Shown here piece by piece: positions 1 through 41,526 of a stretch of DNA of 41,526 nucleotides. Numbering within the stretch: the first letter of the stretch is position 1; each line of letters starts with the position of its first letter. The notes under the pieces were generated by a model. It searched no databases, had not been told where the DNA came from, and saw nothing but the letters and a program-made list of their open reading frames with translations. This DNA comes from an uncultured Alphaproteobacteria bacterium. Lineage in GTDB: Bacteria; Pseudomonadota; Alphaproteobacteria; RF32; CAG-239. The stretch covers positions 1 through 41,526 of the forward strand of contig CALXTP010000027.1 of assembly GCA_944391435.1 (NCBI GenBank). Direction: 5' to 3'. A program made the translations under genes and the position numbers.

Positions 1-56
1 GGGCGTCATTAAAATATTAAAATGGCTGATGTGATTAGGATAATCAATCGGCGCAA

Positions 57-611
57 TTAAAAGGATTCGCCATCTGCTCCGAGCACCTTGGCTGCAATAT
101 CGTATGAAAAGCCGGCACGGATAAGCGTCCCCATGTCTTTTTGGCGATTCGCACGGCGCAGTTCCTCATCTGGGCGGAAAGGGCCGATTTTTTTCTTTTT
201 GGCAAAATTAAAAGCTGCATCTTCTTCCGAATAAGAAATATCATCGGCGGTTTCGTCAAACAATTTGCAGACCATTTCACCTCCTATGCCTTTTTGAGCC
301 AGTTTCTGTTCAATGTATCGTTTGGGTTTTCCGGCCTGCAGATAATTTTTTATTTTAATTCTGGCAAACCTCTCATCGTTGATAAAATTGTTTTTTAAAC
401 ACTCGTCTATGACTTCTTCTGCCCAGATAAAAGCCTGTTCCGGATCATAGTCTTTGTTAGCAAAAGCATATTTGTCAATCCGCCGTTGCAAAACCTGGCG
501 TAACATATCCTCAGAACTCTCATACCGTTCCAGATAATAAAGCGCAATATTTCTGAGTCTTGCTTTGGTTGGTTGTTTGGGCTGCCGTCTTTGCTGTTTT
601 GATGTAATCAC
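57..611 (-). CDS. recX: Regulatory protein RecX
   Basis: 184-residue RecX family protein, a cytoplasmic modulator that binds RecA filaments and limits recombinase activity. The sequence is highly charged and helical, with the family pattern of three-helix repeats: an ALYYLERYESS opening, a central segment rich in INDERFARI, then a repeat with QKLAQKGI. The length fits the family. Translation probably starts at a GTG preceded by AAGG about nine bases upstream. It is divergent from hslO with a 69-bp gap, and recA is not in the window. The family call rests on the motif pattern and is fairly firm. Confidence 0.85.
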   Translation of the reverse strand: MITSKQQRRQPKQPTKARLRNIALYYLERYESSEDMLRQVLQRRIDKYAFANKDYDPEQAFIWAEEVIDECLKNNFINDERFARIKIKNYLQAGKPKRYIEQKLAQKGIGGEMVCKLFDETADDISYSEEDAAFNFAKKKKIGPFRPDEELRRANRQKDMGTLIRAGFSYDIAAKVLGADGESF

Positions 612-680
612 TTGAAAAATACCTTTTTATACATTAAGTTTAATAAAACGACACTCCAATTATAATAGGGGAAAGAAAAA

Positions 681-1607
681 TTGGCTAATAAAAATTTTGA
701 TGAATGTGCATCTTTTTTAATTGATAACGGTTTATTTGTCGGCAGGATTTGCCGCCTTGAAAATGTGTTAAAAACAATCATTGCAAAACACGGATATGTA
801 AAAAACGTTTCCGCAGCTTTGTCGGAAAGTACGGCATTGGCCGTTTTGTTGGCAAATGCTTTGAAATTTGACGGTCTGTTTACGCTGCAGTTGCAGGGCA
901 ACGGCCCCGTTTCTACCATAGTCGTAGACGTAACTTCCGGCGGCACAATGCGTGCATGTGCCAATTATGACAAAGATCGGTTGCAAAAAGCATTTACTCT
1001 ACGCAAAAATGAAGGGGAAATAGAAGCCACGCCTCACCTTTTGGGGCAGGGGACGCTGGCTTTCACCATAGATGACGGCAAAGGCAATTATCATCAAGGA
1101 GTCGTAGAATTGCAGGGGAAAACGATGGAAGAATGTGCCCTGCGGTATTTTAAACAATCCGAGCAAATAGAAACAATGTTGCGGCTGTTTGTTGAAGTGC
1201 CGGAAACAGAAAACGGAACATGGAAAGCCGGCGGCATTTTGCTACAGCGGATTCCCGATATCGGAGGCAAAAAAGTGGATATGGCAGATTTGCCCGAATT
1301 GCGGAATGAAGCGGAAATTCTGCTCAATACGCTGACGCCTGAAGAGCTCTTTTCGGAAAATTTGACATTAGGCGAGATTTTGCATCGTTTGTACCATGCT
1401 AACGGGCTGAATATTACCAAAGACAACCACTATGAGTTTAAGTGCCGGTGCAGTCGGGAAAAGCTTTTAAAAACGTTGCGCGGCTTTTCGGAAGAAGATT
1501 TAATGTCCATGTTGGATGAAAATTCTAAAATAACGGCAAAATGCGGATTCTGTTCGGAGGAATACGAATTTACGATGCCGGAGATAATGCAGCAAAAGCT
1601 AAATTGA
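681..1607 (+). CDS. hslO: Redox-regulated chaperone Hsp33
   Basis: 308-residue Hsp33, a cytoplasmic holdase chaperone activated when oxidation releases zinc from four C-terminal cysteines. All four are present: a CRC pair in FKCRCSREK and a CGFC pair about 30 residues later, near the C terminus. The N-terminal domain has the family segments NGPVSTIVVD and GKGNYHQG. The start is a TTG with a GGGGAAAG ribosome site 7-14 bases upstream; no ATG fits better. A TATAAT lies at 661-666 but is so close to the start that its role as a -10 box is doubtful. Divergent from recX. Confidence 0.94.
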   Translation: MANKNFDECASFLIDNGLFVGRICRLENVLKTIIAKHGYVKNVSAALSESTALAVLLANALKFDGLFTLQLQGNGPVSTIVVDVTSGGTMRACANYDKDRLQKAFTLRKNEGEIEATPHLLGQGTLAFTIDDGKGNYHQGVVELQGKTMEECALRYFKQSEQIETMLRLFVEVPETENGTWKAGGILLQRIPDIGGKKVDMADLPELRNEAEILLNTLTPEELFSENLTLGEILHRLYHANGLNITKDNHYEFKCRCSREKLLKTLRGFSEEDLMSMLDENSKITAKCGFCSEEYEFTMPEIMQQKLN

Positions 1608-1615
1608 AATTAAAT

Positions 1616-1642
1616 AAGTTTTAAACTTTTTTGTTTAAACTT
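1616..1642 (+). terminator. Weak AT-rich hairpin after hslO
   Basis: Arms AAGTTTTAAAC (1616-1626) and GTTTAAACTT (1633-1642) pair around a T6 loop with one bulged T. The stem is AT-only apart from two pairs and is followed by only four Ts, so termination is uncertain. Confidence 0.25.
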
Positions 1643-1693
1643 TTGGCAAAAGGTAAGAAACCTTGCGTTAACTTTGTAAAATGGAAGAGCCAG

Positions 1694-2311
1694 ATGAATA
1701 AATTAAGAAATATTGCATTGATTTTCAGCAGTTTGTTTTTGTTGTCATGTTCCTCAACAAGCGATGTTGATGCCGTGCCTTTACGTTACAGCGAACCGCG
1801 CTTTCAAGATCAGGCGCCGATAGAATTAAATGTTGAAAAAGTTGATATTATTTCGGAATTTATTCCGTCTTTTACACGCCCGAATGTTGAACATTTGTTC
1901 CCCGTTTCCATAGAAAAATCGGCCAAGTTGTGGGCAGAAGACAGGCTCAAAGCAAATGGTTTTTCATCTAACAAAGTTGCAGAGTTTATCATAAAAGATG
2001 CCTCCGTAACCGAAGAAATAGAAAAATCGGAAGAGCTTTTGCAAAAGGATCGTTTAAAATATAGGGCAAATTTATCGGTTGTATTAAAAATAACCGATAA
2101 AACAAATATGTCGGCAGCTGAAACATCTATTAATGCATGGCGTGAATTAAAGATTCCGGTGGATACAAAAATTGCCGAAAAAGAAAAATATTGGAATGAT
2201 ATGGTCTATAAGCTGTTTGATGAGTTTAACCGCCGGATGGAAAAAAATATCAATGAATATTTGAATATGTATGTTATGAACAATTACAGCATCAAAGAAT
2301 ATCAGGAATAA
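1694..2311 (+). CDS. Hypothetical lipoprotein
   Basis: 205 residues from the ATG at 1694. The N terminus is a lipoprotein signal peptide, MNKLRNIALIFSSLF followed by LLSC, so the mature protein should be lipidated at that Cys and sit in the periplasm. An in-frame start exists 63 bases upstream but would put extra residues before the signal peptide, so it is rejected. The rest is soluble and charged, with no recognised domain. The pattern of short strands followed by C-terminal helices recalls small envelope lipoproteins. It ends at a strong bidirectional terminator. The function is unknown. Confidence 0.7.
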   Translation: MNKLRNIALIFSSLFLLSCSSTSDVDAVPLRYSEPRFQDQAPIELNVEKVDIISEFIPSFTRPNVEHLFPVSIEKSAKLWAEDRLKANGFSSNKVAEFIIKDASVTEEIEKSEELLQKDRLKYRANLSVVLKITDKTNMSAAETSINAWRELKIPVDTKIAEKEKYWNDMVYKLFDEFNRRMEKNINEYLNMYVMNNYSIKEYQE

Positions 2312-2313
2312 TT

Positions 2314-2346
2314 AAAAAAAAGCCTCCGTATTTCCGGAGGTTTTTT
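2314..2346. terminator. Bidirectional intrinsic terminator
   Basis: Perfect stem CCTCCG (2323-2328) / CGGAGG (2335-2340) around TATTTC, with an A-tract on the left and T6 on the right. It lies between the plus-strand lipoprotein gene and the convergent apaG, so it can serve both. Confidence 0.88.
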
Positions 2347-2370
2347 GATGGTTGCTTGCCAATAGAACTC

Positions 2371-2775
2371 TTAATTCAAAACTTGTCTCCAGTTGTCGTT
2401 GGCAATTAAGCTCAAGACAGGGAGGCGGATATCTCTGATTCTGTGGCGGCTGTCTGCAATTTTACAGCTGCCGCAAAGAATGGCACTCGTTTTGGAAGTG
2501 GCATAATCTTCAAACTCAAAAACTTCACCCGGCTCCAAAACCGGAAGCTCGCCTTTAAACCCGTCGCAGGCAACCGAAACAGAATGCCCCTTATTGTCTG
2601 TAACAGAAATACGGTGCCCCAGCAAGCTGATTCTGTCGGAAGAATTGTTCTCTATCCTAAGGTAATATCCCCAGCAAAACTCGTCTCCCGCGGCTTTTTC
2701 GCATAACAATTCGTTGCTTGCGGAAATCACAATCCCGTCATTTTGTTCTATGGCAAAATCATCATCATAAAACAT
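2371..2775 (-). CDS. apaG: ApaG-like protein
   Basis: 134-residue protein with the ApaG (DUF525, Ig/fibronectin-like) fold. Diagnostic segments are YYLRIENNSSDRISLLGHR, TDNKGH, and GELPVLEPGEVFEFE, which match the family motif of a strand, then GE.P.L.PGE.F.Y. Bacterial ApaG has been linked to Co2+/Mg2+ resistance, and the same fold occurs in F-box proteins; its biochemical role is unsettled. The upstream leader can form a long stem that covers the AGGG ribosome site directly before the ATG (see 2775-2836). It lies downstream of the cupin gene on the same strand. Confidence 0.82.
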   Translation of the reverse strand: MFYDDDFAIEQNDGIVISASNELLCEKAAGDEFCWGYYLRIENNSSDRISLLGHRISVTDNKGHSVSVACDGFKGELPVLEPGEVFEFEDYATSKTSAILCGSCKIADSRHRIRDIRLPVLSLIANDNWRQVLN

Positions 2776-2836
2776 TTACAGATTCCCTAAAGTTCAATTC
2801 TCATTAAGAAATAATTAACTTTTGGAAATCTGTAAA
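2775..2836 (-). promoter_or_regulatory. Stem-loop leader overlapping apaG ribosome site
   Basis: Arms TTTACAGATT (2775-2784) and AATCTGTAAA (2827-2836) are perfect 10-bp inverted repeats. They are extended inward by CC/GG past a bulged A, then by AAAGTT (2789-2794) / AACTTT (2817-2822). In minus-strand RNA the 3' arm contains the AGGG Shine-Dalgarno and abuts the apaG ATG. No T-tract follows, so it is not a terminator. It is a plausible cis-acting translational control element; any ligand is unknown. Confidence 0.5.
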
Positions 2837-2868
2837 AACGAATTTCTCTTTTTTCAACAGGAGAAATT

Positions 2869-3237
2869 TTATTTTAAGCGTCCGTAATTGTCTTCAAAAC
2901 GGATAATATCGGATTCGTCCAGGCGGTCGCCCGTTTGGATCTCAATAAAGACCAGCGGCTCTGTTAAAGAAGTATTTTTTATGCGGTGCTTTGTTTTGAC
3001 CGGAATATAAACGGCATCGTTTTTTTGCCGGTATAAAATATCTTCATCCAGCACAATCATGGCTGTTCCGTCAACAATAATCCAATGTTCGGAACGAAAA
3101 TTGTGCAGCTGCAGGGAAAGGATTGCTTCAGGTTTGACGGTGATTTTTTTAACGCAAAAATTCTCGCCGGAATCCAAAACTTCCCAAGTTCCCCAGGGCC
3201 GTGTATCGTGTTCTCCGCGTTTATAAGTGGTTGCCAT
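2869..3237 (-). CDS. ManC-type cupin (mannose-6-P isomerase II C-terminal domain)
   Basis: 122-residue stand-alone cupin resembling the C-terminal isomerase domain of bifunctional ManC/AlgA. Visible motifs are DTRPWGTWEVLDSG, KKITVKPEAILSLQ, EHWIIVDGTA, IPVKTKHRI and the closing DIIRFEDNYGR. No guanylyltransferase domain is fused or adjacent. In the metal motif, where ManC usually has HHHRAEHW, this protein reads HNFRSEHW, so one usual His ligand is replaced by Phe. The start at 3237 is chosen because AAAGGAT lies about ten bases upstream; an in-frame ATG at 3258 overlaps that site. A sugar-phosphate role is inferred from family only. Confidence 0.8.
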   Translation of the reverse strand: MATTYKRGEHDTRPWGTWEVLDSGENFCVKKITVKPEAILSLQLHNFRSEHWIIVDGTAMIVLDEDILYRQKNDAVYIPVKTKHRIKNTSLTEPLVFIEIQTGDRLDESDIIRFEDNYGRLK

Positions 3238-3333
3238 ATATTTTATCCTTTCTTTCATAAAAACATGTGGAATAAAAGAATAATAAGTTGTATAACCAAA
3301 ATTACAAGCACGAATTTAAAAAAGAGGGGAATT

Positions 3334-5538
3334 ATGGCTGAGGCGGAAAATGTGGCATTGAACATAATAAAGCGGATACACCATGAGCTGGGGAATGAAT
3401 CAAGTGAGGAGAAGCTTAACCGCATTATAAAAATTATAGCGGAAGAAAATAATGCCGAAGAAGCCGAAATTTATGTGCAGGCAGACGAGGTAAATATGGA
3501 GGCCATAGCCGGGTATCCCACGGATCGCCGGCGCAAAGCCGTCCGCATCGGCGAAGGAGTCGTTGGCAAAGCCGGTTCGGATAATAAAACGTCATTTGTA
3601 AAAACCTCTCAAAATTTTAAAATGGCCATTCCGTTAAAAAAATGGAATAAATCCGTAGGCGTCTTATTGATAAATTTCTCTGCCGGACATGAGTATTCGG
3701 AAAACGAAGCTGAAGCGCTGGAAACGGTTTGTATGTTTTTAAGCGAATTGGTTGCAAGCGAGGAAATTTCCCAATATATCCGCAAATTCATCAAAAGCCG
3801 CGGTATTGTCGCCAAGGACAGGATAAAAGGTACGGTTATCAATGCCGGATTCGGGTTGGGAAATGCCGTTGTACACCGCCGCCGCAAAGCTGTAACGGCT
3901 GTCTTTGCCAAAGATAAGGATAAAGAATTACAAAATCTTGCAACTGCACGGCAAAAAATGAATGAGGATATAAATGCCAAATTAAATCAAAACGGTATGA
4001 ATAAGGGCGAGCACGTTGAAATTTTGGATGCCTATCGGATGATTGCCAATGATAAAGGCTGGTACAGCCGTATTACCAATCATATTAACTCCGGATTAAC
4101 GGCAGAAGCGGCAGTAGAGCAGGCCTATACGGAGATGTGGAACAGGCTGTCCGGAACGGATGATGCTTATTTAAAAGAGCGTCTGCATGATTTAAGGGAT
4201 ATCGCTGACCGGCTGAGGCTGTACCTAAGCGGGGAAGATTGCAATGCCGAAACGGCGACAGACTATTCGGATATCATAATTATAGCATCATCAATGGGTC
4301 CTGCCGATTTAATGGATTATGATTACAAAAAAATTCGCGGCCTGATTATTGAAGATTGCACGCCGACCATGCACGTTGCTATTGTGGCCAAAGCTTTGAA
4401 TGTGCCGGTTATAGCCAAAGTGGAGGGGCTCTATAAAGACATAAAAAACGGGACGGTAATAGCCATAGATGGTACGGACGGAGCAGTTATTGTCAATCCG
4501 TCAAAAGCAGTGGTTGCGAAAATAACGGCTAAGATGGAAGAAAAGAAAAAAGAATATCTTCGTATTCAAAAATTGAAGAATTTAAAAAGCAAAACCAAAG
4601 ATTCGGAAAGGGTTAATCTTTACATCAATATTGGAATGGACTTTGATTTTGATTATATCAAGAGTACAAATTGTGACGGAGTCGGGCTTTATCGTACAGA
4701 GATTTTATTTATGTCGTCGGATAAAATGCCCGATATAAACAAACAGGTGGCAAATTACAAAAAGTTATATCAGGCGGCAAATGGCAAAAAAATTATTTTC
4801 CGAAGTTTGGATATTGGTTCAGACAAGCTGCTTCCGTATTGGAACAGCATAACCGAAGACAATCCGGCCATCGGCTGGCGCTCCATACGGATAACCCTGG
4901 ACCGCCGCGCCATTCTCCGCAAACAAATGAGGGCATTTATCCGCGCCGCATCCGGGCAGGAATTAAATGTGATGTTTCCGATGATTTCAAATTTGGATGA
5001 ATTTTTGGAAGCCAGAGAGACATTTATGTTTGCCTACGAGCGTGAAAAGAAAGAGGGGTATGAGCTGCCGTCCAAAATAAATTTGGGCATGATGATAGAA
5101 GTGCCGTCGGTTGTTTTCCAACTGCGTGAAATATTAAAATATTGTGATTTTATATCTATCGGTACAAACGATTTGTGTCAGTTTTTCTTTGCTTGCGACA
5201 GGGGAAATCCACGGCTTAACGGACGGTATGATGTTTTGTCCGCACCATTTTTGAATCTGTTGAAAAAGGTTATTAAAGAAGCCAATAATGCGGGAGTTCC
5301 CTGTTCCGTATGCGGTGAAATGGCAAGCTCGCCGTTGGATGCAATGGCTCTTATCGGGCTGGGTTTTCGGAATTTGTCTGTGTCAAGCGCATCATACGGA
5401 AAAGTAAAAGCCATGATAAGGTCATTATCTGCAAAAGGGATAGAGGATTATCTGAATAATATATTGTCATCATCGCGTCGGACGTTGCGTCCGCAATTAA
5501 AATCCTACGCAGCCGATCACGCTATTGAAATCTATTAA
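3334..5538 (+). CDS. ptsP: PEP-protein phosphotransferase PtsP (EI-Ntr)
   Basis: 734 residues from the ATG at 3334, which has a GAGGGGA ribosome site. The N-terminal ~165 residues form a GAF domain. The HPr-binding segment follows, then the swivelling phosphohistidine domain with TPTMHVAIVAKAL, where His347 is the likely phosphorylated residue. The PEP-binding barrel carries GVGLYRTEILFM, IGTNDLCQFFFACDRGNPRL and the catalytic Cys in SVCGEMASS. The order GAF-EI identifies the nitrogen-PTS enzyme I, which feeds phosphate from PEP to NPr and EIIA-Ntr. Neither partner gene is in the window. It is followed 43 bp later by the rodZ-like gene. Confidence 0.94.
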   Translation: MAEAENVALNIIKRIHHELGNESSEEKLNRIIKIIAEENNAEEAEIYVQADEVNMEAIAGYPTDRRRKAVRIGEGVVGKAGSDNKTSFVKTSQNFKMAIPLKKWNKSVGVLLINFSAGHEYSENEAEALETVCMFLSELVASEEISQYIRKFIKSRGIVAKDRIKGTVINAGFGLGNAVVHRRRKAVTAVFAKDKDKELQNLATARQKMNEDINAKLNQNGMNKGEHVEILDAYRMIANDKGWYSRITNHINSGLTAEAAVEQAYTEMWNRLSGTDDAYLKERLHDLRDIADRLRLYLSGEDCNAETATDYSDIIIIASSMGPADLMDYDYKKIRGLIIEDCTPTMHVAIVAKALNVPVIAKVEGLYKDIKNGTVIAIDGTDGAVIVNPSKAVVAKITAKMEEKKKEYLRIQKLKNLKSKTKDSERVNLYINIGMDFDFDYIKSTNCDGVGLYRTEILFMSSDKMPDINKQVANYKKLYQAANGKKIIFRSLDIGSDKLLPYWNSITEDNPAIGWRSIRITLDRRAILRKQMRAFIRAASGQELNVMFPMISNLDEFLEARETFMFAYEREKKEGYELPSKINLGMMIEVPSVVFQLREILKYCDFISIGTNDLCQFFFACDRGNPRLNGRYDVLSAPFLNLLKKVIKEANNAGVPCSVCGEMASSPLDAMALIGLGFRNLSVSSASYGKVKAMIRSLSAKGIEDYLNNILSSSRRTLRPQLKSYAADHAIEIY

Positions 5539-5581
5539 AAAGTATGTTTTAATACAAAAAACATTTATAAGGGTTGGAAAT

Positions 5582-6454
5582 ATGGAGAATACAGAGGAAC
5601 TTGAAATAGATATTGAAGATATCGGTACTATTTTGAAAAGCAGCCGTTTGAAAAGTAAAAAAAGCATGGAGGAAATCTCCGGCGAGTTATGCATCCGCAA
5701 AATATACTTGACGGCTTTGGAAGAAGGTGATTATGAAACATTGCCGCCGGTGCCGTACGGAGTCGGATATGTGCGCACCTATGCTCGTTACTTGGGGCTG
5801 AATCCCGAACGGGCGGTAAAGCTCTACAAAGATGCCGCCAAAATAGAAGAACAAAAAGCCGAAACGGAAGATGTCGTTCCTGAGACCAATAAAAGCAATG
5901 TCCGGCACATTATTTTGGGCATTTTGGTTTTGGGGTTGATATATGGTGGTTGGGAATTGTATGCCCAAAAGGAGGATACGCAAAAAACAGCCGCTGAAAC
6001 CGTTGTCCAGACGGAGGCTGAACCGGTAATTTCAGAAACGGAGGCGATGCCCCGCCCGGTTGAAAATGATATGGTAACAGCTTTGCCGGAAACCGCCGAA
6101 ACGCTGGTCCAAACGGAAGTTGAGGCAGATATAGATGCAGAAACGAATTTGCAAGAAACCCCGGTGCAGTCTGCAGAAAACGGGGCGCTGGAAGCTACAG
6201 CTCCGGAAATCCGGGAGAACAACAAAGTTATTGTTGAGTTTGTCGGAGAAAGCTGGGTAGAATTAAAAGATCGGAGTAAAGTTTATTTTCAAGGTGTATT
6301 CCATGCCGGAGACAAAAAAGAAATAGACTATGTGGACAATTTGTTTTTATCCGTCGGACGGCCGGAAAATGTTAAAGTTTTCGTCAAAGGGGCGGAAAAG
6401 AATCTTTTAAACCGCAGAAGAAAAACAAATATTCCGGTTGATGCCCTGGAATAA
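5582..6454 (+). CDS. rodZ: RodZ-like HTH membrane protein
   Basis: 290 residues. An N-terminal RodZ-type helix-turn-helix (about residues 15-80) includes IGTILKSSRLKSKKSMEEIS and the GVGYVRTYARYLGL signature. One membrane helix follows in the segment RHIILGILVLGLIYGGWEL. Next is a Thr/Glu-rich periplasmic linker and a C-terminal DUF4115 beta domain containing ESWVELKD and GVFHAGDKKEI. RodZ links MreB filaments to the cell-wall elongation machinery. The start at 5582 removes a poorly supported upstream extension that overlaps ptsP. Confidence 0.87.
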   Translation: MENTEELEIDIEDIGTILKSSRLKSKKSMEEISGELCIRKIYLTALEEGDYETLPPVPYGVGYVRTYARYLGLNPERAVKLYKDAAKIEEQKAETEDVVPETNKSNVRHIILGILVLGLIYGGWELYAQKEDTQKTAAETVVQTEAEPVISETEAMPRPVENDMVTALPETAETLVQTEVEADIDAETNLQETPVQSAENGALEATAPEIRENNKVIVEFVGESWVELKDRSKVYFQGVFHAGDKKEIDYVDNLFLSVGRPENVKVFVKGAEKNLLNRRRKTNIPVDALE

Positions 6455-6539
6455 CCTCGTTTCGGACAAAAAATCTGTTGCTTTTTCAATCGGAATAAGC
6501 GATAAGTTTTGTGTACGAAAAAAATAAAGGAAAAATTTA

Positions 6540-7613
6540 ATGGATTTTCAGGAAAAATTGGCCAATGTCGTCAATCGTTACGATGAAGTGCAATCACTGT
6601 TGTCGTCATCGTACATAGATGCGGAGGAGCTGGTTAAGCTAAATAAAGAATTGTCAGTGCTGGAGCCGGTTGTTGACGCGATAAACGATTATCGGAAACA
6701 AAAAAAGAGTTGCGATGAAGCCGGCGAACTGATGCAGGATATGTCCCAAGATAAAGAAATAAGGGAATTGGCAGAAGCAGAATATTATGAAATAAAAGAA
6801 AAGCTTCCCGAGTTGGAAAAAAATATCAAAGTTCTTTTGTTGCCGAAAGAAGACGATGATGAAAAAAATGCGATTCTGGAGGTTCGCGCCGGAACTGGCG
6901 GAGATGAGGCAGCCCTGTTTGCCGCCGTTTTATTTGAGATGTATCAGCGCTATTCCCAGAAGCAAGGATGGAAATTTGAAATTTTGGATGTCAATGAAAA
7001 CGGTATAGGGGGATATAAGGAAGCCTCTGCCAAAATCACCGGAAAAGATGTTTTTGCAAAATTAAAATTTGAATCTGGAGCCCATAGGGTCCAACGCGTT
7101 CCGGTAACTGAATCCCAGGGGAGGATTCATACTTCGGCGGCAACTGTAGCCGTGTTGCCGGAAATTGAAGAAGTTGATTTGTATATCAACCCGGCCGATT
7201 TGAAAATAGACGTTTACAGAGCCTCCGGAGCCGGAGGGCAACACGTTAACCGCACAGAGTCGGCAGTTCGCATTACGCATATACCGACAGGGATAGTTGT
7301 ACAATGCCAGGATGACAGGTCGCAATATAAAAACAAAGAAAAGGCGATGAACCATCTTCGCGCCCGGTTGTATGACGCACAAAAAGCCAGCATAGATGCA
7401 AACTATTCGGAAAAACGTCGGCTGCAGGTTGGCAGTGGCGACCGCAGCGAACGGATTCGCACATACAATTACCCGCAAGGGCGTGTAACCGACCATCGCA
7501 TCAATTTAACTTTGTATAAGCTTGACGAGGTCGTTTCGGGCGAGGCTCTGGGAGAAATAATAGAAGCATTGGTTACGGAAGACCAGGCGCGGCGTCTTGC
7601 CGAAAATGATTAA
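6540..7613 (+). CDS. prfA: Peptide chain release factor 1
   Basis: 357-residue RF1, which reads UAA and UAG and triggers peptide release on the ribosome. The GGQ catalytic motif is at residues 232-234 in [10 protein letters not shown]. The codon-recognition tripeptide is PVT at 188-190, in [15 protein letters not shown], which has the P-x-T form of RF1 rather than the SPF of RF2. An AAAGGAAA ribosome site precedes the ATG. The usual neighbour prmC/hemK, which methylates the GGQ Gln, does not follow; the next gene is an oxidoreductase after a hairpin region. Confidence 0.97.
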
Positions 7614-7635
7614 GGCTGTTTATTTTGTAATAATT

Positions 7636-7678
7636 TGTAACATCTTTTTAAAAGATTTTTTTGAAAAACAATGTTACA
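7636..7678 (+). terminator. Nested stem-loops after prfA
   Basis: An inner hairpin ATCTTT (7642-7647) / AAAGAT (7651-7656) is followed by a T-run to 7662, which resembles a weak intrinsic terminator. An outer perfect inverted repeat TGTAACAT (7636-7643) / ATGTTACA (7671-7678) overlaps the inner left arm, so the two structures could be mutually exclusive. Confidence 0.45.
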
Positions 7679-7712
7679 TAACCCCTGAATGATGAAATTT
7701 TAGGGGAACAAA

Positions 7713-8744
7713 ATGTCACATTTGATAAAAGTAGCAGTTATCGGCGCGGGAATGATGGGTAAAAATCATTTGCGCACATATAAAACCCTGCCGGGCGTAA
7801 AACTGGTCGGCGTATATGATGTTTTCCGCGAGAGTGCCGAAAAAGCAGCTGAAATGTTTGGGATTAAAGCTTTTTCTTCATTAGAGGAAGTGGCGCATGC
7901 GGTTGATGCCGTCAGCGTTGTAACAACTTCAGTGGCACACTGCGAAGTTGGCGAGTTTTTCTTAAATAAGAAAATACATTGTATGATAGAAAAGCCCTTG
8001 GCCACGACGGAAGAAGAGTGCCAACGTCTGATTGATGCTGCAAAAAAGAATAATGTCGTTTTGCTCGTCGGGCATATAGAACGCTTTAATCCGGCGGTGG
8101 AACAAATGGGAAAAATATTGTCCGACACAAGTAAAATACGATCGCTGACGGCACAAAGAATGTCAGCAGCAAGCGGACGCATAACAGATGTTGACGTGGC
8201 GATGGATTTAATGATTCACGATGTTGAAGTTATTCAGTCTTTGGTTAAATCTCCGGTTGTTAATGTTCAGGCGGCCGCTGTCCGTACGCCGGGTAACGAA
8301 AGTGGAAAAGATTATATTACCGCATTGTTGGAATTTGAAAGTGGTGCCACGGCAAACATTACGGCCAGCCGGATTACCCAGGCACGCGTACGCACGTTGA
8401 CGGTAACGACCGATACTAATTATATTGACATGGATTTCATCAATCAAAGTATCAACGTTCATTCCCAAGGGCGTATGCCTTATGTCAATCAGGAGAATAT
8501 TCCTGAATGGATGAATTACGGTCTAAAAGGCAGCGTTGAACAGCTGTTTATTCCGACAAATCAGCCGTTGCAGGCAGAGCTGTCGCACTTTATCAGCTGT
8601 GTCAAAGGCGAAGCTGCACCGCGTATTAGCGGTGAAGATGCTTTGAATGCTCTGCGCGTGATTTGGAAGATACAAGACGTTTTAGGACTGTCAAGAACGT
8701 TGCAACCGGCAATGTCGCAACAAGGCGATAAAATTGCAGCCTGA
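7713..8744 (+). CDS. Gfo/Idh/MocA family oxidoreductase
   Basis: 343-residue NAD(P)-dependent oxidoreductase. The Rossmann motif is VAVIGAGMMGKNHLRTY at the N terminus. The family's catalytic Lys is in IEKPLATTEEE, and HIERFNPAV marks the start of the C-terminal alpha/beta domain. FESGATANITASRI matches the beta-sheet that forms the substrate site. The closest family members act on UDP-linked or free sugars, for example UDP-GlcNAc 3-dehydrogenases, but the substrate cannot be read from sequence. No sugar-nucleotide partner gene is next to it, and truA follows after 6 bp. Confidence 0.88.
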   Translation: MSHLIKVAVIGAGMMGKNHLRTYKTLPGVKLVGVYDVFRESAEKAAEMFGIKAFSSLEEVAHAVDAVSVVTTSVAHCEVGEFFLNKKIHCMIEKPLATTEEECQRLIDAAKKNNVVLLVGHIERFNPAVEQMGKILSDTSKIRSLTAQRMSAASGRITDVDVAMDLMIHDVEVIQSLVKSPVVNVQAAAVRTPGNESGKDYITALLEFESGATANITASRITQARVRTLTVTTDTNYIDMDFINQSINVHSQGRMPYVNQENIPEWMNYGLKGSVEQLFIPTNQPLQAELSHFISCVKGEAAPRISGEDALNALRVIWKIQDVLGLSRTLQPAMSQQGDKIAA

Positions 8745-8750
8745 TAGAAA

Positions 8751-9491
8751 ATGCGCTATAAAATTACGGTAGAATATGACGGCACGAACCTTCTCGGATG
8801 GCAAAAGCAGGAAGAGGGGGCGAGTGCCCAATATTTTTTAGAAGAAGCAATAAAAGGCTTTTCTCATCAAAACATCAATATATACGGAGCCGGTCGCACA
8901 GATGCCGGCGTACATGCTTTAGGGCAGGTGGCACATTTTGATTTGGAAACCAAAATGGACTTATTTCATCTGCGCGAGGCTTTTAATGCGCGTTTGCGGA
9001 TATTGTCGGCTCCCGTTTCGGTTGTGGAGGTTGAGGAAGTTTCCGCTGATTTTCATGCGCGCTTTTCGGCAAAAGGGCGCGGATATATATATAGGCTTCT
9101 AAACAGGAGGGCTCCGACTGTTTTGCTGAAAGATCGTGTATGGGTGGTCGGATATCCGCTAAATGTTGATAAAATGCGTGCAGGCGCAAAATATCTCTTG
9201 GGACATCACGATTTCAGCTCTTTTCGCGGAGCCGGCTGCCAGGCTTTGTCACCGGAAAAGACATTGGATAAACTGGATATCATAACCAACGGTGCAGAGA
9301 TTGACTTTGTGGTAGAAGCGCGCTCGTTTTTGTATCACCAGGTTAGAAATATGGTTGGAACGCTAAAGGAAGTTGGTGACGGAAAACTTCAGCCCGAGGA
9401 CGTTAAAACGATTCTGGAAAAGAAAAACAGAGCCTGCGCCGGGGTAACAGCACCTGCCTGTGGCTTGTATTTGAGCAAAGTTATATATTAA
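8751..9491 (+). CDS. truA: tRNA pseudouridine synthase A
   Basis: 246-residue TruA, which makes pseudouridine at positions 38-40 of the tRNA anticodon arm. The catalytic Asp51 lies in GAGRTDAGVHALGQ, the family signature. Also seen are YDGTNLLGWQ at the N terminus and FLYHQVRNMVGTL near the C terminus. Full length for the family. It probably shares a transcript with the upstream oxidoreductase and is convergent with yraN, only 3 bp apart and with no clear terminator between. Confidence 0.96.
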   Translation: MRYKITVEYDGTNLLGWQKQEEGASAQYFLEEAIKGFSHQNINIYGAGRTDAGVHALGQVAHFDLETKMDLFHLREAFNARLRILSAPVSVVEVEEVSADFHARFSAKGRGYIYRLLNRRAPTVLLKDRVWVVGYPLNVDKMRAGAKYLLGHHDFSSFRGAGCQALSPEKTLDKLDIITNGAEIDFVVEARSFLYHQVRNMVGTLKEVGDGKLQPEDVKTILEKKNRACAGVTAPACGLYLSKVIY

Positions 9492-9494
9492 GCG

Positions 9495-9899
9495 CTAAAT
9501 ACGTTCAAGGTACAAGGCATTTTTAATGTGGCGGATATGTAGCGGGAAACGAACAAAAAAGACATCAAAGCGCATATAATAGCCCTTATATTTTTTATGC
9601 TTCCTCATAAAATACATTCCGCCGGCCATAATGCGCTTTTGTTGTTTAAAAGATAGGGCGTGCAAAAAATCAGAGTCGCGTTTTCTCTTTTTTACTTCGC
9701 AAAAAACAATAGTTTTCTTTTTTAGTGCAATAAAATCAAGTTCGCCATAGGGGGTGTTTTTGCCGCTGCCGCAGCGATAGTTTTTAGCAATAATGCGATA
9801 GCCGCGCAGCCGCATATACATACGGCATAAAAACTCGGCAATCTTTCCGGCAAAATTATGCTTTATTTTTAAGTTCCAGAGCTTTTTCATAAACGGCAT
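9495..9899 (-). CDS. yraN: YraN family (UPF0102) nuclease-fold protein
   Basis: 134 residues with the Holliday-junction-resolvase-like fold of UPF0102. The conserved acidic core is GELDFIALKKKTIVFCEVK, with Asp, Glu and Lys in the nuclease arrangement, preceded by AEFLCRMYMRLRGYRIIAKNY. The cellular role is unproven. It overlaps the 3' end of rsmI by 44 bp in another frame, an arrangement common for this gene pair. An internal ATG at 9890 is a second possible start. Confidence 0.9.
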   Translation of the reverse strand: MPFMKKLWNLKIKHNFAGKIAEFLCRMYMRLRGYRIIAKNYRCGSGKNTPYGELDFIALKKKTIVFCEVKKRKRDSDFLHALSFKQQKRIMAGGMYFMRKHKKYKGYYMRFDVFFVRFPLHIRHIKNALYLERI

Positions 9900-10692
9900 T
9901 TCTTTTTAAATGGTATTTATCTGCAATTGTTTTTACGGATTCTTTGAGGGTAGAATGTTTCATTTCTTCTGCTAACAGCAACGAAATGTCGGGTTCGTTT
10001 GTTTCCGGCGATTCTGGCGGCGCGATAACTAAAACCAGTTCGCCCTTAATCGGATTCTGTTGCAACTTTTTCCGCACATTGGCAATGGGGCCGGAGATGC
10101 ACTCTTCATAAATTTTGCTGATTTCCCGTATCAAAGATATTTCTCTTTGCGGCATAACAGCTTCTAGTGCTGTCAGAGATTTGTCAATACGCAAAGCGGT
10201 TTCGTATAAAACAAGAGTCGTATTGATATTTTTCAATTCGGTAAATAAATCTATGCGGGCTTTGTCTTTATTGGGGATAAATCCGGCAAACATAAAACGG
10301 TTAGTGGGTAGCCCCGAGAGTTGCAACGCACAGATTACCGCGCAGGCGCCGGGGAGGGACGTGACTTTAAGCTGTCTTTGGCGGCATTCCCTGACCAATT
10401 TGTAGCCGGGATCGGAAATAAGCGGTGAACCGGCATCACTGATAAGGGCAACGCTATTGCCGTTTTCAATCAAATCAGCGATAGTTTGAAACTTATCCTG
10501 TTCGGAGTGGTCTTCATAGGCAATAAAATTTTTTTTTGCCGGAATGCCCAATAAAGAAAAAAGTTTTTTTGCATTGCGGGTATCTTCGGCCGCTATTATA
10601 TCTGCAGCCTGCAAAACATCAACGGCTCGCGGGGAAATATCGCCTAAGTTGCCAATGGGCGTCGCCACAATATACAAACCTGCATCTAACAT
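9856..10692 (-). CDS. rsmI: 16S rRNA 2'-O-ribose methyltransferase RsmI
   Basis: 278-residue RsmI of the tetrapyrrole-methylase-like fold, which methylates the ribose of C1402 in 16S rRNA using SAM. Motifs: YIVATPIGNLGDISPRA at the N terminus, AAEDTRNAKKLFSLLGI, SDAGSPLISDPG and LPGACAV for SAM binding. A C-terminal helical tail matches the family. It is divergent from the LppC-like lipoprotein gene and overlaps yraN, the usual proteobacterial neighbourhood. Confidence 0.96.
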   Translation of the reverse strand: MLDAGLYIVATPIGNLGDISPRAVDVLQAADIIAAEDTRNAKKLFSLLGIPAKKNFIAYEDHSEQDKFQTIADLIENGNSVALISDAGSPLISDPGYKLVRECRQRQLKVTSLPGACAVICALQLSGLPTNRFMFAGFIPNKDKARIDLFTELKNINTTLVLYETALRIDKSLTALEAVMPQREISLIREISKIYEECISGPIANVRKKLQQNPIKGELVLVIAPPESPETNEPDISLLLAEEMKHSTLKESVKTIADKYHLKRNAVYEKALELKNKA

Positions 10693-10731
10693 CTTATTAC
10701 ACTTTACAAAAGAGGTTTTTTATTTTAAAAG

Positions 10732-10746
10732 AACAATATAATTGTT
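10732..10746. promoter_or_regulatory. 6-3-6 palindrome over a -10-like box
   Basis: AACAAT-ATA-ATTGTT is a perfect inverted repeat in the divergent rsmI/LppC-like spacer. It overlaps a TATAAT at 10737-10742 on the plus strand. Operator function is inferred only; AT-rich DNA makes chance palindromes possible. Confidence 0.3.
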
Positions 10747-10763
10747 TAATATTTTAGGAATAA

Positions 10764-12026
10764 ATGCAAGTGTTAAAAAGAGTCGCCTTATTTTTTCTGT
10801 GTGTTGGCCTGTGGAGCTGCAATAGTCCGCTGACAAATAATCGCATAGAATTATCCAACCGGCAGTATGATATTATAGATTACGATGCCGTAAACAAAGC
10901 CATGATGTCGGAAGACGTGTTAAATGTTGGTGTGCTGTTGCCGCTAACCGGCAGCGCATCCGATATGGGGCTGGGTATGCAAAACGCGATGTTTATGGCT
11001 CTGGACGACCTGCAAAATAACCGTATGATGTTAAAATTTTATGATACTAAAAGTACGCATGAAGGGGCACAAACAGCAGCAAGTCAGGCTATTGATGACG
11101 GGGCGGATTTGATATTGGGACCGTTAATGGGAAAGGAAGTGGAAGGAGTAGCCCCGCTGGCTTTGTCGGCAGATGTTCCCGTTGTGTCGTTTACAACTTC
11201 CCCGCAAGTGCTGCAAAAAGGAATTTACAGTATAGGCCTGCTGAACGGCGAGCAAATTGAGCGCGCGGTATCTTATGCGAAAAATAATGGAAGAAACAGC
11301 CTGGCCTTGCTTGTGCCGGATAATAATAGCGGATTAAATATTGTTAAAGCGGCGCTAATGTCTTCCATTACCAAAGATATGCCGTTGGTCAAGGTTGGCT
11401 TTTATAGCCCGCAAAGTGTTGATTTCTCGGAATTGGTGAAAGATGTTGCCTCAGATGGCGGCTTTGATACGGTATTGATTGCAGACGGCGGCAATCGTTT
11501 AAAGTCCTTAGTTTCAATGTTTGCATACAATGATGTGATGTATCCGGATGTCTTGTTTATGGGAACCGCTGCGTGGGATAATACAAATTTAAGCAAGGAA
11601 ACCATATTGTACCACGGTGTTTATCCGATGGTATCCAAAAGCTACGGGACATATTTTACCGATAAATATAAAGAAACCTTCGGCGAACAGCCCAAAAGCC
11701 TTTATTCGTTTGCGTATGACAGTGTGTTACTGGCTTCCGTCCTGTCGGGAAAAACAGAGGATGACATAACCTCTGCTTTAACCGGAAAAAGCGGTTTTAT
11801 CGGTGTAAACGGATTCTTTAAAATTTTGCCGACCGGCCAGAGTTTCCATAGCTTGGAAATGATGGAGGTAACCAAAGACGGGCCGAAGGTTGTTTCCCCG
11901 GCAGATAAAGAAGGTGCAAACTATGCGGAAAATGAAATAGATATTCGCTATATCCCGTATGAGAAGCTTCCGAAGTTTTACGGAAAAAGCAGTTCGGAAG
12001 TTTTAAGATGGCTCTATAATAATTGA
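10764..12026 (+). CDS. LppC/LpoA-like penicillin-binding-protein activator lipoprotein
   Basis: 420-residue lipoprotein with a signal peptide ending in LWSC. The mature part has the periplasmic type I ligand-binding fold: NVGVLLPLTGSASDMGLGMQ, then DGADLILGPLMGKEVEG and PVVSFTTSPQVL. It resembles the C-terminal domain of LpoA/LppC, the outer-membrane activator of penicillin-binding proteins, as found beside rsmI-yraN in proteobacteria. A Leu/Ile/Val-type binding protein is the alternative, but the lipobox and the location favour the activator. AGGA precedes the ATG. ffs and dnaX follow. Confidence 0.82.
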   Translation: MQVLKRVALFFLCVGLWSCNSPLTNNRIELSNRQYDIIDYDAVNKAMMSEDVLNVGVLLPLTGSASDMGLGMQNAMFMALDDLQNNRMMLKFYDTKSTHEGAQTAASQAIDDGADLILGPLMGKEVEGVAPLALSADVPVVSFTTSPQVLQKGIYSIGLLNGEQIERAVSYAKNNGRNSLALLVPDNNSGLNIVKAALMSSITKDMPLVKVGFYSPQSVDFSELVKDVASDGGFDTVLIADGGNRLKSLVSMFAYNDVMYPDVLFMGTAAWDNTNLSKETILYHGVYPMVSKSYGTYFTDKYKETFGEQPKSLYSFAYDSVLLASVLSGKTEDDITSALTGKSGFIGVNGFFKILPTGQSFHSLEMMEVTKDGPKVVSPADKEGANYAENEIDIRYIPYEKLPKFYGKSSSEVLRWLYNN

Positions 12027-12047
12027 TGTTAATAGTTATTTTTTAGC

Positions 12048-12075
12048 TTGCATATTTGCCTAATTGGCGCATTAT
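12048..12075 (+). promoter_or_regulatory. Candidate ffs promoter
   Basis: TTGCAT (12048-12053), a 16-base spacer and CATTAT (12070-12075), upstream of the predicted 5' end of the SRP RNA. Both boxes are only partial matches to consensus. Confidence 0.35.
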
Positions 12076-12091
12076 GAAGAAACAGAAAAAT

Positions 12092-12181
12092 ATGGAGGGC
12101 ACAGGGTTGTTTGGCCGCCAACCCGGTCAGGTTCGGAAGAAAGCAGCCGTAACGGTAAAAACAAGGTCTGTCGCCCTTCGC
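12092..12181 (+). ncRNA. ffs: Small SRP RNA (4.5S RNA)
   Basis: About 90 nt recognised from the universal domain IV core GGTCAGGTTCGGAAGAAAGC followed by AGCC at 12125-12148, which has the GGAA tetraloop and the asymmetric internal loop bound by Ffh. The terminal stem closes as GGAGGGC (12094-12100) with GCCCTTC (12173-12179), including one G-U pair. This RNA joins Ffh in the signal recognition particle that targets membrane proteins cotranslationally. It sits immediately before dnaX. Exact ends are approximate. It explains why an open frame running through this stretch is not coding. Confidence 0.95.
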
Positions 12182-12198
12182 CTCATAAGTTAGAAACA

Positions 12199-13923
12199 AT
12201 GTCGGAAGAAAACACAAACGAAAATCAATATGTCGTTTTAGCGCGTAAATATCGCCCGCAAAGATTCGAAGATTTGCTCGGGCAGGATGCGCTTGTGCAG
12301 ACTCTGACAAATGCCATCCAAAATAACCGTTTGCATCATGCCTACATTTTAACGGGTATTCGCGGAGTCGGAAAGACGACGACAGCGCGTTTGATAGCCC
12401 GCGCATTGAATTGCACCGGGCCCGATGGAAAAGGCGGCCCGACAATACATCCGTGCGGAGTTTGTGACAATTGCAAGGCAATTGCAGCCGGCAGGCACAT
12501 GGATGTTATGGAACTGGATGCGGCATCACATACCGGCGTGGATGATATCCGCGAGTTGTTGGACAGTGTACGCTATGCGCCGACCAATGCCAGATACAAA
12601 GTTTATATTATAGACGAAGTGCATATGTTGTCCAAAGGGGCATTCAATGCACTGTTGAAAACTTTGGAAGAACCTCCGGCACATGTTAAGTTTATTTTTG
12701 CCACCACGGAAATACGTAAGGTTCCGGTAACTATTCTTTCAAGATGTCAGCGTTTTGATTTGCAGCGTTTGTCGGTAGAAACATTAAAGCAGCTTTTTAC
12801 GAAAATCTTAACAAATGAACAGATAAATGCGGAGGGCGAGGCGCTTGATATTATCGCTAAAGCTGCAGACGGGTCGGCTCGTGACGGGCTGTCATTGTTA
12901 GATCAATCCATTGTGCTCGGAAATGGCAAAATAGACACGGAAATCGTAAAAAAAATGTTGGGTTTGGCAGATAGAAGCCAGACGCTGACTTTATTTGAAG
13001 AATTGGTAAAGGGGGATATGGAAAAGGTTCTGGCGATGATTTCGGAACAATATACCAACGGAGCTACCCCGATAATAATTCTCCAGGATTTAATTAACAT
13101 TACGCACGATGTCGCAAAAATAAAAATTATTCCGGGGCTGCTAAATACGGCCGGATACAGCGAAGTAGAAAAACAAGCTTTTACCGATTTGAGTTCATCA
13201 TGTTCTTTGGCAATTTTATCAAAAATATGGCAAATGCTGATAAAAGGCATTTCAGAGATAAATATTGCTCCGTCGGCGGTTGAAGCGTTGGAAATGATAT
13301 TGCTAAGAATAGCATACTCCGCATCATTGCCGACGCCGTATGAAATTTTAAACGAAGTAAAAAAAAAATCTGAAATAAACGAAATGCCGCAACTTTCATC
13401 TGCGGTGGAAAAAAAAAATAATATAATGCCGTCAGGGGAAAATACGGCAACACTGACCGAACCGCAGGAGCAAAATGGAAATTTTGAAATATTTAATACG
13501 GTAGGAGAGTTCTTAGCTTATTTAGAAAAAACAAAACAGGCGCTAATAGAATTTTCAATTAAAAATTATGTCAGTATAAAAGATTTTTCAAACGGCCGGA
13601 TAGTAATGAACATAGCCGCTGAGATTAACCAGGATTTTATCGCAAATTTACAAAAAGTTTTATATAAGGCAACCGGAAAAAAGTGGGAGTTGGAGATTGA
13701 TAAAGGAGAGCTTGGAGAAACAATTGCTTCGGTGGAAAATGCGGCTGCCGAGGCAAAAAAGAAAAGCGTTTCGGAATATCCTTTGGTTAAAAAGATTTTA
13801 GAGGAATTTCGCGGCGCAAGAATAGAAACCGTCATACGTAAAAGTTTGGAAGATCTGGCCGAAAAGGAACCGGATATTTCTGGAGATGAAATAAACAATT
13901 TAACCGATGATGAAGAGGAATAA
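12199..13923 (+). CDS. dnaX: DNA polymerase III subunit gamma/tau
   Basis: 574-residue clamp-loader ATPase from the ATG at 12199. Seen in order: YRPQRFEDLLGQ, Walker A GIRGVGKTTTARLIARALNC, zinc cysteines in CGVCDNC, Walker B YIIDEVHMLS, and sensor segment FATTEIRKVPVTILSRCQRF. Domain III ends near residue 380, followed by a linker and a tau-type C-terminal domain. Two A10 tracts in the linker could generate a short gamma form (13359-13421). An in-frame TTG 135 bases upstream is rejected because it would translate the SRP RNA. ybaB follows after 3 bp and recR after that, the standard bacterial trio. Confidence 0.96.
   Translation: MSEENTNENQYVVLARKYRPQRFEDLLGQDALVQTLTNAIQNNRLHHAYILTGIRGVGKTTTARLIARALNCTGPDGKGGPTIHPCGVCDNCKAIAAGRHMDVMELDAASHTGVDDIRELLDSVRYAPTNARYKVYIIDEVHMLSKGAFNALLKTLEEPPAHVKFIFATTEIRKVPVTILSRCQRFDLQRLSVETLKQLFTKILTNEQINAEGEALDIIAKAADGSARDGLSLLDQSIVLGNGKIDTEIVKKMLGLADRSQTLTLFEELVKGDMEKVLAMISEQYTNGATPIIILQDLINITHDVAKIKIIPGLLNTAGYSEVEKQAFTDLSSSCSLAILSKIWQMLIKGISEINIAPSAVEALEMILLRIAYSASLPTPYEILNEVKKKSEINEMPQLSSAVEKKNNIMPSGENTATLTEPQEQNGNFEIFNTVGEFLAYLEKTKQALIEFSIKNYVSIKDFSNGRIVMNIAAEINQDFIANLQKVLYKATGKKWELEIDKGELGETIASVENAAAEAKKKSVSEYPLVKKILEEFRGARIETVIRKSLEDLAEKEPDISGDEINNLTDDEEE
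13359..13421 (+). other. Paired A10 slippery tracts in dnaX linker
   Basis: A10 at 13359-13368 and A10 at 13409-13418. After the first, a -1 slip meets TGA at 13371-13373 (product of about 391 residues) and a +1 slip meets TAA at 13376-13378. After the second, a -1 slip meets TAA at 13419-13421. The truncated product would keep ATPase domains I-III and lose the tau domain, as in known dnaX frameshifting or transcript slippage. Confidence 0.5.
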
Positions 13924-13926
13924 AAA

Positions 13927-14250
13927 ATGTTGAACATTCAGGGATTGATGAAGCAAGCGCAAGTTATGCAAAAAAAAATGCAGGAAACACAGGCAAAATT
14001 GGCAGAAACAGAGGTAAGCGGAACATCGGCCAATGGTCTGGTTTCCATAACATTAAACGGAAAATCCGAGATGAAAAGTCTGACGATTGATAAATCTTTG
14101 CTTAATTCCGCTGAGGATAAAGAAATGTTGGAAGATTTAATTATTGTTGCTTATAATGATGCACATTCCAAAGTAGAGTCTATGGCAGAGGAAGGAATGC
14201 GGGAAGCAACGGGGGGAATGAATCTCGGCGGGCTCAAACTTCCGTTCTGA
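13927..14250 (+). CDS. ybaB: YbaB/EbfC nucleoid-associated protein
   Basis: 107-residue DNA-binding protein of the YbaB/EbfC family, a small tweezer-shaped dimer. The N-terminal helix is Gln/Lys-rich (LMKQAQVMQKKMQETQAKL), followed by the sheet region GLVSITLNGKSEMKSLTID and a C-terminal helix ending in a GGMNLGGLKLPF tail. It lies 3 bp after dnaX and just before recR, the conserved order. Full length. Confidence 0.96.
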   Translation: MLNIQGLMKQAQVMQKKMQETQAKLAETEVSGTSANGLVSITLNGKSEMKSLTIDKSLLNSAEDKEMLEDLIIVAYNDAHSKVESMAEEGMREATGGMNLGGLKLPF

Positions 14251-14263
14251 AATGGGGCAAAAA

Positions 14264-14857
14264 ATGTCAGGGCAGCATATAGAACAATTGATAAAAATCA
14301 TTGCTAAATTTCCGTCGCTGGGCACCAGGTCTGCTCGTCGGATTGTTCTGCATTTGTTAAAGAAAAAGGAAACTTTGATACCCCAGCTCGTGTCATCGCT
14401 GGAAGATGTCTACAATAACATTAAAGTATGCGATATCTGCGGAAATTATGATACGGAAAGCCCTTGCTCCATATGCCGTTCGGCTTCAAGAGACGGAGGG
14501 TTGCTATGTGTGGTTCAGGATATCAGCGATTTATGGGCACTGGAGCGAGGCGGCTTATATAAAGGGAAATATCATATCTTAGGCGGAGTCTTGTCGGCTA
14601 TAGAAGGTGTAACGCCGGAAGATTTGAACATAGAAAAATTAATCAGCCGCGTAGAGAAAGAAAATATATCAGAAATAATCTTAGCCTTGCCGGCAACGGT
14701 TGATGGGCAGATTACCATGCATTATATTTCGTCGCTATTAAAAGATAAAAATATCAGGGTTTCCACTTTAGCTCAGGGAATACCTGTCGGCGCCGAATTG
14801 GATTATATGGATGACGGCACCATCAAATTGGCATTAGATATGCGCAAACGCCTTTGA
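14264..14857 (+). CDS. recR: Recombination protein RecR
   Basis: 197-residue RecR, which works with RecO/RecF to load RecA at gaps. The helix-hairpin-helix segment FPSLGTRSARRIVLHLL is followed by the C4 zinc finger CDICGNYDTESPCSIC and a Toprim domain with LLCVVQDISDLWALERGG and YHILGGVLSAIEGV. The start at 14264 (MSGQHIEQL) is preferred because it aligns with the usual RecR start and has GGGG upstream; an in-frame ATG at 14252 is possible. Convergent with the response-regulator gene 11 bp downstream. Confidence 0.95.
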   Translation: MSGQHIEQLIKIIAKFPSLGTRSARRIVLHLLKKKETLIPQLVSSLEDVYNNIKVCDICGNYDTESPCSICRSASRDGGLLCVVQDISDLWALERGGLYKGKYHILGGVLSAIEGVTPEDLNIEKLISRVEKENISEIILALPATVDGQITMHYISSLLKDKNIRVSTLAQGIPVGAELDYMDDGTIKLALDMRKRL

Positions 14858-14868
14858 CATTGGCGGGG

Positions 14869-15609
14869 CTAGTCGTTCTCGTTGCTGTCATTGTCCATAT
14901 CTTCTTCCGTTTCATCGTCAGAGGGGATATTTTTATCAATAGCATAGCCGTTGGCGCGCACGGTTCTGATATAATCGGAGCCAAATTTGTTTAACGACTT
15001 TCGCAAACGGCGGATATGCACATCAACCGTTCTTGATTCTACAAAAATATTTTCTCCCCACACAGATTTTAGCAATACTTCGCGGGAAAAAACCTTTCCG
15101 GGCTCTTTTAGCAGCATTTTCAGCAAACGGAATTCCGTTGGGCTGAGATGGATAAAATTATTGCCACGCCATACTTTTCGTTCCGTTAAATCCATAGTAA
15201 TATCTTCAAATGATATAATTTTATCCTTTTCCTCAAATAAAGGGGCCCGTCTCATATTTGTTTTAACGCGAGCCATCAGTTCGGGAACGGAAAAAGGTTT
15301 AGTTACATAGTCATCAGCTCCGGCACCCAAGCCTTTGATTTTATCTTCCTCTTGGCTTTTTGCCGTCAGCATGATAATCGGAATGTTTTTGATATCCGGT
15401 TTGGCGCGCACCATTTTGCAAATTTCAACGCCGGAAATCTCAGGCAGCATCCAGTCTAAAAGGATAACGGCGGGCATTTGCCGTTCAATTTCGCTAACGG
15501 CATTAAGCCCGTTAGAAACGATAGCCACTTCATAGCCCTCTTTTTCCAGATTATAGCTTAATAACATTGCCAAGGGCTCTTCATCTTCAATAATCATGAC
15601 TAAACTCAT
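14869..15609 (-). CDS. OmpR/PhoB-family response regulator
   Basis: 246 residues. The receiver domain (about 1-120) has the acidic pair EDEE, the phospho-acceptor Asp in LLDWMLPEISG, Thr in IMLTAKSQ and Lys in DDYVTKPFS. The C-terminal winged helix (about 135-230) has HLSPTEFRLLKMLL, FSREVLLKSVWG and RTVDVHIRRLRKSL. The receiver is closest to PhoB, the phosphate-regulon regulator, but no phoR, pst or phoU gene is nearby, so the symbol is withheld. Unusual is an acidic tail of about 20 residues (many Asp, Glu and Asn) after the DNA-binding domain. The start overlaps the rpe stop by 4 bp. Confidence 0.9.
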   Translation of the reverse strand: MSLVMIIEDEEPLAMLLSYNLEKEGYEVAIVSNGLNAVSEIERQMPAVILLDWMLPEISGVEICKMVRAKPDIKNIPIIMLTAKSQEEDKIKGLGAGADDYVTKPFSVPELMARVKTNMRRAPLFEEKDKIISFEDITMDLTERKVWRGNNFIHLSPTEFRLLKMLLKEPGKVFSREVLLKSVWGENIFVESRTVDVHIRRLRKSLNKFGSDYIRTVRANGYAIDKNIPSDDETEEDMDNDSNEND

Positions 15610-16253
15610 AAAATGCCACCTTTCAACAGTTGAATATTTTGTGCATATAATCCACCCGAAAAAACAGACGTCCCGGCAACAAGAATATCGGCACCTGCAC
15701 CAATACAGAGTGGCGCATTATTGATATTGATGCCGCCGTCAACTTCAATCAGTATATTTTCGGATTTTCGGTTATCCCGCACGAAACGAATTTTTTCCAA
15801 AGCGCCGTTTTGAAATTTTTGCCCGCCGAACCCCGGCGAAACAGACATAATCAACACCATATCTGCTTCAGAGATATAAGGGATAATCTTTTTTATATCG
15901 GATTCGGGCTTTAAGGTAATACCCGCCTTTATGCCATATTTTTTGATAAGAGAAATGAGTTCTTCCGGGTGCGGTGCGGTTTCAAGGTGAAAAGAAATAA
16001 AGTCGGCTCCGGCTTCGGCATACCATGGAATAACTTTAGCCGGGTTTGTAACCATTAAATGCACGTCAAATAAGAGGGAAGTATGTGTTTTAAGCTGTTT
16101 TAAAATATGCGGCCCAAATGTCAAATTCGGTACAAAATGACCGTCCATAACGTCAAAATGTAGCAAATCCGCACCGGATTGCTCCAGCGCCGCAATTTCT
16201 TGTCCTAGACGGGAGCTGTCTGCAGCCAGCAGGCTGGGAGCGATTCTTACCAT
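15606..16253 (-). CDS. rpe: Ribulose-phosphate 3-epimerase
   Basis: 215 residues from the start at 16253; an ATG at 16265 is also in frame. It is a TIM-barrel epimerase that interconverts ribulose-5-P and xylulose-5-P. Metal and catalytic residues are in IAPSLLAADSSRLG, HFDVMDGHFVPNLTFG, FDVHLMVTNP, MSVSPGFGGQKF and VDGGI. It is translationally coupled to the downstream response regulator by a 4-bp overlap, an unusual pairing. Divergent from the ferritin-like gene. Confidence 0.95.
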   Translation of the reverse strand: MVRIAPSLLAADSSRLGQEIAALEQSGADLLHFDVMDGHFVPNLTFGPHILKQLKTHTSLLFDVHLMVTNPAKVIPWYAEAGADFISFHLETAPHPEELISLIKKYGIKAGITLKPESDIKKIIPYISEADMVLIMSVSPGFGGQKFQNGALEKIRFVRDNRKSENILIEVDGGININNAPLCIGAGADILVAGTSVFSGGLYAQNIQLLKGGIL

Positions 16254-16285
16254 TGTTCTCTCCAAAAATTTTAATTATTTATAAC

Positions 16286-16300
16286 AGTTAAAGCTTAACT
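16286..16300. promoter_or_regulatory. 6-3-6 palindrome between rpe and ferritin-like gene
   Basis: AGTTAA-AGC-TTAACT is a perfect inverted repeat in the 129-bp divergent spacer. Its position suits an operator; the regulator is unknown and chance occurrence is possible. Confidence 0.35.
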
Positions 16301-16394
16301 TGAGGTAAAAATTTCATAATCGGACATTGATTTTTGCCGAACGATGATTAATTGGATAAAGCAAAAATATTGAGTTGAGGAAAGGAGAAAAATA

Positions 16395-16886
16395 ATGGGA
16401 GAAATGACGCAAAAAATATCAAAAGCAAATAAAGAAGAACTGTTAAAAATTTTAAATTGTGCCTTTGCGGAAGAATGGCTGGCTTATTATCAATACTGGG
16501 TAGGAGCCAAGGTCGCAGAGGGAATTGAACGTCCGAAGGTTGCTGAAGAATTTATGGAACACGCAAAAGAGGAATTGAAACATGCTGATTGGCTGTCAGA
16601 AAGAATTTTGCAGTTGGGTGGCACGCCGATTTTAAATCCGGAAGAGTGGCAAAAGGCGGCAGAATGCAAATATGATGCGCCGTCAAATGGCGATACAAGG
16701 GTTTTGGTATCACAAAATCTGATAGCCGAGCGCTGTGCCGTAGCTCGTTATCAGCAAATATGTGAAATGTGTAAGGATACGGATATTGAAACTTTTCGTG
16801 TTTCAGAAAAGATTCTCAAAGAAGAAATAGAACATGAACAGGAAATGGAAGATTTTATGGCAGATTTCAACTATTACCGGCAATAA
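16395..16886 (+). CDS. Ferritin-like (Dps-like/bacterioferritin-like) protein
   Basis: 163-residue four-helix protein with two ferritin di-iron motifs: EEWLAYYQYW then KEELKHADW (ExxH), and LIAERCAVARYQQ then KEEIEHEQEMEDF (ExxH). These are the carboxylate and His ligands of bacterioferritin-type ferroxidase centres. There is a CEMC cysteine pair next to the third helix, plus other Cys. Dps-like proteins (DPSL, thioferritins) combine a bacterioferritin-like site with cysteines and are a good alternative. The likely role is iron storage or peroxide defence. GGAAAGGAG precedes the ATG. A GNRA-capped hairpin follows the stop. Confidence 0.85.
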   Translation: MGEMTQKISKANKEELLKILNCAFAEEWLAYYQYWVGAKVAEGIERPKVAEEFMEHAKEELKHADWLSERILQLGGTPILNPEEWQKAAECKYDAPSNGDTRVLVSQNLIAERCAVARYQQICEMCKDTDIETFRVSEKILKEEIEHEQEMEDFMADFNYYRQ

Positions 16887-16928
16887 GCAGAATACAGCCG
16901 AATATTTGTAGAATCCGTCAAATGCTAA

Positions 16929-16957
16929 GAAACGCCATGGCGAAAGCCTGGTGTTTC
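16929..16957 (+). other. Stable GAAA-capped hairpin in intergenic DNA
   Basis: 5' arm 16929-16941 and 3' arm 16946-16957 pair over 12 bp with one bulged T (16938), capped by GAAA at 16942-16945. No T-tract follows, so it is not a classic terminator. It lies 43 bases after the ferritin-like stop and about 110 bases before xerC. It could be an mRNA 3' end stabiliser, a processing site or part of a small RNA; nothing else is seen in this 180-bp gap. Confidence 0.5.
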
Positions 16958-17074
16958 CGCGTATAAAAAAGCCGCTGCAGTGAAAAAGTTAAAAGGTATA
17001 ACTGATTGTTAACTTCTGGCAGATATTTTAATTCCGGAGAACATAGCGATTAAGGATAATCGGAGGAGTTGAAA

Positions 17075-17977
17075 ATGCCGGATAAAGAATTGCAAAAGCT
17101 TGTAAAAAGATGGATAGAATGGCTAAGTGTACAACGCAACTATTCTTCTCATACCATACAGAGCTATCAGAGCGACTTGGAAATCTTTTTTAAATATTTG
17201 GCAAAAGAAAAAGTCAGCATTGGCGAATTGAAAAAATTGGATATCCGGTCTTTTCGCAATTTCTTTAGCCTCAGGGCAAAAAGAGGAATAAGCCGCACAA
17301 CAATTGCCCGCGAAGAATCTGCCGTTCGTAATTTTTTTAAATGGCTTGATGAAAATGGTATTGTCTGCAATACATCAATCTTCCAAATTTCAACGCCGAA
17401 GTTGCCGAAAGTTTTACCGAGGGCCTTGGATGTAAATACGACTTTTGATGTTATAGAACAAGCCTCAAAAGATTGCAGTGAACCATGGATAGGCGCTCGC
17501 GACAGCGCCATCGTAATGTTGCTGTACGGGTGCGGGCTCCGCATTTCCGAAGCCTTATCGTTGAATGTGGAAGACATAACTCAAAGTGAATTTATAAAAA
17601 TTCGTGGAAAAGGCAACAAAGAAAGATATGTACCGATATTGCCGATTGTAATAGACAAGATTGAAGCATATAAAAAGTGTTGCCCGTATCATCTGTATCC
17701 GGGGCAGGCTTTGTTTTTAGGCGCCAAAGGAGAACGTGTCAGTCCACGCATTATTCAGCGCAAATTGCAAAAAATACGTCTGAAGCTTAATTTGCCGGAT
17801 AATGTTACTCCTCATGCCCTGCGCCATTCTTTTGCCACTCATTTGCTGGCTCAAGGATCAGATTTACGCTCTATTCAGGAGTTGCTGGGGCATGCTTCTT
17901 TAAGTTCAACACAGCGCTATACGGATGTAGATTTGGAAAAAATTCAAAAAGAATATAAAAAAGCTTTTCCAAATTAA
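17075..17977 (+). CDS. xerC: Tyrosine recombinase XerC/XerD family
   Basis: 300-residue site-specific recombinase with the N-terminal SAM-like core-binding domain (WIEWLSVQRNYSSHTIQSYQ) and a C-terminal catalytic domain. Catalytic residues are seen: Arg in GCGLRISEALSL, Lys in RGKGNKERYVPI, His-x-x-Arg in HALRHSFATHLL, His in LLGHASLSSTQ, and the Tyr nucleophile in QRYTDVD. Xer recombinases resolve chromosome dimers at dif. XerC is favoured over XerD on general resemblance, but this is not certain. CGGAGGAG is 7 bases before the ATG at 17075. It stands alone, without phage or integron genes, so a mobile-element integrase is unlikely. Confidence 0.87.
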   Translation: MPDKELQKLVKRWIEWLSVQRNYSSHTIQSYQSDLEIFFKYLAKEKVSIGELKKLDIRSFRNFFSLRAKRGISRTTIAREESAVRNFFKWLDENGIVCNTSIFQISTPKLPKVLPRALDVNTTFDVIEQASKDCSEPWIGARDSAIVMLLYGCGLRISEALSLNVEDITQSEFIKIRGKGNKERYVPILPIVIDKIEAYKKCCPYHLYPGQALFLGAKGERVSPRIIQRKLQKIRLKLNLPDNVTPHALRHSFATHLLAQGSDLRSIQELLGHASLSSTQRYTDVDLEKIQKEYKKAFPN

Positions 17978-18034
17978 ATTTACACGGCTTCAACTGCTGC
18001 ATTACGGAATTTAATGTCGTACGCCGGATATCGG

Positions 18035-18062
18035 ATAAAATAAAAGGCGCCAGCTCGGCGCC
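18035..18062 (-). terminator. Intrinsic terminator of rpmG
   Basis: GGCGCC (18057-18062) and GGCGCC (18046-18051) form a strong stem around a 5-base loop. Read on the minus strand, it is followed by TTTTATTTTATC. No T-tract follows on the plus strand, so it serves rpmG and not xerC. Confidence 0.88.
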
Positions 18063-18090
18063 AAACCTAAACATAAGAAAATAAAGAAAA

Positions 18091-18258
18091 TTACTTCAAT
18101 TTCTTTTCAACAAATTCTTCATGTTTTCTGGTCTTTTTGTCATACTTTTTCATAACCAGCTTTTCCGGATGAGTTCTCGGATTCTTCTCAGCTAAATAGA
18201 AAGTGCCTGTTTTTGCGCTGCTTTCCAATTTAACGACTACTTTTACTGCTTTTGCCAT
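18091..18258 (-). CDS. rpmG: Large ribosomal subunit protein bL33
   Basis: 55-residue ribosomal protein bL33. The translation opens MAKAVKVVVKLESSAKTGTF, continues with KNPRTHPEKLVMKKYDKKTRKH and ends in KKLK before TAA at 18091. It is very basic and of normal length. It has no Cys, so it is the zinc-free (C-) form. It has its own near-consensus promoter (18306-18333) and a strong terminator, so it is a single-gene unit. Confidence 0.96.
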   Translation of the reverse strand: MAKAVKVVVKLESSAKTGTFYLAEKNPRTHPEKLVMKKYDKKTRKHEEFVEKKLK

Positions 18259-18305
18259 TATTTTACTCTTATAAATTTAAGGTTAAACACAAAAAACTTT
18301 ACTGC

Positions 18306-18333
18306 AATATACAGTCATTAAATTTATTGTCAA
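18306..18333 (-). promoter_or_regulatory. Sigma-70-type promoter of rpmG
   Basis: On the minus strand: TTGACA (18333-18328), 16-base spacer, TATATT (18311-18306), about 50 bases before the rpmG ATG. It lies downstream of the S41 peptidase stop. Confidence 0.72.
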
Positions 18334-18341
18334 TAAGAATT

Positions 18342-19382
18342 TTAACCGATTTTATTTTTTATCAGCTCAATGGCAATTTTTACATCTTTAGAAAAATTGT
18401 CTCGGTCCGGAGTGGTACAGCTGTTATGCAAGCCTGTACAAATTTGGGGTGTAATCCCCGCCTGGTCCAAAGATTTTCCTGAGGGCGTAAAAAAGTGTCC
18501 GCTCGTCAAAAACAAGGTCTGGTCTTTTACATTATAAGTGTTTTGAATACTTCCTTTGCCAAAAGTTTGTGTTCCGACCAGTACGGCGCGGCTCTGTTCG
18601 CTGAGTGCCGCGGCAATCAGCTCAGCTGCTGAAGCCGTTGTATTGTCTGTAAGGATTGCAATAGGTTTATTATGCAAAATATCTCCCGGCGTGGCCGTAT
18701 AATATTTAAGTTGCTTTTTGTTGTTCTGGCTGTAAGCAATTAAGGCCGTATCCAAAAAAAGGTCGGCTGTTTTTAAAGCTTCGTTAAAATTGCCTCCGGA
18801 ACATCCGCGTAAATCTAAAATCATTCCGGCTGTCTGCGGATGTGCTGCAACAGTATCGCTTATAGCCTGTGCCAAACCGATATAAAATAAAGAAGGCTTG
18901 ATATAAATAATATTGTGTACGGCATCATAGCGGGCAGTAATTTGAGCTTGAGGAAGTTTATCCACGCGTGAAAAAGAGTCAAAGTCGGAAACAATACTTT
19001 TCAAAACAAGAGTTTCCATATCAGCCTCTTTGCCGTCAAGCGCATCAAACCGCCGCGAACTGGTTTGCAAAACGCTGACAATAAACTCCTCCCACTGCTG
19101 CATCATATCGCTGCTTTGTGGCAGTTCAAAAACTCCGACAAGATTATTTTTGTTATATAAAAAGGCCTTGGTATCATTATTATAAAGTATCAGATTGTCA
19201 TCAAATTCGGATAAACGTTTTAGGCTACGCAGAGAAATTTCGGATAACGGCTGTTGCGTGCCGTATTCGTTTTGCAAAGCTGAAAAAAAGGATTGGATTT
19301 TTGCAAAGTCATAGGCTTGCGCACTTTGGATTCTGGCAAAGCAACTGAAAAAGAATAAAAAATAAGCAACAATCCTAATCAT
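18342..19382 (-). CDS. S41 family (C-terminal processing) peptidase without PDZ domain
   Basis: 346 residues with an N-terminal signal peptide (IVAYFLFFFSCFARIQSAQA), so exported. The S41 catalytic domain begins about residue 160 with IIYIKPSLFYIGLAQAI and has MILDLRGCSGGNFNEAL, the Ser nucleophile in DNTTASAAELIAAAL and the general-base Lys in GTQTFGKGSIQ. Typical CtpA/Prc proteins carry a PDZ domain between the N-terminal cap and this region. Here the cap runs almost straight into the catalytic strand and no GLGG-type PDZ loop is seen. It probably cleaves periplasmic proteins; the substrate is unknown. It follows xthA by 3 bp. Confidence 0.86.
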   Translation of the reverse strand: MIRIVAYFLFFFSCFARIQSAQAYDFAKIQSFFSALQNEYGTQQPLSEISLRSLKRLSEFDDNLILYNNDTKAFLYNKNNLVGVFELPQSSDMMQQWEEFIVSVLQTSSRRFDALDGKEADMETLVLKSIVSDFDSFSRVDKLPQAQITARYDAVHNIIYIKPSLFYIGLAQAISDTVAAHPQTAGMILDLRGCSGGNFNEALKTADLFLDTALIAYSQNNKKQLKYYTATPGDILHNKPIAILTDNTTASAAELIAAALSEQSRAVLVGTQTFGKGSIQNTYNVKDQTLFLTSGHFFTPSGKSLDQAGITPQICTGLHNSCTTPDRDNFSKDVKIAIELIKNKIG

Positions 19383-19385
19383 TTT

Positions 19386-20180
19386 TTAACATCCGAACTC
19401 TGCTGTCAATGCTGTGTGGTCAGAGGGCTTGTCCATCATCCGCAACGATTTGTCAACCGAACATGTTGTCAGACAGTCTGCAAATTGCGCTGTGATAAAC
19501 AGATAATCAATTCTTAAACCGGAATTAGTTACAAAAGAGTTAGCAGTATAGTCCCAAAAAGTAAAACCTTCCGTTTCCGGATGCAAAAGTCTGTAAGCAT
19601 CATGATATCCGGCAAACGTCAATGCAGTAATTTTATCCTGGACTTCTTTGCGGTATAAAGGGCTGTTTTTAAAACGCATTTCATCAAAAACATCAATATT
19701 TTTCATCATTACGTTAAAATCACCGCCGATAACGGCCGGATGTCCTGTTTGTAACAAAAATAAAGCCCGTTGGTAAAAACAGTCAAACCAATGCAGTTTA
19801 TAGCGGAGTTTTTCTTGCTCTGTTTTTTTATCCGGGGAGCAGCCGTTTGGCGCGTAAACGGAAGCGGCATAAAAAGTTTTGCCGGGAGCCTTCACCAAAA
19901 TTTCCAGATAACGGGCAGCGTCATCTTCGGGAAAATTTGGCAGATTGCGAGCCGTTATGTCAAAATCATATTTACTTAAAATAGCCACGCCGTTATAGCT
20001 CTTTTGCCCGAGTGCGGCAACTTTGTAGCCCAGGCTTTCACATTCAAAATATATAAAATTTTCAGTTTCGCATTTAATTTCCTGTAAAAAGACAATATCG
20101 GGCTGATAGGTTTTCAGCCATTGGCAAAGGTTGGCCGAACGTGCTTTGGCTGAGTTGATATTATAGGTGGCGATTTTCAT
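19386..20180 (-). CDS. xthA: Exodeoxyribonuclease III
   Basis: 264-residue AP endonuclease / 3'-5' exonuclease of the EEP family, acting in base-excision repair. Signature segments are MKIATYNINSAKARS, the metal-binding Glu in VFLQEIKCE, VYAPNG, GGDFNV with catalytic Asp and Asn, and the closing SDHTALTAEF with Asp-His. Full length. The ATG is divergent from the SPOR-protein gene, with two inverted repeats in the spacer; the S41 peptidase gene follows after 3 bp. Confidence 0.95.
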   Translation of the reverse strand: MKIATYNINSAKARSANLCQWLKTYQPDIVFLQEIKCETENFIYFECESLGYKVAALGQKSYNGVAILSKYDFDITARNLPNFPEDDAARYLEILVKAPGKTFYAASVYAPNGCSPDKKTEQEKLRYKLHWFDCFYQRALFLLQTGHPAVIGGDFNVMMKNIDVFDEMRFKNSPLYRKEVQDKITALTFAGYHDAYRLLHPETEGFTFWDYTANSFVTNSGLRIDYLFITAQFADCLTTCSVDKSLRMMDKPSDHTALTAEFGC

Positions 20181-20195
20181 TTTTTTGCTCCAAAA

Positions 20196-20265
20196 ACTAT
20201 CAATGATAGTGAAATTTTAACGGAGATAAATTAAATGATTGTAAATATTTTTAAGATTACAATCA
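20196..20265. promoter_or_regulatory. Two inverted repeats in xthA/SPOR divergent spacer
   Basis: First, ACTATC-AAT-GATAGT at 20196-20210, a perfect 6-3-6 palindrome. Second, TGATTGTAA (20236-20244) / TTACAATCA (20257-20265), 9-bp arms 12 bases apart. Both lie between divergent starts, where operators are expected. No matching regulator is identified. Confidence 0.35.
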
Positions 20266-20294
20266 GAATAAACCAATAAACGGGAGGATAAATA

Positions 20295-21242
20295 ATGTCA
20301 CGTTTCACGAGTGGCGATAATGTAGAAAAAGAATTTCATCAAAGGGTGGCGGACCAGAGCATCCAAAGCATAGAAGACCGCCAAGACGAAATAAGAAGGG
20401 CAAAAAACGGATTTATCGGAATGTTGGCCGGTATAGTCGTCGGCGGCGTTGTCGGCTGGCTGTTTCTCGGCCCGGCTGATAATATTCGTCAAAGTCAGGA
20501 AATTCCGTTAATCAGGCGGCCGTTGGCACCAGCCAAAGTACTGCCGAATGACCCCGGCGGAATGGAAATTGACAATCAGGACCGTGAAATATACCACATT
20601 GTGGAAAAAAAGCCAAAGCCGATTGGTCCCGTAAATATCCGTCCTGAGCCGGATATGCCGAAGCTTGAAATAAATTCAAATTTATCTTCTTCCGAAGCAA
20701 TGGAAAATTTAGTAGCGAGCATTGATAACGATAAAAGTCTGAGTGCCGACAATATGGAAGATAAGATACAAGCTGAAAACATAAAGCTTGCCTCAAAAAA
20801 TCTGGAGTCGGTCAGAACCAATAGCTCCGAAAAGGTAACGATTCCTCAAAAAATTAAAGAGATAGAAGTACAACCGCAAAAAACAATAAAAGCTGAGACA
20901 CAGGCGGAAGCATCAGAAAGTAAGCCTGCGGTAAATGCTGAAAAAGAAAAGGCTATAGCTGTTAAGGCACCGAAAAAAGAAACACCGTTTGCCAAAGGGA
21001 CATGGTACGCTCAGATTATAGCATCATCCAGTCGAACCTCTGTTCAGCGTTTATGGAATAGTTTGACGGCAAAACACGTATTTTTGAAAGATTATCCGCA
21101 CGAAATAGAAGAAATAAAAACGGCAACGGGCAGTGTCTTGTACCGTTTAAAAGTAGGTTCTTTCAAAACGCGTGACGGTGCAGAGGCTCTAGGCAATAAG
21201 CTAAAGCAGAATAAAATAAGCAGTATTATCAAACAAAACTAA
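20295..21242 (+). CDS. SPOR-domain membrane protein
   Basis: 315 residues: a short cytoplasmic N terminus, one membrane helix (NGFIGMLAGIVVGGVVGWLF, about residues 37-56), a long Lys/Glu/Ser-rich periplasmic linker, and a C-terminal SPOR domain of about 75 residues with WYAQIIASSSRTSVQRLW and VLYRLKVGSFKTRDGAEAL. SPOR domains bind denuded glycan strands at division sites. GGGAGGA precedes the ATG. It lies 7 bp before nagZ, the usual alphaproteobacterial pairing, and probably belongs to a peptidoglycan-linked operon. Confidence 0.9.
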   Translation: MSRFTSGDNVEKEFHQRVADQSIQSIEDRQDEIRRAKNGFIGMLAGIVVGGVVGWLFLGPADNIRQSQEIPLIRRPLAPAKVLPNDPGGMEIDNQDREIYHIVEKKPKPIGPVNIRPEPDMPKLEINSNLSSSEAMENLVASIDNDKSLSADNMEDKIQAENIKLASKNLESVRTNSSEKVTIPQKIKEIEVQPQKTIKAETQAEASESKPAVNAEKEKAIAVKAPKKETPFAKGTWYAQIIASSSRTSVQRLWNSLTAKHVFLKDYPHEIEEIKTATGSVLYRLKVGSFKTRDGAEALGNKLKQNKISSIIKQN

Positions 21243-21249
21243 GGCAGCG

Positions 21250-22314
21250 ATGGAAAAACCGATTTTAGCAGCAATGTTGTCATGTGGGGGAACCCGTCTG
21301 ACGGAAGAAGAAAAAAACTTCTTTTCCCGTTATAATCCGTTAGGCGTCAGTCTGTTTAATCGCAATATTACCGATGATTCACAGTTAAAGCAGCTGATAA
21401 ATGAAATTAAGGAAACTATCGGCCGGGAAGATGTCTTAATTGCCATAGATGAAGAGGGGGGGCGCGTATCTCGTTTGGCAGCAGCCGGCCATCCTCGTTA
21501 TGTCGCACCGGAATTCTTAGGTGAAGCCGCGCCGGAATACAGCCGTTATCATGCCGAACTCATTGCCGGAGAATTGAGCGGGTTGGGTATAAACGTAAAC
21601 TATGCCCCTGTCGTGGATAAAAAAACAAATCCGCAGGCAAAAGTTTTAGAAGGGCGTTGTTTTAGTTCTGATACGGAAATAATCGTACAAAGAGCCGGTA
21701 TAATGGCGCAAACGTACGCTGATATGGGGATATGCCCATGCATCAAACATATTCCGGGACACTTTTCATCAGAGGCGGATCCGCATTTGGAGATACCTAG
21801 TACGGCACTTTCTCAAAAGGAAATTGAGCAAGAAATATCATATATGCAAAAATTCAGCCAATATCCGTTGGGAATGACAGCACATATTATGCTAAAGAAT
21901 ATAGATTCTGAATATCCGGCAACCTTATCTCCAAAAGTTATAGGCGGCTTGGTACGAACATATTTGGGATTTGAAAATTTTCTTTTAAGCGATGCAATAG
22001 AAATGCGTGCTTTAAGAGGAAGTATCGCCGAACGGACAAGACGTTGTCTTGATGCCGGCGTGGATGCGATATGTTGCTGTTCCGGAAAAATAGAAGATAT
22101 TGCAGCGGTTTGTATGGAGCAACGGTTTTTAACGGAAAAATCGCTAATAAGATTTGCCAAAATAAAAAAAGTTATTCATAATACTTTCAAACAAGCCGAC
22201 TTGAAGGTTGCCGCGCAATTGTATAGTGCCGCTTTTAAAGATAAGCGAAATGTAAAATATTCTTATGACGCAACGGAAGTGTTGCATCAAATGCAGAAAG
22301 GAGAAAATTTATGA
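21250..22314 (+). CDS. nagZ: Beta-N-acetylhexosaminidase NagZ (GH3)
   Basis: 354-residue glycoside hydrolase family 3 enzyme that removes GlcNAc from peptidoglycan recycling intermediates in the cytoplasm; no signal peptide is present. Substrate-binding segments are IAIDEEGGRVSRL and LEGRCFSSD; the catalytic His loop is CIKHIPGHFSSEADPH and the nucleophile Asp is in LLSDAIEMRAL. The length is typical. The stop overlaps the start of the TatA-like gene by 4 bp. The scpA and scpB genes that often follow nagZ in alphaproteobacteria are absent here. Confidence 0.94.
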   Translation: MEKPILAAMLSCGGTRLTEEEKNFFSRYNPLGVSLFNRNITDDSQLKQLINEIKETIGREDVLIAIDEEGGRVSRLAAAGHPRYVAPEFLGEAAPEYSRYHAELIAGELSGLGINVNYAPVVDKKTNPQAKVLEGRCFSSDTEIIVQRAGIMAQTYADMGICPCIKHIPGHFSSEADPHLEIPSTALSQKEIEQEISYMQKFSQYPLGMTAHIMLKNIDSEYPATLSPKVIGGLVRTYLGFENFLLSDAIEMRALRGSIAERTRRCLDAGVDAICCCSGKIEDIAAVCMEQRFLTEKSLIRFAKIKKVIHNTFKQADLKVAAQLYSAAFKDKRNVKYSYDATEVLHQMQKGENL

Positions 22315-22529
22315 TATGGGTTTTGGTCATCATTATTGTTGTTGTCATTTATAATGCGGAGAAAATGCCGTCTTTGATGAATAAAATTAAGAGTGAAGTT
22401 CCGCATACGGTGGAAGTGGTAAAAAAGGCTTCAAAAGATATCAAAGAAAAGGCGCAGGCAGCACATACGGAGAAAAAGGACGCTTCCCAGCCCGTGGTCA
22501 AAGAAGATAAAGCCAAAGAAAAAAAATAG
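22311..22529 (+). CDS. TatA/TatE-like small membrane protein
   Basis: 72 residues: one N-terminal membrane helix (WVLVIIIVVVIYN), a hinge, an amphipathic helix (EKMPSLMNKIKSEV) and a charged Lys/Glu tail. This is the TatA layout of the twin-arginine translocon. The usual hinge FGxxKLP reads YNAEKMP, so the conserved Phe-Gly is missing. Location after nagZ matches tatA in related genomes, but tatB and tatC do not follow. TatA-like is the best call; a function outside Tat is possible. Translationally coupled to nagZ through ATGA. Confidence 0.65.
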   Translation: MIWVLVIIIVVVIYNAEKMPSLMNKIKSEVPHTVEVVKKASKDIKEKAQAAHTEKKDASQPVVKEDKAKEKK

Positions 22530-22545
22530 GCGGTTAAACAGCAAT

Positions 22546-22590
22546 AAAAAAAGGGAAACCGGCTTGTCCTAAATCCCTTTTTTTTATTTT
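22546..22590 (+). terminator. Intrinsic terminator after the nagZ operon
   Basis: AAAAAAAGGGA (22546-22556) pairs with TCCCTTTTTTT (22574-22584) around a 17-base loop and runs into a T-rich tail. It closes the SPOR-nagZ-tatA-like unit. Confidence 0.82.
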
Positions 22591-22596
22591 GTTTGC

Positions 22597-22625
22597 TTGA
22601 CAAAATAAACATAAGTGATTATAAA
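22597..22625 (+). promoter_or_regulatory. Consensus sigma-70 promoter
   Basis: TTGACA (22597-22602), a 17-base spacer, and TATAAA (22620-22625). Transcription should begin near 22632, giving an 80-base leader before the membrane-protein gene at 22715. The leader holds a small hairpin, ACAAAG (22676-22681) / CTTTGT (22690-22695). Confidence 0.8.
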
Positions 22626-22714
22626 GATAGACGTAAAGCTGAAATTATGAGAGAGTTATTATATTGTTAAACGAGACAAAGAATTGAGGCTTTGTTTCAA
22701 AAAAATTTTAATCT

Positions 22715-23389
22715 ATGTTAAAAACAAAAGCTCAAAAGCATCTGTTGTCCAATAGGACGACGGATGTCGCTGAACGCCGGGCAACCGGCGTGATGAGAAA
22801 ACATGAAACGGCGCTAACCGTTGGAACAGAAGACGAGGAGCGAAAAGCCTTTGAACGCATAGTTGATCAGGCCTGTGAGATTTTGAACAATTTCAAAGTG
22901 CCGAAACGAAAGAGATTGTTGTCTGCCGTGATATTTGTTTTGCTATTAGCTGTTTTGGGTGGTATCTGCTATTCTATCGGCCATTCGCTAAAGTCGCATA
23001 TCCAAAGTTCGGATAAAGAACAGGTTATGCCAGTGCAAACGTTTGGGCTTAGTGAAGATTTGTCCAAACTAAAACAGGTTGACAGAAATGCCGGATACAG
23101 CGGCGGTCTCATATGGTATAAATATCATGTTTTGCAAGGTATGCAACAGGATGAGGCTCTAAAATTACTGCAACAGCCAAAGGAGTATTGGGTGCATGAA
23201 TACAATACTTACCTTATCGGCGTAGCCCTTGTATCTGTTTGTGCAATATTCTTCGTGGTGCTTGTGCCGATGGCTTATATAAAGCATAAAAAGAGAGATG
23301 AAGGAAGTTTTAATCTTCTGGTAGGGCTTATGACCCTTTCCTTATTTTTTATCTTTATATTATTGCCGATGTACTTGGACAGAATCTAG
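22715..23389 (+). CDS. Hypothetical three-helix membrane protein
   Basis: 224 residues, no recognised family. A charged cytoplasmic N terminus of about 65 residues is followed by membrane helices at about 68-90, 165-189 and 199-220. Between the first two is a 75-residue loop, probably periplasmic, with GYSGGLIWYKYHVLQGM and DEALKLLQQPKEYW. No Shine-Dalgarno is visible before the ATG. It has its own strong promoter and terminator, so it is a single-gene unit, oriented opposite to the envelope cluster that follows. Coding is supported by clean hydrophobic segmentation and length. Confidence 0.7.
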   Translation: MLKTKAQKHLLSNRTTDVAERRATGVMRKHETALTVGTEDEERKAFERIVDQACEILNNFKVPKRKRLLSAVIFVLLLAVLGGICYSIGHSLKSHIQSSDKEQVMPVQTFGLSEDLSKLKQVDRNAGYSGGLIWYKYHVLQGMQQDEALKLLQQPKEYWVHEYNTYLIGVALVSVCAIFFVVLVPMAYIKHKKRDEGSFNLLVGLMTLSLFFIFILLPMYLDRI

Positions 23390-23432
23390 CAAAAGCCGGA
23401 TAGTGTAAAACACGCATTTAATGTCATCTATG

Positions 23433-23490
23433 AAGCCCTTTTTGAATTCCTCCGTTTTTACGGATAGAGTTTAAAAAGGGCTTTATTTTT
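23433..23490. terminator. Terminator between membrane-protein gene and convergent cluster
   Basis: Perfect 11-bp arms AAGCCCTTTTT (23433-23443) and AAAAAGGGCTT (23473-23483), with TATTTTT after the right arm. An inner CCGT/ACGG pair makes the loop partly structured. It lies between convergent genes and may also stop minus-strand transcripts. Confidence 0.82.
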
Positions 23491-23551
23491 CTACTCTATT
23501 TGACAGGTTACACGAACCGGAAAAGGTAAATAAACCGGTGCGCGGATTTCA

Positions 23552-24490
23552 TCATTGCAACGCCGGAATATTTAACTGCGCAAAGTTTCCGGGTTTGATT
23601 TTAACCGTTGCGTAGCGCAGATTATCTGTTTCAATCATATATTCTTCACGACCCGTCAGCTGTGCCGCCAGCTTATAAAAATCTCTGCCGTTCAATTCCT
23701 GTTTATACCAGTTCATCAGATAAAAAACACAAGCTTGGCTTTTATCAGTTAAACCGCATCGTGGCCGTCCGTCCGGAACATCCGGATTCGTAACAACCCC
23801 TTCCAAGCCATAATTGGTAGTTTCTGTTGATGCAAAAAACACTTTGCCAATTAGCAACCCGATAACAAGGCAAAGCCCCGCCGCCATAAACATAACTTTT
23901 TTCTTTACATAATTGTCGCTGTCAATAAAGACATCGTCAGCATCATCAATATCTTCGTCTTCATAACCGTAATCCGGAAATTCTTCATCAGAAACAAAAG
24001 TATTCCCGTATTCATCTCGTTCGCGAATCATATTCTGGGCATCGGCAGCTTTAACAATGCTGGTACTTTGCTTCAATTCTTCCCGCGGATCCGTTTCCAA
24101 CACATCACTGTCGGATTCGTTTTCGGCGTTAATCAAAACATCTTCAGTATAGCCGTTATCAGCATTGGCAGCATGTTCAGCCGTAACAAAAGCCGGTTTT
24201 TCCGTTACGCTTTGCGAAAAATTCTGCAATCCCTGATTTTCTACCAAATCGGCCGTCTGTGAAGCTGAAGAAAATTGCGCAAAATCATTTCCGCCGGTTG
24301 TTTGACCGGGAAGAGGGGGCTGAACTTTATTTGGAATTTCTTGAATTCCTGCCGCCGGACGAACCTTAGGGCGTTTTATTTTTCTTAATTTCGGGTGCGG
24401 TGGAATTTGCGCCGATATACCTGTTTGCGAAGTCCCTTGTGAATCGGAAACATTATTGTTTATGAAACTGTCCAAACTTTCATCACTCAT
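23552..24490 (-). CDS. Hypothetical single-pass membrane protein of the secretin-like cluster
   Basis: 312 residues, unknown family. The N-terminal ~195 residues are cytoplasmic in prediction: a Pro/Lys-rich stretch (PPHPKLRKIKRPKVRP), then acidic low-complexity sequence. One membrane helix follows at about 198-219, preceded by KKK. The ~90-residue periplasmic C terminus has two cysteines (RCGLTDKSQACVFYL) that could form a disulfide. This bitopic layout is like inner-membrane partners of secretins, such as PilP- or TcpB-type accessory proteins, but I see no sequence match. It is the last gene of the minus-strand block, 12 bp after the secretin-like gene. Confidence 0.72.
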   Translation of the reverse strand: MSDESLDSFINNNVSDSQGTSQTGISAQIPPHPKLRKIKRPKVRPAAGIQEIPNKVQPPLPGQTTGGNDFAQFSSASQTADLVENQGLQNFSQSVTEKPAFVTAEHAANADNGYTEDVLINAENESDSDVLETDPREELKQSTSIVKAADAQNMIRERDEYGNTFVSDEEFPDYGYEDEDIDDADDVFIDSDNYVKKKVMFMAAGLCLVIGLLIGKVFFASTETTNYGLEGVVTNPDVPDGRPRCGLTDKSQACVFYLMNWYKQELNGRDFYKLAAQLTGREEYMIETDNLRYATVKIKPGNFAQLNIPALQ

Positions 24491-24502
24491 TTTGCCGCCC
24501 CG

Positions 24503-25789
24503 TTAAATTTGATTTTTTATTTTCTCATCTGTTTTCAATAGCCGTACCAGCCTGGGAACAATATAAACAATCGTTTCCGTTCCCTGTGTCGCTTCTCCGA
24601 AAATCTCGCTGGGCAAGCCGATAATCAAAAAGTTTTCGCCAAGCCTGCTGCGTGATTTAAATCTGGTTATTTCACCTTCTGTCGTATCCAACGTGATTTC
24701 AGATAAAATCCGGTTATTTTTTTCTATTCCGGCTTTTGCTAAAATAGATAAAGAATATTCCGTATTGCTTAATTTGCCGCAGCGGCCGACGTCAAAACGT
24801 GAAAACCAACGAGTCGGAACAATAAAGCGCCCTTCTGAGATATCTTGGATTGTTGCATACTTGCTGACAAACTGCCGTAATTTTTCCAGCGATATATCAT
24901 TTGTAACCGTTAAAATGCGCCCGATGACGCCTGTTTGTGCGGTGGCAATGCTGCCGAATTTAAAATCCTTAAGCAAATCATTCCACACCACGCCGCAAGG
25001 TTCTTTGGCAATTACCCGAAAAACGCTTACATCATACATAACCAGCGTCGGATTATCTTCAAATTCGCCAATAAGTTCTTTAATCTTGTCTAGCGTTTCC
25101 AGATTTGTTTCAAACGCAATGGTATAATCCCGCCAATTGGTAATCATATCCGTGATGCCTGCGCCGCGCAGGATATCAAGAAAACCGAGCAAAAGAGTAC
25201 GCGAACTCGGAGCATAAAGCGTAAAACCGGCACGACGGCTTAAGATAAGAGAATTTGTTTTTGCGTCATAGCGATAAAACAAATCTGCCGATCGCGTCAA
25301 CATATCAACAACTTCTTTAAAACTTCCGTTCAAATTTTTGCCGTATAACACGGGATATGGCGCATCCTTGGCAACCAAAGTCATCCCGGCCTCTTCTGTT
25401 AGTTTGAGCAAAGCCTGTTCTGCCGGAATATTGTCAAAAGAAAAGCCGCGTATTTCCAAATCGGGCAACGGATCATCTATGCCGTTCTTTTCTATTTTGA
25501 AAGAAATATTGTTATGCGGCAAAATTTGCACCATTTCCTGCGTTTTCCAGTTGACATTGCAGCGTAAAGGCGTTTCCAAATCCAAATCATTGGCGCGAAA
25601 CGTCGTGCGCAACATATAAGGATCTTCTTGCGGTAATATCATAAAATTATCGGTGGCGCTGCCATCAACAGATGTTCCGGTAATAATTGTTTCGCCGTCT
25701 TTTTGATAAATGTTGCAAGAAACCAAAGCTGCCGCAACGGCCGCTAACAGAAAAAAACGTATATTTTTATAAAAACGGAAACTATTCAT
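24503..25789 (-). CDS. Secretin-like lipoprotein
   Basis: 428 residues from the ATG at 25789; an ATG at 25795 is equally in frame. The signal peptide ends in LVSC, so it is lipidated. A secretin N-domain-like unit occupies about residues 95-180 (GFSFDNIPAEQALLKLTEEA, YRYDAKTNSLILS). A second N-domain-like fold follows (TIAFETNLETLDKIKELIG), and the end is ETIVYIVPRLVRLL, which resembles the closing VTPRIV of secretins. The overall plan is nearest to type IVb pilus secretins of the PilN/TcpC type, which are lipoproteins. The beta-barrel region is short, so it may be a secretin relative that does not form a full pore. It sits with other envelope genes of unknown type. Confidence 0.6.
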   Translation of the reverse strand: MNSFRFYKNIRFFLLAAVAAALVSCNIYQKDGETIITGTSVDGSATDNFMILPQEDPYMLRTTFRANDLDLETPLRCNVNWKTQEMVQILPHNNISFKIEKNGIDDPLPDLEIRGFSFDNIPAEQALLKLTEEAGMTLVAKDAPYPVLYGKNLNGSFKEVVDMLTRSADLFYRYDAKTNSLILSRRAGFTLYAPSSRTLLLGFLDILRGAGITDMITNWRDYTIAFETNLETLDKIKELIGEFEDNPTLVMYDVSVFRVIAKEPCGVVWNDLLKDFKFGSIATAQTGVIGRILTVTNDISLEKLRQFVSKYATIQDISEGRFIVPTRWFSRFDVGRCGKLSNTEYSLSILAKAGIEKNNRILSEITLDTTEGEITRFKSRSRLGENFLIIGLPSEIFGEATQGTETIVYIVPRLVRLLKTDEKIKNQI

Positions 25790-26282
25790 TCTCATCTTCT
25801 TTCTGTTTGACAAGTTTTTCCTGTTCAGCCATAAGCTTGGCCACGACATCATCAATACTTTGCCCGGCTCCTTTGGTAGGATCGTCGGATTGGTCGGTAA
25901 AGCCGCCGAAAGCATCTTTTGCGGCACTCAAATCAGCTTCTTTTTTCGCAGCCATTTCTACCGACGCGTTGCGTTCAAGTTCCTGTCTGTACAGGCTTAA
26001 ATTTTTTTTAAGGGCCTCAATGCCGCCTTTGATTTTCTTCTCCACATAAGGATGAAGTTCTTTATGCTCAATAATGTAATCGCCTGTCTCACATAACTCG
26101 CTCAAAACATCAATAATATACGGATAAAAAGGATAATCCTCAACGGCAATATTACCTTGTCTGATGCAGCGGGCAGCTATTCGCGAAACAGTACGGTCAT
26201 AATAATCACGTATAAGAACGTAATTATCAATATACCATAAAGATTCTTTGGTTACCGTAATATCGTCGCTGTTATCTGCCAT
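25782..26282 (-). CDS. Hypothetical soluble protein of the secretin-like cluster
   Basis: 166 residues from the ATG at 26282; GGAGAG lies just upstream, and a TTG at 26294 is rejected because it overlaps that site. No signal peptide or membrane helix. The N-terminal half is rich in aromatic residues and Ile (WYIDNYVLIRDYYDR), followed by a helical Lys/Glu-rich C-terminal half likely to form a coiled coil. It overlaps the secretin-like gene by 8 bp, so the two are probably translated together. Possibly a cytoplasmic chaperone or adaptor; this is a guess from size and position. Confidence 0.68.
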   Translation of the reverse strand: MADNSDDITVTKESLWYIDNYVLIRDYYDRTVSRIAARCIRQGNIAVEDYPFYPYIIDVLSELCETGDYIIEHKELHPYVEKKIKGGIEALKKNLSLYRQELERNASVEMAAKKEADLSAAKDAFGGFTDQSDDPTKGAGQSIDDVVAKLMAEQEKLVKQKEDENE

Positions 26283-26341
26283 CATTCTCTCCAAAATCTT
26301 ACTCCGAAAAATTAAAGCAAAGAGGCTGTATTGTAAACAAT

Positions 26342-29300
26342 TTAATGCTGGTTATTGTCAGGCTTTTCGTCTGTCGTTCCGTCATCTTCAACATATTCCC
26401 ATTCCCAATCCTCATCGTCAGAGGGGACTTCGTTGCCGTCTTCGTCTACATATTCCCATTCCCAATCTTCATCGGAAGCTTCTCCGGAAGCATCGGCGGA
26501 AGAAGAGGAATTTGTATCGGAAGAAACAGGTGCCGTTGCCCCGGCATTGGTTGAAGGCGGAAACTCGGACGTCGGATTGATATCCGCGTAATCATGCTGC
26601 CCGACATTTTCATCATCGTCATAATCATCTAACTCAATAGGCTGATCCAATGATGAAATATCAATATTATCGGTTGTTAATGCTGCCCGGATTCTGTCCA
26701 GCTCGGCACTGTATCTGCTGGGCTTTTCCTCTGACACAGGTGTTGCCGGAATATCGGCAGGGGCGTCCTGTGTCATTGTGCCTTCGGCCCCATTGTTTGC
26801 TGCTTGTCCTGTTATGTCTACAGAAACATCTCCAATTCCGTCAAGTGCAGGTTCTTCCTCCTGGCGGATATTCTTTTCTGCCGCCGATTCCGCGAGAGCC
26901 GCTGAAGCATCGGCAGACATATTGTCCGCAAACGGTTCATTAACAACAGTTGATATCGGCTCAACATTCGGTGCAGCCGTTTGAGAAAACGGAGTCTCGT
27001 TGTTCTCTTCCGGTACGGTTAAAAATTGTTGCAAGTCATCAAATGTATCCGGTGAATTTTCCCGTATATCCTGTGCTGGCTCAATATCATCAGCCCTCAC
27101 CGGGGATTCGGTCTGATAATCGGAAATTTCTGTCGGCAGAACGTCAGCGGAATCTGCTGTACTCAATTCCGGGCTGTCCGGTATATTTGCAATCGGCTCG
27201 CCTGTATTCCCGCCATTCAAAAAATCATCTAATGACGGCTCGTCTATTTCGTGCTGCTCATCCATATTTTCACTTGCCTTCGGCGACTGCATGGGCGTAT
27301 CATCAAAAATCTCATGACTTTGCTCTTGCATATCTGTCGGAGTACGTTGTACGGCTGAAGTTTCCACGGGAATATCCTGCCCTTGGATATCGTCAAAACT
27401 CAAAGACGGGATTTGGTGGTCATCTTCGCCAGCATCCGGCGCGGATGTTTCGGGCAAGGCGAAATCCAAGTCGTCATCTTCCTGAATATCGTTAAAATCT
27501 TGCAAAACAGGTTCTGTGGTAGGAGAAAGATTCGCGTCCTCTTTTGTGTCATAAATGTGCTGAGGGAGCTCAAAATCCAAATCCTCATCATCGTTTGAAG
27601 CAAAATCTGTAAGATCAGGAGTGTCAGCGTCAGATGTTGCTTTCACAGCATCCTGTATCTCGGGTTGAGAGGGAGCCTCCTCATCTTCAAAATTAAGGGC
27701 GTCCAAAGAATCTAATGATTGCAACAGCTGGCTGTCTTCCTGTTCATCTGTTTCCGGAATATTGGCAAAAGTGTCTGAAACAGGATTATCCGTTGTTGAA
27801 AAGTTTTCGGCAAAAATCTTTTCTTGCTGCGCAACAGCAGAAACGTGCTCTTCTTCCGGCAATGTGTCTAACGGCGGTACATCCAAACGTATATTGTTAA
27901 AATCATCATTATGCTTAAATTCTTGATTGCGGATAACACCATCAAACTGGGGAATCGGAGATTGTGAAACAGTAGCTGCTGTGCCTGTTGCCGTTGCAGG
28001 CGTAACGGCTGGTTCTATCTTCTTTGCAGCGGGAATTTCCATTCCTTCTGCCGGTCTTGATGTCGGTATATTTTCACGCTTTATATCAGACACGGCATTC
28101 GCCGGCTGCTCGGAACCGGTCGGGAAGCCATTGGCTGATGAAACTGCTGTATCTGCATTGCCGTGATGTTTTTTCTTCTTTTTCTTCTTTTTTCTCGGTT
28201 CGCCGGTAAATTGTGCTACTGGTTCAAAATGAAGCATATTGCCTTCCGGGAAGGAAACATCATCTTCACCTTCGGAAACACCGTCATCGTCAGCAAGCCC
28301 CGCTATATGCGAAACGGGAGAATATTCTTCTGCCGAAGGTAATACTTGAGAATACTTATTTGCGGATTCTGTCTGATGTTCTTTTGCATCTTGTTCCGGT
28401 CGGGACGGTTTCGGAGTTGGAGCATTATTGCCGGACAATGTATCCTGCCGTTGGACAGATTCGGAAAAGGTATTTAATAACGGCGATGCATCTATAACAA
28501 TCTTTTTATCATTAACCGTTTGAGCATATTCTTTAAACATATCCTGCATGGCTCGCAATGAAGCATCTAATTCATTCTTTATCTCGTTGCGAAATGTCTG
28601 TAAACGGTTTTCTACATTCAGATAATCTGAGATTTCCGTATTTTTTTTATTATTTGATGTATAAAGCCCTTCCAACAATTTGGTAATAGATGCCTGCGAT
28701 GCAATAATTCTGTTGTTGAGGTCAGATAAATCCGCATCATCGCGATTTCGGGAAGACAAAATGCCTTCCAAAATACGGGCAATGGAAACTTGTGAGGCTA
28801 TAACGGAATCCGTAACGCTGCGCGTTTCTTTTAACACATCAAGCATAGCAGCCCGCGAAGAGCGTATTTCTTCGGCAATGACATCAAAAGCATTTTCTGC
28901 GCCGGAAGAAAGGACAGCTGTCTCGCCGGCAGAAACGGGAACTTGGTTTTGTTTAAAAGCCAATGCCAGCGCTTTGGCCAGAGCTTCGGCGAAAGAAGAA
29001 TCAATCGTCAGGCTGCCCCCGATGACTGCTCCTCCGGCAGCTTGAACCGGAGCCGGCGCATCTATTTTTCCCGCTCCCTCGTCAAAGTCTTCCCTATTGG
29101 CTTTAACAAAAGATATGCCTCGTTCGGTCTTGACTTTTTCAATATGTTCAACCAAAAGACGGCCACCGGGCATTCGCTTAAAAAAATCCGTAATTTCCGG
29201 AGGTAGCGCCAACAATTCGTTATCAAACTCTTCCCTTTTGTTCTTATTAAAAATGTGAACCTGCCTGAAGATATTTAAATAACGTTGTGCAACTAAAATC

Positions 29301-29356
29301 GGCGCTTCTTTGCCGTCATTGTCACTGCCAAACTCTACATCATTTAAATTTTCCAC
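26342..29356 (-). CDS. Large acidic protein with Trp-rich C-terminal repeats
   Basis: 1004 residues, GTG start, no signal peptide or membrane helix. Residues 1-100 look globular. About 105-320 are helical, with a near-duplicate unit (VIASQVSIARILEGI and IIASQASITKLLEGL, about 33 residues apart). A poly-Lys stretch (K8 then HH) is at about 390-400. The remainder is acidic low-complexity sequence of Asp, Glu, Ser, Pro and Thr, ending in two copies of DEDWEWEYV 19 residues apart, close to the C terminus. The family is not recognised. It could be a structural scaffold or a secreted substrate of the neighbouring apparatus; its acidic, C-terminally repeated end leaves both open. Confidence 0.75.
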   Translation of the reverse strand: MENLNDVEFGSDNDGKEAPILVAQRYLNIFRQVHIFNKNKREEFDNELLALPPEITDFFKRMPGGRLLVEHIEKVKTERGISFVKANREDFDEGAGKIDAPAPVQAAGGAVIGGSLTIDSSFAEALAKALALAFKQNQVPVSAGETAVLSSGAENAFDVIAEEIRSSRAAMLDVLKETRSVTDSVIASQVSIARILEGILSSRNRDDADLSDLNNRIIASQASITKLLEGLYTSNNKKNTEISDYLNVENRLQTFRNEIKNELDASLRAMQDMFKEYAQTVNDKKIVIDASPLLNTFSESVQRQDTLSGNNAPTPKPSRPEQDAKEHQTESANKYSQVLPSAEEYSPVSHIAGLADDDGVSEGEDDVSFPEGNMLHFEPVAQFTGEPRKKKKKKKKHHGNADTAVSSANGFPTGSEQPANAVSDIKRENIPTSRPAEGMEIPAAKKIEPAVTPATATGTAATVSQSPIPQFDGVIRNQEFKHNDDFNNIRLDVPPLDTLPEEEHVSAVAQQEKIFAENFSTTDNPVSDTFANIPETDEQEDSQLLQSLDSLDALNFEDEEAPSQPEIQDAVKATSDADTPDLTDFASNDDEDLDFELPQHIYDTKEDANLSPTTEPVLQDFNDIQEDDDLDFALPETSAPDAGEDDHQIPSLSFDDIQGQDIPVETSAVQRTPTDMQEQSHEIFDDTPMQSPKASENMDEQHEIDEPSLDDFLNGGNTGEPIANIPDSPELSTADSADVLPTEISDYQTESPVRADDIEPAQDIRENSPDTFDDLQQFLTVPEENNETPFSQTAAPNVEPISTVVNEPFADNMSADASAALAESAAEKNIRQEEEPALDGIGDVSVDITGQAANNGAEGTMTQDAPADIPATPVSEEKPSRYSAELDRIRAALTTDNIDISSLDQPIELDDYDDDENVGQHDYADINPTSEFPPSTNAGATAPVSSDTNSSSSADASGEASDEDWEWEYVDEDGNEVPSDDEDWEWEYVEDDGTTDEKPDNNQH
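26391..26467 (-). repeat. DWEWEYV tandem repeat
   Basis: Two identical 20-base copies at 26391-26410 and 26448-26467, 57 bases apart (19 codons), encoding DWEWEYV plus flanking acidic residues. Identity at DNA level suggests a recent duplication or gene conversion. Confidence 0.8.
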
Positions 29357-29401
29357 AATCCCAACCCTTATGCAAAATTATAAAAAACAGTTCTGCTGGT
29401 T

Positions 29402-30379
29402 TTACAAAGCAATATCCACAACCTTATGAATTTTTTTGAAATCATCGTTGCTGAAATAAATGCGTTCTTCTGGATTCCACATCAAGCCGTAAAGCTGTCC
29501 TGTTTCATCTTCCCTGACGCTGACAACGAAAGCTTTTTGTTCTGTTGTGTAATAAAGGGCAATGTCGCCGACGCTTGCAACTTCGCTCGGTGCAACAAAC
29601 ATAATGGCTCTGTTGGACAAGATGGAGCCGAGTCTTCTTGTGCACAGGCTGACGCCATAAACGTCCCTCTTATCACAAAGATTCGCCGGCTTGACGGCTT
29701 CTTTGGATGAAGAATTCCTGTCAATAACGATAGAGCCGTCTGCGCCCGAAGCGCCGAATACCGGAACTTTTAACGTGTCTAAATCAATATATCCGCTGCC
29801 ATTATGGTCGTTAACGGGTCTGCTGATGGCCGCAATCTTGTATTTCGTGTCATTATGGGCAATAATTTCTTCCAAAGCACCTTTTTCATCAAGGCGCTTG
29901 ATTTCAGCCTTCAAAGCATCAACATCCATGCCCAGGGCATTGGCAATATTTTTGTATTCTTTGTCGGAAACTTCGCGTTGTCCCATTTCTATGCGGTGGT
30001 ATACAGAAAGTGTCATATCCGCATTTTCGGCAACTTCAATCAAAGTCAACGACTTTTCGTTTCTGATATATCGCAGAGCGGCACCCAAAACTTTTAAGCC
30101 GCTGTTGCGGTTAATTTCCTGCCGTCTTTCCTGCTCTTTTTTCCAAGACATGACAACTTCATGCTGTGAATTTTGTTCATTAACATACAAGTCTTGCAAA
30201 GAACAATCCAATATTTCGGCAACCAAGATAAGCTGTTCTTGGTTAAGTCTCCTGTATCCTTTTTCTATTTTGGATATGGCAGAAAGGCTGATGCCTAGTC
30301 TGTCGGCCAGGTCTTGCATAGAAACGCCGCGCATTTTACGGTTAATCCTGATTTGGTTCGGAAATACAATTTCTTCCAT
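29402..30379 (-). CDS. Double-HTH (XRE) regulator with S24-like C-terminal domain
   Basis: 325 residues from the ATG at 30379, with GAGG upstream. Two XRE-type helix-turn-helix domains are seen, at about 8-64 (SMQDLADRLGISLSAISKIE) and 98-156 (TLIEVAENADMTLSVYHRIE). From about 200 the sequence resembles the LexA/S24 fold: VPVFGASGADGS, DVYGVSLC, VGDIALYY, GLMWNPEERIYF and a closing HKVVDIAL. The Ser of the usual GDSM motif is replaced by a CTRR segment, so self-cleavage is unlikely. It lies between the VirB6-like array and the acidic-protein cluster and may control either. Confidence 0.85.
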   Translation of the reverse strand: MEEIVFPNQIRINRKMRGVSMQDLADRLGISLSAISKIEKGYRRLNQEQLILVAEILDCSLQDLYVNEQNSQHEVVMSWKKEQERRQEINRNSGLKVLGAALRYIRNEKSLTLIEVAENADMTLSVYHRIEMGQREVSDKEYKNIANALGMDVDALKAEIKRLDEKGALEEIIAHNDTKYKIAAISRPVNDHNGSGYIDLDTLKVPVFGASGADGSIVIDRNSSSKEAVKPANLCDKRDVYGVSLCTRRLGSILSNRAIMFVAPSEVASVGDIALYYTTEQKAFVVSVREDETGQLYGLMWNPEERIYFSNDDFKKIHKVVDIAL

Positions 30380-30416
30380 AGCTATATACCTCATACAAAA
30401 ATAATTTTACATTATA

Positions 30417-30446
30417 ATAATATTGCCAAAAAAATATGCAAGTCAA
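30417..30446 (-). promoter_or_regulatory. Candidate promoter of the double-HTH regulator
   Basis: Minus strand: TTGACT (30446-30441), 18-base spacer, TATTAT (30422-30417), in a very AT-rich stretch with a further TATAAT at 30416-30411. The rest of the 238-bp gap up to the VirB6-like stop shows only a weak GC-containing inverted repeat. Confidence 0.4.
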
Positions 30447-30617
30447 AAAAAATAAAATTCTTTAAATATGTATAACTTTTGTCAATGCCATGCAAAAATA
30501 AATAAAATAAACGAAAAATTTAAACTACGCAGCCGGCAAACTCCTATCCGCAATATGGACACGCCGGTGTTGTCGGTCTAAATTGACAAAGGAATAAACC
30601 GTTATACAAAACAAAAT

Positions 30618-33600
30618 TTATAAAATTTTTCCAATAAGGCGTCCGCTGCTGTCATAGGCCATGCCATTGCTGATACGGCCGATAGAAGTGCCGTTGCTGT
30701 TAAGTATATTTCCGCTGGCATCGGCTTGGCCGATAATATTTCCGTTAAAATCGGCAACATCCAAAGTGTCAACTGTATGGCTGGTGGACGTATGAAGTCG
30801 GTTGGCGCCTTTGTGCCGCATTTTAACCAATACGTCGTCTTTAATGTAGTCTTTCATATTTTTTCCGTTGACCTTTTCTCTGGTTTGGGCATCAAAACCT
30901 TGGAACAAATCGCCTTTGTAGCCGTCTTCTCCTGCGTGTGCCGGATCCAAATCGCGGGCAACGGTACCGTTTTTCTCTATAATTTGGTTGCCGTCAATCC
31001 TGTCTGAAATATGATCATGCCCTCGCTGTGCATATTCGGAAAAGCTTGCCGTTGTTTTTTCTCCGGCTGTTTTTGCCGAACCGTCGCGGATATCGCCCTC
31101 TGTTTTTCTTCCTGTTTCGTTAATGTTAAGCAGCCCGTTGCTTCTGTATCGCATATAAGTGCCGCTATATTTTTCATTGCTTTCCGCATAGCTGTTTCCA
31201 TAAGAAGTGGAAGATGATCCGTCAATATTTTTCTGGCGTGTCCGTGTAGCATCTATATGTTTTGTTTTTGTTTTAAGTACATTGCCTTTTTTATCAAGAT
31301 ATTCCGTAATCACTTCATTGTTTTTATATATAGTACGTTCGGTCTTCTGTCTGAAAAGTCCTGCTTTTCTCTCCGTCTGATAAGTTATTTCGCCGGTTGC
31401 GGCATCCGTATGGCTGGACAATTTTTGCGAACCCCAAAAACTGTGTAGAGTCGTCTTCCTGTCGCCCGTGGCAGATGTAGGGGCAAAAGCAGCATCCAGC
31501 TTATCTTGCATATCCTGTCGTTTCTGGTTGTAACCGCTCAGTTTGGCGCTGGTATCGTGCTGAATTTCCACCCCGTTACGGCTATAAGTCTTTTTAACTG
31601 TCGGTCCGAAAAATCCGAAACGTTTTGTTTCTCTTTCATAGTACTGCTGCCCGTTGGCATCCTTTTTGGCGGTATAAGAAACAAAAGCCCCGGCTTTCCA
31701 GGTGTAAGAGCCGTCTCCGTTATCATGCCCGGCACGTCTTATCATGCTGTTTAAGGCTGCAATGTTAAGCTTGCGCCCAAGGCGTTTTCTGCCGGTTGTT
31801 GCTGCCGTTTCAATGCTGTTTTTATCTCTTTGGACAAGGTAATCCGTAAAAACTTGTCCGGTTGCTGAATCTATATCTAAACTAAGGGTGGTCAGTTTTC
31901 CTGTATTATCCATCTGTTCCATTCGTAGCGAAAAAGGATGGCTGGGGTCAAATTCCACATTGCGAGATGAAAAATAAGCGCCGACATCTTGTCCCGTCCT
32001 GGCCTTGTTAATTTCTATAGCCAACTGTGTCATAATGTCTTTAAGGTTTTCCGGGTCTTTGGCCAGGTCGGAATTCATAAGAGTTTCAAGTGCCCCTTTG
32101 TTGATAAAGCCGTTTTTATCCATCAAATGGTCTTTAACAAAACCGTGTTTGAATTTAACCTGCGTTCGTATTGTTTTTCCCGAAGCTGTTTTTTCCCTTT
32201 TTATGGTGGCATATTTATCGGCCAGCATGGTATGGGTGCGCCCCGTAATAGATTTAAAATCGCGATGCAAAACATCTGTCCCGTCCGCGTTCCTGTCCAA
32301 TGAAAAAGTATAGCCGAGCATTCGCAGAGTCTTTCCGCCTGTGCTGTTGGTTTTGCCAAAGAGTTTGACCCCGGCTTTGGCGGTTTGACGAACACCAGCC
32401 TGCATACGCCGTTTGGTAACACGTCCGGCTCTTTTCGCCGCCGTCCCGGCTGCACCGACGGCCCAATCTGCCGCTTTCCTCGTTTTGGAATCAACGGTCT
32501 GTTTGACAGCAGCCCCGATTTTTTGTGCCGCGCTAATTCCCAATGACCCTTTGGAAAAATTGTCGGCCAAATCAACAATAACCGGCATATATGCCCAGCC
32601 GATAACCAGAATAAAAATAATTTTGAGCATATTGGGTCCGTAAAAGGCCAATCCTTTATTCGGGTTTTCAAAAAATACTTTCGGGTCGCTCGTATTTTCC
32701 ATTGCCCCTAATAGTAAGTTATTGATATACCCAAGGATACACATAATCAGGATAGCCATAAACATAAAGACGAATAAGGAATGTAAAATCCAAGAGAAAA
32801 CTTTGGATAAATAGCTGCGCGTTCCTTGAAAAGCGTATCCGCAGACGGCAAAGGGCAGAAAAGCCATGGCTATGCCGAGTTGCAATACGGCATCGGCCAT
32901 AACCCAAGGGTAGGCAACCATAAAAAACACGCCAGCCAGGTAAAGCAGTATGCCGTCAATGATGTAAATTGGATTCGGAATAACGTAAAAAAGGCGGTCA
33001 GGCCCGTTGCCGCGGCATAATCCCCAGCGACCAAACTCAAACAAAAGATTGATTTTTCGTTCAATATCCTCAACGGCGCAAACAATAGACGTCCCGACGC
33101 TCATGGGGAGTCCGCCGTTGGTACCCGAACCGGCACTGCCGCTGTAACCGATAATGCCGTCGGCGTTGGCACAGGTCGTATTACCGCTTTTTACAAAAGA
33201 CAACCCCGTATCAAAAATAGGAGAAAGCGTCAGGTTCAAGATATTGTAATAATCTTTGGCGACAATAATATAAATGGCAATACCGACAAACGTTTTGGTA
33301 AAAATGTCATTAAGCAGTGCGTTGGGATCTTTAGAGCCCATGGTTGCAATATTGCGCAATATAATAAGCGCCAGAGACACGGCCAAAAAGATAATAATGA
33401 GCTGGCCGAGTTCGGAAGAAAAAGCCTCATAAGATTTTGCAGCCACATAGCTTCCCGCATTAAAAAGAACCTTAAACATTTGGCAAAACATACAATCAAC
33501 CTTGTCTACAGTCGGTGTAACGCAGTTGGTTTCGGTATCTATGCCGAGCGTTTTTGCCAACAGAGCCCCGGCCTTGTCTTCTATGTCGGCGTATGATGGT

Positions 33601-33674
33601 TTTGTTATCAATAAAACAAACAGCAAAACCAGTGCCGACAGTTTATTAGATATATATGCCCGAATCATATTCAT
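30618..33674 (-). CDS. VirB6-like protein with 550-residue C-terminal extension
   Basis: 1018 residues from the ATG at 33674 (AAGGTG upstream; a GTG at 33683 is also possible). Signal peptide, then the periplasmic VDCMFCQMF motif. A TrbL/VirB6-type polytopic core follows to about residue 390, with LGQLIIIFLAVSLALIILRN and the long central loop. After a basic Ala/Lys/Arg-rich linker comes a ~550-residue hydrophilic extension containing many short beta-like units (YSRNGVEI, LDKKGNVLKTKTK). It ends with NGMAYDSSGRLIGKIL, preceded by GNIIGQADASGNIL. Extended VirB6 proteins are typical of the rickettsial rvh system. It is the last of the array. Confidence 0.85.
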   Translation of the reverse strand: MNMIRAYISNKLSALVLLFVLLITKPSYADIEDKAGALLAKTLGIDTETNCVTPTVDKVDCMFCQMFKVLFNAGSYVAAKSYEAFSSELGQLIIIFLAVSLALIILRNIATMGSKDPNALLNDIFTKTFVGIAIYIIVAKDYYNILNLTLSPIFDTGLSFVKSGNTTCANADGIIGYSGSAGSGTNGGLPMSVGTSIVCAVEDIERKINLLFEFGRWGLCRGNGPDRLFYVIPNPIYIIDGILLYLAGVFFMVAYPWVMADAVLQLGIAMAFLPFAVCGYAFQGTRSYLSKVFSWILHSLFVFMFMAILIMCILGYINNLLLGAMENTSDPKVFFENPNKGLAFYGPNMLKIIFILVIGWAYMPVIVDLADNFSKGSLGISAAQKIGAAVKQTVDSKTRKAADWAVGAAGTAAKRAGRVTKRRMQAGVRQTAKAGVKLFGKTNSTGGKTLRMLGYTFSLDRNADGTDVLHRDFKSITGRTHTMLADKYATIKREKTASGKTIRTQVKFKHGFVKDHLMDKNGFINKGALETLMNSDLAKDPENLKDIMTQLAIEINKARTGQDVGAYFSSRNVEFDPSHPFSLRMEQMDNTGKLTTLSLDIDSATGQVFTDYLVQRDKNSIETAATTGRKRLGRKLNIAALNSMIRRAGHDNGDGSYTWKAGAFVSYTAKKDANGQQYYERETKRFGFFGPTVKKTYSRNGVEIQHDTSAKLSGYNQKRQDMQDKLDAAFAPTSATGDRKTTLHSFWGSQKLSSHTDAATGEITYQTERKAGLFRQKTERTIYKNNEVITEYLDKKGNVLKTKTKHIDATRTRQKNIDGSSSTSYGNSYAESNEKYSGTYMRYRSNGLLNINETGRKTEGDIRDGSAKTAGEKTTASFSEYAQRGHDHISDRIDGNQIIEKNGTVARDLDPAHAGEDGYKGDLFQGFDAQTREKVNGKNMKDYIKDDVLVKMRHKGANRLHTSTSHTVDTLDVADFNGNIIGQADASGNILNSNGTSIGRISNGMAYDSSGRLIGKIL

Positions 33675-33685
33675 AACCGTCACCT

Positions 33686-34612
33686 TTACTTCTTTGTTTT
33701 AGCCATTTGTTTACCGTAACGTGCCAAGGTCCGTCCAAAGAAAGAATTACTTTTTTCGCCGCGAGCCTGGAGTCGTTTACCCGTTTGATGTTTAATCACA
33801 TCGTTGCCGTATTTGCCTACTTTGCCAATAGTTCTTTTGTTAACAGCAGCAACAATCTGACTTATCCTGTCGCTTAAAGGCTGGCCGGCCATCGATCCGT
33901 CAAAGAAATGTTTGCAAAATTCATCTGCCATCAGCGGAATCATACGCATCGCTACCAGATAAGAAACCAAAACTTTGAGGAATGTCAGTGTAAAAACACC
34001 AAGTTTGTCACGAATGATGTCAGATTTGTCTTCGTCAAAAATAGCCTTAATATCGGTATCTTGGCCAAAGGATGCGTTAATAATGGTATCAACGATTTCT
34101 GCTCCGATAAGGATTCCCAGCGGCAAAAAGATAAACAAGCCGGTATAATAAGCGATTCCCTCAACAACGGGCTGGAGTTTGTCTCTTGTCCAGGCAAAGG
34201 GCCACAATGCCAGCGCCAAAGGCAGCAAGACAATGCATAATGACAGGTTAAACGCCACATCAAACATATAAAAAGAGGCGATAACGGAAATAAAGAACCC
34301 CAATACGTATAAAATACAGCCGCTGATAAAAATATCAAATGCGATAAGTTTAATTTCTATAATAACTTTAATACGGAAAGCAGCTTCTCCGTAAATGGAG
34401 TTGCATATAAGCATATCGCCGATTTTCATCATCTGATTGGTAGCTTTGTTAATTTGGTCGGCCATTTTTTTCACGCCGTTTATCAGATTATTCATTGCAG
34501 TAATTTCCTGTCCCGCAATGGATATTTCGGGAGAAGCCCCCTGCGCCATTACCCCCGGTGCGGTGAACAGCAGAGCAAGGAAAAGAAAAATATATCGCAG
34601 AAACTTCTTCAT
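33686..34612 (-). CDS. VirB6-like C-terminal half (split unit, part 2)
   Basis: 308 residues with its own signal peptide (MKKFLRYIFLFLALLFTAPG) and an AAGGAGGA ribosome site. The mature sequence begins in what corresponds to the periplasmic loop of the intact paralogues and then has GDMLICNSIYGEAAF, parallel to GEAMICNSIRGTFN in the 36446-38116 paralogue. Membrane helices and a basic C-terminal tail (KRLQARGEKSNSFFGRTLAR) follow. It lacks the N-terminal helices and CxxC motif, which are supplied by the gene 12 bp upstream. Together the two make one full VirB6-like unit of about 475 residues. Confidence 0.82.
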   Translation of the reverse strand: MKKFLRYIFLFLALLFTAPGVMAQGASPEISIAGQEITAMNNLINGVKKMADQINKATNQMMKIGDMLICNSIYGEAAFRIKVIIEIKLIAFDIFISGCILYVLGFFISVIASFYMFDVAFNLSLCIVLLPLALALWPFAWTRDKLQPVVEGIAYYTGLFIFLPLGILIGAEIVDTIINASFGQDTDIKAIFDEDKSDIIRDKLGVFTLTFLKVLVSYLVAMRMIPLMADEFCKHFFDGSMAGQPLSDRISQIVAAVNKRTIGKVGKYGNDVIKHQTGKRLQARGEKSNSFFGRTLARYGKQMAKTKK

Positions 34613-34624
34613 GCTTTTTCCTCC

Positions 34625-35128
34625 TTAAAAGCTGACCGCCCCGGCAAGTGTTTCGCCGATATCAAAACCGATGCTGAGCATGGGATTGACGATATATTGA
34701 ACCAAAACATCTATGCCGGCGGTAACAAGGGCATAAACTAACGCCACTTTAAAACAAAACGTAAGCAGCCCGTCAATAATTTTGGCCGGATCCTGCGTTG
34801 CAAAAGAGCCGAGCGATTTTAAGAAATATAGTGCTATCCAAATGGCGGAGCCGAGCGTTAAAATAAGTTTGGCAGCTTCCACGGTTGTGCCATACAGGGT
34901 GCCGGCAATCGTTGTAAGTGATATCATAAGATTTTCAATAATTTCGCAAGACCAACAACCTGCTTTTTCATATTCTTCATCAATAATTTCGGATGAACAG
35001 TATGTGAGGTAATCATCATCGCAAAACGCCGTTTCAGCAAGCAGCAAAGCGCAGCAGAAAACACTGGCCGTTACCACAAATTTGTGCTGGCAAATAAACT
35101 GCAGGAATATGTTAATAATCATCGTCAT
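34625..35128 (-). CDS. VirB6-like N-terminal half (split unit, part 1)
   Basis: 167 residues. Signal peptide ending around ETAFC, then the conserved periplasmic Cys motif in AGCWSCEIIENL. The first membrane segments of the family follow (LTLGSAIWIALYFLKSLGSF with ATQDPA, then FKVALVYALVTAG). It stops after MLSIGFDIGETLAGAVSF, exactly where the paralogues enter the large periplasmic loop. No frameshift remnant joins it to the next gene, which has its own signal peptide. The ATG overlaps the preceding stop by 4 bp. A two-component VirB6 is the simplest reading. Confidence 0.8.
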   Translation of the reverse strand: MTMIINIFLQFICQHKFVVTASVFCCALLLAETAFCDDDYLTYCSSEIIDEEYEKAGCWSCEIIENLMISLTTIAGTLYGTTVEAAKLILTLGSAIWIALYFLKSLGSFATQDPAKIIDGLLTFCFKVALVYALVTAGIDVLVQYIVNPMLSIGFDIGETLAGAVSF

Positions 35129-36429
35129 TCGTTATACCCCGCTAATGAATTGATTGCCGAAGATGTTTTGCTTTTTGCCTGTTTGATGGAGTCCAATGCT
35201 TCCCGGGATTTTTCATATTTTTCCATAGTGGTTGTAATGGTGGAAGTCGCTCCGCCTGAAACGCCGGCCAAAATAGCCGCACCGGCACGTTTTGCCGTGT
35301 TCATGACAAATTGTGTAACCTGTTTTTGAAATTCCAGGCCTCGTCCGCCGCCGATAAACTTGTCCGCCATAACAACCCCAAGTCCCGGAATATTGATAAG
35401 CAGGAAAGAAATCAGCAGTAATGACAGCATAACCGGTCCCGGATTGGACAGATTCTTGTTTTCATAGGCACCGCTTCCTTCAAAATTGCCCAAAGTTGTT
35501 TCCAAAGCGCCGATGGCAATACAAATAAGTATTCCTATAAACAACATAATACCCGATGAATTCAAGAACATCAGAAAACCGTGTTTGCTCCATTTTCGCG
35601 TATAATTAAAAGGAACCCCCATAATCAGCAACGGAAACAATAAGGCAGCAAAATTCATCCTGAACAGGGCATCAACCAAAAAGAATATAAAGCCAAATTT
35701 GGCACACGTAAATATCAGAAGCATGGTTAAGCCGACAAGGATAGAATCAAGTTCAAGCAGGGCAATAAGCTCAATGCCGAGTCGGATGCCGGCATTGAGC
35801 CTGTCATTAATCTGGCAGGCAAGGCAGCTTGCCATCGGTTGGATGGAACTTTGCAAAGAATCCGCATTAAGTTCTTGTACTTCACAGCTTGTATATGAGG
35901 TATTAAAAGTAACCGTTCCGAAAATGCCAAGATTAACCGATCCGCCGGATTTTATATTGCCGAGGATGGCGGAGCCCAATTCCAAAATGGCGTTATAAAT
36001 CGGGATAACAAACGTATTAAGCGTCCAGGATATCATTCCTCCGTCGCTGACGGCCCAGGCACAAAAAGCACATAAGAATAATTTATGCCCGATTTCGGTC
36101 CAGACTTCGCCCAGATTTTCTTCTTTAAACGACGGGAGCACTTTCAGAAGTTTAAAAGCCATCCAGATAGAAAACCCGAGCATGATGATAACGGCGCCGC
36201 CATCGGCAACTTTGGCTGACCCTGCTTTGAATAAATTGTCAATCTGCCCCAACACAATGTCAATGATTTTAGCTTGCCAGCAAGCCGCCTGTTCTTCATA
36301 ATTGGTATCTTTGCCGGAAGACAGGTCATCATCATCTTTGCATGCGGCAAGAAGCATGATAATGGCAATGCCGAACAAGCGTTTCAGCATCTTCACGGTA
36401 AATATTTTATATATCAGCTCCCGTATCAT
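35125..36429 (-). CDS. VirB6-like predicted lipoprotein
   Basis: 434 residues. The N-terminal signal has a lipobox, LAAC, with Cys30 followed by KDDDD, so it may be lipidated. The core follows the VirB6-like pattern: IIMLGFSIWMAFKLLKVLPSF near the N terminus, a large loop, and several later helices such as LDSILVGLTMLLIFTCAKFGF. The second Cys of the family CxxC is replaced (ACWQA), and a CLAC pair appears in the loop (MASCLACQINDR). GAGG precedes the ATG. It lies in the middle of the array, coupled to the split unit by a 4-bp overlap. Confidence 0.82.
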   Translation of the reverse strand: MIRELIYKIFTVKMLKRLFGIAIIMLLAACKDDDDLSSGKDTNYEEQAACWQAKIIDIVLGQIDNLFKAGSAKVADGGAVIIMLGFSIWMAFKLLKVLPSFKEENLGEVWTEIGHKLFLCAFCAWAVSDGGMISWTLNTFVIPIYNAILELGSAILGNIKSGGSVNLGIFGTVTFNTSYTSCEVQELNADSLQSSIQPMASCLACQINDRLNAGIRLGIELIALLELDSILVGLTMLLIFTCAKFGFIFFLVDALFRMNFAALLFPLLIMGVPFNYTRKWSKHGFLMFLNSSGIMLFIGILICIAIGALETTLGNFEGSGAYENKNLSNPGPVMLSLLLISFLLINIPGLGVVMADKFIGGGRGLEFQKQVTQFVMNTAKRAGAAILAGVSGGATSTITTTMEKYEKSREALDSIKQAKSKTSSAINSLAGYNE

Positions 36430-36445
36430 CGTCCCGTCCTCTTAG

Positions 36446-38116
36446 TTAAATCGGCTTGCCGTCTGCGTCATACTGTTGTTCATCACTGCTGCCATCAGTA
36501 TGAGTAACTTTTTCAGAAGCAACCTGACCATTTCCATGAAAAGTTTGCTCATCGCTACTACCATCGGTATGAGTAATTTTTTTGGTCTCAAGATTACCGT
36601 TTTCATCAAAAGATTGGTCTTCAATATCGCCGTTTTGCCGAACCGTCTGGACATTTCTTAATCTGTGGTTTGCATCAAAATTCCGCGTGATAGTGCTGCC
36701 GTCATCGCCCTGTACGACATCCTGCAGCGGTCCGGCGGCAAGCGGAGTCTGTGCTTTATGCCAAAAAGCCCTGTATCCCTGTCTTCCGGTACCCGTCAGG
36801 GTTCCGCGGATTTCCTCAACTTTGTTGCCGCCCCAGGCATAGGCTTTGTCCAGGCGAGTCATTCTGGCTGCGGCTGCACCCGTGCGCTTGCTGGCCGTAA
36901 GCCCCCAGTTTCCGGTAGCTTTGGCAATGCGTTTTCCAGCACCGGAAACAGGCTTCATAACCGCAGCGCCCACCTGGCTGCCGGCAGAAGTTGGAGTGCC
37001 GCTGTCGGCAATCTTATCGGCCAGTTTGCCGATATGGGCGGCCAGTTGCACAATGACGCAGAAGCAGACGATGGTAAACAGCAAAGAGCCGTTGCTCCAC
37101 AATTCCTTGGCAATTTCTTTAACCTGATTATCATCAATATTTGCGCTAAGATTAGTCAAAAAGCTGTTTAGGGCAGGGCTTTGCGAACCGCTTTCATATG
37201 AGCCCATACATAAATCAACCAGCTGCATGGAAAGCCCCATCACGATTCCCAGCATAACAAAGCTGGCAAATACATTCAAGAAGATACTCCAGATGTTTTT
37301 GGAATAGGTAGAAGTCAAACCGGAAATTGCGGCAGCCACGCCAAAAGGCAGGAGAATTGCCCCGAATGTCAGGCGAATAAGAATATCCACAATATAAAAA
37401 GATATACCGACCAAAAGCACCCACCCGAAAACAAACAGGATAAAACCATAAAACAACATCAGCCAATACCATTTAAAGATATTAAAGGTACCACGTATGG
37501 AATTGCATATCATGGCCTCGCCAATGGCAATTGTCCGGTACAATTGGTCATTAAACTGTTTAACCGCTTCGTTAACCATCTCAAAAATAGCAGCATATCC
37601 GGTACCGCTGGGCGTAGCCAGCCGTGCCCCCTCAACGGATAAGGTTGAGCCGATATTAAGCCCCGCTTGCAAAATCGGGCTGATGATTTTATTGATAAAA
37701 AAGGAGCTGCTTTCATTTTCCTGTAACAAAAGCACGATAACCGTTGTTTTGAACATCAAAATTAAAATGCCCTTTTTATCTCCGGTTAAAAAGTCGGCAG
37801 CATTTTGTTTGCCGAAAGAGCCGACATTTTTAAGCACGGCCATGGCAATATAAATGGCGGAAGCCAAAACGACTAACGGGATAAGGTCAAGGTGGAAAGT
37901 ATCCCATGATTTTGTTGCCGCGCTGGTTGCTGCTTCCGTGATAATCTTAAACAGGCGGCATAACAGGCAGTTGTTATGTGTGCTGAGACCGTCATTAAGA
38001 TAATCCTGAATAGTCGGACATTCTTTGCAGGCCGTCAAAAACAAGGTAAAGAATACGGCAAGCAGCATTTTCCGCTTTTCAAACATTTCCTTTAATGTCA
38101 TTCCCACCCTATACAT
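36446..38116 (-). CDS. VirB6-like predicted lipoprotein with YD-like C-terminal repeats
   Basis: 556 residues, start at 38116 with GGAG seven bases upstream. Lipobox LTAC with Cys30, then NNCLLCRLFKII, the array's CxxC motif. VirB6-type helices include LVVLASAIYIAMAVLKNVGSF and the GEAMICNSIRG segment. After the last helix and a basic linker, the C-terminal ~100 residues are four degenerate repeats of about 23 residues with the pattern DGS...F/Y-D-x-NG, like YD/RHS repeats. This domain is hydrophilic and has no parallel in the 455-residue paralogue upstream. Position: second in the array. Confidence 0.84.
   Translation of the reverse strand: MYRVGMTLKEMFEKRKMLLAVFFTLFLTACKECPTIQDYLNDGLSTHNNCLLCRLFKIITEAATSAATKSWDTFHLDLIPLVVLASAIYIAMAVLKNVGSFGKQNAADFLTGDKKGILILMFKTTVIVLLLQENESSSFFINKIISPILQAGLNIGSTLSVEGARLATPSGTGYAAIFEMVNEAVKQFNDQLYRTIAIGEAMICNSIRGTFNIFKWYWLMLFYGFILFVFGWVLLVGISFYIVDILIRLTFGAILLPFGVAAAISGLTSTYSKNIWSIFLNVFASFVMLGIVMGLSMQLVDLCMGSYESGSQSPALNSFLTNLSANIDDNQVKEIAKELWSNGSLLFTIVCFCVIVQLAAHIGKLADKIADSGTPTSAGSQVGAAVMKPVSGAGKRIAKATGNWGLTASKRTGAAAARMTRLDKAYAWGGNKVEEIRGTLTGTGRQGYRAFWHKAQTPLAAGPLQDVVQGDDGSTITRNFDANHRLRNVQTVRQNGDIEDQSFDENGNLETKKITHTDGSSDEQTFHGNGQVASEKVTHTDGSSDEQQYDADGKPI
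36476..36574 (-). repeat. THTDGSSDEQ repeats in VirB6-like C terminus
   Basis: Two copies encoding THTDGSSDEQ at 36476-36505 and 36545-36574, 69 bases apart. They differ at five codons out of ten and every difference is synonymous, so the peptide is conserved while the DNA has drifted. More degenerate copies lie upstream in the same gene. Confidence 0.8.
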
Positions 38117-38137
38117 GGCACTGCTCCGTAAGTCCTG

Positions 38138-39496
38138 TTAAATACGCAAAGCCCGGCGGAGTTTGCTGACGGTTTTACCGACCCTGCTGTTTTGTATAGC
38201 CTGTCCCACAGGGCTTTGGCGGATATTTTGCCAGGTTTGTCTCCGGCTGTCTCTGAAGTCTTCTTTAGCGGTTTGAATAGCCGCCCCTGCAAATTTTTTG
38301 TTTTCTCTCAAGCCTTTTTTAATCGGCGCCGACGCAAACTGATGCGCCAGAGCACCGCTTTGTTTACCCAGCTTGCCGATGGAAGATGTGCTGGAAACCT
38401 TATCCGCAAGTTGTTCAAGTTCCATAAACAGTTTGAATGCAACCATGCATGCAATTGTTGTCAACAGGAAAGAAGAGACATCCAGATTTTCCACCAAAGC
38501 TGAAGCGTCAGCCTCTGTAAATTGTTTGCCTGCTTGAATGTTGTGTTCGGCGATGAGTTCATCAGAACCGCCCGCCGCTTCCATAATCATTTCCATGGTA
38601 AAGGTAAGCAGAACGCCCATCATGACAAAATTGAAAAAGACGTTGACAAACAGATTCCAGTTTTTCTTAGTATATTTTGAAGTCAATTTGGAAACGCCGC
38701 AAGCGATGGCCATTGGCAACAACATGCATCCCACTGCGAGGCGAAACAAAACGTCCAGCAAATAAAAGGAAACACCGATAAGGATAAACCAGCCGAATAC
38801 ATATAAAACGGCGCCAAAGAAAATGAGTGACCAATACCAGTCAAAAATATCCTCCGGAAGAAAAGCCAGGCACAAGAACAGCCGACCGAGCGCAACAATC
38901 TGATAAACATTATCATTAAATTCGCGCACCTTGTCAATCACGGCCTGAAATAAGGTTCGCACGTTGCTGACATCGCCAAATCCGCTTACGCCAAGCGTCC
39001 CGCCGGCCGATGAAATTGTTCCGCCTACGCTGAGTCCCGCACTGATAACCGGTCCGATAATATAAGAATACAAAAAACTCTGATTGCCCAGCAGCCAGAT
39101 AACCATGGCAACCTTGACGCATAGCGGAATAATGCCGGTCTTTTCGTTGGATAGATAAGCCGCCGGATCCTGTTGGGAAAAGGATGCAATATTTTTTAGC
39201 GTGTAAACGGCAATATAAATTGCGGCGCCGATGGCAACAACACCTTGCAAAGGTGTGGCAAAAGCGTTCCAGGAAAGGACAACGACATTGGCGCAGGCAT
39301 CCATTACCACATCATAAATGCCGCATAGCAGGCAGTGGTCAGAGGTTTGCCCGCCGCCGGCACCTCCGGTGCCTTCTTGTATAAACTCGGTCAGTGTCGG
39401 ACACATAGGGTCATCGGCCCGCGAAACGGAAGCCGTGCAGACAAAATAAAAAAATGAGCCGATTAAATATTTAAGAGACGTTAGAATCTTTGTCAT
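38138..39496 (-). CDS. VirB6-like inner-membrane protein
   Basis: 452 residues from the ATG at 39496, with GAGGTG upstream (a GTG at 39505 is less likely). Signal peptide ending near SVSRA, then DHCLLCGIYDVV with the periplasmic CxxC. Core helices include VVAIGAAIYIAVYTLKNIASF with SQQDPA, then DIFDWYWSLIFFGAVLYVFG and LLDVLFRLAVGCMLLPMAIA. The C terminus is a basic Lys/Arg-rich tail. This is the shortest intact member and a good reference for the array. VirB6/TrbL proteins form the inner-membrane channel of type IV secretion systems. First VirB6-like gene in the array; it overlaps the preceding small gene by 26 bp. Confidence 0.86.
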   Translation of the reverse strand: MTKILTSLKYLIGSFFYFVCTASVSRADDPMCPTLTEFIQEGTGGAGGGQTSDHCLLCGIYDVVMDACANVVVLSWNAFATPLQGVVAIGAAIYIAVYTLKNIASFSQQDPAAYLSNEKTGIIPLCVKVAMVIWLLGNQSFLYSYIIGPVISAGLSVGGTISSAGGTLGVSGFGDVSNVRTLFQAVIDKVREFNDNVYQIVALGRLFLCLAFLPEDIFDWYWSLIFFGAVLYVFGWFILIGVSFYLLDVLFRLAVGCMLLPMAIACGVSKLTSKYTKKNWNLFVNVFFNFVMMGVLLTFTMEMIMEAAGGSDELIAEHNIQAGKQFTEADASALVENLDVSSFLLTTIACMVAFKLFMELEQLADKVSSTSSIGKLGKQSGALAHQFASAPIKKGLRENKKFAGAAIQTAKEDFRDSRRQTWQNIRQSPVGQAIQNSRVGKTVSKLRRALRI

Positions 39497-39692
39497 TGTC
39501 GTCACCTCGTCTCTTAATCAGCGGTTTGGAAAAAGGAGTTCCGAGAAAGGCTGCTGCTGCCAATAGCATAAAAACACATAGTCCTAAGGCAATATAAAGC
39601 AGGGTTTTGTGCGCAAAAAAGCCGATAACATCGCTGTAAGCAATGAAATAAAGCCCAATAAATACCACAATCATACCCGCAACAGACTTCAT
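39471..39692 (-). CDS. Small two-helix membrane protein
   Basis: 73 residues with two predicted membrane helices (MIVVFIGLYFIAYSDVIGFF and LLYIALGLCVFMLLAAAAFL) and a short charged tail rich in Asp, Asn and Lys. GAGG precedes the ATG. It begins the VirB6-like array and overlaps the next gene. The size and two-helix form recall VirB3, which often lies upstream of VirB4 and VirB6, but no VirB3 sequence motif is evident, so this is only a suggestion. Confidence 0.7.
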   Translation of the reverse strand: MKSVAGMIVVFIGLYFIAYSDVIGFFAHKTLLYIALGLCVFMLLAAAAFLGTPFSKPLIKRRGDDNDKDSNVS

Positions 39693-39723
39693 TAGCGCCT
39701 CGGAAACATCTTTAAACTAACTT

Positions 39724-39732
39724 AGTATAACA
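39724..39732 (-). promoter_or_regulatory. Extended -10 promoter before the VirB6-like array
   Basis: Minus strand TGTTATACT, an extended -10 (TG-N-TATACT), about 30 bases before the small membrane-protein ATG. No good -35 is seen, as expected for extended -10 promoters. It suggests the array can be transcribed separately from the two upstream genes. Confidence 0.4.
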
Positions 39733-39763
39733 TAAAAAAAGCAAAAAAAATATTACAATATCG

Positions 39764-40603
39764 TTAAATTTTTCCGTTATTGATAAACTTAACGGCGTAA
39801 TTAAGTACTTTTTCATTATGAAGAGTCTGAAAAGTCGTACCTTCCACAGAAATTTCCCCTTTTTTTCTTTGTGATTGCTGCGGAACCGGAAATTTGCACC
39901 ATTTGAGCAGATTCGCGGCTATTTGAGACGCTTTGGATACGGAAAAAATCTTCAGCGTGTTGAAGTGCCTTGGAATGCTCGGAGTCTTTTTCATGCTCTT
40001 TTCGGTCATTTCCTCCAGCATCGGCCCGCCCAATAAGCTAAAAAGCTTAAATCTTGCCAATATGTCACATAAAAGGCTGCCCCGAACGGCAGGGTTAATC
40101 TCAACAATATTGCGGATTCGCATTTTTTCTTGAAAAGTCTGCATATCTGGCGGCAGATTTAACAGTTGTCGCAAAACCAGATTCCCGGCGCCTTTTGTAA
40201 CAAATGAAACATCAGTGATATCTTCCATGTGATTAAGAAAAAACAACAGCTGGTAAGCTGAAGCCAGTGAGCTCCGGAATAAGGAAGGATAATTGATGGC
40301 TGCCACGGTTGAGTGTGTCAGTACAAGCTTGCGCCAGAGTCGTTTAAAAATATTTTTGCTGTCGCCATAACCATGCAACAAAACAACCAGACTACCTTGC
40401 TGTTTTGTTATTTCGTAACAGTCTATATAGCGTATAAATGCTTTCTGGCATTCTTCAAAAGTTCCGCTTGCGCGGCGTATATCCCAGGAATCAAGGAGTC
40501 GATAGGTCTTTTTGCCGCAATGCCTCTGGATTCGCCATTTTTGATAAAAAAAGACATCTTCCCAAAAAAACGAACCGCCGAATGTAAAAAAATCAAATTT
40601 CAT
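39764..40603 (-). CDS. Alpha/beta-hydrolase-fold protein lacking the nucleophile Ser
   Basis: 279 residues, no signal peptide. The alpha/beta-hydrolase opening SLVVLLHGYGDSKNIFKRLW gives the HG oxyanion loop. The nucleophile elbow, normally G-x-S-x-G, reads TKGAG at residues 136-140, so the catalytic Ser is Gly138 (codon GGC at 40192-40190). The elbow is otherwise intact in context: DVSFV before, NLVLRQLL after. It is probably a non-catalytic relative or uses another chemistry. AAGAGAG precedes the ATG. It lies 8 bp after the small lipoprotein gene and upstream of the VirB6-like array. Confidence 0.72.
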   Translation of the reverse strand: MKFDFFTFGGSFFWEDVFFYQKWRIQRHCGKKTYRLLDSWDIRRASGTFEECQKAFIRYIDCYEITKQQGSLVVLLHGYGDSKNIFKRLWRKLVLTHSTVAAINYPSLFRSSLASAYQLLFFLNHMEDITDVSFVTKGAGNLVLRQLLNLPPDMQTFQEKMRIRNIVEINPAVRGSLLCDILARFKLFSLLGGPMLEEMTEKSMKKTPSIPRHFNTLKIFSVSKASQIAANLLKWCKFPVPQQSQRKKGEISVEGTTFQTLHNEKVLNYAVKFINNGKI

Positions 40604-40611
40604 GGTCTCTC

Positions 40612-41046
40612 TTAATTGCTAAGTGCTTTGACGCTTGCCTGATTTGGTATGGCTGTGATGGTAACAAACGCGGAGTCGTCTCCTTCCATCTGGATTAAGA
40701 TTTGGGCGGCTCGTCCGTTTTTAACATATGTCATATGGCTGATTCCTGCACGCACAACGGCAATTTCAACCCAGCCTTTTTTAGGCATTTCAGATACATA
40801 ATAGTCAAAAACTCGTCCGGCGTTAAAATTAACCGTAAAGCAAATGCTTCCAATCCAGTTCTCTCCGCTGCCCATAGTCTTGGTGTCTTCCAAAACCAAA
40901 AAAGCTTCATCTGGAAACGGAATATCGGGAAAGTTCTGAAATACCATCGGAATTTCCCTCCCGTCAGATCCGAGCATGGGCGTGGGTTCTTTGGCGCAGC
41001 CGCCGGCCAATAGCAAAAACAAGGCTAATAGATATATTTTCTTCAT
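40612..41046 (-). CDS. Hypothetical lipoprotein
   Basis: 144 residues. The lipoprotein signal peptide ends in LAGGC. The mature part has PDIPFPDEAFLVLEDTKTMG, SICFTVNFNAGRVFDYYVSE and GWVEIAVVRAG, a compact beta-rich domain of unknown function. The sequence before and after the Asp/Pro-rich motif suggests a single domain of about 115 residues. AAGGAG is about ten bases before the ATG. It is the first gene of the minus-strand block and probably co-transcribed with the hydrolase-like gene. Confidence 0.75.
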   Translation of the reverse strand: MKKIYLLALFLLLAGGCAKEPTPMLGSDGREIPMVFQNFPDIPFPDEAFLVLEDTKTMGSGENWIGSICFTVNFNAGRVFDYYVSEMPKKGWVEIAVVRAGISHMTYVKNGRAAQILIQMEGDDSAFVTITAIPNQASVKALSN

Positions 41047-41278
41047 TGTTATAAACTCCTTTTTTGAAAATATAGCAAAACAGAGGTTAACAAAAAGAAA
41101 ACAAAAGACACATACAACAGCGCTTATTATATATATAAGCCGTATTGTACAGGTGCCGGATAAATGATATAAGATTTATTGGCAATAAAATTTAACTGTA
41201 TTCTTAGGTAAAAACAGCAATTTAGCTGATATATGAATAAAAAAAGAGGAAAAAAGGAAAAATTTTTAAAAAAAGGTG
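41047..41278. other. Noncoding divergent spacer
   Basis: A 232-bp AT-rich region between the lipoprotein ATG (minus) and the strong promoter at 41279 (plus). No plausible gene. It holds the inverted repeat at 41122-41140 and purine-rich runs just before the promoter. Confidence 0.7.
41122..41140. promoter_or_regulatory. Inverted repeat overlapping a -10-like box
   Basis: GCTTAT (41122-41127) and ATAAGC (41135-41140) flank TATATAT. Read on the minus strand, a TATAAT lies within it, about 75 bases before the lipoprotein gene. Operator or promoter role is inferred. Confidence 0.35.
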
Positions 41279-41307
41279 TTGACAATCGGAAAAGAGTATC
41301 ATATAAA
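41279..41307 (+). promoter_or_regulatory. Consensus sigma-70 promoter reading off the window
   Basis: TTGACA (41279-41284), a 17-base spacer, and TATAAA (41302-41307): full -35 and nearly full -10 consensus, typical of stable-RNA promoters. Transcription should begin near 41314. Confidence 0.82.
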
Positions 41308-41313
41308 CCCACT

Positions 41314-41526
41314 CACCGGCAGGGACGAGGCAAGCAAGAAAGCTTGAGAAGTTGTTGCGGTCAAGAGAGTACCTGAAGCGAGAGCTGAGGGGTAAGCTGA
41401 GAAGCTGTTATAAGAGATAGTAGATAAGAAGAGAGGATATGTAGGCAGTATATGTAATAAATGTCTACATATCAAAGGAACCTAGAGCAAACTTTGAGAA
41501 TAGACAGGATGAGAACTCATAAATAA
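41314..41526 (+). other. Structured noncoding leader, partial
   Basis: No open frame of note. Hairpins: CAAGC/GCTTG near 41331-41346, a perfect 9-bp stem GATATGTAG (41436-41444) / CTACATATC (41465-41473), and ATGAG/CTCAT at 41509-41520. A promoter this strong feeding structured RNA suggests an rRNA operon leader or another stable RNA, but no 16S start is reached before the window ends. Confidence 0.5.

Follow-up and report, generated by a model that had tools for sequence, protein, structure and literature searches.

A cluster of four genes in a contig of a gut-dwelling alphaproteobacterium encodes a genuine secretin of trimmed size together with three partner proteins. We hold with moderate confidence that the four genes are the secretin module of a chromosomal VirB-type type IV secretion system (T4SS) that is in turn linked genetically to a type IVb pilus. 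T4SSs are taught as machines with VirB7-VirB9-VirB10 pores, and isolated N0 domains, in DotD and in the VirB7 of Xanthomonas, have been the sole hint of a link to secretins. To our knowledge, type IV secretion machines are not known to use secretin-type pores. With a secretin module that is conserved alongside VirB6 arrays and a VirB operon in many small-genome Alphaproteobacteria, such a link becomes testable. The module also defines four protein families that are without annotation.

Organization and conservation of the cluster

The stretch of DNA that was analyzed, hereafter the window, is 41,526 nucleotides long. The four open reading frames are all on the minus strand and tightly packed, the distances between neighbors being 12, -8 (an overlap) and 47 bases. 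The cluster and the genes next to it are as follows:

23552..24490, minus strand: bitopic protein, 312 aa; 3' of the secretin gene in 78/78 testable named loci
24503..25789 (ATG), minus strand: secretin lipoprotein, 428 aa, from fold and profile comparisons
25782..26294, minus strand: small acidic protein, cytoplasmic, probably helical; 5' of the secretin gene in 80/80 named loci
26342..29356, minus strand: giant acidic protein, 1004 aa; 5' of the small gene in 77/77 testable named loci
29402..30394, minus strand: putative regulator with two helix-turn-helix domains (HTH_3, 9.6e-26, two stretches)
30618..33683, minus strand: extended VirB6/TrbL-like protein, 1021 aa (PF04610 at 25.5-27.8 bits in two scans, cut-off 25.9)
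33686..34612, minus strand: polytopic VirB6-array member, 308 aa, syntenic, with 6 hydrophobic segments (PF04610 weak, 13.4 bits)
34625..35128, minus strand: VirB6-array membrane protein, 167 aa, from synteny
35125..36429, minus strand: polytopic VirB6-array member, 434 aa, from synteny
36446..38116, minus strand: polytopic VirB6-array member, 556 aa, weak RHS/MORN-like repeats towards the end
38138..39505, minus strand: VirB6/TrbL-like protein, 455 aa (PF04610 at 25.3-26.8 bits in two scans, cut-off 25.9)
39471..39692, minus strand: small membrane protein, 73 aa, with two hydrophobic segments, syntenic within the family
39764..40603, minus strand: conserved protein at the array head, 279 aa, from synteny
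40612..41046, minus strand: small putative lipoprotein at the array head, 144 aa, from its N-terminal sequence and synteny

A longer, GTG-initiated reading frame of the secretin gene begins at 25927, and the small protein probably starts at the ATG at 26282, which gives MADN. Scans of the four cluster proteins against Pfam, NCBIfam and PHROGs gave no usable match, and sequence searches of solved structures returned chance matches only, whether the query was the secretin or its alignment, the bitopic domain or the small protein.

Neighbors in the named loci were counted by a six-frame search of the flanks, a locus being testable when its flank was long enough. Eighty named loci were examined, from gut Alphaproteobacteria throughout, and the order giant-small-secretin-bitopic is kept in every one with enough flank. 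As it is also found again in further families of the class, this order is more than chance, which bears out the original prediction that the four genes form one system. The regulator is co-conserved with them in 45 of 49 testable named loci and in families f23, f40 and f91. The VirB6-like array, whose 1021-aa member (30618..33683) has about eight hydrophobic segments and a beta-flower-like C-terminus, adjoins the cluster in 39 of 45 testable named loci and in the same three families; the proposed co-occurrence of cluster and array is thus seen in relatives, where the two are conserved together.

The secretin lipoprotein

The product of the secretin gene has a signal peptide and a lipobox (ALVSC, with Cys25) that is common to at least 90% of 25 homologues, one of which (L055) is without the cysteine. 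Its predicted structure (AF2, pLDDT 77.9) and fold searches give an N0 domain at about residues 112-192, an N1-like domain at 197-245 and a secretin domain at 248-419, which is the order that characterizes the superfamily, with the periplasmic domains first and the secretin domain after them. Foldseek with this model ranked PilQ first (3e-10) and BfpB second. In VIA-align comparisons, the N0 domain scored a Z of about 10, and the C domain aligned to solved secretin barrels with a Z of 7.5 over 113 residues at 4.2 A.

Only profile-profile and structure comparison placed the family in the superfamily. PF00263 was listed for 0/25 family members at E values up to 10, in a search in which the HMMER filters drop most weak matches, and Secretin_N was matched by one of the 25 (0.015). 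Using hhalign, however, the family matched a four-row profile of larger secretins at 99.6% (E 3e-24, 337 columns), and the three scanned members of that profile carry PF00263 at 1e-17 to 1e-20. The earlier description of an outer-membrane lipoprotein related to secretins can therefore be made firmer, since predicted structure and profile comparison both give a secretin, albeit one with long gaps within the secretin domain relative to full secretins. It would presumably form a ring and pore in the outer membrane.

The partner proteins

The bitopic protein consists of a disordered cytoplasmic N-terminal part, one transmembrane segment at residues 199-217, as expected for a single-pass partner, and a conserved periplasmic domain with two invariant cysteines that terminates in IPALQ. 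No firm relative of this domain was found in sequence or fold searches. Several LysM domains appeared in the fold search at Z 2.6-3.8, and the topology is weakly LysM-like, but a LysM reading is unsupported by profiles: hhalign gave a probability of 0.3%, and Pfam LysM matched none of 24 bitopic members.

The small and giant proteins have no transmembrane segments, in agreement with their proposed place as acidic proteins of the cytoplasm, and the giant protein has a net charge of -144. It starts with a conserved segment of about 75 aa, followed by a long, variable acidic middle, and its C-terminus carries tandem DEDWEWEYV motifs.

Linkage to a VirB operon and a type IVb pilus locus

In three genomes (G027, G029 and G054), the cluster runs on into VirB11-VirB10-VirB9-VirB8-VirB8-VirB4 and then into a type IVb pilus locus, all within about 55-61 kb. 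In the genome to which the window belongs (92% complete), the VirB genes and a type IVb pilus locus are found on contigs C40, C17 and C9, with two VirB8 genes side by side on C17 and another on C41; the pilus locus on C9 includes its own PilN-like secretin. In G151 and G052, related, larger secretins are immediate neighbors of VirB8-VirB9. Across the named loci, VirB11 is convergent to the cluster in 15 of the 65 that are testable and not adjacent in 50.

A better reading makes the cluster one wing, with the secretin and the VirB6 genes, of a T4SS-pilus super-locus. The original prediction had pointed to the absence of pilin and ATPase and proposed a candidate for an undescribed trans-envelope apparatus. 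The first part stands within the window, where no pilin, PilQ-type ATPase, PilR or PilO was found beside the secretin; these lie on C9, and four genes for T2SSE-type ATPases, like the pilus locus, are present on other contigs of the genome. A separate apparatus that lacks motor parts is not supported: VirB4, VirB8, VirB9, VirB10 and VirB11 are present in the same genome, and in several relatives they form one continuous run with the cluster and the pilus locus.

Co-occurrence across the class and alternative explanations

A sample of 385 genomes of the class was scored for the secretin. Its profile gave 31 matches, of which six weak ones were excluded before counting because they are larger secretins, leaving 25 positive and 360 negative genomes. 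VirB8 is present in 22/25 positive genomes vs 58/360 negative ones. A VirB9 subtype (>430 bits) is found in 20 of the 385 genomes, all of them secretin-positive, while the next VirB9 tier (224-257 bits) has 0/9 positive genomes, four with weak matches to larger secretins; the profiles for both VirB9 and PilR derive from secretin-positive genomes, a choice that favors such clean tiers. Five positive genomes have no match to the VirB9 subtype (G122, G101, G198, G185 and G390). G101 (78% complete) and G198 (80% complete) show no VirB8 or VirB9 matches and, with G122, are the exceptions to an association with VirB genes seen in both linkage and co-occurrence. PilR does equally well, being present in 23 of the 25 positive genomes, with 19 of 20 PilR-subtype genomes positive, so co-occurrence cannot assign the secretin to the T4SS or to the pilus.

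The module might instead belong to the type IVb pilus as its second secretin module, serving for example another fiber, retraction or uptake, and lie beside the T4SS only because the two loci adjoin one another. Besides the PilR counts, this is favored by the relation of the secretin to those of type IVb pili and by the pilus locus that follows the T4SS in G054, G029, G027, G021 and the window's own genome. We nevertheless think it rather unlikely. The pilus already has its PilN-like secretin; the module is absent from 12/12 next-tier PilR genomes and from G071, which is 100% complete and has the PilR subtype; and where linkage exists, the module adjoins VirB6 genes and not pilin genes.

Less probable again is a trans-envelope secretin machine that stands by itself, handles a substrate of its own and uses the VirB6-like proteins but not the VirB ATPases. 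In its favor, G122 is 98% complete and has the module without VirB8 or PilR and with a weak match to the VirB9 C-terminal region only. No VirB6-array profile match was obtained in the neighborhoods examined in part of f91 or in f51, f69, f70 and f74, where the trio or quartet is nonetheless present. However, the cluster contains no motor, it is directly contiguous with the VirB operon in several genomes, and the VirB8 and VirB9-subtype counts speak against this reading. A structural ring, in which a poreless, trimmed secretin domain reinforces the outer-membrane complex in the manner of the DotD and Xanthomonas VirB7 N0 domains, would accord with the N0 fold and the long gaps but is very improbable, as the full domain order is retained and solved barrels can still be aligned with the C domain.

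A possible working arrangement

Returning to the T4SS module, we infer that the working partnership of the secretin is with the T4SS rather than with the pilus. Its joint inheritance with type IV secretion genes makes it probable that the module is part of an unusual hybrid machine. Motor and core would be supplied by the VirB4, VirB11 and VirB8/9/10 genes, and the VirB6-like proteins of the same run may form the conduit through the inner membrane and periplasm, with the secretin ring serving it. The bitopic protein might span from the inner membrane towards the secretin N0 ring or the peptidoglycan, as do GspC or PilP, and the acidic tail of the giant protein, with its repeated aromatic motifs, could recruit or position the machine or its substrates. 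A more specific version can be offered only tentatively: a T4SS of the VirB type, equipped with several extended VirB6 proteins, working through or with the secretin ring and sharing its locus with the pilus, with the ring as a channel besides or instead of the VirB7-9-10 pore.

The outer-membrane pore of a T4SS is normally built by VirB9 and VirB10. The present system already has both, which counts against a T4SS module.

Comparison with known systems

Literature searches on secretion systems of RF32/CAG-239, or on secretins with VirB6, Rickettsiales or type IV pili, found no paper. Among the papers listed by broader searches, no title or abstract opening describes this module, and the word "secretin" has a term count of 0 in the available text of a large 2025 T4SS review.

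Among T4SSs, the rvh system of Rickettsiales has duplicated VirB4 and VirB8, several VirB6 and no VirB5 analogue among the hallmarks given in the accessible part of its description (PMC11077975). The present system is likewise VirB-like, with several VirB6-like genes and two adjacent VirB8 genes in small-genome Alphaproteobacteria. Unlike rvh, it has a secretin module and a type IVb pilus attached, and a single VirB4 (one PF03135 match) and a single strong VirB9 in the window's own genome. With VirB4 and VirB9 each unduplicated, the assignment to rvh was abandoned.

A secretin-like role inside a T4SS has been proposed for F-type TraK, which is counted as a VirB9 homologue in the portion of the source consulted (PMC7555446); the present system has a VirB9 that is distinct from its secretin. 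DotD of the Legionella Dot/Icm system and Xanthomonas VirB7 are described, in the parts of the sources at hand, as T4SS lipoproteins with an N0 domain and no secretin barrel (PMC2951367, PMC3093366). The module secretin is similarly a T4SS-linked N0 lipoprotein, and its N0 fold matches both DotD, at a Z of about 10 across 81 residues, and, at a Z of 7.3, the core complex of Xanthomonas. The likeness to DotD, which in Dot/Icm systems goes with DotC and DotH, is limited to that fold, however, since N1-like and secretin domains come after N0 in the present protein.

In layout, the module secretin resembles the type IVb pilus secretins of the R64 PilN, BfpB and TcpC kind, which are lipoproteins with N0, N1-like and secretin domains. 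The suggested likeness to this group is supported by the BfpB match and by the larger secretins, which bridge to PilN: they match the pilus PilN of the window's own family at 99.7% (hhalign), while the module secretin compared directly with its own genome's PilN gives weak profile matches of 3% and 16%, so the relation came through these intermediates. Unlike that PilN, the module secretin is about 100 aa shorter and is linked to VirB6 genes.

Conservation of the four-gene module

The four minus-strand ORFs of the original prediction agree in position and are closely packed; they are listed here with the HTH gene and VirB6-like array that follow them:

23552-24490, minus strand, bitopic protein
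24503-25789, minus strand, secretin lipoprotein (start codon ATG at 25789)
25782-26294, minus strand, small protein
26342-29356, minus strand, giant protein
29402-30394, minus strand, HTH gene
30618 onward, minus strand, VirB6-like array

The window, contig C27, belongs to a genome of 1.5 Mb (92% complete) from the lineage named RF32 and CAG-239 in GTDB. Its named relatives are MAGs of gut and rumen Alphaproteobacteria, including Azospirillum sp. CAG:239.

The module is conserved and linked to the VirB6-like genes. Of 57 relatives searched genome-wide, 35 have the lipoprotein, among them 31 of the 33 members of its own family (own genome counted). In six-frame profile searches of 80 named loci, the best of 155, counting only loci with enough flank, the small (80/80), giant (77/77) and bitopic (78/78) genes are always present, so that the four stay together in every testable locus. 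Of the accompanying genes, HTH is present at 45 of 49 loci and a convergent VirB11 at 15 of 65; a member of the VirB6 array is present at 39 of 45, bearing out the expected co-occurrence with the array. The cluster is adjoined by an ORF of 224 aa that contains hydrophobic segments (22715-23389); L041 and L042, loci of the same genus, lack a counterpart at that place.

Across the class, the secretin profile matches 31 of 385 genomes. Twenty-five are strong matches, in 11 families with genomes mostly of 0.9-2.4 Mb; the remaining six are weak matches to larger secretins. The order HTH-giant-small-secretin-bitopic recurs in families f23 and f40. Family f91 has the same order, but the gene in the giant position is profile-matched in locus L187 only.

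A trimmed secretin and its partners

The lipoprotein, originally termed “secretin-like”, is a genuine secretin by predicted structure and by profile match to larger secretins. In an alignment of 25 homologues, at least 90% of rows share the lipobox Cys (exception L055). The predicted model has an N0, an N1-like and a beta-rich C domain, and Foldseek ranks the secretins PilQ and BfpB at the top. In VIA-align, N0 scores Z about 10 against DotD, EscC and PilQ, and residues 248-417 about 7 against secretin barrels (T2SS, T3SS, RcpA, pIV); the latter Z alone is modest, yet rows spanning the C domain are nearly all secretins.

Against a four-row profile of larger secretins, the lipoprotein profile matches at 99.6% (E 3e-24, 337 columns), a comparison that is not blind because the same profile had retrieved those four proteins. 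Their Pfam match is independent: three of the four carry PF00263 (three scanned). The four-row profile also matches the pilus PilN of the same lineage at 99.7%. The alignment gaps to the larger secretins lie inside the secretin domain, and the lipoprotein is therefore a trimmed secretin. PF00263 is listed directly for no lipoprotein-family member, HMMER filters dropping most weak matches.

The bitopic protein has one membrane segment and a periplasmic domain with two invariant Cys, confidently modelled (pLDDT 89) as a small alpha/beta fold with weak LysM-like topology. The conserved core of the small protein lies in its first half. The giant protein has no membrane segment and a net charge of -144, and its N-terminal segment of about 75 residues is kept across families f1, f23, f40 and f91. 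An acidic-aromatic W[EQ][WY][EQ][YW]-type motif occurs in 68 of 116 giant-profile matches, some being fragments, and in one other ORF of the loci scanned. In the window, the giant C-terminus (gene 26342-29356) carries a tandem DEDWEWEYV, to which those 68 are similar forms and which looks like a short docking motif.

VirB T4SS and type IVb pilus genes

In the same genome, the T4SS and pilus genes are distributed as follows:

contig C40, VirB11, and VirB10 with beta-flower repeats
contig C17, two VirB8 and VirB9
contig C9, VirB4
about 2 kb from VirB4, type IVb pilus locus

In G054, a genome of a different family, a single contig carries, in order and over about 61 kb, the secretin cluster, VirB6-like array, VirB11, VirB10-like, VirB9, two VirB8, VirB4 and the pilus locus. 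G029 and G027 hold these parts within about 55 kb. Cluster and T4SS are joined in G022, G299 and G026, and T4SS and pilus in G021.

Several of the T4SS proteins share beta-flower/MORN/RHS-like repeats (PF21785, PF21784, PF12396), among them a VirB10 of 1462 aa and the protein next to it; the VirB6 array shows faint traces of them. Repeat sites are:

window 30618-33683
window 36446-38116
locus L039, 10600-18058
locus L045, 3-5975

Loci L188 (3013-20000, genome G151) and L190 (3-8651, G052) each have a single gene run in which VirB8, VirB9 and a secretin precede a GspE-type ATPase and, in the case of L188, a T2SSF protein. Both are T4SS/pilus hybrid operons built around a Pfam-confirmed secretin.

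The module is co-inherited with the VirB T4SS and type IVb pilus. VirB8 accompanies the secretin in 22 of 25 genomes and occurs in 58 of the 360 class genomes without a strong secretin match; these counts, like those below, represent related genomes and not independent events. With profiles derived from secretin-positive genomes, the VirB9 subtype (above 430 bits) is confined to 20 of 385 genomes, every one of which has the secretin, and a local PilR subtype to 20 of 332, 19 of them secretin-positive. The next VirB9 tier (224-257 bits) comprises nine genomes, none with a strong secretin match and four (G254, G151, G065, G052) with weak larger-secretin matches; a more distant PilR occurs in 12 genomes, all without the module. 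G071 has the local PilR subtype and gives no secretin-profile match, though it is listed as 100% complete. In G122 (98% complete, secretin present), profile searches found neither VirB8 nor PilR and only a weak, partial VirB9 match; its locus L183, ordered HTH-226 aa-small-secretin-bitopic, is a counterexample to the VirB8/PilR co-occurrence.

A probable secretin wing of a T4SS

Co-occurrence is unable to separate the T4SS from the pilus as the secretin's partner. The balance tips to the T4SS over a pilus module because the VirB6 genes adjoin the cluster and the pilus has its own PilN. As part of the T4SS, the secretin would form an outer-membrane ring serving the VirB machinery, the bitopic protein would anchor it to the inner membrane, and the small and giant proteins may form a cytoplasmic platform. 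Of the proposed “undescribed trans-envelope apparatus”, the novelty holds for the module, which appears undescribed in the literature searched; the apparatus gives way to a probable wing of a larger machine of known type.

Follow-up and report, generated by a model that had tools for sequence, protein, structure and literature searches.

A tandem array of VirB6 paralogs, very probably part of a scattered type IV secretion system, in uncultured Alphaproteobacteria

Five homologous VirB6 units in six reading frames

Why should a bacterium encode a run of VirB6-like proteins with no other vir gene next to it? This question is raised by a contig of an uncultured alphaproteobacterium (lineage RF32; CAG-239), which was analysed over its entire length of 41,526 nt (the window) and belongs to a genome of 1.53 Mb in 88 contigs that is 92% complete. 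The array very probably encodes the inner-membrane and stalk VirB6 subunits of a single P-type type IV secretion system (T4SS) that is encoded on the chromosome and has its other genes elsewhere in the genome. It consists of a minus-strand run of six ORFs from 39505 to 30618 with spacings of -4 to 21 bp, and its 5' end can be placed at the GTG at 39505 rather than at position 39496. According to the original prediction the six ORFs represent five VirB6/TrbL-like units, and the all-pairs comparison agrees with this. Nearly all pairs are matched by both blastp and phmmer, with E1 and E2 being the closest pair (1e-71 to 1e-73), most others ranging from 1e-5 to 1e-21, and E3-E4b being the weakest (0.004 in blastp). 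E4a aligns with nothing but the N-terminal half of the other units and E4b with nothing but their C-terminal half, so that the two ORFs together constitute unit 4. With such homology between the units, the array is more than a fortuitous succession of hydrophobic ORFs.

The paralogs differ in their loops and tails, and two of them are predicted lipoproteins. All are encoded on the minus strand. E1 (38138..39505, 455 aa) is followed by its genus-specific duplicate E2 (36446..38116, 556 aa; phmmer 5e-71 to E1), which has a lipobox (LTAC) near its N-terminus. E3 (35125..36429, 434 aa; phmmer 1.7e-10 to E5) has the lipobox LAAC. Its orthologues are conserved more widely than those of any other unit, and it belongs to a clade that is common to other alphaproteobacterial families. 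E4a (34625..35128; phmmer 6e-15 to E1 residues 58-167) comprises a signal or transmembrane segment, a CWSC motif, and the first two membrane helices, while E4b (33686..34612; phmmer 1.5e-9 to E1 residues 179-373) starts with its own signal peptide. E5 (30618..33683, 1021 aa; phmmer 8e-20 to E1) has a long C-terminal extension ending in a beta-flower-like repeat (30624..30791, PF21785, E=4e-4, below the cut-off) of the same type as in the VirB10 of the same genome. The N-terminal Cys motif, which had been regarded as common to all units, is found as CxxC in E1, E2, E4a, and E5, but E3 has retained the first Cys alone (CWQA). Similarly, the supposedly shared first helix 'AIxIAxxxLKxxxSF' is clear in E1, E2, and E4a and recognisable in E3, but degenerate in E5 (AVSLALIILRNIATM).

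The assignment to VirB6 appears sound despite marginal Pfam scores. The cut-off for VirB6/TrbL (PF04610) is 25.9 bits, and in the genome search E5 and E1 score 27.8 and 26.8 bits while they reach 25.5 and 25.3 bits in hmmscan. The profile search therefore places these two around the cut-off, and E2, E3, E4a, and E4b remain below it or unmatched. Of 47 long relatives, 14 match PF04610 at 1e-3 or better. Matches to the Pfam families Herpes_LMP1, RHS_repeat, and Lipoprotein_1 were weak, concerned helices or repeats, and were set aside, and NCBIfam yielded nothing useful for the units. The identification is instead carried by the predicted structure of E1, the single unit that was modelled (AlphaFold, mean pLDDT 75.6, pTM 0.67), and by a profile comparison. 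The E1 model has the fold of TrwI/VirB6 of plasmid R388 (VIA Z 14.1, rmsd 5.1, 269 of 272 residues); the three best matches are all R388 TrwI/VirB6 chains and the next unrelated chain follows at Z 9.3. The sequence profile of E1-type proteins matched no PDB chain, although the fold did. In the profile comparison the array was related to rvh-type VirB6, defined here as the genes directly behind VirB3-VirB4 in other alphaproteobacteria, with 96.8% probability (E 3e-10, 198 columns). Neither an unrelated membrane family nor a similarity limited to low-complexity helices is indicated by these results. Hydropathy and the helices of the E1 model agree in placing several membrane helices around a large periplasmic loop. 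A Trp after the hydrophobic core (W283) is present in at least 90% of 26 E1/E2-type sequences and absent at the aligned position of E3 and E4b.

The neighbourhood of the array and the other secretion genes

The array had been described as having no VirB4, VirB8-VirB11, or VirD4 within 18 kb, and indeed the window, that is the entire contig, contains no further vir gene. However, the contig ends about 2 kb upstream of E1, and the absence within 18 kb could thus be tested on one side alone. These 2 kb contain an alpha/beta-hydrolase-like gene (39764..40603, minus strand; DUF7379 at 1e-3, and synteny), a 144-aa lipoprotein conserved and syntenic upstream of the hydrolase gene (40612..41046, minus strand), and at the contig end the leader region of a divergent rRNA operon (41247..41526, plus strand), which was recognised by blastn to the 16S-proximal region of a relative. 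The 16S gene is found at the corresponding place in this relative and in two further ones. On the other side the array adjoins a two-domain HTH regulator (29402..30394; HTH_3 at 9.6e-26, two stretches), which has a mean column identity of 75% in ten genomes and is found next to the array in nearly all relatives. Further along the minus strand follow a 1004-aa disordered or coiled protein with a conserved N-terminus (26342..29356), which is syntenic with the array in most relatives, and a conserved 170-aa protein (25782..26294), likewise syntenic, both of which have no family match. They are followed by a secretin-like lipoprotein (24503..25927, the real start probably being near 25798) and a syntenic 312-aa protein with a single TM helix (23552..24490), beyond which ordinary chromosomal genes begin.

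The lipoprotein had been proposed to be secretin-like. Its modelled fold gives matches to secretins of type IVb pili and others (BfpB 4e-11, PilQ 3e-10; 36 chains at E 1e-3 or better), although with TM-scores of only about 0.11-0.27. It has no Pfam secretin match and its sequence profile matched no PDB chain. Among 17 relatives its mean column identity is 57% and the lipobox Cys is invariant. One could imagine that the VirB6 proteins act outside any type IV machine and have the secretin-like lipoprotein and the genes around it as partners, given that the synteny of the array with the lipoprotein and four of its neighbours is strict and that the window holds no other vir gene. This reading, corresponding to the VirB6-based machine with other partners of the original prediction, is highly improbable because a full VirB set is present in the same genome, and because VirB11-VirB10 adjoin the very same neighbours in sister genera.

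The family search identified VirB4, VirB10, VirD4, and VirB9 on four other contigs of the genome (C9, C40, C20, and C17, respectively), and on reading these loci VirB11 was added, as were three VirB2-like pilins, of which one scores below the Pfam cut-off. A VirB3-like ORF of 96 aa overlaps VirB4, and secreted proteins without Pfam match near VirB4 are tentative VirB5 candidates. VirB4 is a single-copy gene in this genome as well as in ten relatives, whereas there are two VirB8 and, in the 92% complete genome, one VirB9 match. Both C17 and C40 break off inside the beta-flower repeats of VirB10 (8e-87 for the part on C17, 4e-51 on C40). They are probably neighbours that form one VirB8-VirB11 cluster broken in these repeats, although the two contigs are not joined by sequence. 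The genome thus encodes VirB4, VirB6, VirB8, VirB9, VirB10, VirB11, and VirD4, a P-type (VirB/D4) set. The search for VirB4 and VirD4 has in this way borne out the alternative of a scattered type IV system, as the remaining components are present on other contigs.

Of 100 genomes belonging to the order, 90 contain matches to E1. The named genomes found in a scan with the HTH regulator belong to uncultured Alphaproteobacteria, mostly from animal guts, and to Azospirillum sp. CAG:239, and probably represent the order RF32 of GTDB. In about 12 of 80 loci, all from sister genera, the array is followed by the HTH regulator, in part the long protein, the 170-aa protein, the secretin-like lipoprotein, and the TM protein, after which convergent VirB11-VirB10 are located. 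One genome of a sister genus (G037) has on a single contig a four-unit array at 1.5-11 kb, VirB11-VirB10-VirB9-VirB8-VirB8 at 17-30 kb, and VirB4 at 37-40 kb, and three further genomes have a similar spacing. In the window's own genus, G020 still has VirB4 on the contig that carries the array, at a distance of about 63 kb. Four loci of other alphaproteobacterial families have the array and a VirD4 locus in divergent orientation, and in one locus the array follows VirB10-VirB11 and the alpha/beta-hydrolase-like gene, which there joins VirB11 to VirB6. Compared to the compact island of the sister genera, the arrangement in the window is a broken-up version. The missing vir genes are therefore an artefact of a short contig combined with a lineage-specific rearrangement. 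With VirB8-VirB11 and VirB4 kept beside the array in close relatives, other partners for the VirB6 proteins do not need to be invoked. The T4SS is thus common throughout an order of Alphaproteobacteria that live in animal guts, and literature searches on T4SSs in RF32 or CAG-239 found no relevant paper describing it.

Origin of the units and a proposed machine

All 11 complete arrays of the window's genus have five units in the order E1-E2-E3-E4-E5. Four clearly complete arrays of other genera, counted only if unit 1 was present, have four units and lack the E1/E2 pair, and a further one also has four if its split unit is taken as one. In the tree, E1 and E2 form sister clades inside the genus (support 0.991), whereas the deep clade that includes E3 extends to other families (0.97 at its base). 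These are FastTree values, and the grouping of the window's units is repeated in a large IQ-TREE tree. Judged from these sequences, the fifth unit is a duplication within this genus. Since the duplication happened in the genus and sister genera have four units, the number five has not been inherited from an ancestor with rvhB6a-e. The thought that five units simply mirror the VirB6 pentamer is weakened by the four units of the sister genera.

Unit 4 is encoded by a single ORF in two loci but by two ORFs in most of the genus, and alignment with the fused orthologues places the split in the periplasmic loop. The signal peptide of E4b would bring its N-terminus back into the periplasm, as the topology requires. 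In five loci of sister genera this loop contains an M23 peptidase domain in front of the TrbL part, and in another locus (L129) the split C-terminal half begins with a Hydrolase_2 cell-wall hydrolase domain. From these domain architectures unit 4 appears to be the place where cell-wall opening is built into VirB6. Our search for literature on VirB6 with peptidase M23 found no relevant paper.

In R388, five VirB6 copies form the base of the stalk (PMC9259494), and DotA, the VirB6 homologue of Dot/Icm, is also part of a pentameric assembly (PMC12857230). Most simply, the paralogs would jointly build the stalk base on a normal VirB platform, either mixed in one ring or in alternative rings. They would co-assemble on VirB3, VirB4, and VirB8, below the VirB9-VirB10 core complex, with the loop of unit 4 sitting where cell-wall remodelling is needed. 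In the window unit 4 is cut exactly there, and its C-terminal half would be exported by its own signal peptide to have its N-terminus periplasmic again. It is tempting but speculative, and in our opinion rather unlikely, that the diverged paralogs fill different places in a single mixed VirB6 pentamer in which unit 4 doubles as the cell-wall-opening subunit. A search on VirB6 heteropentamers found no relevant paper. With the four units of the sister genera such a pentamer would need to use one paralog twice. If it were true, the VirB6 expansion would have evolved at least twice, in rvh systems and here, towards a heteromeric stalk base.

The substrate is the least certain part of this model. 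Proteins exported to neighbouring cells are favoured, in view of the conservation of the system throughout the order and of the negative search for a VirD2-type relaxase. It is a serious possibility, though not the one we prefer, that the scattered system moves DNA instead, either in conjugation or in DNA uptake. Of the systems tested, plasmid conjugation systems with MobA/MobL relaxases have the VirB4, VirB9, VirB11, and VirD4 most similar to those found here, and a type IVb pilus-like cluster adjoins the VirB2-VirB3-VirB4 locus, with a TcpQ domain, a secretin, and PilO, and by reading also an ATPase and an inner-membrane protein. Against this stands a search with PF03432, covering relaxases of the VirD2 type, which found none in the 92% complete genome. 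The system is also present in 90 of the 100 order genomes and its array lies beside an rRNA operon in several genera, which is unlike a mobile element.

Comparison with known type IV secretion systems

The Rickettsiales rvh T4SS (PMC2653234) resembles the system described here in having four to five divergent tandem VirB6 genes with extensions, scattered islets, and a duplicated VirB8. Lipobox units and split variants are also found in both, and virB6d is split in one R. bellii strain (PMC2653234). The paralogs of Ehrlichia and Anaplasma are, as here, in tandem and have large extensions (PMC7648143), and their expression and an interaction with VirB9 have been reported (Bao 2009, cited in PMC12857230). 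These species are, however, obligate intracellular Rickettsiales with an rvh-type system. Together with the homology of the VirB6 profiles, the common features could suggest that the system is rvh by descent, the five units being rvhB6a-e whose gene order changed later. We regard this as very improbable. The rvh arrays stand behind VirB3-VirB4, whereas the array analysed here is flanked by the hydrolase gene and rRNA operon on one side and the HTH regulator on the other. VirB4 is single while it is duplicated in rvh, and in the VirB4 tree, in which rvh representatives were picked by gene order alone, it is placed outside the clade of VirB4 from VirB3-VirB4-VirB6 arrays. The array profile has no match to rvh-type VirB6 at E 0.01 and yet matches many other alphaproteobacterial arrays, and the duplication that gave the fifth unit took place inside this genus. 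Further differences from the rvh system are a single VirB9 match in the 92% complete genome and a giant VirB10 with beta-flower repeats. The original comparison to a scattered system 'as in Rickettsiales' therefore holds as an analogy but fails with respect to gene order, to VirB4, and to the origin of the fifth unit.

Among plasmids, the nearest VirB4 proteins are those of P-type conjugation systems of Erythrobacter aureus, Microvirga sp. VF16 (pMVF16-3), and Sphingosinicella sp. BN140058 (34-36% identity; the local tree support is low, 42-65). VirB8, VirB9, VirB11, and VirD4 match these three better than the other comparison set. Unlike here, each of the three is one contiguous operon with a relaxase, and the array profile does not match the gene that stands in the position of VirB6, for which Pfam gives no VirB6 match either. 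The Trw system of R388 (PMC9259494, PDB 8rt9, 7o3v) shares the fold of unit 1, but it has a single VirB6 gene forming a homopentamer instead of five diverged genes. The Rickettsiales keep four or five VirB6 genes, while conjugation systems have one. The VirB6 expansion described here appears to be an independent parallel to that of the Rickettsiales, derived from a different branch of T4SSs. This second expansion, in gut bacteria outside the Rickettsiales, allows the two to be compared, and those features that are common to both, namely four to five units, lipobox units, long extensions, and split variants, are likely functional.

The regulator beside the array and the SRP RNA

The neighbour gene of the VirB6 array (29402-30394, minus strand) encodes a two-domain HTH regulator with 75% mean column identity across its family, which against NCBIfam shows a weak likeness to RstR (56 bits) and Wmk (50 bits), both below the cut-offs. 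A small bacterial SRP RNA is found at 12091-12185 (Rfam, 57.9 bits). It falls within the mechanically called dnaX ORF (12064-13923, TTG start), and the true dnaX start is therefore probably located further downstream.

Pilus-like cluster, beta-flower repeats, and VirD4-like proteins

In the window's genome, a type IVb pilus-like cluster comprising a TcpQ domain, a secretin, PilO, an ATPase, and an inner-membrane protein is the divergent neighbour of VirB2 (three copies)-VirB3-VirB4 on contig C9 (L009:8109-19667 and L010:1-2480). The same kind of cluster adjoins a VirB6 gene in locus L055. Beta-flower repeats (PF21785) form very long runs within VirB10 (L012:4599-11934; L061:7017-10502), and VirB6 unit 5 (30618-33683) also terminates in one such repeat. 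Seven genomes of sister genera (G030, G041, G037, G079, G019, G022, G075) encode, in addition to the main VirD4, another VirD4-like protein that is diverged (29-32% identity) and was seen in none of the three genomes of the window's genus in which it was looked for.

VirB6 in other genomes

In locus L170 (G217), VirB2-VirB3-VirB4 lie near an HTH gene and a single array-type VirB6, which the array profile matches at 2e-39. The VirB4 of L170 is the nearest to that of the window's genome among those compared, and the locus possibly represents a state before the expansion of VirB6. In L164 (G311), two of the three VirB6 units begin with a lipobox (ILAGC, MITGC). This locus, L166 (G400), and L168 (G208) share the order of the Rickettsiales rvh system, with the VirB6 units behind VirB3-VirB4.

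Follow-up and report, generated by a model that had tools for sequence, protein, structure and literature searches.

Is a VirB6 gene that lies in two adjacent pieces a broken gene, or does it encode a channel subunit that is made in two parts? VirB6 is among the least understood T4SS subunits on the inner-membrane side, and the question is raised by one of five VirB6-type loci in the window, a stretch of 41,526 nucleotides from an uncultured alphaproteobacterium (contig CALXTP010000027.1). The five loci lie in tandem on the minus strand, in the order 455, 556, and 434 aa, a 167 + 308 aa pair, and 1021 aa (Table 1). The original prediction, made from the window alone, was that the pair forms a stable two-part subunit and is not decaying. 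Our analysis points the same way: very probably, the VirB6 gene was split once and re-fused at least twice, and the two halves reassociate as one subunit of the T4SS stalk.

The upstream half (N-half) has a hydrophobic, signal-like N-terminus and ends in a TAA stop at 34625, and the downstream half (C-half) starts at 34612. Both are read in one frame, in which the TAA is followed by four codons and then an ATG, so no frameshift is involved. Behind its signal-like start, the C-half can be aligned to the central and C-terminal parts of the intact paralogues, resuming at GDMLICNSIYG opposite GEAMICNSIRG of the 556-aa paralogue. The two open reading frames, the 12-bp spacer with its GGAGG, the signal-like start of the C-half, and this parallel were all found just as they had been described.

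Table 1. Positions of the split pair, its intact paralogues, and two hydrolase-bearing relatives
Feature	Position	Strand	Description
N-half of split VirB6	34625-35128	minus	167 aa; hydrophobic signal/anchor, short Cys-containing stretch, two long helices corresponding to TrwI alpha1-alpha2
Spacer	34613-34624	minus	12 bp; Shine-Dalgarno GGAGG right behind the TAA stop; in frame with both halves
C-half of split VirB6	33686-34612	minus	308 aa; signal peptide, helices corresponding to TrwI 81-273 (periplasmic cone), basic tail
Predicted signal peptide of C-half	34544-34612	minus	residues 1-23, cleavage between GVMA and QGAS; own crude rule, without a trained predictor
Intact VirB6-type paralogue, 434 aa	35125-36429	minus	upstream neighbour of split pair; lipobox-like N-terminus
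Intact VirB6-type paralogue, 556 aa	36446-38116	minus	lipobox-like N-terminus
Intact VirB6-type paralogue, 455 aa	38138-39505	minus	TrbL/VirB6 Pfam match
Intact VirB6-type paralogue, 1021 aa	30618-33683	minus	downstream neighbour of split pair; long C-terminal extension; TrbL/VirB6 Pfam match
M23/VirB6 example	L183:3263-6154	plus	genus g12
SleB-like Hydrolase_2/VirB6 example	L245:740-3073	minus	genus g3

Distribution and junctions of the split gene

A search with the C-half found matches in 16 of the 18 genomes of the window genus (g1), and a C-half profile search matched 136 of 152 family genomes. These related genomes are metagenome bins or uncultured isolates as recorded, many from animal gut and rumen samples. 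A gene was called fused when the N-module profile matched in the same open reading frame as the C-module, and split otherwise. By this call, 129 family genomes were classified as 50 split, 75 fused, and 4 cut at a contig edge; the seven other matched genomes were left unclassified (G025, G071, G078, and G090 with weak best matches only, G122 and G134 with contig-edge fragments, and G143). The same split had been proposed as something to look for in relatives, and these 50 of the 129 genomes have it. The state tracks genus. Split genes were found in g1 (14/16), g3 (22/24, 2 at an edge), g4 (2/2), g5 (3/3), and g14 (9/10, 1 at an edge), and fused genes in all 48 genomes of g2, g6, g7, g8, g9, g10, g11, g13, and g40 as well as in 25 of the 26 from g12 (1 at an edge). 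The fused exceptions within g1 are G013 and G014.

Start-to-stop spacing in the split pairs mostly falls between -4 and +20 bases, with one outlier of 167 (G149), and start and stop are near or overlapping in 49 of the 50. Only two pairs share a frame, while 48 are out of frame. Taken by itself, the window junction, with a single TAA between halves in one frame, looks as a point error or a recent nonsense mutation would leave it, and a sequencing error in the spacer had been named at the outset as an alternative. That alternative is ruled out by the junctions of the 50 genomes, which vary in both frame and length. As the Shine-Dalgarno sequence and signal peptide also recur and dN/dS is well below 1 in both halves, we consider it next to impossible that the pair is a pseudogene fragment or stems from an error in sequencing or assembly. 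The same-frame order of TAA, four codons, and ATG could also let stop-codon read-through yield a joined protein in the window species. This is hardly credible to us, given that its product would have an internal signal peptide and that nearly all split pairs are out of frame, which leaves neither read-through nor sequencing error as a general explanation.

Signal peptides were called with a crude, home-made rule that asks for a hydrophobic core, positive charge, and small residues at the cleavage site. All 50 split C-halves had a signal-peptide-like start by this rule, for which the best-scoring start was picked, a choice that biases toward a positive call, and the fused genes served as a control under the same rule. 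When every start codon in the joint of the fused genes was tried, the rule was satisfied in 1 of the 75. The rule combined with a Shine-Dalgarno match of at least 5/6 held for 39/50 split genes vs 0/75 fused genes. The strongest 11-residue hydropathy in the joint never fell below 2.28 in the split genes and never exceeded 1.8 in the 50 fused genes outside g12. For one genome (G009), the chosen C-half start is probably wrong, and the next ATG fits better.

Substitution rates were compared for nine pairs, giving eighteen half-comparisons with dS above 1 throughout. Among these, six pairs of close split relatives had dN/dS of 0.04-0.18 in the N-half and 0.06-0.11 in the C-half, and the window genome (G000) paired with G008 gave 0.14 and 0.08, respectively. 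Saturated (infinite) dS left three comparisons with no ratio: G000-G014 for both halves and G014-G008 for the N-half. Judging from this divergence, both halves are under purifying selection and not decaying. The proposal of a stable two-part subunit is borne out by that selection, by the split in 14 of the 16 classified genomes of the window genus, and by the signal-like start on every split C-half.

Order of fission and fusion

The history of the split was traced on a trait-free tree, from which both halves were omitted and which was built from the 434-aa paralogue, the core of the 1021-aa paralogue, and the downstream HTH gene. Its rows were 91 of the 129 classified genomes plus one outgroup, with g3 and g12 cut to 9 each and g8 and g11 to 7 each; one g40 genome, which is without the markers, is absent. 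The markers are genes of the VirB6 cluster itself, so the tree is not an independent species tree. On it, the split genera formed one clade (SH-aLRT 100), and the split and fused states need three changes. The two fused g1 genomes sit deep inside the genus with starred support, G014 as sister of the window genome and G013 as sister of G001. AU tests reject a clade of the two fused g1 genes (p 3.3e-4) and likewise a clade made up of the 14 split g1 rows (p 3.2e-6).

Counts of changes alone give no direction between gain and loss, and the direction was taken from the outgroup. The outgroup genome, from another family (G033), has a single fused gene in the same order with the same neighbours, which makes fused the ancestral state. 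In both fused g1 genes, an in-frame linker replaces the stop, Shine-Dalgarno sequence, and signal peptide of their relatives. Together, these observations suggest one old fission in the ancestor of five genera, followed by at least two independent re-fusions that went without the signal peptide. Intact relatives without a signal peptide at the break had been named in advance as a result that would speak against a two-part subunit. Such relatives do exist (G014, G013, and all outgroup genera), yet G014 and G013 are placed as re-fusions on the tree and are not counter-evidence. As re-fusions from a split state, they instead argue for a joint function of the halves.

A different history, in which several lineages underwent independent fissions and G013 and G014 keep the ancestral fused gene, would agree with the fused state in the outgroup and in ten other genera. 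Fission may also be easier than re-fusion, and counts of changes cannot tell one direction from the other. It would, however, call for about eight separate events at one site by our count on the tree, against one fission and two fusions, and it is opposed by the AU tests, by the grouping of all split genera together, and by the deep, starred positions of the two fused genomes within g1. We regard this history as quite improbable, and the single fission with later re-fusions is kept below. A tree of the N- and C-modules recovered the same sister pairs, with support of 96 for G014-G000 and 95 for G013-G001. It leaves the branching among g1, g3, and g4/g5/g14 open, and the branches setting g1 apart are long. 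We also considered that a fused gene was transferred horizontally and rejected this as unlikely, because the halves and their neighbours give the same two sister pairs in their trees.

The cut and the joint in the VirB6 fold

The natural fusion of G014 (locus L084) was modelled with AlphaFold2 from a 93-row alignment, with a mean pLDDT of 81.8 and a pTM of 0.73. Internal pLDDT fell below 50 only at residues 190-192 and 196-204, which lie between the helices 134-184 and 208-244 and mark the joint. The break had been said to fall at a large loop. That description does not fit the window genus, where the joint is a short disordered stretch (about residues 185-207 of the fused homologue); a large one of about 300 aa occurs in another genus only.

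The fused model matched TrwI/VirB6 of R388 with Z 15.6 and rmsd 4.9 over 271 of 272 residues, and DotA second with Z 11.7, values to be read with the caution that helical proteins inflate Z (designed helical repeats score 9.6 on the same model). Model residues 76-408 align to chain residues 2-272. The match begins at TrwI residue 2 opposite model residue 76, which indicates that TrwI is without the N-terminal signal segment. The window C-half modelled alone (pLDDT 79, pTM 0.63) matched TrwI 95-272 with Z 13.0 and rmsd 2.8 over 163 aligned residues, and TrwI 81-273 in another entry with Z 11.4 and rmsd 3.3. For the fused model, the Foldseek E-value of the TrwI match is weak (best 3.5e-3). A PDB sequence search with the alignment profile did not find VirB6, and its best match was TatA (E 0.98). 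Against the Pfam TrbL family (PF04610, cut-off 25.9 bits), the C-half scored 13.4 bits and the N-half had no match, while two intact paralogues scored 27.8 and 26.8 bits in the genome search and 25.5 and 25.3 in a separate scan.

By the available parts of the R388 structure paper, VirB6 has seven helices, of which only alpha1 and alpha2 enter the membrane, an unexpected result; alpha1 is given as the likely VirB2-recruiting site, and the membrane region was left unbuilt in two VirB6 copies (PMC9259494). The top two Foldseek chains for the C-half were 7o3v_I and 7o3v_H, which have 193 and 188 residues vs 260-261 in their sister chains, and we infer that these short chains are the two copies with the unbuilt membrane region. 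The fused homologue thus shares the fold of whole TrwI (PDB 8rt9, 7o3v, 8rtd), and the C-half alone shares it over 81-273, so by position in these models the cut separates the membrane hairpin (alpha1-alpha2) from the periplasmic cone. TrwI of R388 is one chain, whereas the window VirB6 is two, cut after the hairpin. The claim that both halves keep their membrane topology needs refinement here: since R388 has no more than alpha1-alpha2 in the membrane, most of the C-half probably lies in the periplasm, although its hydrophobic helices could still insert. DotA, the Legionella Dot/Icm protochannel (9ngy), has a similar stalk fold in one far longer chain of 857 residues.

The sequence of events we propose is that one VirB6-type gene of the five-member tandem cluster was cut behind its first two long helices, and that the downstream piece acquired a ribosome-binding site and a signal peptide, the pieces staying adjacent under purifying selection. 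The N-half would insert as an inner-membrane hairpin equivalent to TrwI alpha1-alpha2, the part that recruits VirB2 pilin in R388, and the C-half would be exported by its own signal peptide and fold into the periplasmic stalk cone. Joined non-covalently in the periplasm, the two would make up one VirB6 subunit of the T4SS stalk. The C-half has to begin on the periplasmic side and would need a signal peptide for this; in a fused chain the peptide would be superfluous or harmful, which would explain why neither re-fusion has it. The natural cut sits where the R388 structure predicts it to be harmless, and it has been kept across five genera and reversed twice. A cut that is both conserved and reversed is independent evidence for a two-module VirB6 architecture, and the split VirB6 offers a ready-made way to separate pilin recruitment from stalk formation.

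The same joint carries additional domains in two other genera. In g12, about 270-360 residues lie between the N- and C-modules in 24 of the 25 fused proteins. Peptidase M23 was matched by Pfam in 14 of 26 g12 open reading frames (best E 9.1e-30), and HxGxD and HxH, which we take to be M23 motifs, occur in 14 of 25 inserts. In g3, the Pfam family Hydrolase_2, presumably a SleB-type wall hydrolase, was found in 8 of 24 open reading frames with the C-domain and in 1 of 22 N-halves, and in the four cases inspected singly it sits between the signal peptide and the C-module. Pfam found no hydrolase domain in the 29 N and C open reading frames of g14, g5, and g4 or in the 48 of nine other fused genera, which limits the hydrolase link to g12 and g3. 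The g1 genes scanned, namely both halves from the window and the fused gene of G014, also had none. From the protein sequences, there appears to be one periplasmic joint that is cut in one lineage and fitted with wall-cutting domains in others; those of g3 sit on the C-half that the cut has freed. This placement looks as if the job of VirB1 were built into VirB6, and it hints at the site at which the machine may breach the cell wall. In the portions consulted of a paper on VirB1 and the Gram-positive VirB1-like proteins PrgK and Orf14, these are wall hydrolases, including LytM, that serve T4SSs (PMC12857230). They are separate proteins, in contrast to the g12 and g3 hydrolase domains, which are part of VirB6 or attached to it at the joint.

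The extra N-terminal domains on g3 C-halves, some of them cell-wall hydrolases, show that the C-half is able to evolve on its own, and they would suit a C-half that is now a separate periplasmic factor with its own job, so that the halves are no longer one subunit. Against this stand the two re-fusions, which bring back a single chain, the adjacency of the halves with their close or overlapping start and stop, and the complementary parts of one TrwI fold that they cover. A separate factor is accordingly very unlikely in our estimation, and two chains of one subunit is the reading we retain. A more speculative idea, for which we would give little better than a slim chance, is that the cut frees the copy numbers of the two modules. 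The hairpin could then follow the six-fold VirB3/VirB4 inner-membrane complex and the cone stay five-fold, resolving the five-to-six mismatch of R388, and the joint would be a general docking point where some relatives place a wall-cutting enzyme of M23 or SleB-like type, the activity for which other systems have VirB1. With a split VirB6, the symmetry-mismatch question becomes testable, as copies of each half can be counted separately.

Precedents and the surrounding cluster

The split VirB6 is a variant of a known subunit, and its precedents as a fission are the Geobacter pilins and one Rickettsia virB6d. As far as the accessible text describes it, Geobacter PilA-N/PilA-C (GSU1496/GSU1497) is alike in being an exported protein with an inferred fission, adjacent genes, and an own signal peptide on the second piece (PMC5174107). 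It differs in being a pilin and not a channel subunit, and that text describes no re-fusion (PMC5174107). A split virB6d is reported for a single strain, R. bellii OSU 85-389, with no second signal peptide mentioned in the sections seen (PMC2653234), whereas the split described here is fixed in five genera and has a signal peptide on its second piece. A literature search that covered few subscription papers or preprints, some of the sources in part, found neither a conserved fission of VirB6 nor its fusion to an M23 or SleB domain described.

The genome searched is a 1.53-Mb bin of 88 contigs. T4SS genes on its other contigs comprise VirB4 (one match), VirB10, VirD4, VirB9, three VirB8, and two VirB2. 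A search for VirB5 gave no match in this genome and was also silent in every control genome. The set resembles that of the Rickettsiales, whose RvhB6 genes (rvhB6a-e) are likewise five in number, tandem, diverged, and extended, with the T4SS genes scattered (PMC2653234). Several tandem VirB6 paralogues are a trait of the rvh type, and the window genome has five such loci, counting the split one. The rvh type is further marked by duplicated VirB8 and VirB4 and the absence of VirB5; the counts here are three VirB8 genes and one VirB4 match, beside the VirB5 search that was silent in the controls too.

Several further observations were made on the cluster. Paralogues 35125-36429 and 36446-38116 have lipobox-like N-termini (LAAC, LTAC), and in the 434-type, 95 of 120 family genomes show a lipobox pattern close to the N-terminus. 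Lipidation of a polytopic VirB6 would be unusual. RHS/beta-flower-like repeats, with weak Pfam matches, occur in the C-terminal extensions of two paralogues, those of 1021 aa (30618-33683) and 556 aa (36446-38116). Downstream of the cluster, 26342-29356 encodes a very acidic protein of 1004 aa with DWEWEY repeats at its end, and outgroup G033 has a 1106-aa open reading frame in that place. A two-HTH regulator of about 325-330 aa (29402-30394 in the window) follows the cluster in most loci with enough downstream sequence, and it is possible that this protein regulates the VirB6 cluster. In many bins, as at loci L036, L037, L038, L039, L042, L043, and L045, the contig starts 1.4-2.1 kb upstream of the first VirB6 gene, as at the window's right end, and there may be a repeat or variable region upstream of that gene. 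Finally, one VirB10 match (L261, G000:C40:18968-19558) lies inside an open frame of 1473 codons; an ordinary VirB10 is far shorter.
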